From contig CANIVT010000018.1 in assembly GCA_947471565.1 (NCBI GenBank), positions 1-47,870 on the forward strand: a stretch of 47,870 bases of DNA, in the 5' to 3' direction. Positions within the stretch are counted from its first letter, which is position 1; every line of letters starts with the position of its first letter. The notes under the pieces are model-generated. The model was not told where the DNA came from. It ran no database searches and saw nothing but the letters and a program-made list of their open reading frames with translations. Both the position numbers and the translations under genes were made by a program. Positions 1-47,870 of the stretch are shown here, piece by piece. This DNA comes from Spartobacteria bacterium. Lineage in GTDB: Bacteria; Verrucomicrobiota; Verrucomicrobiia; Chthoniobacterales; UBA6821.

Positions 1-1714
1 CGATTGTCGAGAAGGGCGAGGCCTGGAAGATCGTGTAGACGATGCCTTGATCCTCCTTGGGGGAGAGTTCCTTGGGGGAGAAGAGATAGAGGACCGGCAG
101 GATCAGGATCCAGAATCCCGCCACCGTCAGGACCGCGCCTCGGTGGCGGAGCATCGAGGCGAGCAGATGGACGTAGAAGCGTTGGAGAGAGGTGAACCGC
201 CTGTTGACCCATCCCGCATAGCCTCTGGTGTCATCACCCCTTCTGAGCAGCCGCGATGCCATCATGGGGGAGAGGGTGAGAGCCACAATGCCGGAGATCA
301 GGACCGCCCCTGCCAGGGTGAAAGCGAATTCCCGGAAGAGAGCCCCTGTCAGTCCTCCCTGGATGCCGATCGGCGTATAGACCGCGGCGAGGGTGATGGT
401 CATCGCGATGATCGGGCCGAGAAGCTCCCTGCCGCTGCGCAGGGCCGAGTGCAGCGGGGAAAGACCCGCATGGAGATGGCGCTCGACGTTTTCCACCACG
501 ACGATGGCGTCATCGACGACCAGTCCCACCGCCAGCACGACCGCAAGCAGGGTCAGCAGGTTCACCGTGAAGCCCAGCAGCACCATGATGAAGGCAGTCC
601 CGATCAGGGAGATAGGGATCGCGATCACGGGGATGATCACCGAGCGGATGGATCCCAGGAACAGGAAGATCACCAGCACCACGATCCCGAGAGTTTCGGT
701 CATCGTCTTGAGGACCTCCTGGATCGCCTCACGGATGAAATCCGTGGAGTCGTAAGGAACCTCCAGCGTCATCCCGGCGGGAAGGGATTTGCGGAGTTCC
801 GGGATAGCGGCGCGGACGCTTTTGCAGACGTCGAGGGTGTTTGCCGTGGGAAGGGCCCAGATTCCGATGAATTTCGCGTTTTTCCCGTCGAAGCGGACGT
901 CCGAATCATAATCCTCGGATCCCAACTCAATGTCGGCGATGTCCTGAAGGCGGACGAGCACGCCCCCCTTCTGCTTCACCACGAGTTGGCGGAATTCATC
1001 GGGGTTGGTCAGGTTGGTGTTGGCGATGAGGTTGATGGAGGTCATCGTCCCCTTGGTCTTGCCCACAGCAGCCAGATAGTTGTTGGCTTGGAGCGCCTTC
1101 CTGACATCGGTGGGCGTGACGCCCAGCGCGGCGAGGCGCTCGGGCTTCAGCCAGATCCGCATGGCGTAGACCCGGGCACCCAGAATGTCGGCACGCTGGA
1201 CGCCGGGAATCGCCGTGAGCTTCGGTTGGATGACGCGGGTCAGGAAATCGGTGACCTGATTCGGCTCCATGTCCGGTGCCGCAAAGCCGAGATACATGGA
1301 GGCCCGAAGCTCGTCCGCATTCTCGAGTTCGATGACGGGGTTTTCGGCCTCCGGGGGGAGGTCGTTGCGGACCTGCGCCAGCTTAGCCTGGATCTGTGTC
1401 AGGGCCGCGTTCGGATCGTAGTTCAGCTTGAGATGCACCGTGATCGTGCTGACTCCCTGGGTGCTGGCACTCTCGATGTAATCGATTCCCTCGGCGGCGG
1501 CGATCACGCGCTCCAGCGGCGTGGTCAGGTATCCGCGCACGAGGTCGGCATTGGCCCCCACATAGGCCGTGGTGACCTTGATGACCGCGATGTCGCTTCG
1601 GGGATACTGACGCACGTTCAGCACGCGGATGGACTGGATGCCGGCGAACAGGATCACCAGGTTGACCACAAGCGCCAACACGGGGCGCTTGATGAAAAGA
1701 TCGGTGAGTTTCAT
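1..1714 (-). CDS. RND-family efflux permease, N-terminal part (cut by window start)
   Basis: The minus strand is open from an ATG at 1714 to the window edge, giving 571 codons of a protein that is normally about 1,030 residues. It begins MKLTDLFIKRPVLALVV, the usual cytoplasmic start and first membrane helix of AcrB/MdtB-type inner-membrane proton/drug antiporters. The porter region follows, then several hydrophobic helices. The helix with GLVVDDAIVVVENVERH carries the paired Asp residues that relay protons in this family. It lies 46 bases downstream of the adaptor gene in the same direction, so the two form a classic two-gene efflux operon. No outer-membrane factor gene is visible; it may lie beyond the edge. 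The exported substrate cannot be told from sequence. The family call is very secure. Confidence 0.95.
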   Translation of the reverse strand, partial: MKLTDLFIKRPVLALVVNLVILFAGIQSIRVLNVRQYPRSDIAVIKVTTAYVGANADLVRGYLTTPLERVIAAAEGIDYIESASTQGVSTITVHLKLNYDPNAALTQIQAKLAQVRNDLPPEAENPVIELENADELRASMYLGFAAPDMEPNQVTDFLTRVIQPKLTAIPGVQRADILGARVYAMRIWLKPERLAALGVTPTDVRKALQANNYLAAVGKTKGTMTSINLIANTNLTNPDEFRQLVVKQKGGVLVRLQDIADIELGSEDYDSDVRFDGKNAKFIGIWALPTANTLDVCKSVRAAIPELRKSLPAGMTLEVPYDSTDFIREAIQEVLKTMTETLGIVVLVIFLFLGSIRSVIIPVIAIPISLIGTAFIMVLLGFTVNLLTLLAVVLAVGLVVDDAIVVVENVERHLHAGLSPLHSALRSGRELLGPIIAMTITLAAVYTPIGIQGGLTGALFREFAFTLAGAVLISGIVALTLSPMMASRLLRRGDDTRGYAGWVNRRFTSLQRFYVHLLASMLRHRGAVLTVAGFWILILPVLYLFSPKELSPKEDQGIVYTIFQASPFSTI

Positions 1715-1760
1715 GCGGGCAGGTGCCTTGGAACTGAAGGAGGCAAAACCGGACGTGTTC

Positions 1761-2981
1761 TCAGCTGTCCTGGGGTTTCGGGGCCGGGTTATTTCCCGGC
1801 TGGACGGAATCATTCACCTTTACGGCACCACCATGGTGGAGTTTGAAGGTTCCCGAGGTGGCGATGCGGTCGCCGGGCTTGAGTCCTTTCAGGACAGCCA
1901 CCTGGTCTCCCTGTGTCTTGCCCAGAATCACGGCTTGCTGGCGCACGCCGAGGTATTCCTTTCCATTGGGATCCTTCATTGTTTCGATCACGAAGATGGA
2001 GTCCCCGTAGGGCGCATACTGGATCGCCGTGGCTGGAACCATGATCGCCTTCTCAAGATTCGGGAGGATCAAGTGGACCCCCGCGAACATCCCCGATCGC
2101 AGGAGGTGATCGGGATTGGCAACGGTGCCCTGGATCTGGATATTGCGGGTGGAGGTGTCCACCGCAGAGTTGATGGCGGTGATCTTGCCCGGGAAGGCCT
2201 TCTCTGGAATACCGTCCGCCTTGACCATCAGCTGCTGGCCCACGGCGAGCTTTCCAAAATTCTGCTGTGGTAGAGCGAAGTTCACATAGATCGGATCCAG
2301 GGACTCGAGCTGGACGATCGGGTCGCCGCTCTTGAGGTATTGGCCGGTGTTGACCTGACGGATGCCCAGATCTCCCGTGAAGGGTGCTCTGATCGTCTTC
2401 CGATCGATCATCGCCTGGGTCTCATCGACGTTGGCCTCCGCGGACTGGAATTGGGCCCTCGCCTCTTCATAAGCGTACTCCGCGATAACATTTTTAGCTC
2501 GCAGGTCACGGGAGCGGTCGAGGTTTTGGTGTGCCAGGTCGAGTTTGGCTTTTGCTGTGCGGAGTTGGGCATCCTCCTGTCGCGTGTCGAGTCGAACGAG
2601 GATCTGACCGTTGGTCGCATGGGAGCCGGACTCAAAAAGAATTTCCGCAATCATCCCCGGCAGATCCGCACCCAGCATCACCCCCTGCAGCGAGGCGACG
2701 GAGCCTACGGCCTCCAGAGAGGGGGCTGTTTCCGATTCCTTGACCACCAGAGAGGTGACGGCGTCTGGTGGCATCCGGAATGCCTTACCCATGGCGATGG
2801 CTTTAGAAATTTGCAGGGCTTTCCATCCCGCGATCCCTGCGATGAGGAGGATCATCGCCAGAATCGAAAGGATCAGGACGAGACGCGGCCGCTTGGGCGG
2901 GGTTGGTTCCTCATGCAGGGCGATGACCTCCGGGGCTGCCGTGGCAAGGGCTTTCTCCGTCTCTTGGTTGGAAGAGTTCAT
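1761..2981 (-). CDS. RND periplasmic adaptor (membrane-fusion protein, HlyD/MdtA type)
   Basis: 406 residues. A cytoplasmic N-terminus of about 30 residues precedes one membrane helix (LVLILSILAMILLIAGIAGW). Then come a lipoyl/barrel-sandwich half (EAVGSVASLQGVML...), an alpha-hairpin rich in Ala, Gln and Arg (about residues 140-200), the second lipoyl half (IRAPFTGDLGIRQVNTGQYL), a beta-barrel (DPIYVNFALPQ) and a membrane-proximal domain ending in GLKPGDRIATSGTFKL. The protein would bridge the RND permease encoded just downstream to an outer-membrane channel. The start at 2981 fits because the helix sits at the usual distance from it. A perfect palindrome lies 8 bases upstream of the start and could be an operator. 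Confidence 0.93.
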   Translation of the reverse strand: MNSSNQETEKALATAAPEVIALHEEPTPPKRPRLVLILSILAMILLIAGIAGWKALQISKAIAMGKAFRMPPDAVTSLVVKESETAPSLEAVGSVASLQGVMLGADLPGMIAEILFESGSHATNGQILVRLDTRQEDAQLRTAKAKLDLAHQNLDRSRDLRAKNVIAEYAYEEARAQFQSAEANVDETQAMIDRKTIRAPFTGDLGIRQVNTGQYLKSGDPIVQLESLDPIYVNFALPQQNFGKLAVGQQLMVKADGIPEKAFPGKITAINSAVDTSTRNIQIQGTVANPDHLLRSGMFAGVHLILPNLEKAIMVPATAIQYAPYGDSIFVIETMKDPNGKEYLGVRQQAVILGKTQGDQVAVLKGLKPGDRIATSGTFKLHHGGAVKVNDSVQPGNNPAPKPQDS

Positions 2982-2988
2982 AAGATTG

Positions 2989-3001
2989 TTAATGACATTA
3001 A
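2989..3001. promoter_or_regulatory. 13-base perfect palindrome upstream of the efflux operon
   Basis: TTAATGACATTAA is a perfect inverted repeat of 6+6 around one central base, ending 8 bases before the start codon of the adaptor gene. Its position suits an operator for a repressor of the efflux genes, although no regulator gene is in the window. AT-rich palindromes of this length can also arise by chance in a short AT-rich leader. Confidence 0.35.
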
Positions 3002-3085
3002 TTAAATAGGGGCCGGTATGCCGGACGTCAATGTCACGAACGGCAAAGGGCTTCCCCTGTCGCCGTTCCGCACTGACGACTGGCC

Positions 3086-3111
3086 CTTATCCGAGATAAG
3101 AGGATCCTCGG
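3086..3111. promoter_or_regulatory. Nested palindromes between the GH16 gene and the efflux operon
   Basis: CTTATC-CGA-GATAAG (3086-3100) overlaps the 10-base palindrome GAGGATCCTC (3100-3109), and CCGAG (3091-3095) pairs with CTCGG (3107-3111). The 180-base gap separates the last gene of the fucose run from the efflux pair. The element could be a terminator hairpin for the former or a promoter-proximal operator for the latter. There is no following T-run, so it is not a textbook intrinsic terminator. Confidence 0.35.
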
Positions 3112-3161
3112 TCAGTCAACCCATGACTACACCGCCCTCATTTCCTCATCCTTAAAAAACA

Positions 3162-4040
3162 TTATTGATTGGAAATCCTGTCAGAAGCGCGGTTTTCTTG
3201 ACGCGGGATTTTCTCGTAAAAGCGGACATAGTCGAATTCCGCAGCAGAGGGAAGGAGGGTATCATCCACGGCCTTCGTCCCTCCTAAAGGTGATGCGATC
3301 GACGTGAGCCAGATGTTCTGGGGTCCGTGCTCGAAATCCACCGGGACATTTCCCTTCTTGACCGCCTTGGTCACTTCCACCGACTGCACCAATTTGCCGT
3401 CGAAGTAGTAGTTCACCATGGAGGGCGTGAACTCGCAGCCGTACACATGGAATTCGGCGGCAAGATCAGGTGTCTTGACCCTCTTACCCCCAAAGGGGAC
3501 ATGTGCTCCTTTCCATTTGTGAATGTTGACTCCGTAGCCGTAGTGACTGATGGAGTCGTTTTCGATCACATCGAGTTCCTGACAGGCAGTATCAGGACCG
3601 GTTCCGCCTTTCCCGTTGTGCAGCATCATCCAGAATGAGGTATGCCAACCTGATCCGGGAGGAATCTTCAATCGGGCTTCGTAGTAACCGTATCGAAAGG
3701 CCTTTCTGCTGATCACGCCGCCTCCCGAGTAGTGCATCCCACCCGACTCCGCCTTCTGGACTACGATCCGGAGGAGACCATGAGACACACCGACATTCTC
3801 CGGCTTCTGGGTACTCCACATCTTGCTGTCGGTCCGGTAGCCCCAGCGCAAGGAGTCTAGACTTTCGCCATCAAACTCATCCGACCAGACAAGCCGATAG
3901 CCTTCCACCGGAATCGGCGGAGTGGCGGAACCTCCATGGACGGGGATGGTTGAAAGGAACGCTAAGGATACAGCGATAAGGTAGATTTTTATGGGCGTTG
4001 GGGGTTGTTTCGAACTGCTGGTGGCTTGATCCGTAAGCAA
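3162..4040 (-). CDS. Secreted GH16-family glycoside hydrolase
   Basis: 292 residues. The only start that keeps the hydrophobic leader (IYLIAVSLAFLSTIPVHG) is a TTG at 4040; there is no ATG near it. The mature part opens with YRLVWSDEFDG, typical of GH16 laminarinase/agarase-like beta-jelly-roll enzymes. The signature ELDVIE at residues 155-160 supplies the expected nucleophile Glu155, the helper Asp157 and the acid/base Glu160. GH16 enzymes cut beta-1,3 or beta-1,4 glucans and galactans with retention; the exact substrate is not readable here. It is the last gene of the long minus-strand run, 28 bases after the FAH-family gene, so it is probably co-transcribed with the fucose genes. The protein is expected in the periplasm or outside the cell. 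Confidence 0.9.
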   Translation of the reverse strand: MLTDQATSSSKQPPTPIKIYLIAVSLAFLSTIPVHGGSATPPIPVEGYRLVWSDEFDGESLDSLRWGYRTDSKMWSTQKPENVGVSHGLLRIVVQKAESGGMHYSGGGVISRKAFRYGYYEARLKIPPGSGWHTSFWMMLHNGKGGTGPDTACQELDVIENDSISHYGYGVNIHKWKGAHVPFGGKRVKTPDLAAEFHVYGCEFTPSMVNYYFDGKLVQSVEVTKAVKKGNVPVDFEHGPQNIWLTSIASPLGGTKAVDDTLLPSAAEFDYVRFYEKIPRQENRASDRISNQ

Positions 4041-4068
4041 AGCCTGAACAAAGGCTAGAGTTTAGTCC

Positions 4069-4923
4069 TTACTTCAGGGCACGCACATTCTGTCTCTGGG
4101 TGCCGAGGCCGTCGATTCCGAGTTCCACGACATCACCGTCCTTCAGGTACTGAGGCGGCTTGAATCCGAGTCCCACGCCGGCAGGGGTGCCTGTCGAGAT
4201 GACATCGCCGGGGAGGAGTGTCATGAAGTTGCTCAGGTAGGAGATAAGGTAGGGAATCTTGAAGATCAGGTTACTGCTGTTGCCATTCTGCTTGGTCACG
4301 TCGTTGACCTTGAGCCAAAGACGGAGATTGTGGGGATCGGCGATCTCATCGGCCGTTGCCAGCCATGGCCCGAGAGGCGCAAAGGTATCGGCACTTTTGC
4401 CCTTCACCCACTGACCGCCGCGTTCCAGCTGCCAAGCTCGCTCGCTGTAATCATTATGCAGCACATAGCCGGCGACATGATCCATTGCATCTGATTCAGA
4501 AATGCGTCGTGCAGTCTTACCAATCACAACGCCAAGTTCCACTTCCCAATCTGTCTTTTCAGAACCATGGGGTATTTTCAGCCCATCATTGGGCCCGGTA
4601 AGCGCAGTGGTGGATTTGAAAAATACCACAGGCTCGGAGGGAGCCTGCATTCCAGATTCCTCTGCATGATCGCGATAATTCAGACCGATGCAGATGATCT
4701 TACTGGGACGAGCTATGGGGGAACCTAAACGCGCACCCTCAGGAATTAGAGGTGCTGTAGCCTGATTGGCCTCGATCCAAGCCGAAAGATGCCGGAGGCC
4801 ATTGTTTTCAAAAAAAGCCTCGTCATAATTTTGAAAAGCAGCAGAAGCATCGAGACGACGGTTATCTGTAAGTATGACGCCGCACTGTTCGTGGCCGGGT
4901 TGACCGAATCGGATGAGTTTCAT
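4069..4923 (-). CDS. FAH-family hydrolase, likely 2,4-diketo-3-deoxy-L-fuconate hydrolase
   Basis: 284 residues, no signal peptide, so cytoplasmic. The C-terminal two thirds is a fumarylacetoacetate-hydrolase fold: KIICIGLNYRDHAEE, a metal site with Glu127 and Glu129 in DWEVELGVVIG and Asp158 in HNDYS, then KGKSADTFAPLGPW and DVISTGTPAGVG. Members of this subfamily next to fucose genes cleave 2,4-diketo-3-deoxy-L-fuconate to pyruvate and L-lactate. The context here supports that reaction: the L-fuconate dehydratase, lactonase and SDR genes lie upstream in the same run. Other FAH-family activities, such as acylpyruvate hydrolase, share the same motifs, so the substrate is inferred from neighbours. 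Confidence 0.85.
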   Translation of the reverse strand: MKLIRFGQPGHEQCGVILTDNRRLDASAAFQNYDEAFFENNGLRHLSAWIEANQATAPLIPEGARLGSPIARPSKIICIGLNYRDHAEESGMQAPSEPVVFFKSTTALTGPNDGLKIPHGSEKTDWEVELGVVIGKTARRISESDAMDHVAGYVLHNDYSERAWQLERGGQWVKGKSADTFAPLGPWLATADEIADPHNLRLWLKVNDVTKQNGNSSNLIFKIPYLISYLSNFMTLLPGDVISTGTPAGVGLGFKPPQYLKDGDVVELGIDGLGTQRQNVRALK

Positions 4924-4983
4924 GGTAGGTAGTAGAGATTGGAGTTCCTGGGGCTAATGAACCGGGGAGGGAGGGGGTGATAG

Positions 4984-6051
4984 TTAATCATGCGAAATGG
5001 AGGACATGGACGCTTTAATCCGTATCATTTCTCCGACTTTACGCAGGGTTTCCACATCGATTTTGCGAAGCTTTCCCCGATAGTCCGGGCCAACATCCAC
5101 AGAAAAAAGATTCCCGAATTTCACGGCATCAAGATAGTCCTTGTAAAGTTCATTCGCCGATTTGCAAAGGTTGTCATGCTTGGGGAGGGAGTAAAACCAG
5201 GCCGCGCCGCCCGCATGTTTGGGTTCGATGGGATAGGTGAACTCGGCGAGAAGGTAATCACCTCCGCGGGACTCTTTCATGAAAGGCCCTGCCGACTTTG
5301 GATCGTTTACAGCTCCGGGTTTGCCCTCTTCGCCAAGCCGGATATGAACACCATCCTGTTCACCATGATTGAAGCCTACAAAACACGCTGGTTGCAATCC
5401 ATGGCAAAGGGACAGGAATTCCGCGTGATTCAATCCGCCGGTTCCCGCGGCGTGATCGACCCACATGAATTCAATTGGTCCGTAACTTGTGAGTAACTCG
5501 ATGAGTTGGGCCTTTTCCTTTTCGGAATCCTGTCCCGTGCCTTTTCCTTTTTTGCCGTCCGCCGCATTCCTACCTCCAGGCCATGTCCAGTCGCCCTCCG
5601 AAAAATAGAGAGCTAGCTTGATGCCGTATTTGTCACAGCTTTTTTTTAATGCGGCGAGCACGTCACGGCCCAGCGACACATTCGTCACCTTGCGATCAGT
5701 GGTTTTCGTGTCCCACAGGCAAAATCCGTCATGGTGTTTCGTGAGGAAGAGAATGTAGCCCATGCCCGCTTCCTTGGCTGTTCTGGCCCACTGATCGGTA
5801 TCGACTGCCGTTGCCCTAAACAGGGAGATGTCTTTCACTCCCGGAGTCCACTCATTTCCGGAAAACGTGCTGAGACTCCAACAGATGAACATACCCCACT
5901 TTAATTTCTTCAACTCCTCGGCTCTCTGCACCAGGAATGAACGGGATGGAGAGCCGTTATCTTCATAAGCCACCGAATTCACGCCCATGACTTGACTGAT
6001 GATGGCAATAAAACACCAAGTCAGGATCAGTAAAAAGAATTTGTGCTTCAC
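4984..6051 (-). CDS. Short divergent GH29-type alpha-L-fucosidase, secreted
   Basis: 355 residues from a GTG start, with a clear signal peptide (FFLLILTWCFIAIIS). The GH29 barrel is recognisable: WGMFICWSLSTFSG, GYILFLTKHHDGFCLWDTK, LALYFSEGDW, and Asp199 in FMWVDH at the nucleophile position. It ends soon after the barrel (NLFSVDVGPDYRGK) and lacks the beta-sandwich found in the other GH29 proteins here. It also lacks the W-E-x-C motif that holds the putative acid/base Glu in seven paralogues of this window; Glu270 in LLAEFTYP may serve instead. It begins 18 bases after the SDR gene and precedes the FAH-family gene. It could hydrolyse fucosides or a related sugar. Confidence 0.85.
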   Translation of the reverse strand: MKHKFFLLILTWCFIAIISQVMGVNSVAYEDNGSPSRSFLVQRAEELKKLKWGMFICWSLSTFSGNEWTPGVKDISLFRATAVDTDQWARTAKEAGMGYILFLTKHHDGFCLWDTKTTDRKVTNVSLGRDVLAALKKSCDKYGIKLALYFSEGDWTWPGGRNAADGKKGKGTGQDSEKEKAQLIELLTSYGPIEFMWVDHAAGTGGLNHAEFLSLCHGLQPACFVGFNHGEQDGVHIRLGEEGKPGAVNDPKSAGPFMKESRGGDYLLAEFTYPIEPKHAGGAAWFYSLPKHDNLCKSANELYKDYLDAVKFGNLFSVDVGPDYRGKLRKIDVETLRKVGEMIRIKASMSSISHD

Positions 6052-6069
6052 GGGATGTTGGTTGGCCAG

Positions 6070-6846
6070 CTAACGGAGAAGAGTGAATCCTCCGTCGAGG
6101 TCATAGGCTGAACCGGTAATGAATGAAGCCTCGTCCGAGCAGAGGAAGGCGGCGAGGGAGGCCACCTCGGTCGGTTCGCCCATTCGGCCGATCGGCTGAC
6201 CTGCGGCAAGTTTAGCAAACATCTCCGCCTCCTTGCCGGGATAGGTCTTGGCAAGGAAGCCATCGACGAACGGCGTGTGGACACGGGCCGGGCAGATGCA
6301 GTTGCAGCGGATCTTCTTCTCCACGAAGTCACGCGCCACGGAGAGAGTCATCGTGAGTACGGCCCCCTTGGTCATGCTGTAAGCGAAGCGATCGGCGATG
6401 CCAACTTTCGAGGCTATCGAGGCCATGTTGAGGATCGCGCCCCCTCCCGAGGCGAACATTTTCTCCACGCCGAAATGGAGGCAGTGATAGACCCCGCGGA
6501 CATTCACGGAATAAAGGCGGTCGAGGTCCTCCGGTTTGGTCGTGAGCACATTGCCGACGTGGGCAATGCCCGCGTTGTTGACGAGGACATCAAGACGCCC
6601 GAGTTTGGAAAACGCCGCGCGGACGGATTCCGTGTCCGAGACATCGGCGGCGAGCACGGTCGCTACTCCACCCGCCGCCCTGATAAGATGGGCCGTTTCC
6701 TCCCCTGCCTCGGGACGGAGTTCCAGAATCGAGACCGACGCTCCTTCGGAGGCAAGTCTTAGTGCGATGGCTTGGCCGATTCCCGAACCCCCGCCAGTGA
6801 CGAGAGCGTGACGATGATCAAAGCGGAGGGAAGAGGCAGTTGGCAT
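6070..6846 (-). CDS. SDR dehydrogenase, likely 2-keto-3-deoxy-L-fuconate dehydrogenase
   Basis: 258 residues from the ATG at 6846; an upstream in-frame ATG at 6906 would run into the preceding gene and add 20 residues before the fold. Classical short-chain dehydrogenase features are present: TGGGSGIG at residues 17-24 for NAD(P) binding, NNAG near 90, and the catalytic Tyr156 and Lys160 in YSMTK. It is cytoplasmic. It sits between the lactonase and the diketo-acid hydrolase, so the oxidation of 2-keto-3-deoxy-L-fuconate at C4 is the most likely role. L-fucose dehydrogenase is the alternative, because a second SDR lies at 16266-17033. Sequence alone does not separate these two. Confidence 0.85.
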   Translation of the reverse strand: MPTASSLRFDHRHALVTGGGSGIGQAIALRLASEGASVSILELRPEAGEETAHLIRAAGGVATVLAADVSDTESVRAAFSKLGRLDVLVNNAGIAHVGNVLTTKPEDLDRLYSVNVRGVYHCLHFGVEKMFASGGGAILNMASIASKVGIADRFAYSMTKGAVLTMTLSVARDFVEKKIRCNCICPARVHTPFVDGFLAKTYPGKEAEMFAKLAAGQPIGRMGEPTEVASLAAFLCSDEASFITGSAYDLDGGFTLLR

Positions 6847-6880
6847 GGGATAGGTGGATTTGAATGGAGTAAGATGTTTC

Positions 6881-7741
6881 CTAGATCCGGTAAATCCGTT
6901 CGGCATTCGAGCGGAAAAGTTTTACGGCATCCTCCGCTGATAGGGAGGAGGTGAGTTCGGCAACCGTCGAGACCCAGCGCTGATACTCCGTGGCCAGGGT
7001 GCAGACCGGCCAGTCGCCGGCAAAGATCACCCGGTCGGCTCCGAACGATTCCAGCACCGTGTCGAAATACGGTTTGAGATCAACCGCAGTCCAGCACTCC
7101 CAGTCGGCCTCCGTCGTGAGACCGGAGACCTTGCAGGTGACATTGGGAAGTTTGGCGAACTCGCGCAACTGCGAGTGCCATGGTTCCAGTTCTCCCTTCT
7201 TCACGGGCGGTTTGCCGAAATGATCGAGGATGAAACTGACACCAGGAAATTGGCGGACAAGTTCCGTCACGGCCGCGAGTTGTTCGTGGCGAATGCAGAG
7301 ATCCATCGTGAATCCGAATTCCTGCAGCATCGCAACCCCCTCCAGGAAACCGGTTCGGAGGCAGAAATCCGGATCTATCTCACCCTGCAGCAGGCGTCGG
7401 ACACCCTTGACCAGGGGGCGCTCCGCAAGACGGATGAGGTGGTTCCTCACCCCGGAGCCCAGTTCAAGCGGTGCATTGGCCACGATTCCCGCGATCCTGG
7501 TATCGTGGACTGACAGGCAAGAGACCCAGTCCACCTCGTCGATTGCATGCGAAGCGTCGCACCCGCTCTCTACGAAGATGATCCTTGAAATACCGATGCC
7601 GTCGGTTGCTTTCGAGAAATCGCCGGGCAGGAACGGCTTGTTCAGGGAGGGAAGTTCACCCAGCCATCCGTAGGGGCGAAGAGAGGGATCCCAGTAATGG
7701 ACATGGGCATCCGTGATGTTTGTCGGCATGGTCGTCATCAT
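6881..7741 (-). CDS. Amidohydrolase-family lactonase, likely L-fucono-1,5-lactonase
   Basis: About 286 residues of a TIM-barrel amidohydrolase (COG3618 type). The N-terminus ITDAHVHYWDP gives the metal-binding HxH motif; ISRIIFVESG, FILDHFGKP and VIFAGDWPVCT are the other conserved strands. Family members next to fucose or rhamnose genes open the sugar lactone made by the first dehydrogenase, here giving L-fuconate. The start is uncertain: ATG codons at 7741, 7738 and 7729 lie just after GAGGAG. The farthest upstream ATG, at 7801, overlaps the preceding gene and would add a non-conserved tail. The SDR gene follows after 34 bases. The protein is cytoplasmic. Confidence 0.88.
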   Translation of the reverse strand: MMTTMPTNITDAHVHYWDPSLRPYGWLGELPSLNKPFLPGDFSKATDGIGISRIIFVESGCDASHAIDEVDWVSCLSVHDTRIAGIVANAPLELGSGVRNHLIRLAERPLVKGVRRLLQGEIDPDFCLRTGFLEGVAMLQEFGFTMDLCIRHEQLAAVTELVRQFPGVSFILDHFGKPPVKKGELEPWHSQLREFAKLPNVTCKVSGLTTEADWECWTAVDLKPYFDTVLESFGADRVIFAGDWPVCTLATEYQRWVSTVAELTSSLSAEDAVKLFRSNAERIYRI

Positions 7742-7757
7742 CTCCTCACTGTCGGCC

Positions 7758-10700
7758 TCAGTTTTTTGGTATGATGAACCCGGTATCCACCCAGTCGACA
7801 TGGCTCTCCGTTTTGGAATCCCCGGAGGGATTTGCGATCAGTTTCAGCTCCCTGAACCTCGGATCGATCGCAAGATCGAAAACCCAGCTACGGATCCCCT
7901 CTTTGCTCAGGATGGGACTCACGGACAGGGATTGTGGTTTCTCCCCCATCTCCTTGACATCACCCTGTACCTCCACGGTGACGGAGGAACCGGATTCCCT
8001 CAGGACCTCGTCATCGAGTCCGACAACGGCGACGAAGCGGGTCGCTCCTTGAGGGATGGCGTAAGTCAGGGATGACGGGGCGTTGACTCCGATTCCGCTG
8101 CGATGTCTTTTCCCGTCGAGGGAGATGGCATTCCCTCCCCATGACCTGCCGACACGATAACCGTGGTCAACTGCGGGTCCGCAGGTCTTCAGTCTTTCAA
8201 GCGGCACGGTGGGTGGAGGCGGGTTCTTGGGGCGTGGTGGTAACTTCGGCGTTGTTCCGGAACAGGTAGCCCCCTCCGAACCGTCCCATCCGAGGGCCCG
8301 AACCGTGTAGGAACGGGGTCTCAGTGTGTCGACCCCTTCGTCGTTGAAGCGGGGTTCCGCCGTTTCGGCGGTAACACCGTCATCGCGGGTAACCCGGTAA
8401 AGGTCGGCCCCGTTTTCGTCCCAAGTCAGGCTTGCACCATGGTAACCCGAGTCGACCTTGAGTCCTGTGATGGTTTTTGGCGGCGCAGCGGAGACAGGTC
8501 CGCCAGTGAATGGAATTGACCAGCGGACCGCGCGGCTTGTCGGGGAATTAATGATCGCCCGGACCCGGGGGCCATCCTGCCTGAGGGTGGCGGTAACCCC
8601 AGCTTTGAGATCCTCCTCCGAAACGGAAATCTTTTCGGCGATCCATGAATCCGCGCCTGTGGAAACCACAACCCGAAGTTCGTCGGGATCATTCCCCACG
8701 ACATCGCAGCATCCTCTCAGCGTACGGGTCGCCTCTTCCCAGTGCTCTTCGGGTGCGTCGATCATTCCCTGCGTGATGTGTCTCGACGTGCTCAGGAGTT
8801 GGGGTGACGCGGAAACCGGCCTCACGGCTAGAACACGCGCCGATTTTGAGGGAATCACCCCTCCGATCCTTTCCCCGAATGGGGGAACGAACTTTCCGGC
8901 CCAGAAATCGAACCCGACGTATTTTTTCGAGGGGGGGAGGCCTGCCTTTTCCGGTGTCACGGACAAGTCGGAGGGTGATTTGGACCAATTGAACAGGGCG
9001 ACAACATCCCTGCGCGGCTCCTTGCGGGTGTCGGCCAGATGCCATATGGCCGCAGGTTCCCGATCCATCACATCCACGGGCCTGGAGGGAAGGTCATGCA
9101 GCGGCATGCATCGGCGCAGGATATCGAGGCGGTTTGGCGTCAGATCGGGGATCCAGTCGCTGTTGAGGAACATTGCTCCGGAGACGGCGGCGAAGCTTGC
9201 ATTCAGGCGGGCCTGATCGACGGGGACGGAAGCACGGACCGAGACGCAGTCGGGATCATTCCACCAGATGCGTCCGTTGAGGAACCAGAGGCGCGAGGCC
9301 TGAAGCGCCCCGATCTGCCCGGCTCCCGTGTCCGGTCCCACCCTCATCGAATCGACAAGACCGAGGGAACCGGCGAGGGAGCGCATGTTCTGGGAGAGGC
9401 AACATCCCAGCAGAAAGACGCCCGTCCCGGCCGACTTCCGCACCAGTTTCACCCCGTCGCGCATCACCTCGATGTTCGGTTTGGACGGATCGGCGAAGAC
9501 CGCATCGCCCATCCCGTCCTCGACATGGCCGTTGTTGACATAGGTGAGTTTCGTGGCACTGCCGGTCCAGAAACCATCAAGTTTCAGGAGACGGTATCCC
9601 CAGTCTTGGGTGACGCGGGTAACCAGTCCGATCAGGTAGTCGCGGGCTCCCAGTGCCGTCATGTCGAGGCAGGTGCCACCCCAACCGACCTCGTAGGGGT
9701 CACCCTTCGGATTCTTGGCAAACCAATCGGGATGACTGTGGAAAAAAGGATCCGACCAGGTGCCCGCGAAAGGAATGAACCAGATGCCCGGAGTGAACCC
9801 GTGGGCGGAGATCATGGAAGCCGCAGCCTTCATTCCGGATGGGTAAGGTCCCTTGGGATCATGGTCCATGAAGTTGCGTTTCGGACCGTTTGTGGAGGTT
9901 CCCGCCTGCCAATGGTCGTCGATCTGCAGAAAATCAAGACCCCAGGGCTTGAGATTCTTTTGGGCGCAATCGGCCAGTTCCGCCAGATGCTTCTCGTCGC
10001 AGGCGGCCGCGTACTTATCCATGTACCAGGTGCAATGACCCGGTTTGTGAGGCGGTGGTTTGACGCCCATCGCGGAGGCCATCATGTCGGCGTAGCGTTC
10101 CAATCCCGAACGGGCGTCATCGAAGTAGCCCAGGGCGAAGAGTTCTCCGGCCGCCGACTCCCCGGGTTTGATCAGCAATTTCCCGTATTCCGAGCGGGAA
10201 GCAATGCGGGATCCCGCCCCGCTTTTGTTTAAGGGAGAGAAAACGACGCCGCTGGAGCGTTCCTGGGTGATCCAGCCTCCGACAATGCCCTTGAGCGAGG
10301 CAGGGTCGGCGATCGCCAGGAAAGCGTAGCTGCCGGGGTTCTTCTCGGGAGGGAGCAATCCCCCGGTACCCAAAGTCTTCAATCCGCTGTCAGGGACACC
10401 GAGATCCACATCGGCGGCAACGCCGGGGACTTTGTCGCGCACCGCCGGTTTCTTTCCGGGGTTGACGATTACCGAGGAGAAAAGCACGAAGGGGAAACCC
10501 TCCGGCAACGCGATACTCTCGCTCCCGCCTCCCTCATGGGCGATACGGATCGAAGGCATTCTGCCGAAACGCGGATCGTCCAGCGTGGCCAGGGAAGCCT
10601 TGCCGTCACTTTCACCCGTCGTTCCGTTCCTGAGGACGGTCCTTCCGGTGGGTTTGTGAATGACGGAGAAGATGCCGGTGCCCTGGTCACATTCGACCGT

Positions 10701-10805
10701 GTAGACCTTACCCTCGATCCTGAGAGTTTCACGACCATCTGCCATGCAGGCCGATGCGCAGAGCATGAGCAACGCCAGTCTGCGAAGGGGTCCTCTTGAA
10801 TTCAT
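7758..10805 (-). CDS. Secreted GH36-like glycosidase with C-terminal NPCBM module
   Basis: 1,015 residues with an N-terminal hydrophobic leader (LALLMLCASACMA). The order is: an N-terminal beta-sandwich to about residue 250; a clan GH-D barrel with FLQIDDHW, LLKLDGFW (Asp410, likely nucleophile), RVGPDTG (Asp492, candidate acid/base) and WWNDPD; a beta-domain; a fibronectin-III-like stretch around 795-870; and an NPCBM carbohydrate-binding module at about 890-1013 (RSGIGVNAPSSLTYAIP, VAVVGLDDEV). The clan includes alpha-galactosidases and alpha-N-acetylgalactosaminidases. An alpha-linked galactose side chain next to fucose is a reasonable target but is inference. The gene is packed between L-fuconate dehydratase (40 bases) and lactonase (16 bases). 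Confidence 0.82.
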   Translation of the reverse strand: MNSRGPLRRLALLMLCASACMADGRETLRIEGKVYTVECDQGTGIFSVIHKPTGRTVLRNGTTGESDGKASLATLDDPRFGRMPSIRIAHEGGGSESIALPEGFPFVLFSSVIVNPGKKPAVRDKVPGVAADVDLGVPDSGLKTLGTGGLLPPEKNPGSYAFLAIADPASLKGIVGGWITQERSSGVVFSPLNKSGAGSRIASRSEYGKLLIKPGESAAGELFALGYFDDARSGLERYADMMASAMGVKPPPHKPGHCTWYMDKYAAACDEKHLAELADCAQKNLKPWGLDFLQIDDHWQAGTSTNGPKRNFMDHDPKGPYPSGMKAAASMISAHGFTPGIWFIPFAGTWSDPFFHSHPDWFAKNPKGDPYEVGWGGTCLDMTALGARDYLIGLVTRVTQDWGYRLLKLDGFWTGSATKLTYVNNGHVEDGMGDAVFADPSKPNIEVMRDGVKLVRKSAGTGVFLLGCCLSQNMRSLAGSLGLVDSMRVGPDTGAGQIGALQASRLWFLNGRIWWNDPDCVSVRASVPVDQARLNASFAAVSGAMFLNSDWIPDLTPNRLDILRRCMPLHDLPSRPVDVMDREPAAIWHLADTRKEPRRDVVALFNWSKSPSDLSVTPEKAGLPPSKKYVGFDFWAGKFVPPFGERIGGVIPSKSARVLAVRPVSASPQLLSTSRHITQGMIDAPEEHWEEATRTLRGCCDVVGNDPDELRVVVSTGADSWIAEKISVSEEDLKAGVTATLRQDGPRVRAIINSPTSRAVRWSIPFTGGPVSAAPPKTITGLKVDSGYHGASLTWDENGADLYRVTRDDGVTAETAEPRFNDEGVDTLRPRSYTVRALGWDGSEGATCSGTTPKLPPRPKNPPPPTVPLERLKTCGPAVDHGYRVGRSWGGNAISLDGKRHRSGIGVNAPSSLTYAIPQGATRFVAVVGLDDEVLRESGSSVTVEVQGDVKEMGEKPQSLSVSPILSKEGIRSWVFDLAIDPRFRELKLIANPSGDSKTESHVDWVDTGFIIPKN

Positions 10806-10845
10806 CGGAAAGACACGCGGTGAGTCGTGGTTGTGGCGACGTTCC

Positions 10846-12066
10846 TTATTTCAGGTCACAGCCGCTGCCGGGTTCCTCCGGCGTATGGTAGACGCCTCCC
10901 TCGACACGGACAGGATGAACGAAATGTTCGCGGAGATGAGGGATGTGTTCCAGGAAGAGAGCCTCGTGGCCCATGCCGATATGGTTGAAAAGGACGAGAT
11001 GCTGGTGCAGTTGTCCCATGTCGCCGACATGCGGGACCACGGGAATTCCGAACTTTCTGGACAGAAGGCTGACGGCGAGGAACTCGGAGACACCGGCGAC
11101 TCGAACCGCGTCGACCTGAATGAACCCGGCGCAACCCGTCTGCAGGTAGTTCTTGAAGATCACCCGGTTGGGGACGTGTTCCCCGAGTGCCAGTTTCACC
11201 GGGGCAATCGCGTCTGCCAGCGTCCTGTGGGCGAGGACATCGTCGGGATGGGTCGGTTCCTCGATCCAGAAAGGAGTGATCGCGGAAAGTTTGGAACAGA
11301 CATCGAGGGCCTGGGGAAGGGTCCACTGCTGGTTGGCGTCCACCATGACGCGCGCCTCGGGACCGGCCACCTCGCGCACGATGTGGGCCCGTCGGATGTC
11401 CCGTTCGGCGTCCTTCGCCCCGACTTTGAGTTTCATGGCGGTGAACCCCGCGGCCATGGCCTTCTTGCAGTTTTCACGGACCTGTTCGTCGGAGTAGTTG
11501 AACCATCCGACCGAGGTATCGTAACCGGGATATCCGTCCTTCAGGACCTTCATCCTGGACCCGCGTGAAGACGCTTCGTTGCGGAGAAGCGAGACCGCTT
11601 GAGCAGAGGTCAACTCATCCTCAAGGTAGGACAGGTCGAGCGTGGCGACGACCTGTTCGGGAGTCAGGTCGAGCAGGAGTTTCCACAGCGGTAACCCGCG
11701 CTTTTTTGCCCACAGATCCCAACAGGCATTGGTGACCGAGGAGAGGGCGAGGTGAACCACGCCCTTGTGAGGTCCCAGCCAGCGGAACTGTTGCTCGTCG
11801 GCCATTTCATGCTGAAGGTTGCCGAAATCCGCCATGATCTCCTCGATGTCACGTCCCTTGAGGCGTGATGCGTAGAACTCGGCCGCCCTGCAGACAAGGT
11901 CGTTGCCCTCCCCGAGCGTGAAGGCAAGGCCGGTGCCGGTGAGTCCCGAGTCGTCGTGGAGTTCCGTGACGGCGTACGAGTAGACGGGGTCCTTGTGGAT
12001 GGCGTCGCTTCCGTGACCGGAGCCGATCGGATAGCGCGCGTCGCGCGTGGTGATGCTGGTAATCAT
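10846..12066 (-). CDS. L-fuconate dehydratase (enolase superfamily)
   Basis: 406 residues, cytoplasmic. The N-terminal capping domain has the subfamily signature SGHGSDAIHKDPVYSYA. The barrel shows the catalytic set of the mandelate-racemase subgroup: K212 and K214 in AMKLKVGA, metal ligands D243 (VMVDANQQW), E269 (WIEEPTHPDD) and E296 (ALGEHVPNR), and the base H346 in VVPHVGDMGQLHQH. The reaction removes water from L-fuconate to give 2-keto-3-deoxy-L-fuconate. The match to the fuconate-specific subgroup is unusually good and agrees with the lactonase, SDR and FAH genes in the same run. This is the gene that best identifies the pathway as fucose rather than rhamnose oxidation. Confidence 0.93.
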   Translation of the reverse strand: MITSITTRDARYPIGSGHGSDAIHKDPVYSYAVTELHDDSGLTGTGLAFTLGEGNDLVCRAAEFYASRLKGRDIEEIMADFGNLQHEMADEQQFRWLGPHKGVVHLALSSVTNACWDLWAKKRGLPLWKLLLDLTPEQVVATLDLSYLEDELTSAQAVSLLRNEASSRGSRMKVLKDGYPGYDTSVGWFNYSDEQVRENCKKAMAAGFTAMKLKVGAKDAERDIRRAHIVREVAGPEARVMVDANQQWTLPQALDVCSKLSAITPFWIEEPTHPDDVLAHRTLADAIAPVKLALGEHVPNRVIFKNYLQTGCAGFIQVDAVRVAGVSEFLAVSLLSRKFGIPVVPHVGDMGQLHQHLVLFNHIGMGHEALFLEHIPHLREHFVHPVRVEGGVYHTPEEPGSGCDLK

Positions 12067-12087
12067 GGTGGTGGTGAGGGTTGGAAA

Positions 12088-13467
12088 TCAGGGTTTTTTC
12101 TCCTGCTTCTTTTTCGCGGGCTCGTCCTCGGGGAATGGCTTGATGGGTTGGATGGCCATGGCGTCCACCTTCAGTTCCAGTTTCACCACGGTGTCGGGAT
12201 CCTTTTGGTCGGACAAGGGCACCGAGACGGTCAATCCTTCCGCATTGTTCACGACATCGACCTTTCCGCCTGAGAGCAGAGTTGACGAGGCGATCTCGGC
12301 TCCCAGGGCGGGTAGTTTGCAGGAATCACCCTCCCATTTCAGGATATGAAGGTATACCGCCTTTCCCTTGCGTGTGGCCGCATAGCGGGCAGTCGGCAGG
12401 TAGGGTCCGCCCCGCGTGCCGTAAATGCTCTCTCCGTTGACTTTGAGCCAGTCTCCGACCTTTCGCAGGACCGATACTTGATCCGCGGGTATCACTCCCT
12501 CCGCATCGGGCCCCACGTCCAGAAGCAGGTTGCCGTCGCCTCCGGCGCAAAAGACGAGCATCTTTAGGATTTCACTGAAGGGTTTGACACCTCCGCCAGT
12601 GTGATATGACCAAGCCCCGACGCTTGACATGGTCATGCAGGATTCCCACGGGCGTTTGCTGTTGTAGGAGCCGAGTCGCTGTTCCGGCGTTGCGAAATCG
12701 CCGCGGAAAGGCACCGGTTGCCTGTCGTATCCACCCAGGACGCAGAGGCGGTTATTGATCATGATATCGGGAGCAAGCTCCTTGATGAGGTTCCATGTTT
12801 CCCCGACACGCCAGAAATTCACCAGATCACCCTTGCCGTAGCTGTCGAACCAGAGCAGATCGACCTTTCCGTAGCCGGTAAGCAGTTCTTTGAGTTGGGC
12901 ATTCATGAAGTCGACGTACTTGCGGTTGTCTCCGATCCCGTAATCGGGTTGATGCCAGTCACGCTGGGAGTAATAGATGCAGAAACGGATGCCCTCTTCC
13001 CGGCAGGCCTCAGCCAAAGGGCGTAACAGGTCCTTCCCGTAGGGGGTGTTCATGATGCTGTAATCGGTCTGCTTGGTATCCCACATGCAGAATCCCCCGT
13101 GATGCTTGGCCGTGAAGACGAGATACTTCATTCCGGCCTCGCGGGCGATCTTCACCCACTCCTTCGCATCGTATTTCACGGGGTTGAACCTCTTGTAAAG
13201 GTTGTCATAAGCGGGGTCCTCGACGTAACCGGGACCGTCACCCCTGATATCCAGTGGCTTGCTGCCTTTTCTGGACCAACTGATTTCCGTGCCGGCGACG
13301 CTCGACATGTCCCAGTGGACGAACATTCCAAAACGGGCGTCGCGCCACCAGGCGATCCTGGCATCCCTCTGTTCGGTTGTTTCCTTGTTTGTCGAGGTGA
13401 CCTGGGCCGATGCCTGCGAACTCAGGATCAAGCAGGTTGAGAGAAGCGGGAGGAAAAGGAGTTTCAT
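12088..13467 (-). CDS. Secreted GH29 alpha-L-fucosidase, tandem copy 1 of cluster I
   Basis: 459 residues from the ATG at 13467; a TTG 12 bases upstream would add four residues. A signal peptide (KLLFLPLLSTCLILSSQASA) leads into a GH29 barrel with FGMFVHWDMSS, YLVFTAKHHGGFCMWDTK, the nucleophile Asp208 in LLWFDSYG and WESCMT with the putative acid/base Glu275. NLLLDVGPDAEGVI follows, then a C-terminal beta-sandwich ending in a Lys/Pro-rich tail. GH29 enzymes release alpha-linked L-fucose with retention. It resembles the next gene closely through the C-terminal domain (LHILKWEGDSCKLPALGAEIA), so the two arose by tandem duplication. Its His-to-Gly change in KHHGGF (others have KHHDGF or KHCDGF) is unusual in this set. 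Confidence 0.93.
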   Translation of the reverse strand: MKLLFLPLLSTCLILSSQASAQVTSTNKETTEQRDARIAWWRDARFGMFVHWDMSSVAGTEISWSRKGSKPLDIRGDGPGYVEDPAYDNLYKRFNPVKYDAKEWVKIAREAGMKYLVFTAKHHGGFCMWDTKQTDYSIMNTPYGKDLLRPLAEACREEGIRFCIYYSQRDWHQPDYGIGDNRKYVDFMNAQLKELLTGYGKVDLLWFDSYGKGDLVNFWRVGETWNLIKELAPDIMINNRLCVLGGYDRQPVPFRGDFATPEQRLGSYNSKRPWESCMTMSSVGAWSYHTGGGVKPFSEILKMLVFCAGGDGNLLLDVGPDAEGVIPADQVSVLRKVGDWLKVNGESIYGTRGGPYLPTARYAATRKGKAVYLHILKWEGDSCKLPALGAEIASSTLLSGGKVDVVNNAEGLTVSVPLSDQKDPDTVVKLELKVDAMAIQPIKPFPEDEPAKKKQEKKP

Positions 13468-13517
13468 GGATTGTTGCAAACAGGGTTGGCGTTTGGTGCC
13501 GAGTGCTGTTTTGAAGT

Positions 13518-14867
13518 TTATTTTTTTTCTTTCCCGGGCGGTTGATCAACCGGATCCGGCTTGATGGGTTGGATGGCCATGGCATCACCCTTCAATTCAA
13601 GCTTCACCACGGTGTCGGAATCCTTGCGATCGGTTGCAGGCACCGTCACGGTCAAACCGTCGGGACGGTTGGACACCTCGACTTTTCCTCCGGCGAGCAG
13701 GCTGGATGCGGCGATCTCCGCGCCGAGGGGGGGGAGTTTGCAGGAATCGCCGTTCCATTTGAGGATGTGGAGGTAGATTTTGTTTCCCTTGCGGGTTGCC
13801 GTGTAACGCGGCGTGGGCATGTAGGGTCCGCCCCGGGTCGCATAAATACCCTCGCCGTTCACCTTGAGCCAGTCTCCGACTTTCCGGATCGCCTCGACCT
13901 GCTCTGGGTCGATCATCCCGTCGGGACGGGGACCGACGTTCAGGAGCATGTTGCCGTCGCCTCCTGCGCATTGGGCCAGCATGGTGATCACGGATCCGGC
14001 GGGCTTGACGCCATCCTTCTCACCGCCCCAGGCCCAGTGATTGTGTGCCGAGATCGTCATGCAGGATTCCCAGGGACGGGTCATGTTGAATCCACCTACC
14101 CGCTGTTCCGGCGTGCTGTAGTCGCCGGGTGCGCCGGTACGCTCGTCGATCAGGATGTCGGGTTGAAGTTTTCTTGCCATGTTGATCACTTCAAATCCCC
14201 TTTTGCCGTACACCTGGGAGACGGTTCCGTCGGTATCATACCAGACGGTGACCAGAGGGCCGTAGTTTTTGATCAACTCTTCCGTCTGCCCCATCAGGTA
14301 CTTGTGATACGCGTCGAGGTCATACTTCTCCCTCATGGGGTGTCCGCGGCCCGTCAGGTCGTAGGGATAGCCCGGGTGATGGGTGTCGGGAACCGAGTAA
14401 TAGCATCCGAACTTGATGCCCTGCTTTTTGCAGGCTTCCGCCAACTCTTTCACGACGTCCCGCTTGAACGGCGTGTTCATGATCGTGTAGTCGGTCAACT
14501 TGGAATCCCAAAGGCAGAATCCGTCGTGATGCTTCGTGGTCAGCACGATGTATTTCATGCCCGCCGCCTTGGCTGCCGCAACCCACTCGTCGGCGTTGAA
14601 CTTCTCGGGATTGAACTTTTTGTAGAGAGCATCGTAGACCTCCACCGGGGTTCCCTTGCCACCCCGCGACCAGCTGATCTCCTTCTCCGTGAGACTGACG
14701 GGACCCCAATGGATGAACATGCCGAACCGGTCATCCTGCCATTTTTTCACCGCTGACGGATCCGCCGGGGCATTGGTGGGTTGAGGAGTGGACTGGTTGG
14801 TTTCGGATGCGGCACCGAGCGTGCCCATCGCAAGCATGAGCAGGAGGATTGGGGTTGTTTTCTTCAT
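13518..14867 (-). CDS. Secreted GH29 alpha-L-fucosidase, tandem copy 2 of cluster I
   Basis: 449 residues with a signal peptide (PILLLMLAMGTLGAASE). Barrel motifs are FGMFIHWGPVS, YIVLTTKHHDGFCLWDSK, nucleophile Asp211 in VTVWYDTDG, WESCMT with putative acid/base Glu267, and GGDGNMLLNVGPRPDG. The C-terminal sandwich matches that of copy 1 almost throughout. Its start codon overlaps the stop of copy 3 in an ATGA junction, so the two are probably translationally coupled. A gap of 50 bases separates it from copy 1. Retention of all motifs in all three copies suggests that they have different linkages or substrates rather than being decaying duplicates. Confidence 0.93.
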   Translation of the reverse strand: MKKTTPILLLMLAMGTLGAASETNQSTPQPTNAPADPSAVKKWQDDRFGMFIHWGPVSLTEKEISWSRGGKGTPVEVYDALYKKFNPEKFNADEWVAAAKAAGMKYIVLTTKHHDGFCLWDSKLTDYTIMNTPFKRDVVKELAEACKKQGIKFGCYYSVPDTHHPGYPYDLTGRGHPMREKYDLDAYHKYLMGQTEELIKNYGPLVTVWYDTDGTVSQVYGKRGFEVINMARKLQPDILIDERTGAPGDYSTPEQRVGGFNMTRPWESCMTISAHNHWAWGGEKDGVKPAGSVITMLAQCAGGDGNMLLNVGPRPDGMIDPEQVEAIRKVGDWLKVNGEGIYATRGGPYMPTPRYTATRKGNKIYLHILKWNGDSCKLPPLGAEIAASSLLAGGKVEVSNRPDGLTVTVPATDRKDSDTVVKLELKGDAMAIQPIKPDPVDQPPGKEKK

Positions 14868-16234
14868 GGTTGGACTTGTTTGGGTTGTAGGACGGGAATT
14901 CTTGGAATGGACATGGAATTTCCGTCGAGTTGCAGACGGACCACGGGATGACTTGAGGGAAGTCGGTCGCCGAGCATGAGTTTGACTGAGTCCTTGCCCT
15001 GTTCGAAACAGACGATGCCTCCTCCAAGCAATGAAGCCCCGGTGATCTTTGCAGGCAGCGGGGGCAGGGTGATGATCCCCCGTTCGGTTTTGAGCGCATG
15101 GATGAAGATGTCATCGCCTTTTCGGGTCGCCGTGAATCTCTCCGAGGGCAGATAGGGGCCACCTCGTGTGCCGTAGATACTCTCGCCATTGATCTTCAAC
15201 CAGTCACCCACTTGCCTCAGGACCTCGACCTGACGGGGTTCGATCCTTCCGTCGGGCATGGGGCCGACGTCGAGAAGGAGGTTTCCATCTCCCCCGGCCG
15301 TTCTGGCTAGTATTCCTGTCACCTCGTCGGCGGTTTTGATTTTGTCATCGGGTTTCCACGACCATTGCGTGCCGAGCGTTATGCAGGATTCCCAGGGATA
15401 CTGGTCATCATAGGAACCAACTTTCTGTTCCGGTGTGTAAAAATCGACGTTCGTGCGCAACGGCCCCCCTTGATGTTCCCAATCCTTTTGCGTGCCGATT
15501 TCCAGCCTGTTGTTCATCAGGATGGAGGGCTGAAGTTCCCTGATGAACCGGAAGGTGGATTCGGGATGCCACGGGGCTGGCCTTGCATCGGTGTCGAACC
15601 ACATCACGCTGATCGGGCCGTAGTTGGAAAGCAATTCCCTGAGTTCCCCCTGCATCCTGGAGACGAAGCGGTCGTTCTCCTTTGTCCGGCAATCGGGATC
15701 CCTCCAGTCCATGGGTGAGAAATACCAACCAAGCGGCATTCCGGCTTTGCCGGCCGCCGAGGCAAGTTCGGCGCAGATATCCTTTCCATAGGGACTTGCC
15801 ATGATGTTGTAGGGATCTGTCTTGGAGTCCCAAAGCAGAAAACCGTCGCAGTGCTTGGCTGTCAGCACCATGTATTTCATCCCGGCCTGCTTTGCTATGG
15901 AAACCCACTCGTCCGCTGCAAAGTTCGTGGGATTGAAGCGCTTGTAAAGGGAGTCGTACTCCTCGACGGGAATGGAACCGTGATTGGGACAATTCGTGTT
16001 GGAGTTGGCGCGTGACCAGCTGAGTTCCTTTCCAGTCAGGCTGACCGGTCCCCAGTGAATGAACATGCCGAAGCGGTCATGCTGCCATTTGCGGACCTCC
16101 TTGCGAAAAGGAATGGCGGGAGAGGGAACAGCATCCGTCTTGAGCTTGTTCTCCGTGTGCGCCTTCTGATCCTGCGCACTCAGCGAAGGGATCAGGCCCG
16201 CAAAAACAAAAAGCAGCGTGATGCGGGGGATCAT
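14864..16234 (-). CDS. Secreted GH29 alpha-L-fucosidase, tandem copy 3 of cluster I
   Basis: 456 residues from the ATG at 16234, where a signal peptide begins (MIPRITLLFVFAGLIPSLSA); the longer in-frame extension to 16366 runs into the SDR gene and is not credible. The GH29 motifs are FGMFIHWGPVSLTGKE, YMVLTAKHCDGFLLWDSK, nucleophile Asp214 in VMWFDTDA, and WESCIT with Glu282. The C-terminal sandwich keeps GTRGGPYLPSERFTATRKGD but has drifted away from the other two copies after that. It lies 31 bases after the SDR gene and overlaps copy 2 by four bases. It is expected in the periplasm or exported. Confidence 0.92.
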   Translation of the reverse strand: MIPRITLLFVFAGLIPSLSAQDQKAHTENKLKTDAVPSPAIPFRKEVRKWQHDRFGMFIHWGPVSLTGKELSWSRANSNTNCPNHGSIPVEEYDSLYKRFNPTNFAADEWVSIAKQAGMKYMVLTAKHCDGFLLWDSKTDPYNIMASPYGKDICAELASAAGKAGMPLGWYFSPMDWRDPDCRTKENDRFVSRMQGELRELLSNYGPISVMWFDTDARPAPWHPESTFRFIRELQPSILMNNRLEIGTQKDWEHQGGPLRTNVDFYTPEQKVGSYDDQYPWESCITLGTQWSWKPDDKIKTADEVTGILARTAGGDGNLLLDVGPMPDGRIEPRQVEVLRQVGDWLKINGESIYGTRGGPYLPSERFTATRKGDDIFIHALKTERGIITLPPLPAKITGASLLGGGIVCFEQGKDSVKLMLGDRLPSSHPVVRLQLDGNSMSIPRIPVLQPKQVQP

Positions 16235-16265
16235 GTTCAGGTTACGTTCTGGCCGTTGCTCGGGG

Positions 16266-17033
16266 TCAGGAAATCCTGCGATAGCCCAATTCGGCGCCCC
16301 CGCTGACGTGCATGATGTGGCCGGTGACGAAGCGGGCCTTGTCTGAGAGAAGGTAGACGCAGGCATCGGCGATCACATCCCCTTCGGGGCAATAACCGAG
16401 CGGATGAATCTCGTCCAGATAGCGGTTGATTCCTGCCGGATCGGGTTGCTCGGAAGCCCATTTGCGGAGCATCGGGGTCCAGGTGCCTGCCGGACAGACG
16501 GCGTTCACCCGAACGCCGTGGGGCGCATAGTCAAGCGCCATCGACTTCGTAAGGGTGTTCATCGCCCCCTTGGTCGCGGTGTAGGCGGCGTGGATCTCCT
16601 GACCGATCACTCCGACGAGACTGGATGTGTTGAGGAAACATCCCCGGGATGACTTCAGGGCCTCAAGACCGTGTCGCGTCGTGTGAAGGACGCTTTTCAG
16701 GTTGATGTCGAAGAGGGCATCCCACTCGGCGTCGCTTGTCTCATGCAGCGGCTTGCTCGGTGTGGCGATGCCTGCGTTGTTATGGATGGCGTCCAAGCGG
16801 CCATAGCGTTGAAGGACGCGCCCGATGGCCGACTTCACCTGATCGTCCCTGGACACATCGCAGGCAAACCCGAGATGCCGGTCGCCGAGTTCGGCGGCCT
16901 GCCGTGCGGCTTCCTCTCCGTTGCGGGCGACGATCGCAACGGAGGCGCCTTCCGAGGCGTACGCCTTGGCACAATCGAGTCCTATGCCGGTGGACCCCCC
17001 CGTGAGGAAGATGATTTTTCCGGAAAGCAGCAT
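16266..17033 (-). CDS. SDR dehydrogenase, likely L-fucose dehydrogenase
   Basis: 255 residues starting MLLSGKIIFLTGGSTGIG at 17033; the in-frame extension to 17138 overlaps the mutarotase gene and has no SDR features. TGGSTGIG (residues 11-18), NNAGIA (85-90) and the catalytic Tyr151/Lys155 of YTATK are intact. It is cytoplasmic. The gene starts eight bases after the fucose mutarotase stop codon, and the pathway in this run otherwise lacks its first oxidation. L-fucose to L-fucono-1,5-lactone is therefore the likely reaction. The second SDR at 6070-6846 could be exchanged with it in this assignment. Confidence 0.83.
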   Translation of the reverse strand: MLLSGKIIFLTGGSTGIGLDCAKAYASEGASVAIVARNGEEAARQAAELGDRHLGFACDVSRDDQVKSAIGRVLQRYGRLDAIHNNAGIATPSKPLHETSDAEWDALFDINLKSVLHTTRHGLEALKSSRGCFLNTSSLVGVIGQEIHAAYTATKGAMNTLTKSMALDYAPHGVRVNAVCPAGTWTPMLRKWASEQPDPAGINRYLDEIHPLGYCPEGDVIADACVYLLSDKARFVTGHIMHVSGGAELGYRRIS

Positions 17034-17041
17034 CCCCTGGG

Positions 17042-17446
17042 TCAGTTCAGGTGAAACACCTCTTTGGTATCGCTCCAGATTTTTCCCTTGGCGGCGGCAT
17101 CCGGGAGCGGTTGCTGGCACGGATCGGTTTCCTTCCACCAGCGTCGGGTTTCAGGATCGCCACCCATTTTCTTCATATCGGCGGCAAAGTCCTTGCCGGT
17201 GTACTCAAGGTAGGCAAAGAGGTAGGTCTTGCCCCCGATCTCCCGTTTGTAGATTGAGAAATCGCGGATATGGCACTGCCTGATCATCCGGCAGACACCC
17301 GGCCAGGGATGGGCGTGAAGTTTCTCGTAATATGCGGCCTTGTCGGGACGCAGGCCGGTGACCCAGGCATGACGCTCAACCGGATGGGAAACACATCCGG
17401 TGAACAGCAGGGGAAGCAGGGCTAGTGATGTCAGCGACTTTTTCAT
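17042..17446 (-). CDS. Predicted lipoprotein of the RhaM (L-rhamnose/L-fucose mutarotase) family
   Basis: 134 residues from the ATG at 17446. The first 18 residues are a lipoprotein signal (MKKSLTSLALLPLLFTGC) with the lipobox LFTGC, so Cys18 would be lipidated. The rest is a complete dimeric alpha/beta-barrel mutarotase of the RhaM family: HAWVTGLRPDKAAYYEKLH with the catalytic-type His43 before PWPGV, RDFSIYKREI, LFAYLEYTGKDF, RRWWKETDPCQQPLP and the family C-terminus KEVFHLN. Known members are cytoplasmic and about 105 residues long, so export to the membrane face is unusual. It lies 28 bases after the SSS symporter and eight before the SDR, pointing to fucose anomer exchange at uptake. 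The ATG at 17530 would give an implausible leader that overlaps the symporter. Confidence 0.88.
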   Translation of the reverse strand: MKKSLTSLALLPLLFTGCVSHPVERHAWVTGLRPDKAAYYEKLHAHPWPGVCRMIRQCHIRDFSIYKREIGGKTYLFAYLEYTGKDFAADMKKMGGDPETRRWWKETDPCQQPLPDAAAKGKIWSDTKEVFHLN

Positions 17447-17474
17447 GGGTATGATGACGGGTTGGGGTGTTTGA

Positions 17475-19175
17475 TCAGCGAAAGAGGAAATAAAGCGCCG
17501 CGAAGACCACGACCACGGCGACGGAGGCAAAGCGGTAGTTGCCCAGGCCGTGTCCGTCCGCCTTCCCGCGTAGGGGTTCTTTCCAGTCCTCCCAAATCAG
17601 CGGCAGCGCCTCCTTCCTGACCTGTTCGGGCATGGTCAGGCTGGTGAGGATCAGGATCACGGAGCAGGCAACAAAGAGAAGGAAGGCGATCATCATGAAG
17701 TCCCCCCTGTAGATATTGTTCCAATCCAGCCAGAACGTGACGGCTCCCAGGATCATTCCCGCGATCAGGGTGACAAAAGCCGCCCTGCCCGAGGCTCCCT
17801 TCCAGAAAACACCCCAGACAAAGACCGCCGTGATCGGGGGAGCGACATAGGTGATGAGCTTGTTGATTCCCTCGAAGAGGGTGCTGTAATGGCCGAACAT
17901 CGGCGAAAACACGATCGCCAGCACCGTTCCGGCCACGGTGGTGATCTTGCCGATCTGCACGAGCTTGTGATCCCCAATGTCGGGACGGTAACGCTTGAAG
18001 ATATCGTAGGAAACGAGGGTTGCCGTCGAGTTGAGAGCCGCGGAGCAGGTCTGCATCGCGGCCGCGAGAAGCGCTGCAAGGACAAGACCCTTCAGTCCCG
18101 TCGGCAGGAGATGTGTCACGAGGAAGGTGAATGTATCCGCCGGAGCGGCCGGGGCCTCCGCTCCGAAAGCTCCCTGCTGGACCAGGGCGACGCAGATCAC
18201 GCCGGGAAGGACAAACAGGAAGACGGGCCAGATCTTGAGAAAGGCGCAGAAGAGGGGGCCGAGGCGCGCATGACGCTCGTCCTTCGCGGCAAGCACGCGT
18301 TGGACGATGGTCTGGTCGCAGCACCAATACCAGATGCCGATCACGGGATAGCCCAGCAGCATCGAGTACCAGGTCAGCCCGGAGGGGTCTCCGGGGGGGC
18401 GCTGCATATGGAGGAAATTCGCCGTTCCCCAAGTGATCTTGCTTCCCTCGACGGAGGCGAGAGGGTGGGGGTGTGAGGCAAGGGTGGCCGCCATGCCGTG
18501 CCATCCCCCGGCCTTCACGTACCCCACGACGGTGATCACAACGGCACCAACCAGCAGCAGGACCGTCTGGACGCTCTCGGTCCAGACCACGGCCAGAAGA
18601 CCGCCGAACATGGTGTATAAGCCCGTAAGCAGTCCCAGTGCGGTGATGAAAACCATCAGGGCATCCACTCCCAGGATCGTCGAACCCGGAGCCATTCCCA
18701 AGACGCCTCTCAGGACCCAAGCCGCGGTGTAGAGGGCGACCCCCATGTGGATGACGATGGCCGAGAAGAGCGAGACGACGGAAAGAATGTCACGGCAACC
18801 CCGGTTGAAACGCCGCTCGAGGAAATCGGGGAGCGTGGTGACCCGGGACCGCAGGTAGAGCGGGGCGAAAAAGAGGGAAAGGAGGATCAGCGTGAATCCG
18901 GCCATCCACTCGAAATTCCCGAAAACGATCCCGTACTTGTAGGCGGCTTCCGCAAGGCTCACCAGATGGACTGTCGAGATGTTGGCGGCGAACATCGCCA
19001 AGCCGATGACTCCCCAACCCAGCGTGTTCCCAGCCAGGAAGTAGTGGCCACCCTCGCCGCCACGCTCGCCGCGGCGGTGAATGAACCCCGCAGCCAAGCC
19101 GAGTCCGACAACGGCGGCGAGATAAAGGGCGATGAGTGACCAGTCGAGGCCGGCTATGGAGGGGGTGCTTGTCAT
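17475..19175 (-). CDS. SSS-family sodium:sugar symporter
   Basis: 566 residues with about 13-14 hydrophobic segments. The N-terminal region (DWSLIALYLAAVVGLGLAAG, then HYFLAGNTLGWGVIGLAMFAANIST) is characteristic of SglT-like sodium/solute symporters, and CDQTIVQRVLAAKDE is the conserved loop of the family. It is an inner-membrane importer. The mutarotase and L-fucose oxidation genes follow with short gaps, so L-fucose is the probable cargo, although the family also carries glucose, galactose and inositol. The gene is preceded, 105 bases away, by a secreted enzyme of unknown family. Confidence 0.92.
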   Translation of the reverse strand: MTSTPSIAGLDWSLIALYLAAVVGLGLAAGFIHRRGERGGEGGHYFLAGNTLGWGVIGLAMFAANISTVHLVSLAEAAYKYGIVFGNFEWMAGFTLILLSLFFAPLYLRSRVTTLPDFLERRFNRGCRDILSVVSLFSAIVIHMGVALYTAAWVLRGVLGMAPGSTILGVDALMVFITALGLLTGLYTMFGGLLAVVWTESVQTVLLLVGAVVITVVGYVKAGGWHGMAATLASHPHPLASVEGSKITWGTANFLHMQRPPGDPSGLTWYSMLLGYPVIGIWYWCCDQTIVQRVLAAKDERHARLGPLFCAFLKIWPVFLFVLPGVICVALVQQGAFGAEAPAAPADTFTFLVTHLLPTGLKGLVLAALLAAAMQTCSAALNSTATLVSYDIFKRYRPDIGDHKLVQIGKITTVAGTVLAIVFSPMFGHYSTLFEGINKLITYVAPPITAVFVWGVFWKGASGRAAFVTLIAGMILGAVTFWLDWNNIYRGDFMMIAFLLFVACSVILILTSLTMPEQVRKEALPLIWEDWKEPLRGKADGHGLGNYRFASVAVVVVFAALYFLFR

Positions 19176-19280
19176 GGTTGGGGGATGTTTAGAAAGAACC
19201 TCGGCAAAGGGAGTCGCTTACTGGGTGGTCTCATGAAGGTTGCCCGCGGATCTGTGGGTATGCATCCGCGGTCTCCGGAG

Positions 19281-21218
19281 TCACTTGGCCTTGGCCGCGT
19301 GAACTTCCTGTTCAGTGATCGTCCAGGAGGTGAAATCATAGGTCCGTGTCATCTTGCCGTCGGTGAGCACCATCGGGATTTCACGGGTTTTCTGCGATGT
19401 CCATGGGCTTTCGGATACGGGCCACGCTTTGTAATCCACGGTATTTCCGTTCACCGTGTCCGACCCGTCGAAAACACAGGAGAGCGAATCGCCCAGGCGG
19501 TTTTTGTACTCGGCCGAGGCCGGTTGTTGGGAGGTGAGTTTCAGGGAACTCTTTGCGAGGATGGCTTCGCGGAATTTGGCCAACTGTTCCGCCGGTGTCG
19601 CCCCAGGGAATTCGGATGGTTGGGCAGTCTCAATGGCCACGGCAAAGGAGAGTGATTTGATCCGGAATTCCGAATCCCCTTCGCGGGGTTTGGCTGCCGG
19701 GGCGAGGATTCCCCCCGCGGTGTTCCAATCGAACTGTTCGGTCGCAGTGACTGCGATCAGGACACTTCCGTAATGGAGGAAGATGCGACCCGAGGTCTTG
19801 CTGTCATTGACGAGTGCGAGATGTCCTCCCGGAACATAGCCGAGCGCATAGGGAAAGTCCGTTCCGGGAGGGATCTGGAAGACAAAAAGAAGGGCGTCCC
19901 TGCCCAGAATTTCCTGTTCATAGGATCGTACTCCATGGGTGTGGTTTCCCATTTGGCCGGGTATGTCCTCCGAGGGAGCGGTGATCCAAAGGTGGCTTCC
20001 TTTCTCGGGATCCTGCTCCCACATCACGCCGCAGGGATAGCTCTGCCCCTGCCATGGTCTGCCTCCCACCTTGGCCGAACGGGAAAAGAGGGCGTATGTC
20101 CTGTTAATGTAGTGGTTGAGGGCGAAGCCGTTGATCAGAGCCTTGTAAAAATAGGGTTCCTTACGGTCGTTCGCGGCGTTCACGATCATCTCCGGAAGCC
20201 TGTAAGTGCTGACTGCAGCCTCAGCGGCGGCCTTGGCATGTTCGAGACCGGGGGCGACGCCCCCGAAATAGATCCATGGCAGGGCGGCCATTCCCCAGGG
20301 GCGCTGGCACTCGGTGTCGGGATACGACCTGGGGGCAAAAGTCGCCAGATGGCCGCGAAGCCAGGCCGGCGCCAACTGCAGCATGCAGATTTCGTAGGCG
20401 ATGCGCGCCTTGCGGGCCATGGTCTGGTCCTTGGCGCAGTCGGCGAGGGTTAGGAGCGGGAGAATGTTCTGCGCTCCGTAGGGCCGCGAGGCGAATTCAC
20501 CAGGTCCCCCGACCACCGTGGCGGCGATGATCTGATTGAGGTACTTTTCGCCGGTCGGGTCGCCCGGGGCGGCAAAACTCGTTCCCCAGACCACCCCCGG
20601 CTTGTTGATCTTGGCCGTCATCATCTGGATGTAGGGATCGTTCTGCATGAACCAGGGATCGGCATGGAATGCGTCGGGTCCCCAGACCTGGGTGGCAAGA
20701 TACCGGATCATGGCGGCCATGATCTTGTGATTGCTGGTGGAGAGTCTCTGGTAGAACACCCCGCCGGTGTAAATCTTGCGGTAGCGTTCCTTGGTCGCCG
20801 GATCCAAAAACTTCTCGAACCGTATGTAACAGTCGATGCCGGGCCACGCGATGAAGCCCGTGTTGCCTCCGTGCATCCAGCGGTTCTGCTTGTTGCCGGG
20901 CACCAGCGGATCGAGACCCTTGTTGACCTCGACCAATGCCTCCTGAACCTTGCCGAGGGCAAACAGGCATTCGGCGTTCTGAAAATGCCCGCTGCCGCCC
21001 TTGGAGAAGGTTTCCAGAATGGCTTTTCGGCGTTCCTCAAAGGTTAAAAGCGCTCCTTGGGGCGCTGTGCCGGACGGAGCGGATGCGTCGGCGGGTACCG
21101 CAGACTCCGAGGAATCGATGCTGCTGTTTGTCTTTTGCCTCTCCTCGGCCCGGACAAGGCAGCCGGCGAAAATGAGCAAATAAAAGGCTCGAAGGGCCGT
21201 GAATCTGGGGGGATGCAT
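19281..21218 (-). CDS. Secreted protein of an unrecognised family, paralogue 1 (putative glycan-active enzyme)
   Basis: About 645 residues from the ATG at 21218, which opens a good signal peptide (FTALRAFYLLIFAGCLVRA); in-frame ATGs at 21263 and 21308 are alternatives. I do not recognise the family. A helical first half carries ARKARIAYEICM, WIYFGGV, YRLPEMIVNAANDR and HYINRTYALFS. A beta-rich second half (SYPCGVMWE, GHLALVNDSKTSGRIFLHYGSVLIAV) follows. The order helix barrel then beta-sandwich is like that of heparinase/alginate-lyase type polysaccharide lyases, but no catalytic signature is matched. The last 75 residues form a module (VDYKAWPVSESPWTSQ, TYDFTSWTITEQ) shared with 23191, 28123 and the orphan at 25246. 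It lies directly upstream of an SSS transporter. Confidence 0.7.
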   Translation of the reverse strand: MHPPRFTALRAFYLLIFAGCLVRAEERQKTNSSIDSSESAVPADASAPSGTAPQGALLTFEERRKAILETFSKGGSGHFQNAECLFALGKVQEALVEVNKGLDPLVPGNKQNRWMHGGNTGFIAWPGIDCYIRFEKFLDPATKERYRKIYTGGVFYQRLSTSNHKIMAAMIRYLATQVWGPDAFHADPWFMQNDPYIQMMTAKINKPGVVWGTSFAAPGDPTGEKYLNQIIAATVVGGPGEFASRPYGAQNILPLLTLADCAKDQTMARKARIAYEICMLQLAPAWLRGHLATFAPRSYPDTECQRPWGMAALPWIYFGGVAPGLEHAKAAAEAAVSTYRLPEMIVNAANDRKEPYFYKALINGFALNHYINRTYALFSRSAKVGGRPWQGQSYPCGVMWEQDPEKGSHLWITAPSEDIPGQMGNHTHGVRSYEQEILGRDALLFVFQIPPGTDFPYALGYVPGGHLALVNDSKTSGRIFLHYGSVLIAVTATEQFDWNTAGGILAPAAKPREGDSEFRIKSLSFAVAIETAQPSEFPGATPAEQLAKFREAILAKSSLKLTSQQPASAEYKNRLGDSLSCVFDGSDTVNGNTVDYKAWPVSESPWTSQKTREIPMVLTDGKMTRTYDFTSWTITEQEVHAAKAK

Positions 21219-21370
21219 CGGGACACCATAGTGATCCCGAACAGTGTCTGGCAAGACGTTCATCCGGCCGGAGACGTGTGATGGATCCGGAGTTTGTTTC
21301 GTTTTCATAATCGACAGCGGGTGAGGGGAACGGGCTTCCGCCGAAGACCCCGGGCGTGATAGGTTGAGCC

Positions 21371-23098
21371 ATGAGCGACACTAATGAAAAAATTCCCTTG
21401 AACCGGGACAAACGGATGGCGTGGTGGAGGGAGGCCCGGTTCGGGATGTTCATCCATTTCGGGCTCTTTTCCATCCCGGCGGGGGAATGGAAGGGGAGGG
21501 AGATCGGGAGTTACAGCGAGTGGATCATGAACAAGGCCGAGATCCCCGTGGCGGAATACGCGCTCCTTGCGGATGGATTCGACCCCCGTTCATTTGATGC
21601 GGATGCGATCGTCTGCCTGGCCCGGGAGGCCGGAATGCGCTACATCGTGCTCACGGCCAAACATCATGAGGGGTTCGCCCTGTTCAGAAGCCGGGTGAGT
21701 GCCTTCAATTCCGTGGATGCCTCCCCGTGCGCGAGGGATCTTGTCGGTGAACTGGCAGCCGCCTGTGCCCGGGTTGGCATCCGCTTCGGGTTATACTATT
21801 CCCACTCGCAGGATTGGCATCATCCGGGAGGTGCCGGCAATTTCTGGGACCCGTCCCAGCAGGGGGACTATGACGCCTACCTCGACACCGTGGCCGTTCC
21901 CCAGGTCCGTGAACTTCTGGGGAATTACGGCCCCGTCTCGGTTCTCTGGTATGACACGCCCCGATTCATGACAGCGGAGCGGGCGGGGCGCTTCCAGGCC
22001 GTCCACGCGATGCAACCGGAACTCATCGTCAACAACCGCCTCGTGTCGTTCGATACCAGGGCGGCGGTGACACCCGGCGACACCGAGACGCCGGAGAACT
22101 TCATCCCGGCCAACGGCTGCCCGGGACGGGACTGGGAAAGCTGCATGACGTTCAACGACAACTGGGGCTACAGGAAAAGCGACCTGAACTGGAAAAGCAC
22201 GGAGACACTACTCCGCAACCTCGTGGACATCGCGAGCAAGGGGGGGAATTTCCTTCTCAATGTGGGACTCAGGGGCGATGGCTCCGTTCCCGAAGAAAAC
22301 GCCGCCAGCCTACGCTCCATAGGCGATTGGCTAGGTCGTCACGGCGACTCGGTGTACGGCACACAGGCCGGTCCCTTCACCCGCAGGATGGAATGGGGCC
22401 GGGCCACGCAACGTCTCAATCCGGACGGTTCGGTGACCCTCTACCTTCATGTCTGGCAGCGTCCCGAAACGGGCGTGATCTCCCTGCCCGGACTGCGCCT
22501 CGAGCCGCTTTCCGGGCGGATGCTGTCCACTGGCATTCCCGTGACGGCCGTTTTGTCGGAAGCCGGCGTCGACGTGGTCCTTCCGGCAAAGAACGGCGGG
22601 GAACTGATTGATGTTGCGGTGCTGGAGCTCCCGGGCATCCCGGAGATCGAGCCCGACCGCCCCCAACTCGACGAACTGGGAAGGATTGTCCTGAGTCCGC
22701 TCGATGCGGAACTCTCGGGCCCGGATGATGCCAAGCCCGTGGTCACGGGTGTTGACGGAAATGCCACGATTTCCAACCTGACGCGGAGCGGCGAGTGGCG
22801 TGTGATTTACAACTTCGAGGTGCCTGAGGGCGGGCTCTGGCTGGTTTCCGCGGAACTGGCCATCGGCGCCTATCAGCGGCTCTCCGTTTCGTTGCTGGGG
22901 CCTCACGGCACGACAGTCACCACGGCGTTCAATGCGTCCGGCGAGGGGATGGATGACTTCTCGATCAAGGAACTGGGCGTGATGAGGCTTCACCCGGGGC
23001 TTCAGGCGCTGGAATTCCGTTCCGAGATGACCGACCTGCGTCCCCTGCTTGCGAGGAGATTCATCCTCACCCCCATCCGGGAAAGGCCAGCTTCCTGA
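21371..23098 (+). CDS. GH29 alpha-L-fucosidase without signal peptide, with extra C-terminal domain
   Basis: 575 residues. The sequence goes straight from MSDTNEKIPLNRDKRMAWWREARFGMFIHFG into the barrel with no hydrophobic leader, so it is probably cytoplasmic. The catalytic motifs are intact: LTAKHHEGFALF, nucleophile Asp195 in VLWYDTPR, and WESCMT with putative acid/base Glu256. The first beta-sandwich is followed by about 130 further residues (from about 445) with beta-rich sequence ending LLARRFILTP. It is the only GH29 here on the plus strand and is divergent from the minus-strand gene at 21218. It is closest in motifs to cluster II (32408-36941). It would act on small imported fucosylated oligosaccharides rather than polymer. 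Confidence 0.9.
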   Translation: MSDTNEKIPLNRDKRMAWWREARFGMFIHFGLFSIPAGEWKGREIGSYSEWIMNKAEIPVAEYALLADGFDPRSFDADAIVCLAREAGMRYIVLTAKHHEGFALFRSRVSAFNSVDASPCARDLVGELAAACARVGIRFGLYYSHSQDWHHPGGAGNFWDPSQQGDYDAYLDTVAVPQVRELLGNYGPVSVLWYDTPRFMTAERAGRFQAVHAMQPELIVNNRLVSFDTRAAVTPGDTETPENFIPANGCPGRDWESCMTFNDNWGYRKSDLNWKSTETLLRNLVDIASKGGNFLLNVGLRGDGSVPEENAASLRSIGDWLGRHGDSVYGTQAGPFTRRMEWGRATQRLNPDGSVTLYLHVWQRPETGVISLPGLRLEPLSGRMLSTGIPVTAVLSEAGVDVVLPAKNGGELIDVAVLELPGIPEIEPDRPQLDELGRIVLSPLDAELSGPDDAKPVVTGVDGNATISNLTRSGEWRVIYNFEVPEGGLWLVSAELAIGAYQRLSVSLLGPHGTTVTTAFNASGEGMDDFSIKELGVMRLHPGLQALEFRSEMTDLRPLLARRFILTPIRERPAS

Positions 23099-23190
23099 GA
23101 AAGACCCTTGCCGGCGGTGGGAGGGATCAACCTTTGGCGGGCGCGGATGAAAACGGACTGCAGATGCGGTCCAACGACCTTCCCTTGATT

Positions 23191-25152
23191 CTACCGCGTC
23201 TCCTTCCGCGTCCAGTTGTTGAAATCATAGACAAGCGATTTGCCCGCATGCTTTGCCGACAGAATGTCGCCCCCCAGCGTTTGGTTGACCCAGTCATTTC
23301 CGAGGAGCGGAAAGGAGCGGTAATCGACTGCATGGCCGTCGATCCGGTTTTGATCGGAGTAAGGGGTGCCGTGCGGGCGGTAGGTCAGTTCGAGTTGACG
23401 GCCCCCGAGGGAGCGGTACGAAAGGGAGGGAACGGATTTGTCCAGCATCGAGACGTCGAGTTTTGTCCTGTTCAGGACATCCTCCATGAAGCGCTGGAGT
23501 TCCGCTTCCTGGCCCCCTCCCGCGTACTTGGAGACCGCGGCGGTTTCCAGGACCCAGCCGTTGTTCCTGTCCTCACTCCAAAGCACATCGCAGTTCTCCC
23601 TCTGTTTTGGAGGACCCCACGCGGAGGGTCGGGCATAACGGAAGGCGAAGAGCACCGAGCCTCCGTGACAGAATACCCAGCCATCCTTTTCGAGACGTTT
23701 GACGATCGCCCCCCTTCGGGTGAAGGGTGCGTACGACTTCCAGAACGGGAAGTCCTTGGGGACGGAGGAGATGCCCAGGAGCGTTCCTTCCGATTGAAGG
23801 ACCTGTGTGAAGGGATTTTCCCCGTAGCCGAAGGCATTGGGGACGATGTCGTGCGGCCTGTAGGGGCGAAGCATGTTTTCCTGCAGGGGAACAAAGGTGC
23901 TGTCCGGCTTGTCGGAGAGCCATTTGAACATGGTGCGCCGCTCCTCCTTGTAGTTGCCGGCGGTGGGTGACCCGAAATTCTCCCACTGGCTGGCCAGTGA
24001 GTAAAAAGGGGTGTGGTGGATGGTGAAGCGGATCGAGTCGCCGGCACTTCCCCGGTGGAGGGATGACCCGGAGCGATCGCGGGCGATCTCCGCGATGAGC
24101 TCGGGCATGCGGTAGGAATCCGCGCCGGGATCCACGGTGAAGAAAAACGTGGCTCCGATCCCCGTGCCGGCCGCATTGACGGGACGTTTGCCCCCGAAGT
24201 AAAGCCACGCCACGGAGGAAGTGATGTCCATCGAGTCGGGCGAGGTGACACTGGATCCCCAGTATTTTGCGCGACTGGCCGGCGTCACGTAGTAGCCTTG
24301 GTTCCAGGCGCAGGCAATCTGCAGCAGGATGGTGTCCAGCACCAGCGAAGCCCTGTTCTTCACCTCGGGATCCCTGGCGTGGTCGGCGAGAAGCTTGATG
24401 GCCATGAGATCGACCCCCAGGTAGGTGGGGGCGCCATACTCGCTCAGATTACGGTGGACATAGTCCTTGAAGTATCCCAGCAGCCGCTGCTTCGTCGCCG
24501 ATTTGATCCCTTCGGCATCAAGCCCGTCGGCGTCCCGCAGGTCGGGCCATTGCTCCGCGGCGATGAAGCCGGCCCCGTCGCCCATGAGGCGGTAATTGTC
24601 GGCCCCGTAACCGGACCAGACGCGGTGATGATAGAGGCCGACAGACGACTTCATCGCATCGGCGATGGATTGGGGGACGGCGACCTTGTCACGGCAAAGC
24701 ATGTAGCAATGGATCAGGGCATGTTTTTCGAACGGGTTGAACGCATGTCCGTCCTTGGGATTGCGGGCTATCATGGCTTTGGTTCCATCGAGGACGGAGG
24801 AGGCTATCTTCCCCCATTTTTCCAGAGCGGCCGCGGTTTCCTTGCCAGTGAGAATGCGGGCGGCGACGGGAATCATCGCGTTGCGCGCCTCCGCCTGATG
24901 ACGGTCTTTCGTTTCGAGGGGGAGGGAAGCGATATAGCCGAGCAAAGCGGCCTTTCTTTCCCCGGGAGTCGTTCCGTCGATATAGGAAGATGCCGTTTGG
25001 ACAGCCGATTCGGCGGATCCGACCTGGTCCTGCGGTCCATCGGATGTTTTGGGAGGTTCCTGACCCAGGGCTCCGGCCCAAGCGATCGTGCCGAGAATCA
25101 GCGTAGCGAACGCGCAAAGACACCGCCTCCGCCGGATGGAATGATCAGGCAT
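23191..25152 (-). CDS. Secreted protein of the same unrecognised family, paralogue 2
   Basis: About 653 residues from the ATG at 25152, where an Arg-rich signal peptide begins (MPDHSIRRRRCLCAFATLIL); an ATG at 25218 adds 22 residues. It shares with paralogues 1 and 3 the motifs WLYFGGKRP, YRMPELIAEIARDR and FTIHHTPFYSLAS and the C-terminal module (VDYRSFPLLGNDWVNQ, VYDFNNWTRKET), but is the most divergent of the three. The module has lost Pro from the PW pair and the ITE ending. The N-terminal 300 residues are helical, with YHHRVWSGYGADNYRLMGDG as a candidate active-site region. It follows the MFS transporter and the orphan module in the same direction, again pairing this family with a transporter. 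Function is not known. Confidence 0.68.
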   Translation of the reverse strand: MPDHSIRRRRCLCAFATLILGTIAWAGALGQEPPKTSDGPQDQVGSAESAVQTASSYIDGTTPGERKAALLGYIASLPLETKDRHQAEARNAMIPVAARILTGKETAAALEKWGKIASSVLDGTKAMIARNPKDGHAFNPFEKHALIHCYMLCRDKVAVPQSIADAMKSSVGLYHHRVWSGYGADNYRLMGDGAGFIAAEQWPDLRDADGLDAEGIKSATKQRLLGYFKDYVHRNLSEYGAPTYLGVDLMAIKLLADHARDPEVKNRASLVLDTILLQIACAWNQGYYVTPASRAKYWGSSVTSPDSMDITSSVAWLYFGGKRPVNAAGTGIGATFFFTVDPGADSYRMPELIAEIARDRSGSSLHRGSAGDSIRFTIHHTPFYSLASQWENFGSPTAGNYKEERRTMFKWLSDKPDSTFVPLQENMLRPYRPHDIVPNAFGYGENPFTQVLQSEGTLLGISSVPKDFPFWKSYAPFTRRGAIVKRLEKDGWVFCHGGSVLFAFRYARPSAWGPPKQRENCDVLWSEDRNNGWVLETAAVSKYAGGGQEAELQRFMEDVLNRTKLDVSMLDKSVPSLSYRSLGGRQLELTYRPHGTPYSDQNRIDGHAVDYRSFPLLGNDWVNQTLGGDILSAKHAGKSLVYDFNNWTRKETR

Positions 25153-25245
25153 TGTCAAAGGAGCATGGGGTGAAGGTTTTTTGCCGGCCGGTTGTTGAAA
25201 AGTAAGCCTTGAGGACATCGGGGGAACGCGTGAGTGATTTCGGGA

Positions 25246-25521
25246 TTACTTGGAGGTTGCGGAGACGCCGGAATCCGTGATTTTCCAATTCGTCAGGTCA
25301 TAGGTCCTCGTTGCGCGGCCGTCGGTGATGACCAGGTTTCCGTTGCGTTCTTGATGCATCCATGGGTTATCCAGCAAGGGCCAATGGTCGTAACATTCGG
25401 GTGTTTTGCCATTCACCAGTGCTTTGCCTCCGAAGGTTTTCTCCAGGACATTTCCGCCGCGGTCCGTGTAGGATCCTTTTGCGTTGGAACCCTCTTCGCC
25501 GATGGTGACGCCCCCGATCAT
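25246..25521 (-). CDS. Orphan C-terminal module of the unrecognised secreted family (probable gene remnant)
   Basis: 91 residues from the ATG at 25521. The reading frame stays open to about 25601 upstream, with residues resembling the linker of the larger proteins, but offers no other start. The whole protein is one copy of the module found at the end of the 19281, 23191 and 28123 proteins: SYTDRGGNVLEKTFGG, YDHWPLLDNPWMHQ and TYDLTNWKITDS. It is most like the module of 28123. There is no signal peptide and no catalytic part. It sits between the MFS stop (60 bases) and paralogue 2 (27 bases past the ATG at 25218). A truncated fourth paralogue is the simplest reading; a free-standing domain is possible. 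Confidence 0.6.
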   Translation of the reverse strand: MIGGVTIGEEGSNAKGSYTDRGGNVLEKTFGGKALVNGKTPECYDHWPLLDNPWMHQERNGNLVITDGRATRTYDLTNWKITDSGVSATSK

Positions 25522-25580
25522 TATTCCAAGGAATTGCGCTCCACCGGGTGCCGTGAGGTCAGTAAGGTAACATCCCTCAC

Positions 25581-26957
25581 TTAGTGAGCCCGGGCCTCAT
25601 CCAGTGGAATGGGCTGATAGTTTTTTGCCAGCAGGTTGTTGAAAAAATAAGCCGTCAGGTAGGCGAAGGCCGCGTAGGCGAACAGCACGAGGTACCCGGT
25701 CCCGGCGTGGTCGGGGCCGTAATGGTCGAGCAGGCTTCCGCAGCAGTATTGAAAAAGCATGCCGCCGAGGGCGCCCGCCGTGCTGCCGATGCCGATGATC
25801 GTCGCGATGGCCCTGCGCGGGAACATGTCCGAAACGGTGGTGAAGAGATTGGAGGACCAGGCTTGATGCGCTCCTCCGGCCAGGCCGATCAGGGCCACGG
25901 CCGTCCAGTCGCCGGCCTCGCCGACGGCGAGGATGGGCAGCACCATCACGGCATAGGTGAGGAGCGCCGTTTTTCTGGCCCGCGTGACGCTCCATCCGCG
26001 ACGCAGCAGATAACCCGGAAAATACCCTCCGAGCAGACTGATCAGGGTGACCAGCGCATAGATGCCCATCAGATGGGGCCAACTGGACTTGATGTCGAGA
26101 TGGCGTGTCTTCTTGAAATAATCGGGCAGCCAGAACAGAAGGAAAAACCAGACGGGATCCGTGAGGAATTTGGCCACGATGAAGGACCACGTCTGTCGAA
26201 GTCCCAGAAGGACGGGCATCGGGACGGGCATGCTGCTTTCCTCGGCCTGAGTTCCTCCACGGTCCCCCTCACCCCCTTGGATCAGGGAGAGTTCGGAGGG
26301 TGAGACGGCGCCGTGACGATCGGGCCTGTTGTAAAAGAAAATCCAGAGCACCACCCATGCCAGTCCCGCACCGCCGGCGACGAGGAAGGGGGCATGCCAG
26401 GTCCAGTGCGAAAGCAACCACGCGACAAGCAGGGGGGCCGCGATGGCGCCGACATTCGCGCCGGTGTTGCAGATGGAGGTTGCGAAGGCCCTCTCGGAAC
26501 TCGGGAACCACAGGGCGATCACCTTGATCGCGGAGGGGAAATTGCCCGCCTCGCTGAAGCCCAGAAAGATTCTGGCAAACACGAACCCCGACACCGAGGA
26601 GACAAGTGTGTGGCAGACCGCGGCAATACTCCACAAAAGAAGCGTGGCGGCGTAGCCTACCTTGACCCCGACCCTGTCAATGAGGCGACCGGCAAAGAGA
26701 AGACCCAGGGCGTACGCTCCGAGAAAAAAGGAATTTACCATGGCGAATTGCGAGTCCGTCCAATGGATTTCCAGGGCGAGCGTCGACTTCAGCAGGGAGA
26801 GGAACTGACGGTCGGAATAGATCAGAGCCGTGGCCGCAAAGAGCAAGAGACACACGATCCACCGGATGTGCGATATCCCGGTCTTGGGTTTCGAACCGGC
26901 GGAATTGCTATCGTCCATGGAAATGCAGGGCGTGTCCGCCGGTTGTCCTGCGGACAT
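25581..26957 (-). CDS. MFS transporter, anion:cation symporter (ExuT/GudP-like) family
   Basis: 458 residues with 12 predicted membrane helices. After a hydrophilic start come RWIVCLLLFAATALIYSDRQ and FLGAYALGLLFAGRLIDRVG, followed by ARIFLGFSEAGNFPSAIKV and SICNTGANVGAIAAPLL, which are signatures of the hexuronate/aldonate branch of MFS (ACS family). It should import a sugar acid or a related anion with protons. The start may be the ATG at 26957 or at 26918. Downstream in the same direction lie the orphan module and paralogue 2. If its cargo is the product of that secreted protein, an acidic and possibly unsaturated sugar would be expected; that is inference. Confidence 0.88.
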   Translation of the reverse strand: MSAGQPADTPCISMDDSNSAGSKPKTGISHIRWIVCLLLFAATALIYSDRQFLSLLKSTLALEIHWTDSQFAMVNSFFLGAYALGLLFAGRLIDRVGVKVGYAATLLLWSIAAVCHTLVSSVSGFVFARIFLGFSEAGNFPSAIKVIALWFPSSERAFATSICNTGANVGAIAAPLLVAWLLSHWTWHAPFLVAGGAGLAWVVLWIFFYNRPDRHGAVSPSELSLIQGGEGDRGGTQAEESSMPVPMPVLLGLRQTWSFIVAKFLTDPVWFFLLFWLPDYFKKTRHLDIKSSWPHLMGIYALVTLISLLGGYFPGYLLRRGWSVTRARKTALLTYAVMVLPILAVGEAGDWTAVALIGLAGGAHQAWSSNLFTTVSDMFPRRAIATIIGIGSTAGALGGMLFQYCCGSLLDHYGPDHAGTGYLVLFAYAAFAYLTAYFFNNLLAKNYQPIPLDEARAH

Positions 26958-27008
26958 GAGTCTGAATCACAACGTTTTGTCCACGCGATAAGTCCATCCT
27001 GAATCGGC

Positions 27009-27072
27009 AGTCATGGTAGCCGTCCCGGGGTTTCACACCATGACTTTCTTCACGCGAGGGACCCGCGCGTGA
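27009..27072. promoter_or_regulatory. Inverted repeats in the divergent MFS/esterase promoter region
   Basis: The 277-base gap between the divergent genes at 26957 and 27235 holds two inverted repeats. AGTCATGGT (27009-27017) pairs perfectly with ACCATGACT (27037-27045), and TCACGCG (27050-27056) pairs with CGCGTGA (27066-27072) across nine bases. These are plausible binding sites for a regulator shared by both transcription units, or structured leader segments. No further gene is seen in the gap. Confidence 0.4.
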
Positions 27073-27234
27073 TCCGGGCCGAGTCCGCAACGCAAGGATC
27101 CAGGATGCGATCGATTGCCGAGATTTCGGTTGGAATGGGTTTCTCTCCCGGCAAAGGGGGTGGACAAGCCGGGTACGAACGACTAAGTACCGGATCCGCC
27201 TCGGAAATACCCCTCATCCCCTCCACCAATCAGA

Positions 27235-28110
27235 ATGAAAAAACATACCCTCACCCTGCTCGCCCTCCTGCTGATATCACTCCCTGTGGCACGATCCAAG
27301 GACGTCACGTTGTTTGTGCTCGCGGGGCAATCCAATGCCGAGGGATGGATGGGACGCGCCACAGGTTATCCCGCGGACACCAAGAACCAGGATCCCTCCA
27401 TCCTTTACTACTGGAATCCCCGGGACAAAGGGGTCAAGCCAGACTGGACCACGATGCAGCCGCAGAACGGCCGTTTTCCGGAGGGCCACTTCGGACCTGA
27501 GGTGACCTTCTCAAGGAAAGTTCTGGAAAGCGGGGAGAATCCGGCCGTCTTCAAATTCTGCCGCGGATCGACCAGCATTGGCGACAACTGGCAGGGGCCC
27601 GGGTCCCGCAAGCTCTACGACGCGATGGTGACCGACCTCCGTCATGCCCTCCAGCTGCTCAAAGACCGGGGTGACCGCGTGACCAACGGCGCCTTCATCT
27701 GGATCCAGGGCGAGAGCGATGCCATTAAGCCCGAGAATGCCGCCGCCTACGAGGAACGGCTCAAGACCCTGATCGAGGACATGCGCACCAATGTCTTTCA
27801 TGATCCCAATCTTCTGGTGATCCTCGGATGCGACGAGAAGCACAGCGCGGTCCAGCGCAATCCCATCGTCATCACGGCACAGGAGCACCTTGCCGCCACA
27901 TTGCCCAACTGCATCCGTACCAGCATGCTCGGTCTCCCCAAGGCCGACGGGACCCACCTCCGCCCCGAGGGTCTGGTGACCCACGGGGAGAGACTCTTTG
28001 ACGCCTACAGGACCCTCAAGGCGGGAAGTGCGAAGAACCCCCAGACCACGCCGATTACAAATACGCCGGTCACCAACACGGTCTCCACCAATGCTGCAGT
28101 CGGGAGGTAA
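27235..28110 (+). CDS. Secreted SGNH-type carbohydrate esterase (sialate O-acetylesterase/SASA family)
   Basis: 291 residues with a signal peptide (LTLLALLLISLPVARS). The SGNH blocks are visible: nucleophile Ser33 in LAGQSN, the Gly/Asn elements, IQGESDA at 157-163, which is diagnostic of the SASA branch, and the Asp238/His241 pair in DGTHL. The enzyme should remove O-acetyl groups from sugars, here probably to expose acetylated glycan to the fucosidases. The C-terminus from about 268 is a Thr/Asn-rich tail. It is alone on the plus strand, divergent from the MFS gene and convergent with the paralogue-3 gene, from which it is separated by a hairpin. Confidence 0.9.
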   Translation: MKKHTLTLLALLLISLPVARSKDVTLFVLAGQSNAEGWMGRATGYPADTKNQDPSILYYWNPRDKGVKPDWTTMQPQNGRFPEGHFGPEVTFSRKVLESGENPAVFKFCRGSTSIGDNWQGPGSRKLYDAMVTDLRHALQLLKDRGDRVTNGAFIWIQGESDAIKPENAAAYEERLKTLIEDMRTNVFHDPNLLVILGCDEKHSAVQRNPIVITAQEHLAATLPNCIRTSMLGLPKADGTHLRPEGLVTHGERLFDAYRTLKAGSAKNPQTTPITNTPVTNTVSTNAAVGR

Positions 28111-28119
28111 TCCTCCCGA
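28100..28119. terminator. Hairpin between convergent genes, overlapping the esterase stop codon
   Basis: TCGGGAGG (28100-28107) pairs perfectly with CCTCCCGA (28112-28119) around the loop TAAT. The loop contains most of the TAA stop of the esterase gene. The two convergent genes are only 12 bases apart, so this eight-pair stem would have to serve both directions. There is no long T-run on either side, which lowers confidence that it works as an intrinsic terminator. Confidence 0.6.
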
Positions 28120-28122
28120 TTG

Positions 28123-30174
28123 TCAGCGCTTCACGGGTTGTTCCGTGATGGTCCAGTTCTTCACGTCGTAGAGCCTTTCGGTGGTGCCATCGGTGACACG
28201 CATGTTGCCGTCCCAGTCCTGATGGACCCAGGGGTTGTCCACGAGAGGCCACGATTCGTAGTCCACTTCCTTGCCATCGATCTTGGCAGGACCTTGGAAG
28301 GTTTTCTCAAGCACATGGCCCTGACGGTCGGTGTAGGTGGCCTTGGCCACGGTGCGCGGTGCCTCGGGTTTCGGAGTCCTTCCCTTGGCGTCGGGTTGGG
28401 GAGCGGGGGGGGTGAGGACCTCGCTGCCGAGCGCAATCCGTGATTTGGACACCACCGCGGCCTTGAAGGCGGCCAGACGTTGCTCGGGGGACATTCCGGG
28501 GAATTCGTCCGGCGAGGCGGTTTCCATCGCGAGCGCGGCATTGTCACCGGCGATCCGGAACTCGCTGTCCTGCTTGGAGGGTGAATTGCCCGAGAAGGTT
28601 CCGCCGTGCTGTTTCCAGGTAAAGGGTTGGCTGGCACAAAAGGAGACCAGGACACTGCCGTAATCCAGGAAAACGCGTCCGTCCTTGGAAGCGTCGTCGA
28701 TGATGGCGAGATAGCCGTCCGGGATGTAAGCCAGGATCGACCTCGTCTCGAGCGAGAATTGGCGATGACCCCTGATGTCTGCCCGGATCTTCGGAAGAAA
28801 TGCCGGATTGCGGAGATCATTGGCCACCATCAGGAGGGTGCCCTCGCGCTGGAGATATTCGCAGAAGCCGCTGCTGACGCCCTGCGTCCAGTTGGTCAGT
28901 GGGTTGTCATCGCAGCAGGGAACAGTCATCCAGCAGATGCTCGCCTTGGAGGTGTCGGGTTGGTCAAACATCACACCATAGGGATAGCACTGCCCCCAGA
29001 TCGACGACTTGCGGCCGGTGGGAGGGTGGGTCAGGGCGGTGCTGAAGACCCCGTACGTCTTGTTGATGTAAGAGGTCTGGAAGTGGTGGATCCCGTCAAA
29101 GCGCGACCTGTGGACATACGGTTTGCTCCGGTCGGTCGCCGCCTTGACGATGAGTTCGGGAGGGCGCCAGGACTCGGCCACGCTGAAGACCACGGGACTC
29201 ATGCCGCTCAGTTTGGGCGTCTTGCCCCCGAAATAAGTCCAGAGCATCCCGGCGCTGCCTCCGGGAGACTGGCTCACGTAGCCGGGATAACTTCTTCCGG
29301 CCGGAGTGATCCAGTTTCCCTTCAGCCACGAACCGGCGGCATGGGCCATGGACATCTCGTAGGCCATCCGGGCGCGCTTCGAGAGCTCGGGATCGATGAA
29401 CGCGTTGTCGAAATTGAGGAGGGTGCCGACATTGTACATCATGTAAGGCCTCGAGGCGAACTCCGGCGAGCCCCTCGAAACCGTGTAATCCATGCGCTTG
29501 TAGAACATCTTCACCGCGCCGTCCCCGCGGGCACCGTAACGTCCGTCCTTGGGAAGCTTGTCGGGTCCCCAGATCCTGTCCGCGAGATAGAGATTGAAGG
29601 GGATGAGAAAGCTGAGGTTTCCCGTCGAGCCTGCCCAGCTCGTGTTCTTCGTGCAGATCCACTCGATATCGTTCTTGAGGGCGGGATCCATCTTGTCCTT
29701 GTAACGCGAATAGGCGGTCAGGATGCCCCAGAGACCGAACCCGTTGACATGGGGCTCGCCCCAGACCTGGCCGTTGCCGACGGGAATGCTGGTGTAAGTC
29801 CCCTTGGCCTTGGCTTTCTCGGTGCTTTCGATGCGTGCCTTGGCGCCGCTGATCAGCTTGCCGACATAGGTGCGCATGATGTCGTTGGCCTCGTCGATGC
29901 GCCCGGCCTTGTAGAGAAGCTGGGCGGTCCAGCAAACCATGGGCGAGTAGCTTTTCTTCACCGCTTCCAGATCCGCCAGGGCGGCATCGACCGTGGCCTT
30001 CTCGCGCTGCGCCAGCGTGGGATAATCGGGGAGCTGTGCGGCTGAAACCTTGCCCTCCTCGGGAGTCGTCGCGGCGGGCGTTCCCTCCTGGGCATCCGAT
30101 GCGGGGGTATCCGCCGCGCGGAGGCAGGAAAGGAAAAAACAACAGAGGAGCAGGAGGGTGGTTTGGGTTTTCAT
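28123..30174 (-). CDS. Secreted protein of the same unrecognised family, paralogue 3
   Basis: 683 residues with a signal peptide (TTLLLLCCFFLSCLRAA). The first half is helical, with tetratricopeptide-like spacing near 60-110 and GFGLWGILTAYSRYKDK, SKRARMAYEMSMAHAAGSWLKGNW, MLWTYFGGKTP and WRPPELIVKAATDR. The second half has HHFQTSYINKTYGVFS, CYPYGVMFD and a beta-rich part with GYLAIIDDASKDGRVFLDYGSVLVS that matches paralogue 1 closely. A Pro-rich linker at about 590-610 joins the C-terminal module (VDYESWPLVDNPWVHQ, LYDVKNWTITEQ). It is 55 bases downstream of an SSS symporter. I cannot assign a reaction; a lyase or hydrolase acting on a glycan is likely from context. Confidence 0.72.
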   Translation of the reverse strand: MKTQTTLLLLCCFFLSCLRAADTPASDAQEGTPAATTPEEGKVSAAQLPDYPTLAQREKATVDAALADLEAVKKSYSPMVCWTAQLLYKAGRIDEANDIMRTYVGKLISGAKARIESTEKAKAKGTYTSIPVGNGQVWGEPHVNGFGLWGILTAYSRYKDKMDPALKNDIEWICTKNTSWAGSTGNLSFLIPFNLYLADRIWGPDKLPKDGRYGARGDGAVKMFYKRMDYTVSRGSPEFASRPYMMYNVGTLLNFDNAFIDPELSKRARMAYEMSMAHAAGSWLKGNWITPAGRSYPGYVSQSPGGSAGMLWTYFGGKTPKLSGMSPVVFSVAESWRPPELIVKAATDRSKPYVHRSRFDGIHHFQTSYINKTYGVFSTALTHPPTGRKSSIWGQCYPYGVMFDQPDTSKASICWMTVPCCDDNPLTNWTQGVSSGFCEYLQREGTLLMVANDLRNPAFLPKIRADIRGHRQFSLETRSILAYIPDGYLAIIDDASKDGRVFLDYGSVLVSFCASQPFTWKQHGGTFSGNSPSKQDSEFRIAGDNAALAMETASPDEFPGMSPEQRLAAFKAAVVSKSRIALGSEVLTPPAPQPDAKGRTPKPEAPRTVAKATYTDRQGHVLEKTFQGPAKIDGKEVDYESWPLVDNPWVHQDWDGNMRVTDGTTERLYDVKNWTITEQPVKR

Positions 30175-30229
30175 GGGGGGGTGATGGGGGCGTTGGTTAG
30201 GAGGAAAAGTAACGGTGGTGGGCCGGGAT

Positions 30230-32344
30230 TCAAGATCCCAGACGGAGAAGTCCCTGGAACACGGCGAGCACGAACGCCACGAAGGCGCAGCAGGAGAGGA
30301 AACCGACCGTGTCGGTACGGTCCCACTTGGTGAATTCCCAGTCCGAGCGAGGGAAGAGTTTCAGGTGATCGAAACGCCCCGGATCCTCCTCGCTGTGAGC
30401 TATCTCCTCGGCCTCCTCCTCGGGTGTTGCCCCGACGGGGGTTTTCAGACGCGCATAGAAGCGTGCCAGACGGAGGGATTCCCCGCGCGGGGTCAGCAGA
30501 CTTACCACGATGAGGAGGAGGAAAGGCACCGCCGTGTCGGTGAGCAGGCGCGCCGTCAGGATCATCGGCGGAGTGAACTCGGCGACTTTGACACCGAGGA
30601 GATGCAGCAGGTAGACCTCGACGTTGAACCGTCCCATCCCCTGCCTGGGGGAATCGGGATCGGAGGGATCGACCGCGGCGATTCCATCCTCGAAGTAAAG
30701 GGCCACAGGCTCGGAGCGGTGCTGTTTCCGGACGGTTGCCCCGACGGCGGGTGCCAGTCCCGCCCCGACGTCCTCCCGGGTTGCCTTCCTGTCGACCATG
30801 GTCACGATCTCGTGGGTCTTGACGGTCAGTTTGGGGGAGCGTCGCAGGGCTGGGATGGCCGTCACCGCATAGGGAATGATCAGGATGAGCAGAAGGGTCA
30901 CGATCACCTGGAGCGTCACCGCCGGCTTGGTCAGCCTCCTCCAGAGGAAAATCAGCAGGATCGGGGCGCCCCAGATCACCGACATGACGATCGTCAGCTT
31001 GAGCAGGGAGATGGCGTTTCCCATGGTCAGGGCGACGACGATGCCCAGGGCGAGGATCAGCGGCACCGAGAGGCGCGCCACGACCATGTAGTGCTTTTCG
31101 GAGCGACCGGGGAAGCATGGTTCGTAGAGATTCTTCACGATGAGTGCGGAGAGCACGACCGAGGTCGACCCGAGATTGGCGAGTTTGCCGCCGAGGATCG
31201 CGATGATCATCACGCCGATCATGCCGACGGGGAGGAGCGTGAGGGTGAGTCTTCCCCAGATCTGGTCGGCGTCCGATTGGTGGGCACCCCAGAGCGCGAG
31301 GGCGACCAGACCGGTGAAGCCCCAGGCGATGGTCAGAAAGCGCTTGGTGAAGCCGCTGGTCACCGCGCCCATCCTGGCCGCCATCTCGTCCTTGGCGGAT
31401 CCGCCGACATTCATGTTTCCCTGCGCGGCCGTGATGGAGACAAAGCTGACCAGGAGGAAGGAGGCGATCGAATACCAAGTGTACTCGCTCAGGTCGCTGT
31501 TGCCGAACATGTCGAACATCTGCGAGGAGACCCTGGCATGAAGCCCCTCGAAACCACCGATCCTCATGAGCCCGAACGGGATCAGGATCACCGAGGCCAG
31601 GATGATCAGGGCCGATTGCACGCCGTTGATCACGGCCGTCGCGGTGAGGCCGCCCAGCACGATGAAAACCGCCACCAGCAGATTGGCCAGAAGATAGAAG
31701 GAGACGGGCTGGAGATAGGAGACATAGGGATGGATCTTCCCCTGGTCATGGAGTCCCTTGAGCACGTCGTAGCGTTTGGCCTGCGCCGGAGGGAGGGGGG
31801 ACTGCTCGCGCACCTTGTGCAGATCGGAATATTCGCGGAAGTCGGCAAGCATCGCCCGATCGGCCACGGAGTAACTGGCTTCAGGTTTCACCATGATCGG
31901 TTGGAGGGTCTTGAGGGCGATGATGTTGCCGAAGCCGATCAGAAAGATGGCCTGCGCGAGGGCGATCACGGCATAGAAGGATCCTAGGAAGCCGGACCGG
32001 AACCGGTCCTGGAAAAGATCCGCCATGGTGGTGAGGCGCACGCGGCGGTACCAGACGTTCATGAACCAGTAGTACGGGGTCAGGAACAGGGTGATGAGGA
32101 GAAGCCAGATACCCCCGATTCCCTCCTTGTAGACCGAGGCGGCGGTGGCCGGGGCCGATGTGGGATCGGCCATGTTTCCGAAATTCAGGAAGAACTGGAG
32201 CCACTTGCCCATCTTGCGGCCGCCGAGGAAGAAATCCTCGCCGGTCCTGTTGCGGGAGGCGAGGTGCTTACCGATGCCGATGACCGAAACGACGTAGAGG
32301 ACCAGAAGCAGGGCATCCAGGGGGTGCAGTCCGTAGAATCTCAT
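30230..32344 (-). CDS. Large SSS-family sodium:solute symporter
   Basis: 704 residues, longer than the 500-570 typical of the family. The start (LDALLLVLYVVSVIGIGKHL, FFLGGRKMGKWLQFFLNFGNMADPTSAPATAASVYKEG) is a clear SSS N-terminus. Extra length comes from two hydrophilic insertions between membrane helices: one around residues 165-210 and a longer one around 535-600. The second contains the segment encoded by a small GC-rich palindrome at 30735-30770. It ends in a hydrophilic tail with one more helix. It is flanked by three GH29 genes upstream and paralogue 3 downstream. The cargo is unknown; a mono- or oligosaccharide or sugar acid is likely. Confidence 0.9.
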   Translation of the reverse strand: MRFYGLHPLDALLLVLYVVSVIGIGKHLASRNRTGEDFFLGGRKMGKWLQFFLNFGNMADPTSAPATAASVYKEGIGGIWLLLITLFLTPYYWFMNVWYRRVRLTTMADLFQDRFRSGFLGSFYAVIALAQAIFLIGFGNIIALKTLQPIMVKPEASYSVADRAMLADFREYSDLHKVREQSPLPPAQAKRYDVLKGLHDQGKIHPYVSYLQPVSFYLLANLLVAVFIVLGGLTATAVINGVQSALIILASVILIPFGLMRIGGFEGLHARVSSQMFDMFGNSDLSEYTWYSIASFLLVSFVSITAAQGNMNVGGSAKDEMAARMGAVTSGFTKRFLTIAWGFTGLVALALWGAHQSDADQIWGRLTLTLLPVGMIGVMIIAILGGKLANLGSTSVVLSALIVKNLYEPCFPGRSEKHYMVVARLSVPLILALGIVVALTMGNAISLLKLTIVMSVIWGAPILLIFLWRRLTKPAVTLQVIVTLLLILIIPYAVTAIPALRRSPKLTVKTHEIVTMVDRKATREDVGAGLAPAVGATVRKQHRSEPVALYFEDGIAAVDPSDPDSPRQGMGRFNVEVYLLHLLGVKVAEFTPPMILTARLLTDTAVPFLLLIVVSLLTPRGESLRLARFYARLKTPVGATPEEEAEEIAHSEEDPGRFDHLKLFPRSDWEFTKWDRTDTVGFLSCCAFVAFVLAVFQGLLRLGS
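30735..30770. repeat. REP-like palindrome inside the SSS symporter gene
   Basis: GGCGGG (30746-30751) and CCCGCC (30759-30764) form a stem over TGCCAGT, and GCCCCGAC occurs as a direct repeat on either side (30738-30745 and 30762-30769). The 13 bases GTTGCCCCGACGG at 30735-30747 recur at 30426-30438 in the same gene. The segment lies in a hydrophilic insertion absent from ordinary SSS proteins and reads in frame as GAGLAPAVGAT. An in-frame palindromic insertion is possible; copies elsewhere in the genome would be needed to prove it. Confidence 0.35.
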
Positions 32345-32373
32345 GGGATGAATGGCGTCTGGGAGAGTTGATG

Positions 32374-32394
32374 CCCTGCCGGCAACCGGCAGGG
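32374..32394 (-). terminator. Strong intercistronic hairpin between GH29 and SSS genes
   Basis: CCCTGCCGG and CCGGCAGGG form a perfect nine-pair GC-rich stem with loop CAA, in the 63-base gap after the GH29 stop and before the symporter start. There is no T-run on the minus strand, so it may act as a partial terminator, a stabiliser of the upstream mRNA end, or an extragenic palindromic repeat. Its effect would be to lower transporter expression relative to the fucosidases. Confidence 0.5.
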
Positions 32395-32407
32395 ACGCTT
32401 CACCCGG

Positions 32408-33901
32408 TCAGTATGTGAGGTCGATGACCGAGGCGATGGCATCGGGAGCCTTGGCCGGCAGACCGGAGACCGTGGTGCCGCCGGCATCCTGTTTCACGGT
32501 CAACTTGGCCGAGGGATCGGCCAGCAGGGAGGCCCCCTTGAGGGTTTGGGAAATCTTCGGAATGGTGATGCTGCCGTTGGTGGGCCAGGCGAAAACCATC
32601 AGGTAGTAGTGACCGGGTTTGCTCGAGATGCGCCAGTTCCATTCAGGAATGAAGATGGGCCTGCCCTTCTTGTCCTTCTTCACGGGATCATAGCTTCCCT
32701 GCAGGATGTCAAAGGGGGTCGGACCGCTTCCGTAAATCGCCTCGCCGTTGACCTTCATCCACTTGCCGACCTCGGCGAGCCTCTTCAGGCTCTCGGGCGG
32801 GATCTCCCCGTGGGAGTCGGGTCCGACGTTGAGCAGGTAATTACCCCCCTTGCTGGCGATGTCGCAGAGATTGCGGATGATGGACTCAGTCGACTTCCAG
32901 CGGTCGTCATGGGAATTGTAGCCCCAGTGGTCGTTGAGCGTCATGCAGGTCTCCCAATCCCTTCCGGGATAGCCCTGGGGAGGGATGAACTGCTCCGGTG
33001 TCTCCGTGTCGCCGCGGAAGATCGGCACGCCGTCGGCGTTTTTGTCATGGCAGAGACGGTTGTTCTGGATCAGGCCCGGGCGCAGTTTCTGGACCGCCTC
33101 ATTGATCCGGGCAGCCTGTTCCTTGGTCAGCGAGATCGGGGTGTCCCACCAGATGACGGCGGGGGTGTCCTTGCCGTAGTTGGAGAGAAGTTCCTGTACT
33201 TGGGGAATGGCCACATGATCCACGTAATCATCCATGTCCCTGTCCTGCGCCTTGTCCCAGTGCCCCCCGTGGGCGGCGGCGCTGCCGCCATTGTTCCAGT
33301 CCTGGTCTTGGGAATAATAGAAACCGAGCTTCATCCCCTGTTTGCGGCATTCCTCGGTCAGGGCCTTGAGGGGATCCTTCCCGTAGGGGGTGGCACGCAC
33401 GATGTTCCAGTCGCTGGCCTTGGAATCGTACATCGCGAAGCCATCGTGGTGCTTGGCGGTGATCACGATGTAATTCATCCCGGCGCTCTTGGCGGCCGCC
33501 ACGAATGCCGCGGCGTCGAACTTCACCGGATTGAACTCCTTGGCATACCCGCGGTACTCGGCGACCGGGATCTTGGCGCTGTTCATGATCCACTCGCCGT
33601 AATTGGTGTTGGTGCCGTGGGTACCGGCCGGAACGGAGTAGACGCCCCAATGGACAAACATGCCGAACTTGGCGTCGCGCCACCATCCCATGCGGGCGTC
33701 GCGCTGGGCCTTGGACTCCCCGGGAACCGAGGAGGCGGGGTGCTCGGGGTCGGGGGTCGGCGTCGGTTTGGCCGTGGGAGTAGGGGAGGCCGCCTGCACG
33801 GTGGGTGACGGGCCCGCCTCGGCGGCCGGTTTTGCAGATGCGGCGGCAAGTGGCAGCAGCGAGATGGTGAGTACGACGGATCTGGAGATCAGGGTGTGCA
33901 T
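32408..33901 (-). CDS. Secreted GH29 alpha-L-fucosidase, tandem copy 1 of cluster II
   Basis: 497 residues. A signal peptide (VVLTISLLPLAAASA) is followed by a Pro/Thr-rich linker to about residue 55. The GH29 barrel follows, with FGMFVHWGVYSVPAG, YIVITAKHHDGFAMYDSK, nucleophile Asp253 in AVIWWDTP, and DWETCMT with putative acid/base Glu317. GGNYLLNVGPDSHGEIPPES follows, then a C-terminal sandwich. The linker suggests tethering or flexible display outside the cell. It is the third of three adjacent, same-strand paralogues (order 35430, 33944, 32408). It shares a 66-base identical stretch with the neighbouring copy. Confidence 0.93.
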   Translation of the reverse strand: MHTLISRSVVLTISLLPLAAASAKPAAEAGPSPTVQAASPTPTAKPTPTPDPEHPASSVPGESKAQRDARMGWWRDAKFGMFVHWGVYSVPAGTHGTNTNYGEWIMNSAKIPVAEYRGYAKEFNPVKFDAAAFVAAAKSAGMNYIVITAKHHDGFAMYDSKASDWNIVRATPYGKDPLKALTEECRKQGMKLGFYYSQDQDWNNGGSAAAHGGHWDKAQDRDMDDYVDHVAIPQVQELLSNYGKDTPAVIWWDTPISLTKEQAARINEAVQKLRPGLIQNNRLCHDKNADGVPIFRGDTETPEQFIPPQGYPGRDWETCMTLNDHWGYNSHDDRWKSTESIIRNLCDIASKGGNYLLNVGPDSHGEIPPESLKRLAEVGKWMKVNGEAIYGSGPTPFDILQGSYDPVKKDKKGRPIFIPEWNWRISSKPGHYYLMVFAWPTNGSITIPKISQTLKGASLLADPSAKLTVKQDAGGTTVSGLPAKAPDAIASVIDLTY

Positions 33902-33943
33902 GATGATGGGGGTGTTCGGGGGGATGGGGTGAATCGGGGGATG

Positions 33944-35416
33944 TTACAGCTTCAGGTCGATGACCGAGGCAATCGGATCGGGAGCCTGGGCAGGCAGGCC
34001 GGAGACCGTCACGCCCTTGTCATCCTGCGAGACGGTGAGTTTGGGAACTTCGCCCAAGGCATGGGGATCGGTCAGCAGACTCGCTCCGGTAACGGTGCGG
34101 GAAAAGGCGGGGACGCTGAACTTTCCGTCGGTGGGCCACTTGAAGATGATGAGGTAGACATGTCCCGGCTTGGTCGTGGCACGCCATTCCCAGTCGGGCT
34201 TGAAGACCTTCCGGCTCTTGCCGTCCTTCTCCACGGTGACGTAGGAACCGGCCTCATTACCGAAGGGCGTGGCTCCGCTACCGTAAATCGCGGCGCCGTT
34301 GACCTTCATCCATTTGCCGACATCAGAAAGCCTTTTCAGGCTCTCGGGAGGAATCTCGCCTTGGGAATCGGGTCCGACGTTGAGCAGGTAATTACCCCCC
34401 TTGCTGGCGATGTCGCAGAGATTGCGGATGATGATCTCGGTCGATTTCCAGTGATTATCGACGGCATTGTATCCCCAGTGATCGTTGAGCGTCATGCAGG
34501 TCTCCCAGTCGCGACCGGGGAATCCCTGCGCCGGGATGGTCTGCTCGGGGGTCTTGGTATCGCCCGGGAAGCACGGTTTGCCTTTTTCATCGCGACCCCA
34601 GTAGAGGCGGTCGTTCTGGATCAGTCCGGGATGGAGCTTGCGGATAACGGCATCGATCCTCGTCGACTGGTTCCTGGTCAGGAGCGTGGGCGAGTCCCAC
34701 CAGATCACGGCGGGGGTGTCCTTGCCATAGTTGGAGAGGAGTTCCGTGACCTGAGGCACCACGACCTTGTCCACGTACTCGTCCGTGTCGCGGTCCTGCG
34801 CCTTGTCCCAGTGACCTCCGCGCTGGGCGCTGCCGCCGTTGACCCAGTCCTGATCCTGGGAGTAATAAAAGCCGAGCTTCATACCCTGCTTGCGACACTC
34901 CTCGGTCAGTGCCTTGAGGGGATCCTTGGCATAGGGGGTTGCCTGCACGATGTTCCAGTCGCTCGCCTTGGTGTCAAACATGGCGAACCCATCGTGGTGC
35001 TTGGCGGTGATCACGATGTAGTTCATCCCGGCGCTCCTGGCGGCCGCCACGAAGGACGCGGGGTCGAATTTCACCGGGTTGAACTGCTTGGCATACTCGC
35101 GGTATTCGGCCACGGGGATCCTTCCATGGAGCATGATCCATTCGCCGTAACCGGTCCGCCCCTTGTAAGAGCCTCCGGGAACCGAATAGACCCCCCAGTG
35201 GACGAACATGCCGAACTTCGCATCCCTCCACCACGCCATGCGCGCATCGCGAGCCTCCTTGGACTCCCCGGGAACCGAGGAGAGAATGGGCGGAGCGGGG
35301 GTAGGGGATGCCGCCGATGTCTCGGCGGTCCCTGCGGCAACGATACCGGGAAAACCGGGAGCCAGAAGGAGAGCCATCGCCCGGAGGGCGACGGCTCGCA
35401 TGGATCCGCGCATCAT
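33944..35416 (-). CDS. Secreted GH29 alpha-L-fucosidase, tandem copy 2 of cluster II
   Basis: 490 residues from the ATG at 35416 (an internal ATG at residue 6 is also possible), with a signal peptide (AVALRAMALLLAPGFPGIVAA) and a shorter Pro-rich linker than its neighbours. The barrel motifs are FGMFVHWGVYSVPGG, YIVITAKHHDGFAMFDTK, nucleophile Asp241 in AVIWWDSP, and DWETCMT with Glu305. The catalytic half is very close to copy 1; the loops after the barrel (LYWGRDEKGKPCFPGD, NEAGSYVTVEKDGKSRK) differ, so substrate loops may have diverged. It starts 13 bases after copy 3. Confidence 0.93.
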   Translation of the reverse strand: MMRGSMRAVALRAMALLLAPGFPGIVAAGTAETSAASPTPAPPILSSVPGESKEARDARMAWWRDAKFGMFVHWGVYSVPGGSYKGRTGYGEWIMLHGRIPVAEYREYAKQFNPVKFDPASFVAAARSAGMNYIVITAKHHDGFAMFDTKASDWNIVQATPYAKDPLKALTEECRKQGMKLGFYYSQDQDWVNGGSAQRGGHWDKAQDRDTDEYVDKVVVPQVTELLSNYGKDTPAVIWWDSPTLLTRNQSTRIDAVIRKLHPGLIQNDRLYWGRDEKGKPCFPGDTKTPEQTIPAQGFPGRDWETCMTLNDHWGYNAVDNHWKSTEIIIRNLCDIASKGGNYLLNVGPDSQGEIPPESLKRLSDVGKWMKVNGAAIYGSGATPFGNEAGSYVTVEKDGKSRKVFKPDWEWRATTKPGHVYLIIFKWPTDGKFSVPAFSRTVTGASLLTDPHALGEVPKLTVSQDDKGVTVSGLPAQAPDPIASVIDLKL

Positions 35417-35429
35417 GCTGCGAGGATTC

Positions 35430-36941
35430 TTACTCCTTCAGATCGATGACCGTGGCCACCGCGTCGGGAGCCTTGGCGGGAAGACCCGACACGGTGATGC
35501 CCGTGGCATCCTGGCTCACGCTGAGCTTCGCGGAGGGATCCGCCAGCAGGGTGGCGCCGGCGATCTTTCCGGGATAGGGCGGGGTCTTGAACGTGCCGTT
35601 GGCGGGCCACTTGAAGAGGATCAGGTAGACATGGCCGGGCTTTTTGGTGGCGCGCCAGTCGTTCTGCGAGGAGACCTGCACCTTGGTGCCGTAGCCGCTC
35701 TTGCCCTCGACAGGCTTTCCGAACTCCTCGCCAAAGGGCGTGGCCGTCGTTCCATAGATCGCCGCTCCGTTGACCTTCATCCACTGGCCCACCTCGGCGA
35801 GCCTCTTGACGCTCTCGGGCGGGATCTCGCCATGGGAATCGGGGCCGACGTTCAGCAGGTAATTGCCTCCCTTGCTGGCGATGTCGGAGAGATTGCGGAT
35901 GATCGTGTCGAGGGACTTCCAGTTCTTGTCATCCTTCTTGAATCCCCAGGTGCCGTTGAGGGTCATGCAGGTCTCCCAGTCGCGACCGGGGAAGCCTTGG
36001 GCGGGGATGTGCTGCTCGGGAGTCTCCGTGTCGCCCTTGTAGCCGCCCCCGAGGCGGTTGTTCTGGATGAGGCCGGGGCGGAGCTTCTGGATGACGGCAT
36101 CGATCCTTGCGGCCCGCTCCTTGTTCATGCCCGTCGGGGTATCCCACCAGACGACCGCGGGCGTGTCGGATCCGTAGTTGCTCAGGATCTCCGTGATCTG
36201 GGGAATGGCCGTCTTGTCGATATAGTCATCCATGTCATGCTCCTGAGCCTTGTCCCACTTGCCGCCGGCGGCGGAACCGCCGTTATTCCAGTCCTGCGCC
36301 TGGGAGTAGTAGAAGCCCAGCTTGATGCCCTGCTTGCGGCACTCCTCGGCGAGTTCCTTGAGGGGATCCCGCTGGAACGGGGCCGCCTTCACGATGCTCC
36401 AGCCGTTGACCTTCGTGTCGAACATCGCGAAGCCGTCATGATGCTTCGCCGTGATCACGATATACTTCATCCCCGCGTCCTTGGCCGCCGCCACGAACTT
36501 GGCTGCGTCGAACTTGTCCGCCTTGAAGTCCTTGGCATAGGCTTGGTAATCGGACATCGGGATCTTCCCCTTGTTCATGATCCACTCGCCGATGCCGCCG
36601 ACCGGCTTCTCCTTGTAGTATCCTGCAGGCACGGAATAGACACCCCAGTGGACGAACATGCCGAACTTGGCGTCGCGCCACCATCCCATGCGTGCGTCGC
36701 GCTGGGCCTTGGTTTCGCCGGGGACGGAGGAGACGGGGTGGTTGGGATCGGCGGCGGGGGGAGGCGTCGGCATCACCGTCGGGGTGGTGGCGCTTGGCTC
36801 GGGGTTGGTTGAGGCGGCCGGTGGCGAGGGCTTGTTCGTTGACTGGGCGTGGGCCTGACCCGCAAGCAGCGACAGGGCGATGAGGGAGAGTCCGAGAACG
36901 GAGGTGGTTGAGCGGAGGGGGTGTGTCATGGATGGTGTCAT
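35430..36941 (-). CDS. Secreted GH29 alpha-L-fucosidase, tandem copy 3 of cluster II
   Basis: 503 residues from the ATG at 36941; ATGs at 36929 and 36983 are possible, and the signal peptide (VLGLSLIALSLLAGQAHA) fits either of the first two. A Pro/Thr/Ala linker precedes FGMFVHWGVYSVPAG, YIVITAKHHDGFAMFDTK, nucleophile Asp267 in AVVWWDTP, and DWETCMT with Glu323. It is the first gene of the minus-strand run that goes on to the symporter and paralogue 3, and its promoter must lie in the 172-base gap shared with the divergent pseudopilin cassette. Confidence 0.93.
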   Translation of the reverse strand: MTPSMTHPLRSTTSVLGLSLIALSLLAGQAHAQSTNKPSPPAASTNPEPSATTPTVMPTPPPAADPNHPVSSVPGETKAQRDARMGWWRDAKFGMFVHWGVYSVPAGYYKEKPVGGIGEWIMNKGKIPMSDYQAYAKDFKADKFDAAKFVAAAKDAGMKYIVITAKHHDGFAMFDTKVNGWSIVKAAPFQRDPLKELAEECRKQGIKLGFYYSQAQDWNNGGSAAGGKWDKAQEHDMDDYIDKTAIPQITEILSNYGSDTPAVVWWDTPTGMNKERAARIDAVIQKLRPGLIQNNRLGGGYKGDTETPEQHIPAQGFPGRDWETCMTLNGTWGFKKDDKNWKSLDTIIRNLSDIASKGGNYLLNVGPDSHGEIPPESVKRLAEVGQWMKVNGAAIYGTTATPFGEEFGKPVEGKSGYGTKVQVSSQNDWRATKKPGHVYLILFKWPANGTFKTPPYPGKIAGATLLADPSAKLSVSQDATGITVSGLPAKAPDAVATVIDLKE

Positions 36942-37113
36942 GAGAAGAACTTCGGAGCGTGAATGACCGATTGCGGAAGGCAAGCAATTTCAAAAAACCT
37001 CTCCCCGTCATGCCCGTGCCATGACCCGCCCGCACTGCCGGATGCCCCATACTCCTGCCTCCCTCCATGAATTGGAGTTGTTTATCCGAGGATCGTTCCC
37101 TTACTTTGTCTTC

Positions 37114-37803
37114 ATGACAGGATGCCCCCCGCCAGTCCCGCACCACCCGTCTCTGACGACCGGGGAGCGCAGGGCGGCCTTTACTCTGATCGAGCTGCTG
37201 GTCGTCATCGGGATCATCCTGGCGATGGCGGCGATCATGGTACCCGCTGTCAGCTTCATCCAGGGAGGAAGCGACCTGGGCATCGCCGGCGGCCGGATCT
37301 CGGGCATCCTCGAGCAGGCCCGCGCCCATGCCATGGCCCGGAACACTTGCGTCTGGGTCGGCCTGAGGAATGTGAATCCCGGCGGGCCGGTTGCCATCGC
37401 CTCCGTCTATTCCAGGGACGGCACCTCCAATGCCGCATCGACCAATCTAATCCCGCTCGGCAAACTCATCAGTATAGAGAATGTCTGCCTTTCTACAAAC
37501 ACGAGTAGTAGCACCAACGGGAATCTCCGGCGCCCGACCGCCGACACCATCCTGATCTCGGGCTCATCCTCGGTCCCGTTTTCCCTAACCAAGGGAGGAG
37601 TCACCCACACCTTCAGCAACACCATCGGATTCAACTCCCAGGGCATCGCCGTCACGCAGGGATTCGAAACCGTTCCCCGGAACATCGAGGTGGGACTGAT
37701 TCCATCCCGTAATACCAACGCCGCCCCTGCCTCCCCCCCGACGAATGTTCTCGTCCTTCAGGTCACCGGCATCTCCGGCGCCGTCAGAACCTTCCGACCA
37801 TGA
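37114..37803 (+). CDS. Verru_Chthon cassette protein D (GspH-like pseudopilin)
   Basis: 229 residues from the ATG at 37114; the longer frame from 37021 would give a leader of over 50 residues. A short positively charged leader ends ERRAA before FTLIELLVVIGIILAMAAIMVPAVSFI, the class III prepilin N-terminus with the conserved Glu at +5. Unusually, the residue before the cleavage site is Ala rather than Gly. The remainder, rich in Asn, Thr and Ser, is the globular part. It is the first of four overlapping genes in the order D-B-C-A described for this Verrucomicrobia-specific cassette. By position it corresponds to minor pseudopilin GspH. The protein would sit in the inner membrane and assemble into a pseudopilus-like structure. 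Confidence 0.85.
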   Translation: MTGCPPPVPHHPSLTTGERRAAFTLIELLVVIGIILAMAAIMVPAVSFIQGGSDLGIAGGRISGILEQARAHAMARNTCVWVGLRNVNPGGPVAIASVYSRDGTSNAASTNLIPLGKLISIENVCLSTNTSSSTNGNLRRPTADTILISGSSSVPFSLTKGGVTHTFSNTIGFNSQGIAVTQGFETVPRNIEVGLIPSRNTNAAPASPPTNVLVLQVTGISGAVRTFRP

Positions 37804-37829
37804 ACCTTTCTGCCATGAACCTTTCGGCA
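37800..37829 (+). repeat. 15-base tandem repeat at the start of the cassette B gene
   Basis: ATGAACCTTTCTGCC is followed at once by ATGAACCTTTCGGCA, giving two in-frame start codons. A third, degenerate unit precedes them inside the end of the D gene (AACCTTCCGACC at 37788-37799). Copy-number change here would alter the leader length and the D/B overlap. Confidence 0.75.
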
Positions 37830-38330
37830 TCCACCGCACCCCTGTATCGTGCACCGGTCGGATCACTGGCGACAGGCTCCCGATCGGGCCGTGCAGGATT
37901 TTCCCTGGTCGAGGTGGTCATCGCGGTCGGCATCGCCGCCTTTTGCCTGGTCGTGATGCTGGGTCTTATCCCGACGGGCCTGAGCACCAATAAGGACAGC
38001 TCCGGCGAGACGGCCGCCGCCAACATAGCCCGCAATATCTTCTCGGACCTCCGGGCCACCGCCAAAACCAACTCCACGTCTTCACTCTGCGGGATCACCT
38101 TCCCCTCCGGTGCTTCCCCTGAGATCTCCACCAACTATTGGGATGATGCCGGAGCCACAAATTCCACGAACTCCATCCTGACCAAATACAGGTCCACCGT
38201 GACCGTGACCTCGAACAGCTCCCCCGTCATGACAGTCAGTCTCCTCATCACCTGGCCCCACACCGCGGCCACCAACACCGCTCCCGGCCGCTACGAGGTC
38301 ATGACGGCGGTCGACCGCCGCTTCCCCTGA
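37800..38330 (+). CDS. Verru_Chthon cassette protein B (GspI-like pseudopilin)
   Basis: 176 residues. The start codon overlaps the stop of the D gene (ATGA), implying coupled translation. The prepilin motif is RAG/FSLVEVVIAVGIAAF with Gly at -1 and Glu at +5. A small globular domain rich in Thr, Ser and Asn follows and ends GRYEVMTAVDRRFP. The first ten residues are a direct repeat (MNLSA twice) encoded by a 15-base tandem duplication. By order and size it parallels GspI of type II secretion. Confidence 0.87.
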   Translation: MNLSAMNLSASTAPLYRAPVGSLATGSRSGRAGFSLVEVVIAVGIAAFCLVVMLGLIPTGLSTNKDSSGETAAANIARNIFSDLRATAKTNSTSSLCGITFPSGASPEISTNYWDDAGATNSTNSILTKYRSTVTVTSNSSPVMTVSLLITWPHTAATNTAPGRYEVMTAVDRRFP

Positions 38331-39463
38331 TGAAGACCGCTTACCCCTTCCCCTCTCGGTCATCCGGAGCGATGGATCAGACCGTCTCCGGGGGCACCCC
38401 CTCCTCGGACGGCTTCACCCTCGTCGAGTTGCTTGTGGCCATGGCGGTCCTCGCCATGTTTGTCGTGCTCATGGCACAGCTCCTGGAGAGCGCCTCGCAG
38501 GCCTCCCGCTCCAGCGGCAAGCGGACCGATGCCGACAGCCAGGCCCGCATGGTCTTTGACCGTATGGCCGGTGATCTGTCGAGGATGGTGCGGCGTCCCG
38601 ACGCGGACTGCCTCTTTTACAAGAACACCAACAATGCCAGCGACGTGATGTATTTCTACAGCGAGGGCCCCGCCTACTTTACCAACACGAATTCTGCGGG
38701 CGCCTCCAACAACGGAACTGTCTCGCTTATCGGATACCGTGTGGCCACCAATGCCATGTACACCAACAACCCCGTCCTCGAGCGACTTGGCAAGGGGCTC
38801 TACTGGACCAATGCCGCATCCACCAATATCCCCATCTTTTTGACCACGCCATCGGGATCCGCGATCCCCACCAACCCCAGCACCCTCGCGGGCAACTGGG
38901 CTTCCCTCCTCGGGACGGCGGCCGGCGGCTACACCAACACTACCGATACCAACTGCTTCCAGACCCTCGGGGACCTCGTCTGCCGCATGGAGATCCAGTT
39001 CCTCCTCACCGACGGCACGGTCTCCGACCGACCGATCCTGTCCAATGCTCCGGGCAACTGGCCAACTGGCCCCACATTTTTCAACGCCACCACCTCCGAT
39101 CCTGCCACAACCAGCGCCACCCCGACCTACACGACCGGTTCGCGCTGGTGGAACTCCTCCACCCAGCGCGGCTATCTCTGCACCAGTGCCGCCTCCAATG
39201 CCGCCGTCTGGAGCCCGATCGGCACCCGCGATGTGACCGCCCTGGTGGTGACCCTCGCCATCCTCGATGCCACCAGTCGGAAAATCATCCCAGCCGGTAC
39301 GGCCATCAACGGCACGGCGCTGGCCGATTCCTCCTCTTCAAATCCTGTTGCGACATCCTGGATGAGCGCCGTCACGAACTCCTCCTTCGCGGGCTCGCTC
39401 GGCATCCCACGCGCCGCCGCATCCCAGGTCAGGATCTTCCAGAGAACTTTCCCACTGCAATGA
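38330..39463 (+). CDS. Verru_Chthon cassette protein C (GspJ-like pseudopilin)
   Basis: 377 residues. It starts on the last base of the B stop codon (TGATG). The leader ends SSDG before FTLVELLVAMAVLAMFVVLMAQLL, a standard prepilin N-terminus with Gly at -1 and Glu at +5. A conserved helix (RMVFDRMAGDLSRMVRRPD) follows, as in GspJ, where the helix packs on the pseudopilus tip. The rest is a Thr/Asn/Ser-rich beta domain with AALVVTLAILDATSRK near the end. The stop overlaps the A gene start by an ATGA junction. Confidence 0.88.
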   Translation: MKTAYPFPSRSSGAMDQTVSGGTPSSDGFTLVELLVAMAVLAMFVVLMAQLLESASQASRSSGKRTDADSQARMVFDRMAGDLSRMVRRPDADCLFYKNTNNASDVMYFYSEGPAYFTNTNSAGASNNGTVSLIGYRVATNAMYTNNPVLERLGKGLYWTNAASTNIPIFLTTPSGSAIPTNPSTLAGNWASLLGTAAGGYTNTTDTNCFQTLGDLVCRMEIQFLLTDGTVSDRPILSNAPGNWPTGPTFFNATTSDPATTSATPTYTTGSRWWNSSTQRGYLCTSAASNAAVWSPIGTRDVTALVVTLAILDATSRKIIPAGTAINGTALADSSSSNPVATSWMSAVTNSSFAGSLGIPRAAASQVRIFQRTFPLQ

Positions 39464-42400
39464 AACCTGCTAACTTAATTTTTGTGAACCCCCTCCTGTC
39501 TCCGCATCGAGTCTTGAGAAGCTCCCGCGAGCAGGGAGCGGCGCTGGTCATCGTGCTCGCGTTCATGGTCATGCTGGTCGGGGTGGTGGTCGCCTTCTTT
39601 GTGAAGGCCAGCAATGACCGACAGGTCGCCGACTCCAGTGCCTCCCAGACGAGCGCGGAACTCTTTGCCAGGGGTGCCATGGACACCATCATCGGGGATC
39701 TCAGACAGGAAATCGCCGATGGATCGACCGCCACCACGAATGTAACGGGTTCTATTACCAACATCATCTATCTCCCTTGGGTGGTGAACAGTGGCTCCAA
39801 TGTCTGGAGCAACGCCGTCCCGGCTTTGGTCGGATCCTCCGGCACCAATGGCCTCCAGAATTTGGTCAAGATCAGCACCAATGCTCCTTTCTACAGCCGG
39901 TTGGGGCCCTCAGGGATGGTTTCGGGAACGAATCGCGTCAGCAGCATCTCCACGACCAATGCCTCGTTGAACTACCGCTCCATCAGCGCCGCCCGGTGGA
40001 ACAGGCCCCTCTTCATCACTCCCACCTCCGCGACCGACTACACCCCGGTGGCCACGTCCGGATTCACCCCTCCCTCCTGGATCTACATAGACAGGGCGGG
40101 GGGGAATCCCAAGACATGGAGTACTTCGCTGAGATTTTCCCCGACCAATCCCTCCTCGGTGATCGGGCGTTATGCCTATGCGATCTACGATGAGGGAGGA
40201 CTCCTGGATATCAATGCGGCCGGTTTCCCTCCCGCCATGACGAACACATTGGCCACGTGGCCCCGCACGAATAGCCTATACGCCAAAATCTCGCTCGCCT
40301 ATGCGGATCTCAGCCAGTTGACCACCGCCGGGGGTACGCCACTGCTGACCACCAACCAGATCGACCGATTGATCAACTGGCGCAACACGGCAAGCCTGAC
40401 AAATACAAGCTCCGTGGTGGCCACGGCCATCAGCTATGGCAACTATGCCCGCTCCCTCCCAGACTTCCTTTCGGCGGGGAATACCAGCCTGCTCATCAGC
40501 AGTGGCATGACCAACAGCGACCACCCTTTCGCCACCCGCCAGCAACTGGTCAATTACGTCACTCGCCAACTCGGGGGAAGCACGAATACGAATACACTTC
40601 AGGCGCTTCAGTATTTTTCCACCTTCACTAGGTCCCTGAACCAACCTTCCCTCTATTGGCCTAGTAACATACCTGTTGTTCAATCTGACATTGGTAATCT
40701 AGCAGATAATTTTACCAACTACGCAGGTGGTAATAGTGATTTTGGAAAAGACTTTCAGATCAATACCAATTTCCTAGCCGTACGTGTGAATACCAATTTT
40801 ATCCGGAATAACGGTTCTCAGGCAATTGTTGGGGAACCATTGGTCAAGAGGCGCTTCCCGCTGGAATATCTCACATGGATTACAGCTTGGGGACCGATTT
40901 CGGACGGTATTCCGCGACTCGCCACGAGTCCCGCTGACATTGCCAACCTAACTTCGGATGACACCATCGGGGCAAGGAGAGCACTCGCGGGGATTTACTT
41001 TACAAACAATGGCATCAGTTGGGCAACACTTCAAATGGGTACTTCCAATAATATATTGAAATACTTCGGTCTTGTCTGGAATAGCACTGACAAGCTCTGG
41101 GAATACTCCACAAATACAAGCACAGGTGTCCCCACGACAAACTACCTTTGCTACCTGAACGATTTGACCGGCACTAGGGAGCCCAACTTTATCGAGTTGC
41201 TAAAAGCCTCAATTAAATCAGGTTCTTTAGGCAAATCAACTGGCGCAATAAATGTAAGAGGAGCGAGCGAGATGACTAATCAGAATGGTATACACCAGTA
41301 CTACAGCTCAACGGATAATCACGTAATTCAGTTGGCCGCAAATATTATTGAACAGGCCAAAATGGATTACTTTCCGGTACGAATAAGATTTTCCCCTGAT
41401 TCAACCCACACTTTCACTTTTTCTGGATCAGAGCATTTTCCATATCTTTACCGATGGCATAACCAAGCCATCCAAGTATCTCCGGCGTGCAATGGTACAA
41501 GTCAACTTACAAATCCTCAACTATCCAACACCATGACGGGATTTGATACAAATGGCAACAGCACAAATGTAACAGTAGGAACTAATGCCAGTGTATTCAA
41601 AACGCCTCCTAACACTCCCCCATTTTATTATTGTGATGGTTCATCAAACAGATGTTTTAATTATCCAGTTACGGACACTTTTTATCCCGGTTACAGTGTT
41701 CTGCTCATAATACCACATCTATGGGATCCATATGATTACAACTGTAGACCAGCTACAAATGCTCGATTTATACCGAATTCATTAAGGATTGTCGCTGATA
41801 ATATTATTGCTCTACCGGGTAGCCAAAGCCCGGATGGATCAATTCCCCTATTTCCATCCACACCTAATCTAAATGTTAAATTGAACGCGGGAACTACAGG
41901 TCATAATGATAGCACTCCATTATCTACATTTTCATTGAATCCAAGCAATTCAGCAATAACAATTACTTACTCAACTAATTCGTGGACTAATTTTACTGAG
42001 CCAATTTGTTTGATGGCGTCTAATCCAACGTTATTTAGTGTAATCAGCGATACAAACCTTCTCATGGGTACAGGTGGAAGTTTATTAAAAAACAATTCAG
42101 ATGGTGCTGCATTGATTAAAAGTGGTTTTATTTCGGATTGGAGAGATCCCGTGTCAAATAACTTCACAGGTATAATGCTCGGCGCTACTCCCATCACGAT
42201 GCAAACAACAGTTATGAAAACCAACTATTTTATTGATTTGAATAATGATTATTCCAAAGATGCGCTTGGTATAGGAAACTACGGAGGCACTGATAGCATG
42301 AAATATCACTGGGGAAGCCCCAGGCATTCAGCCAATGTAATGACATTTAGATTACAATATCTTGATAATAATATTTCTAGCCCAACTTGGAGAGATTATG

Positions 42401-43725
42401 CTTATTATTTTAGATTAGCTATGCCTGATTGGGCATGGCAGAATCAATCTGGAGCAGATAATTATTTTAGTACAAATATACCATATTATCCTTATTCAGA
42501 TTCCAAAGGAACTTATTTCGGAGACGGCGGAGTAGCATGGATGAATGATCCAAGGACTGCACGTTTCGGATCTACTGAAGATAACATTAATCCTTTTACC
42601 CTGCAACCAAATGGAATTTCAGTAACCAACCTTCTTTCCGGATCAACTACGAACGCCCGTTTTGGGGCGATGTATAGATCATTTGCATCCAGCAATAACA
42701 TTCTCGGAACATGGCATTACAGTACCAACGGATATCAGAGTAAGAGTTCAAGTTATGGCACTCGGTATAGTAATACAATAGGGTTTACTATACCATCAAA
42801 CGAAGCTTGGCGTTGGGATACAGCTTTGTTTATCAATAGGTCAAGCGGTTCAGCTGCCAGTACATTCGGTTTTTATACTGATCCTGATGGGGTTGTAAGA
42901 CCTGCCATGGGAGCATATGTTCCGGTTAATGCGGCCGGCGTGATCTCAACAAACCCTGGTTCACCCACCTTTACGGCGACGACTAATTGGAATATTAACA
43001 CGACAAATCGCCCACTCTCAATAAGTCAAAATCGCCCGATGATGCTCCACCGTCCCTTCCTCAGTGTCGCGGAACTCGGCTATGTCTTTCGTGACATCCC
43101 GTGGAAGAACCTCGACTTCTTTACACCCTCAAGCGGCGATGTCGGCCTCCTCGATACTTTCAGCGTGCATGACTTCGGTGATCAGAATGCCCTCATGGCC
43201 GGAAGGGTGAATCTCAACACCCGACAGGCTCCTGTTCTGCGTGCCCTGCTGGCTGGAACCCAGATTGATGAATTACTTAGATCTGGATCTAACAATATTC
43301 CTTTTACTAACAATGCCGTTCAAATAAGCGCCGTCGAGATGAACAATATCGCCACGAATCTCATCGCGCGAACAGCTACATCACCTCTCACGCACCTTGG
43401 CGACTTAGTTGGCCAGTGGGGGGGGAGTACTAGCATTGGTTATTCCGGCTTCTCTGCTGACTTAACAAACTGCTACACCAACCCGGCCAATATTTGTATC
43501 CAGCGTTTCCATGAGTCGGCAATCCGTAGTCTGGCCAACTCCGGTCAGACACGCGTCTGGAATCTGATGATCGACCTCGTTGCCCAGACGGGCCGTTTTC
43601 CCGCCTCGGCGGACTCGCTCTCAAAATTCCTCGTGGAGGGGGAGCGCCGCTTCTGGATTCATGTGGCGATCGATCGCTTCACTGGAGCGGTGATTGACTG
43701 TCAAATTGAACCCGTTATTGAATAA
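39460..43725 (+). CDS. Verru_Chthon cassette protein A (giant GspK-like minor pseudopilin)
   Basis: 1,421 residues from the ATG at 39460, which overlaps the C stop; an upstream in-frame extension to 39148 only shadows the C gene. The leader SREQG is followed by AALVIVLAFMVMLVGVVVAFFV, a GspK/PilX-type N-terminus lacking Glu at +5. YDEGGLLDINAAG (about residue 245) and AGRVNLNTRQAPVLRALLAG (about 1247) are the paired motifs of GspK-like proteins, which are normally about 330 residues. Some 800 residues lie between them in a Ser/Thr/Asn-rich, AT-rich encoded insert. By analogy it would cap the pseudopilus tip. The function of the insert is unknown; surface adhesion or cargo binding is possible. 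Confidence 0.87.
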   Translation: MKPANLIFVNPLLSPHRVLRSSREQGAALVIVLAFMVMLVGVVVAFFVKASNDRQVADSSASQTSAELFARGAMDTIIGDLRQEIADGSTATTNVTGSITNIIYLPWVVNSGSNVWSNAVPALVGSSGTNGLQNLVKISTNAPFYSRLGPSGMVSGTNRVSSISTTNASLNYRSISAARWNRPLFITPTSATDYTPVATSGFTPPSWIYIDRAGGNPKTWSTSLRFSPTNPSSVIGRYAYAIYDEGGLLDINAAGFPPAMTNTLATWPRTNSLYAKISLAYADLSQLTTAGGTPLLTTNQIDRLINWRNTASLTNTSSVVATAISYGNYARSLPDFLSAGNTSLLISSGMTNSDHPFATRQQLVNYVTRQLGGSTNTNTLQALQYFSTFTRSLNQPSLYWPSNIPVVQSDIGNLADNFTNYAGGNSDFGKDFQINTNFLAVRVNTNFIRNNGSQAIVGEPLVKRRFPLEYLTWITAWGPISDGIPRLATSPADIANLTSDDTIGARRALAGIYFTNNGISWATLQMGTSNNILKYFGLVWNSTDKLWEYSTNTSTGVPTTNYLCYLNDLTGTREPNFIELLKASIKSGSLGKSTGAINVRGASEMTNQNGIHQYYSSTDNHVIQLAANIIEQAKMDYFPVRIRFSPDSTHTFTFSGSEHFPYLYRWHNQAIQVSPACNGTSQLTNPQLSNTMTGFDTNGNSTNVTVGTNASVFKTPPNTPPFYYCDGSSNRCFNYPVTDTFYPGYSVLLIIPHLWDPYDYNCRPATNARFIPNSLRIVADNIIALPGSQSPDGSIPLFPSTPNLNVKLNAGTTGHNDSTPLSTFSLNPSNSAITITYSTNSWTNFTEPICLMASNPTLFSVISDTNLLMGTGGSLLKNNSDGAALIKSGFISDWRDPVSNNFTGIMLGATPITMQTTVMKTNYFIDLNNDYSKDALGIGNYGGTDSMKYHWGSPRHSANVMTFRLQYLDNNISSPTWRDYAYYFRLAMPDWAWQNQSGADNYFSTNIPYYPYSDSKGTYFGDGGVAWMNDPRTARFGSTEDNINPFTLQPNGISVTNLLSGSTTNARFGAMYRSFASSNNILGTWHYSTNGYQSKSSSYGTRYSNTIGFTIPSNEAWRWDTALFINRSSGSAASTFGFYTDPDGVVRPAMGAYVPVNAAGVISTNPGSPTFTATTNWNINTTNRPLSISQNRPMMLHRPFLSVAELGYVFRDIPWKNLDFFTPSSGDVGLLDTFSVHDFGDQNALMAGRVNLNTRQAPVLRALLAGTQIDELLRSGSNNIPFTNNAVQISAVEMNNIATNLIARTATSPLTHLGDLVGQWGGSTSIGYSGFSADLTNCYTNPANICIQRFHESAIRSLANSGQTRVWNLMIDLVAQTGRFPASADSLSKFLVEGERRFWIHVAIDRFTGAVIDCQIEPVIE
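40640..43030 (+). other. AT-rich central segment of the cassette A gene
   Basis: Base composition changes inside one reading frame. The 60 bases at 42361-42420 hold 17 G or C, while 43561-43620 in the same gene hold 38. The shift begins around 40640 and ends sharply around 43030, with AT-ending codons (AAT, ATA, TTA) inside and GC-ending codons outside. A small AT-rich patch recurs at about 43262-43335. The flanking GC-rich ends encode the conserved GspK-like parts, so the segment looks like a swapped or acquired passenger. Confidence 0.75.
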
Positions 43726-43728
43726 AAA

Positions 43729-44481
43729 ATGATTTTATTTTATACTAAAAAAACGAATAGAAATTATATAGGTTTTTGCAAAGTTATTTTTTTAGTCATA
43801 GTTTTATTGCCATTATTTCAACTTAATGGGGCACCTGAGGACGCATTGGATGGACCGGCAATGGTTTCTACCGGAACTGAATTTTCTTTTGTAATAGACT
43901 CCTCTTCTGCAAGCGATGAGGTAGCTCGTAAAAATTTTAAAGATAATTCAATCTTCGCAAATCCGATTGAGATCAATCACTGGGAAATCTCAAAATTTAA
44001 AAATATCATTGCTATTGTTATAACAAATCCATCCGGGCAAAAGGGTCAGATCTGGATTGATGGATCGTGCAAGTTAGTTCGTCCCCCGGAGGGTACTGGA
44101 TTTTATGTTGATGAAGACCCTCCTGATCGCGATAGATTTAATATTGATTTTGGAAAATACGGTTACTGCCACGGATCTTGGGTTTCTGCCGATAATTATG
44201 TCGGCAAAGTCAAATTCAATGGATTGGAGGCACTTTACTTTTGCGAACCAAAACCACCCAAGGTTGCATCTTCAAAATTAGTTAAACCACCTATAAGAGA
44301 GGCTTGGGTTGATCTTAAAAATCGATTCCCCATTTACATTAAAGAGAATGGATCAATCTACAGCTACAAGATACTCCCTCCGCCATCATCCCTTCAGCTT
44401 CCAATAGAGGCAAAAAATTACTTAGCGAGACGTGCTGAAGCGCTGAAACCATTTACTACTGGAATCAATCGTCATCCCTAA
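43729..44481 (+). CDS. Secreted hypothetical protein downstream of the pseudopilin cassette
   Basis: 250 residues, not recognised. It starts three bases after the A gene stop. The N-terminus has a signal sequence or membrane anchor (FCKVIFLVIVLLPLFQLNGA). The mature part shows alternating short beta-strands (IWIDGSCKLV, EALYFCEPK, REAWVDLKNRFPIYI, GSIYSYKILPPPSS), which loosely recalls LolA/lipoprotein-carrier-like sheets, without a firm match. DNA is very AT-rich (11 G or C in the 60 bases 43741-43800), unlike most of the window, so it was probably acquired together with the AT-rich part of the A gene. Its position suggests a partner or cargo of the cassette. Confidence 0.7.
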   Translation: MILFYTKKTNRNYIGFCKVIFLVIVLLPLFQLNGAPEDALDGPAMVSTGTEFSFVIDSSSASDEVARKNFKDNSIFANPIEINHWEISKFKNIIAIVITNPSGQKGQIWIDGSCKLVRPPEGTGFYVDEDPPDRDRFNIDFGKYGYCHGSWVSADNYVGKVKFNGLEALYFCEPKPPKVASSKLVKPPIREAWVDLKNRFPIYIKENGSIYSYKILPPPSSLQLPIEAKNYLARRAEALKPFTTGINRHP

Positions 44482-44523
44482 AATGCTAACAAATTAAAAA
44501 GAGGCGATGTGAAATCCTGATAT

Positions 44524-46080
44524 ATGGCAACTTATAAATCTTCTGGCTTAATATATTTTTCGCTAGTGTGCTGTTTTGCTGATTACTGCCTATTTACGGC
44601 TCGCCAGCGCTTTCTTATTTGCTTGTTACTGGTCGGTATGGCTTTTGTTGTTGCAACGCCTGTTGCCGGAAAATCTTCTTTATCAACCTCACCAACCGCT
44701 CCCACCCGTTACCTTGATGCCTCGGCCTTCGGATTCTCTCCGGAGGCTTCGGGTGTTGAGAATACCTCTGCCCTCCAAAAGGCCGTCGATCAAGGAGGCA
44801 CGGTGACGGTCACTCGTCCCGGAACCTATAGGATCGCGGGAACAGTCATGCTGGGAAGCAACACGACCCTGCGATTCGGCAACGGGGTCTTCCTCAAGAA
44901 GGTCGAGGAGCAGGGTCCCTTCTCCCATGTCCTGGTGAACAAGGGGGCGGTCGCACGGACTTGGGACGAACATATCGTCCTCGATGGGCTCCAACTCCTC
45001 GTCAACGGGGTGGATGTGCGCGACTTCAAGGTGGCCTACGGACTCCACGGGCAGGTCGCCTTCTTCTACGCCCGAGACATACGCATCGAGCATTTCCGGT
45101 GCCTCGATCTCGGCAAGGCCCAGTACGGGGTCCAGGTCTGCACATTCGAGGATCTCTCCGTTCACGATGTGGTGATCAAGGGGATGAAGGACGGCGTTCA
45201 CCTTGGCAGGGGCAAGAGGTTCACGATCCGGGACGGGGTCTTCCAGACCTTCGACGATGCCATCGCGCTCAACGGATGCGACTATTCGACCGGGAACCCC
45301 GAGCTCGGTTGGGTCGAGGACGGGGTGGTCGAGAACTGCCGTGATCTGGCCGCGGAGTCCAGCGTCGGGTTTTTCTGCCGTTTTGCCGCCGGTGCCTGGA
45401 TCGACTGGAAGCCCGGGATGGAGGTTCAGCAGTCGGACACGGTCGTCTCCGAGGGGCGCCTCTACCGTGTCCAGGCCAAGCCCGATGGCACGGTCTACAA
45501 GTCGGTGACCCGGCCCACCCATGCTGCGGGCCAGAAGATCCTCGACTCGATCCCGTGGGGTGTGGTTCAGAACGATGTCACCTACTCGGCGGGGGTGCGC
45601 AACGTGGTCTTCCGCGATATCTTCCTGGAAAAGGACCGCCCCGCCTTTTCCATCCATTTCGACAGCGACCGTTACTGCCGTGCGTATTACCCGGGAGCGG
45701 TCGTTCCCGTCCAGCAGGGCATTCTGCTCGATCATGTCATGGTGCTTCATGACCGGACAAAGGATCGCCCCACGCCGTTCATGAAAATCGCGACTCCGGT
45801 GGATGCGGTGAGTGTCGTCAACTCGACACTGCGTGAGAGCCCCATTGTCTTCAACGCCAAGCAGGGCATGAGCGACTACGGCAGGACATCCCTCACCATG
45901 ATCGGCTGCACCTTTGCCTTTTCCGGCCCCGTGAACCTTCTGGAAAACAATGTCCCCGGCAAGCAGGTGGATCTCAGGACACTCGGCAGCACGGTTCTCT
46001 CCAAGGACTTCGCCGCCTCGGTCACGGCGGGCGAGGGGAAGGTGACGATCTCTTCCGACCTGCCGGGACTCACCAAATAA
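44524..46080 (+). CDS. Secreted right-handed beta-helix protein (GH28/pectate-lyase-like)
   Basis: 518 residues. A long N-terminus includes the hydrophobic stretch FLICLLLVGMAFVVATPVAG; the ATG at 44638 is too close to it to be the start. The mature part begins RYLDASAFGFSPEASGVENTSALQKAV, the usual opening of pectate-lyase-superfamily beta-helices, and continues in repeated strands with HIVLDGLQL, DIRIEHFRCLDL, DGVHLGRGKRFTIRDG and FQTFDDAIALNG. The DD in the last resembles the catalytic Asp pair of GH28. It may cut a uronic-acid or rhamnose-containing polymer; the exact family is uncertain. The first 160 bases are AT-rich, and composition becomes GC-rich at about 44690, at the start of the mature domain. 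Confidence 0.8.
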   Translation: MATYKSSGLIYFSLVCCFADYCLFTARQRFLICLLLVGMAFVVATPVAGKSSLSTSPTAPTRYLDASAFGFSPEASGVENTSALQKAVDQGGTVTVTRPGTYRIAGTVMLGSNTTLRFGNGVFLKKVEEQGPFSHVLVNKGAVARTWDEHIVLDGLQLLVNGVDVRDFKVAYGLHGQVAFFYARDIRIEHFRCLDLGKAQYGVQVCTFEDLSVHDVVIKGMKDGVHLGRGKRFTIRDGVFQTFDDAIALNGCDYSTGNPELGWVEDGVVENCRDLAAESSVGFFCRFAAGAWIDWKPGMEVQQSDTVVSEGRLYRVQAKPDGTVYKSVTRPTHAAGQKILDSIPWGVVQNDVTYSAGVRNVVFRDIFLEKDRPAFSIHFDSDRYCRAYYPGAVVPVQQGILLDHVMVLHDRTKDRPTPFMKIATPVDAVSVVNSTLRESPIVFNAKQGMSDYGRTSLTMIGCTFAFSGPVNLLENNVPGKQVDLRTLGSTVLSKDFAASVTAGEGKVTISSDLPGLTK

Positions 46081-46147
46081 TGCCAGATTAGGCAATGGAG
46101 CAATTTTATCAGGCTTGGATGGTTCACACTGGTGGTGAGTTCTTACC

Positions 46148-46620
46148 CGGAGTTAAAACCGTTAAACCCAAAATTTGCATTAGAAACTGGGATCCGAGCA
46201 GGAAAGATGGGTTAAAAGGGTTAGAATCGTTACAAGGTTACAACGGTGAGATGTGGGGCCTGCGGACTGGCGGAAGCAGATTGCCACAAGATGCACAGGA
46301 AGCACAGGAGGGGTGCCATTCCCGAGTCACTCTGTTTTGATTCAGTTCTTTTTTAACTTTCTAACGTTTTCCCATTTTAACTCCGCACGGACTCACCATT
46401 CAGGTGAAGCCTCCGAATCTGTAAACACCCTTAGATTGCAAAATCTGGGTTAAAAGCGGTAGAAAGTCACAAAGAGTCGAAGCAGGTAGTTTGATTTCTC
46501 CTTTCTCCTCTCCATTCATCTGTTGACATACACTCTTCGTAATTTCGCCTAATCCCGGACCCATGTTGCCTTGGAGCCACCTTGTAACTTTTTTTAACAA
46601 TTCTAACCTTTTTAACCCAC
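46148..46620. repeat. Cluster of inverted TTAACCC-type repeats in a 606-base intergenic region
   Basis: Four related arms alternate in orientation. CGGAGTTAAAA at 46148-46158 pairs perfectly with TTTTAACTCCG at 46375-46385. GGGTTAAAAGGG...TTACAAGG at 46209-46237 and GGGTTAAAAGCGG at 46447-46459 pair with CCTTGTAAC...TTAACCC at 46580-46618. The sequence GCACAGGA is also repeated back to back near 46295. The arrangement looks like one or two small non-autonomous (MITE-like) elements with no coding capacity, or a structured RNA. No gene is seen between 46081 and 46686 apart from these; short reading frames there are not conserved-looking. Confidence 0.55.
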
Positions 46621-46686
46621 TCCCCTCTGATCTTAAGTTTCCTAATGGAAATTTTGGGATAATCCTTCTCTGACCCCGTGCATACC

Positions 46687-47870
46687 ATGAATCATCTCTC
46701 CATCTTCCGGGGTCGCGGCGCGGCTCTCATGCTCACGGCCCTCTTGACTCTGGGTGCGGTGTCTCGGCTTTCGGTAGCCCGGGAGGGCTCCTCCAACTCC
46801 GCGGTCACACCCTCGGCCCCGTCGTCCGTGCCCGCGGCCGTCGCGACCAATTCCGCGGCATCGGATCCCAAATCAGTCCCTGTGACGGTCACTCTCTTTG
46901 ACGGGGCTCCGGGCACTGAGATCCCATCGACCTTCTGCGGACTCAGCTACGAGCTTGCGACGCTCCTTCCCGGTCCCGACGGGATCCGGTACTTCCGTCC
47001 CGACAACGCCCCGCTCCTGGCGATTTTCCGAACCCTGGGCATCCGCAATCTGCGCGTCGGGGGAAATCTGGGTGACCGGGACTTCAAGACCGCCCCCTCG
47101 GAGGCTGACATCGACAGTCTGTTTGCCTTTGCCAAACAGGCGGGTGTGAAGGTCATCTATTGCCTCCGGCTTCATCACGGGGATGTCGCCGAGCAGGCGC
47201 GCGTGGCCAAATACATCTGGGATCGTTACGAGCCCCTGCTGGACTGCTTCACGATCGGACAGGAGCCCAGCGCCTACCCGGTGGAGGCCGTCGACACCCG
47301 CCGCGCCGACCAGCGGATGGGAGAGGCTCACGAACATTACCGCTACGAGGACTTTGCCGCGGAGTGGCTCCGTTTCGACGACGGGATCCGCAAAAGCATT
47401 CCCAACGTCAGGATCGCCGGTCCGAGCGTCTACAAGAAGACGGACTGGCCCCTGCGTTTCCTGGAAGACTTTGCAAAGGACGGGCGTCTCTCGCTCGTCA
47501 CCGCCCATCTCTACCCGGGTGGTCCGGGCAACGCCATGGTCGCCACCCCGGAGATCGGGCGCGACCGGATGCTCTCGGGCGAGTTTGAGCCGGGATACCG
47601 GGGCACGTCGGAGACCGTCATTCCCGCCGCTGCCTCCCGCAACCTCGGCCTGCGCATCGAGGAGTGCAACAATTATTTCAACGGCGGGTGCCGTGGCGTG
47701 AGCGACTCCTACGCCGCATCGCTCTGGGGTCTCGATTTCCTCTGGTGGTGGGCTTCCCACGGTGCGGTGGGAATCAACTTCCACACCGGTGAGAAGGTGG
47801 CTGAGGGAAGCAAGCTGGGAGTCTGCGCCTACTCCTCCTTCTTCATTGTTCCCCAGGGCGTCCAGGTCCA
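46687..47870 (+). CDS. Secreted clan GH-A glycoside hydrolase, possibly GH79-like (cut by window end)
   Basis: 394 codons from the ATG at 46687 run to the window edge without a stop. A signal peptide (ALMLTALLTLGAVSRLSVA) and a Ser/Ala/Pro-rich linker to about residue 60 precede a TIM-barrel domain. FRTLGIRNLRVGGNLGD is the early strand; Glu193 in FTIGQEPSAY sits at the acid/base position and Glu325 or Glu326 in LRIEECNNYFNGG at the nucleophile position. ASLWGLDFLWWWASHGAVGINFHTG follows, as in heparanase/beta-glucuronidase (GH79) proteins, where a C-terminal beta-domain should come next. GH39 or GH30 relatives are alternatives. It may remove glucuronic acid from side chains. Confidence 0.82.
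   Translation, partial: MNHLSIFRGRGAALMLTALLTLGAVSRLSVAREGSSNSAVTPSAPSSVPAAVATNSAASDPKSVPVTVTLFDGAPGTEIPSTFCGLSYELATLLPGPDGIRYFRPDNAPLLAIFRTLGIRNLRVGGNLGDRDFKTAPSEADIDSLFAFAKQAGVKVIYCLRLHHGDVAEQARVAKYIWDRYEPLLDCFTIGQEPSAYPVEAVDTRRADQRMGEAHEHYRYEDFAAEWLRFDDGIRKSIPNVRIAGPSVYKKTDWPLRFLEDFAKDGRLSLVTAHLYPGGPGNAMVATPEIGRDRMLSGEFEPGYRGTSETVIPAAASRNLGLRIEECNNYFNGGCRGVSDSYAASLWGLDFLWWWASHGAVGINFHTGEKVAEGSKLGVCAYSSFFIVPQGVQV

Follow-up and report, generated by a model that had tools for sequence, protein, structure and literature searches.

Three exported paralogues in a Spartobacteria fucose locus as probable members of an unclassified polysaccharide lyase family

Here, we analysed a 47,870-nucleotide stretch of DNA from a Spartobacteria bacterium (the window) and found three paralogous proteins, A, B and C. 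They are probably exported polysaccharide lyases of a single unclassified family, in which each stands for an ancient subfamily. The family would belong to the (alpha/alpha)-toroid plus antiparallel beta-sandwich superfamily and would likely cut uronic-acid linkages.

Three paralogues and a relic in a fucose locus

The three open reading frames and the transporter genes beside them lie exactly where a preliminary description of this DNA had placed them (Table 1). That description had called the proteins secreted paralogues of an unrecognised family with a shared C-terminal module, and our comparisons bear this out. Homology spans most of their length, the C-terminal module included, with 34% identity between A and C (E 4e-90), 26% between B and C (E 3e-28) and 23% between A and B (E 1e-25); the N-termini of all three are hydrophobic, as is typical of export, so that secretion is predicted from the sequences. 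The source genome holds six family members, three of them on contig C16, and one relic, the 3' end of a further copy, which sits between the MFS gene and B.

Table 1. Features of the window around the three paralogues
Feature	Coordinates	Strand	Remarks
Four GH29, two SDR, Amidohydro_2, MR_MLE and FAH genes	4069..17138	-	
SSS-type symporter (PF00474)	17475..19175	-	105 bp downstream of A
A, 675-aa paralogue, predicted to be exported	19281..21308	-	orthologues in two phyla
GH29 alpha-L-fucosidase	21371..23098	+	between A and B
B, 675-aa paralogue	23191..25218	-	most divergent of A, B and C; own clade, orthologues elsewhere
Family relic	about 25249..25488	-	~75 C-terminal residues of another family copy; 55% identity to C
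MFS transporter (PF07690)	25581..26957	-	top NCBIfam subfamily hit, D-galactonate transporter, does not reach the cut-off
SASA-type carbohydrate acetylesterase	27235..28110	+	
C, 683-aa lyase-like protein, predicted to be exported	28123..30174	-	Asn186, Glu238, Tyr244, Arg294
SSS-type symporter, long (704 aa)	30230..32344	-	55 bp upstream of C
Tandem of three GH29 alpha-L-fucosidases	32408..36983	-	same strand, upstream of SSS and C; probable operon

The setting is one of fucose-glycan degradation, as had been proposed for this locus. The window carries eight GH29 genes, and the gene group at its left encodes fucosidases and, judging from the gene families, presumably a complete-looking oxidative L-fucose pathway; the three members on contig C16 have GH29, GH95 and GH97 genes alongside. 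With many GH29 genes and fucose catabolism, the locus resembles the fucose-glycan degradation loci described for Verrucomicrobiota (PMC8857213), but differs from them in the lyase-like family proteins and in a source genome with only one sulfatase. Because of this single sulfatase, we set aside a heavily sulfated fucoidan as the substrate. Relatives such as L014 lie among sulfatases.

Predicted fold and searches for a known family

No Pfam or NCBIfam model matched A, B or C as single proteins, 30 members or 20 divergent members, in agreement with the preliminary description, which had recognised no family. Among the models without a match in the family proteins were Lyase_8_N (PF08124, PL8), for which a scan of the source genome was also empty, Hepar_II_III_N (PF16889, PL12 heparinase III) and Glyco_hydro_88 (PF07470, GH88/GH105), whose sole match in the genome is on contig C11. 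Among PDB chain sequences, which take in PL8, 12, 15, 17, 21, 23, 33, 35, 39 and 40, a search with one protein led to no known family, and three different profiles (A1, A4 and A7) returned nothing beyond noise up to E 10; the chains of the PL35 GAGases II and VII (8KHV/8KHW) were not retrieved by the profiles. When hhalign was run against profiles for PL8 and PL12 that we had built from relatives, the comparison was not significant either (E 0.5-0.7; PL12 E 0.59). In two of the best local alignments, the family against PL12 and the A/C subfamilies against PL8, the Asn motif of the family is overlaid on the Asn segment of the lyases, which we count as a hint only. Some polysaccharide lyase families have neither PDB entries nor Pfam models, or lack one of these. 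It is thus possible, if clearly less probable than an unclassified family, that the proteins belong to a CAZy lyase family already known but without a Pfam or NCBIfam model or a solved structure; against this stand the empty profile searches, and we found no paper describing such a family.

We modelled C and A separately with AlphaFold2 from a shallow alignment of five sequences, with moderate and low confidence, respectively (pLDDT 64.7 and 54.5). At this confidence, both models show an N-terminal helical toroid followed by an antiparallel beta-sandwich, in line with the helical first half and beta-rich second half noted in the preliminary description, and the fold search it had proposed returns, for both, almost only polysaccharide lyases of this layout. 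For C, the best Foldseek match was the PL35 GAGase VII (E 3.4e-5), with a toroid and beta-sheet layout, and PL33 was also found (E 6.6e-4). In VIA, the best match of C was the PL12 heparinase III HepC (Z 11.8, rmsd 6.2, 426 residues aligned), PL8 chondroitin, hyaluronate and xanthan lyases reached Z 9-10, and the top 38 rows all belong to the toroid plus sandwich lyase superfamily. For A, Foldseek returned first the PL17 alginate lyase Alg17c (E 8.7e-5), then human dermatan sulfate epimerase 1 (E 2.3e-4) and heparinase II (E 6.2e-4), and the best Z was 9.2, for heparinase III. Neither PL35 nor Alg17c shows sequence similarity to the family, and the window, unlike the setting of an alginate lyase, is a fucose locus.

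Two other enzyme classes share parts of these matches. The human dermatan sulfate epimerase 1, second for A and with Z 8.6 for C, raises the thought of polysaccharide uronate C5-epimerases, but exported proteins beside degradative enzymes, an esterase and import symporters, as well as the multiplicity and breadth of the family, suit catabolism better, and we regard an epimerase as very improbable. Over the barrel only, unsaturated glucuronyl hydrolases and GH154 are further matches of the A model (Z 7-8.7). Glycoside hydrolases on an (alpha/alpha)6 barrel plus sandwich, of the GH88/GH105/GH154/GH127 kind, e.g. fucan or uronide hydrolases, would fit a locus full of glycoside hydrolases and the presence of an invariant Glu. 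However, these matches cover ~230-250 residues compared to 400 or more for lyases, no Pfam glycoside hydrolase model matches the family, and the invariant Glu is the only invariant carboxylate, the other near-invariant polar residues being Asn, Tyr and Arg. We therefore consider a hydrolase unlikely.

Invariant residues and the proposed active site

Is the lyase reading, suggested by the fold searches, reflected in the conserved residues? Among 102 diverse members, with identity down to about 20%, only Asn186 (97/98), Glu238 (100/100), Tyr244 (99/100), Arg294 (99/100) and Phe570 are almost invariant; the sole exception for Tyr and Arg is one member (L137), in which the loss extends to all three of Asn, Tyr and Arg. 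As far as can be judged from the sequences, these residues fit the lyase active-site pattern, and they agree with the fold searches on the likeness to polysaccharide lyases that the helix-barrel and sandwich layout had first suggested. The neutralising Asn and the Tyr, which are 53-63 residues apart in PL8/12/15/17/23/35/39 (PMC12088678, Table 4), would correspond to Asn186 and Tyr244, with a median spacing of 61; the spacing is 54 both in PL35 and in HepC (N240/Y294), and in Alg17c the Tyr lies 57 residues after Asn201. This Asn201 is followed by His, as is the Asn in 76 of the 98 members. An Arg about 54 residues after the Tyr is a feature of PL8, with N175-Y234-R288 in chondroitinase AC (PMC8733870); in the family, Arg294 follows Tyr244 after 50 residues, so that the order and spacing of Asn186-Tyr244-Arg294 are alike, and this invariant Arg sets the family apart from PL35.

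The family differs from most of these enzymes in its histidines. No His of the beta domain, as conserved in PL12, 15, 17, 21, 35 and 39, is found among the conserved columns, and counterparts were not seen for His424 of HepC, His401/His397 of PL35 or His413 in the second domain of Alg17c (PMC12088678). The PL8 His about nine residues before the catalytic Tyr is likewise absent, while the invariant Glu238 stands six residues before Tyr244 instead. We propose that Asn186 and Arg294 would hold and neutralise the uronate carboxylate, that Tyr244 may take the C5 proton and/or protonate the leaving oxygen, and that Glu238 could orient or activate Tyr and Arg, taking the place of the PL8 histidine. 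In the model, Asn186 and Arg294 lie in loops that are among the low-confidence stretches, and the active-site geometry is thus assumed rather than taken from it. Besides the modest model confidence and the non-significant profile comparison, the fold shared with the epimerase, the location of the GH88/105 gene on another contig and the beta-domain His without a conserved counterpart speak against a lyase.

Transporters, partner genes and the place of the family

Is the pairing of enzyme and transporter a common feature of the family? The preliminary description had proposed that each of the three enzymes forms a pair with the transporter beside it, which would take up what the enzyme releases, and had taken homologues without transporter neighbours as a sign against its reading. 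In the window, A, B and C each have a same-strand transporter less than 400 bp away. Outside it, a transporter-like ORF on the same strand lies no further than 3 kb away in 9 of 83 members, so that the pairing is mostly local and does not hold as a general rule. Around 86 members, transporter-like ORFs occur at 0.61 per 10 kb within 500 bp compared to 0.24 at 5-10 kb, but the window itself accounts for three of the five close cases, and we reject transporter coupling as a family rule. An adjacent transporter is mostly lacking for the three members on contig C16, and likewise for the orthologues that A, B and C have in other genomes; no sugar transporters accompany these orthologues, and the one transporter close to members of the A and B types outside this genome is of the chromate type. 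What recurs is an SSS of the type next to C (54-59% identical): seven genomes carry one no more than 4 kb from a distant member, and in most cases an M28 peptidase gene separates the two. Based on the relic between the MFS gene and B, which also speaks against the pairs, the MFS may once have stood beside a family copy that is now lost. We consider the three pairs doubtful; the scarcity of transporter neighbours weighs on the pairing but not on the enzyme class.

Of the Verrucomicrobiota genomes sampled, 44 of 388 contain the family, as do 33 of 294 sampled genomes of a second phylum. No match was found in the plasmid collection or on viral contigs. In one family-level group, a coupled BNR propeller gene is a steadier partner than transporters. 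For a wider statement we see the chances as evenly balanced, namely that this is a new lyase family of at least two bacterial phyla, multiplied within genomes, with an invariant Asn-Glu-Tyr-Arg instead of the usual Asn-His-Tyr(-His), and responsible for the chain-cutting step in the breakdown of fucose-, rhamnose- or arabinose-decorated uronic-acid glycans.

Most likely, the lyases would cut uronic-acid linkages by beta-elimination in a glycan that is fucose-rich, probably acetylated and little-sulfated. The GH29 fucosidases and the SASA esterase would remove side groups, the products would be imported through the SSS and MFS symporters, and L-fucose would enter the oxidative pathway encoded next door. 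The genome has a single GH88/105 enzyme, whose gene on contig C11 adjoins GH95, GH43, SASA and SSS genes, and this enzyme could take off an unsaturated uronyl end.

Fucose-rich acidic glycans are hard to break down. Verrucomicrobiota are regarded as specialists for these glycans, but the enzymes that cut their chains are, to our knowledge, mostly unknown. A family with lyase hallmarks that is invisible to Pfam and NCBIfam would fill part of this gap and supply enzymes that can be tested, and its BNR-propeller partner and the exchange of His for Glu pose direct questions on the mechanism.

Predicted fold and identity of the paralogues

The exported proteins A, B and C belong to a family of lyase-like enzymes outside the libraries searched, with zero matches in Pfam and NCBIfam. 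Their positions and mutual kinship, as given in the preliminary description of an unrecognised family, agree with our results, the predicted ORFs coinciding exactly and the homology spanning most of each protein's length. The source genome (2.28 Mb, 46 contigs) encodes six full members, three in the window (contig C18) and three on contig C16.

The lyase-like fold proposed at that stage was recovered by structure prediction and fold search: the models of A and C, built on a five-row alignment, independently find the same lyase superfamily. For C (mean pLDDT 64.7, pTM 0.65), the only Foldseek matches below 1e-3 were polysaccharide lyases, namely PL35 GAGase VII and PL33 BT4410, and structural realignment returned PL12, PL8, PL35, PL17, PL39, PL21 and dermatan sulfate epimerase, with Z descending from 11.8 to 8.6 and more than 400 residues aligned. 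At the same cut-off of 1e-3, the A model (mean pLDDT 54.5, pTM 0.52) matched PL17, dermatan sulfate epimerase and heparinase II; its best Z, 9.2, was to heparinase III. Since models without a true match typically reach a best Z of 7 to 8 by the fold-search tool's own figure, C lies clearly and A barely above this level. We regard the predicted lyase activity of the family as fairly probable.

Coordinates of family members and neighbouring features (window unless stated)
Feature	Position	Remark
Two SDR, Amidohydro_2, MR_MLE, FAH genes	4069-17138	interleaved with GH29 genes
1015-aa protein	7758-10805	
SSS1	17475-19175	105 bp from A
A	19281-21308	clade with L124, L045, L122, L046, L123
B	23191-25218	clade with L132, L046, L125, L061, L131, L062
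3' relic of family member	25249-25488	between B and MFS gene
MFS gene	25581-26957	
C	28123-30174	clade with L013, L014
Long SSS	30230-32344	704 aa
Three N_methyl (pilin-like) ORFs	37021-39463	
1525-aa ORF	39148-43725	no Pfam match
Pectate-lyase-like beta-helix ORF	44524 (start)	follows 1525-aa ORF
Family member	C16 15928-18234	
Family member	C16 19931-22636	
Family member	C16 26549-28414	
Divergent family member	L137:8273-9973	
Chromate-type transporters	L046:9128-10660; L132:12293-13660	near B-clade members

Near-invariant residues

Across 102 members, five residues (C numbering) are near-invariant: Asn186 (97/98), Glu238 (100/100), Tyr244 (99/100), Arg294 (99/100) and Phe570 (93/93). Tyr and Arg lie 50 positions apart in nearly every member, Glu and Tyr 6 apart in all members measured, and the Asn-Tyr spacing has a median of 61, compared with 53 to 63 in known lyases of this fold (PMC12088678 Table 4). 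Chondroitinase AC (PL8) carries Asn175, Tyr234 and Arg288 (PMC8733870); PL8 has His where the family has Glu, and the beta-domain histidine usual in such lyases has no conserved counterpart across family members. Asn, Glu, Tyr and Arg may form the active site, the loops concerned being of low confidence in the model. In one copy, at locus L137, His, Phe and Cys replace Asn, Tyr and Arg and Glu is kept; this joint loss is as expected if the residues work together and the copy has ceased to be that enzyme. It is likely a pseudo-enzyme.

Distribution and gene partners

Of 388 genomes sampled from the same phylum, 44 contain relatives (eight-member profile), as do 33 of 294 genomes of the phylum containing the L013 genome (30-member profile). 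With the eight-member profile, a second genome of the same genus (G367) yielded no member, so the family is patchy. Several members per genome are common, up to a dozen matches in G119. In the member tree, A, B and C fall into three distinct clades, each including relatives from other genomes; these are long-separated paralogues, not the product of a recent local triplication. The family domain is also embedded in very large proteins, about 2800-3800 aa in length (L047, L048, L133, G317:C4, G216:C34).

The proposed pairing of each enzyme with a transporter is partly real for one SSS type and is no rule. Among 86 members at 62 loci, a same-strand transporter-like ORF lies within 3 kb of all three in the window and of nine more. 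In other genomes, the orthologues of A, B and C are mostly alone or next to unrelated genes. The unusually long SSS beside C, matched only in part by PF00474, has 54-59% identical relatives that recur in the class. Seven genomes (G373, G099, G088, G122, G075, G010, G349) have such a relative no more than 4 kb from a distant member, but it is tens of kilobases away in G284, G018 and G060 and on a different contig in G346, G370 and G161. Two B-clade members, from different genomes, have a nearby chromate-type transporter, which may be chance.

A BNR-propeller gene is the better conserved partner, lying on the same strand within 400 bp of 31/86 members (ORF overlaps up to 200 bp accepted) and usual in the family-level group f10. 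Many of these pairs overlap by 4 bp, from which we infer translational coupling. The f10 cluster (L050, L051, L054, L056, L141-L153) comprises an alpha-L-rhamnosidase-like (GH78-like) gene, DUF6807, a class V aminotransferase, BNR and the family member, often with GH127, M28 peptidase and SSS.

Genomic context and possible target glycan

Three GH29 genes, the long SSS gene and C are lined up in that order on the minus strand, separated by only 13 to 63 bp, and probably form one operon. The window holds eight GH29 genes, and the set of two SDR, Amidohydro_2, MR_MLE and FAH genes interleaved with four of them presumably, by family, fits an oxidative L-fucose pathway. The 1015-aa protein within this cluster has a weak melibiase and a clear NPCBM match; the 1525-aa ORF follows the pilin-like ORFs. 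The C16 members neighbour GH29, a beta-helix protein, and genes whose sequences mark them as probable GH95 and GH97. The sole GH88/105 of the genome, on contig C11, adjoins GH2, SSS, SASA, GH43 and GH95, and there is one sulfatase. Together, the GH29/GH95/GH97 context, the single GH88/105 and the single sulfatase suggest that the target is a fucose-rich, uronate-bearing, little-sulfated glycan.
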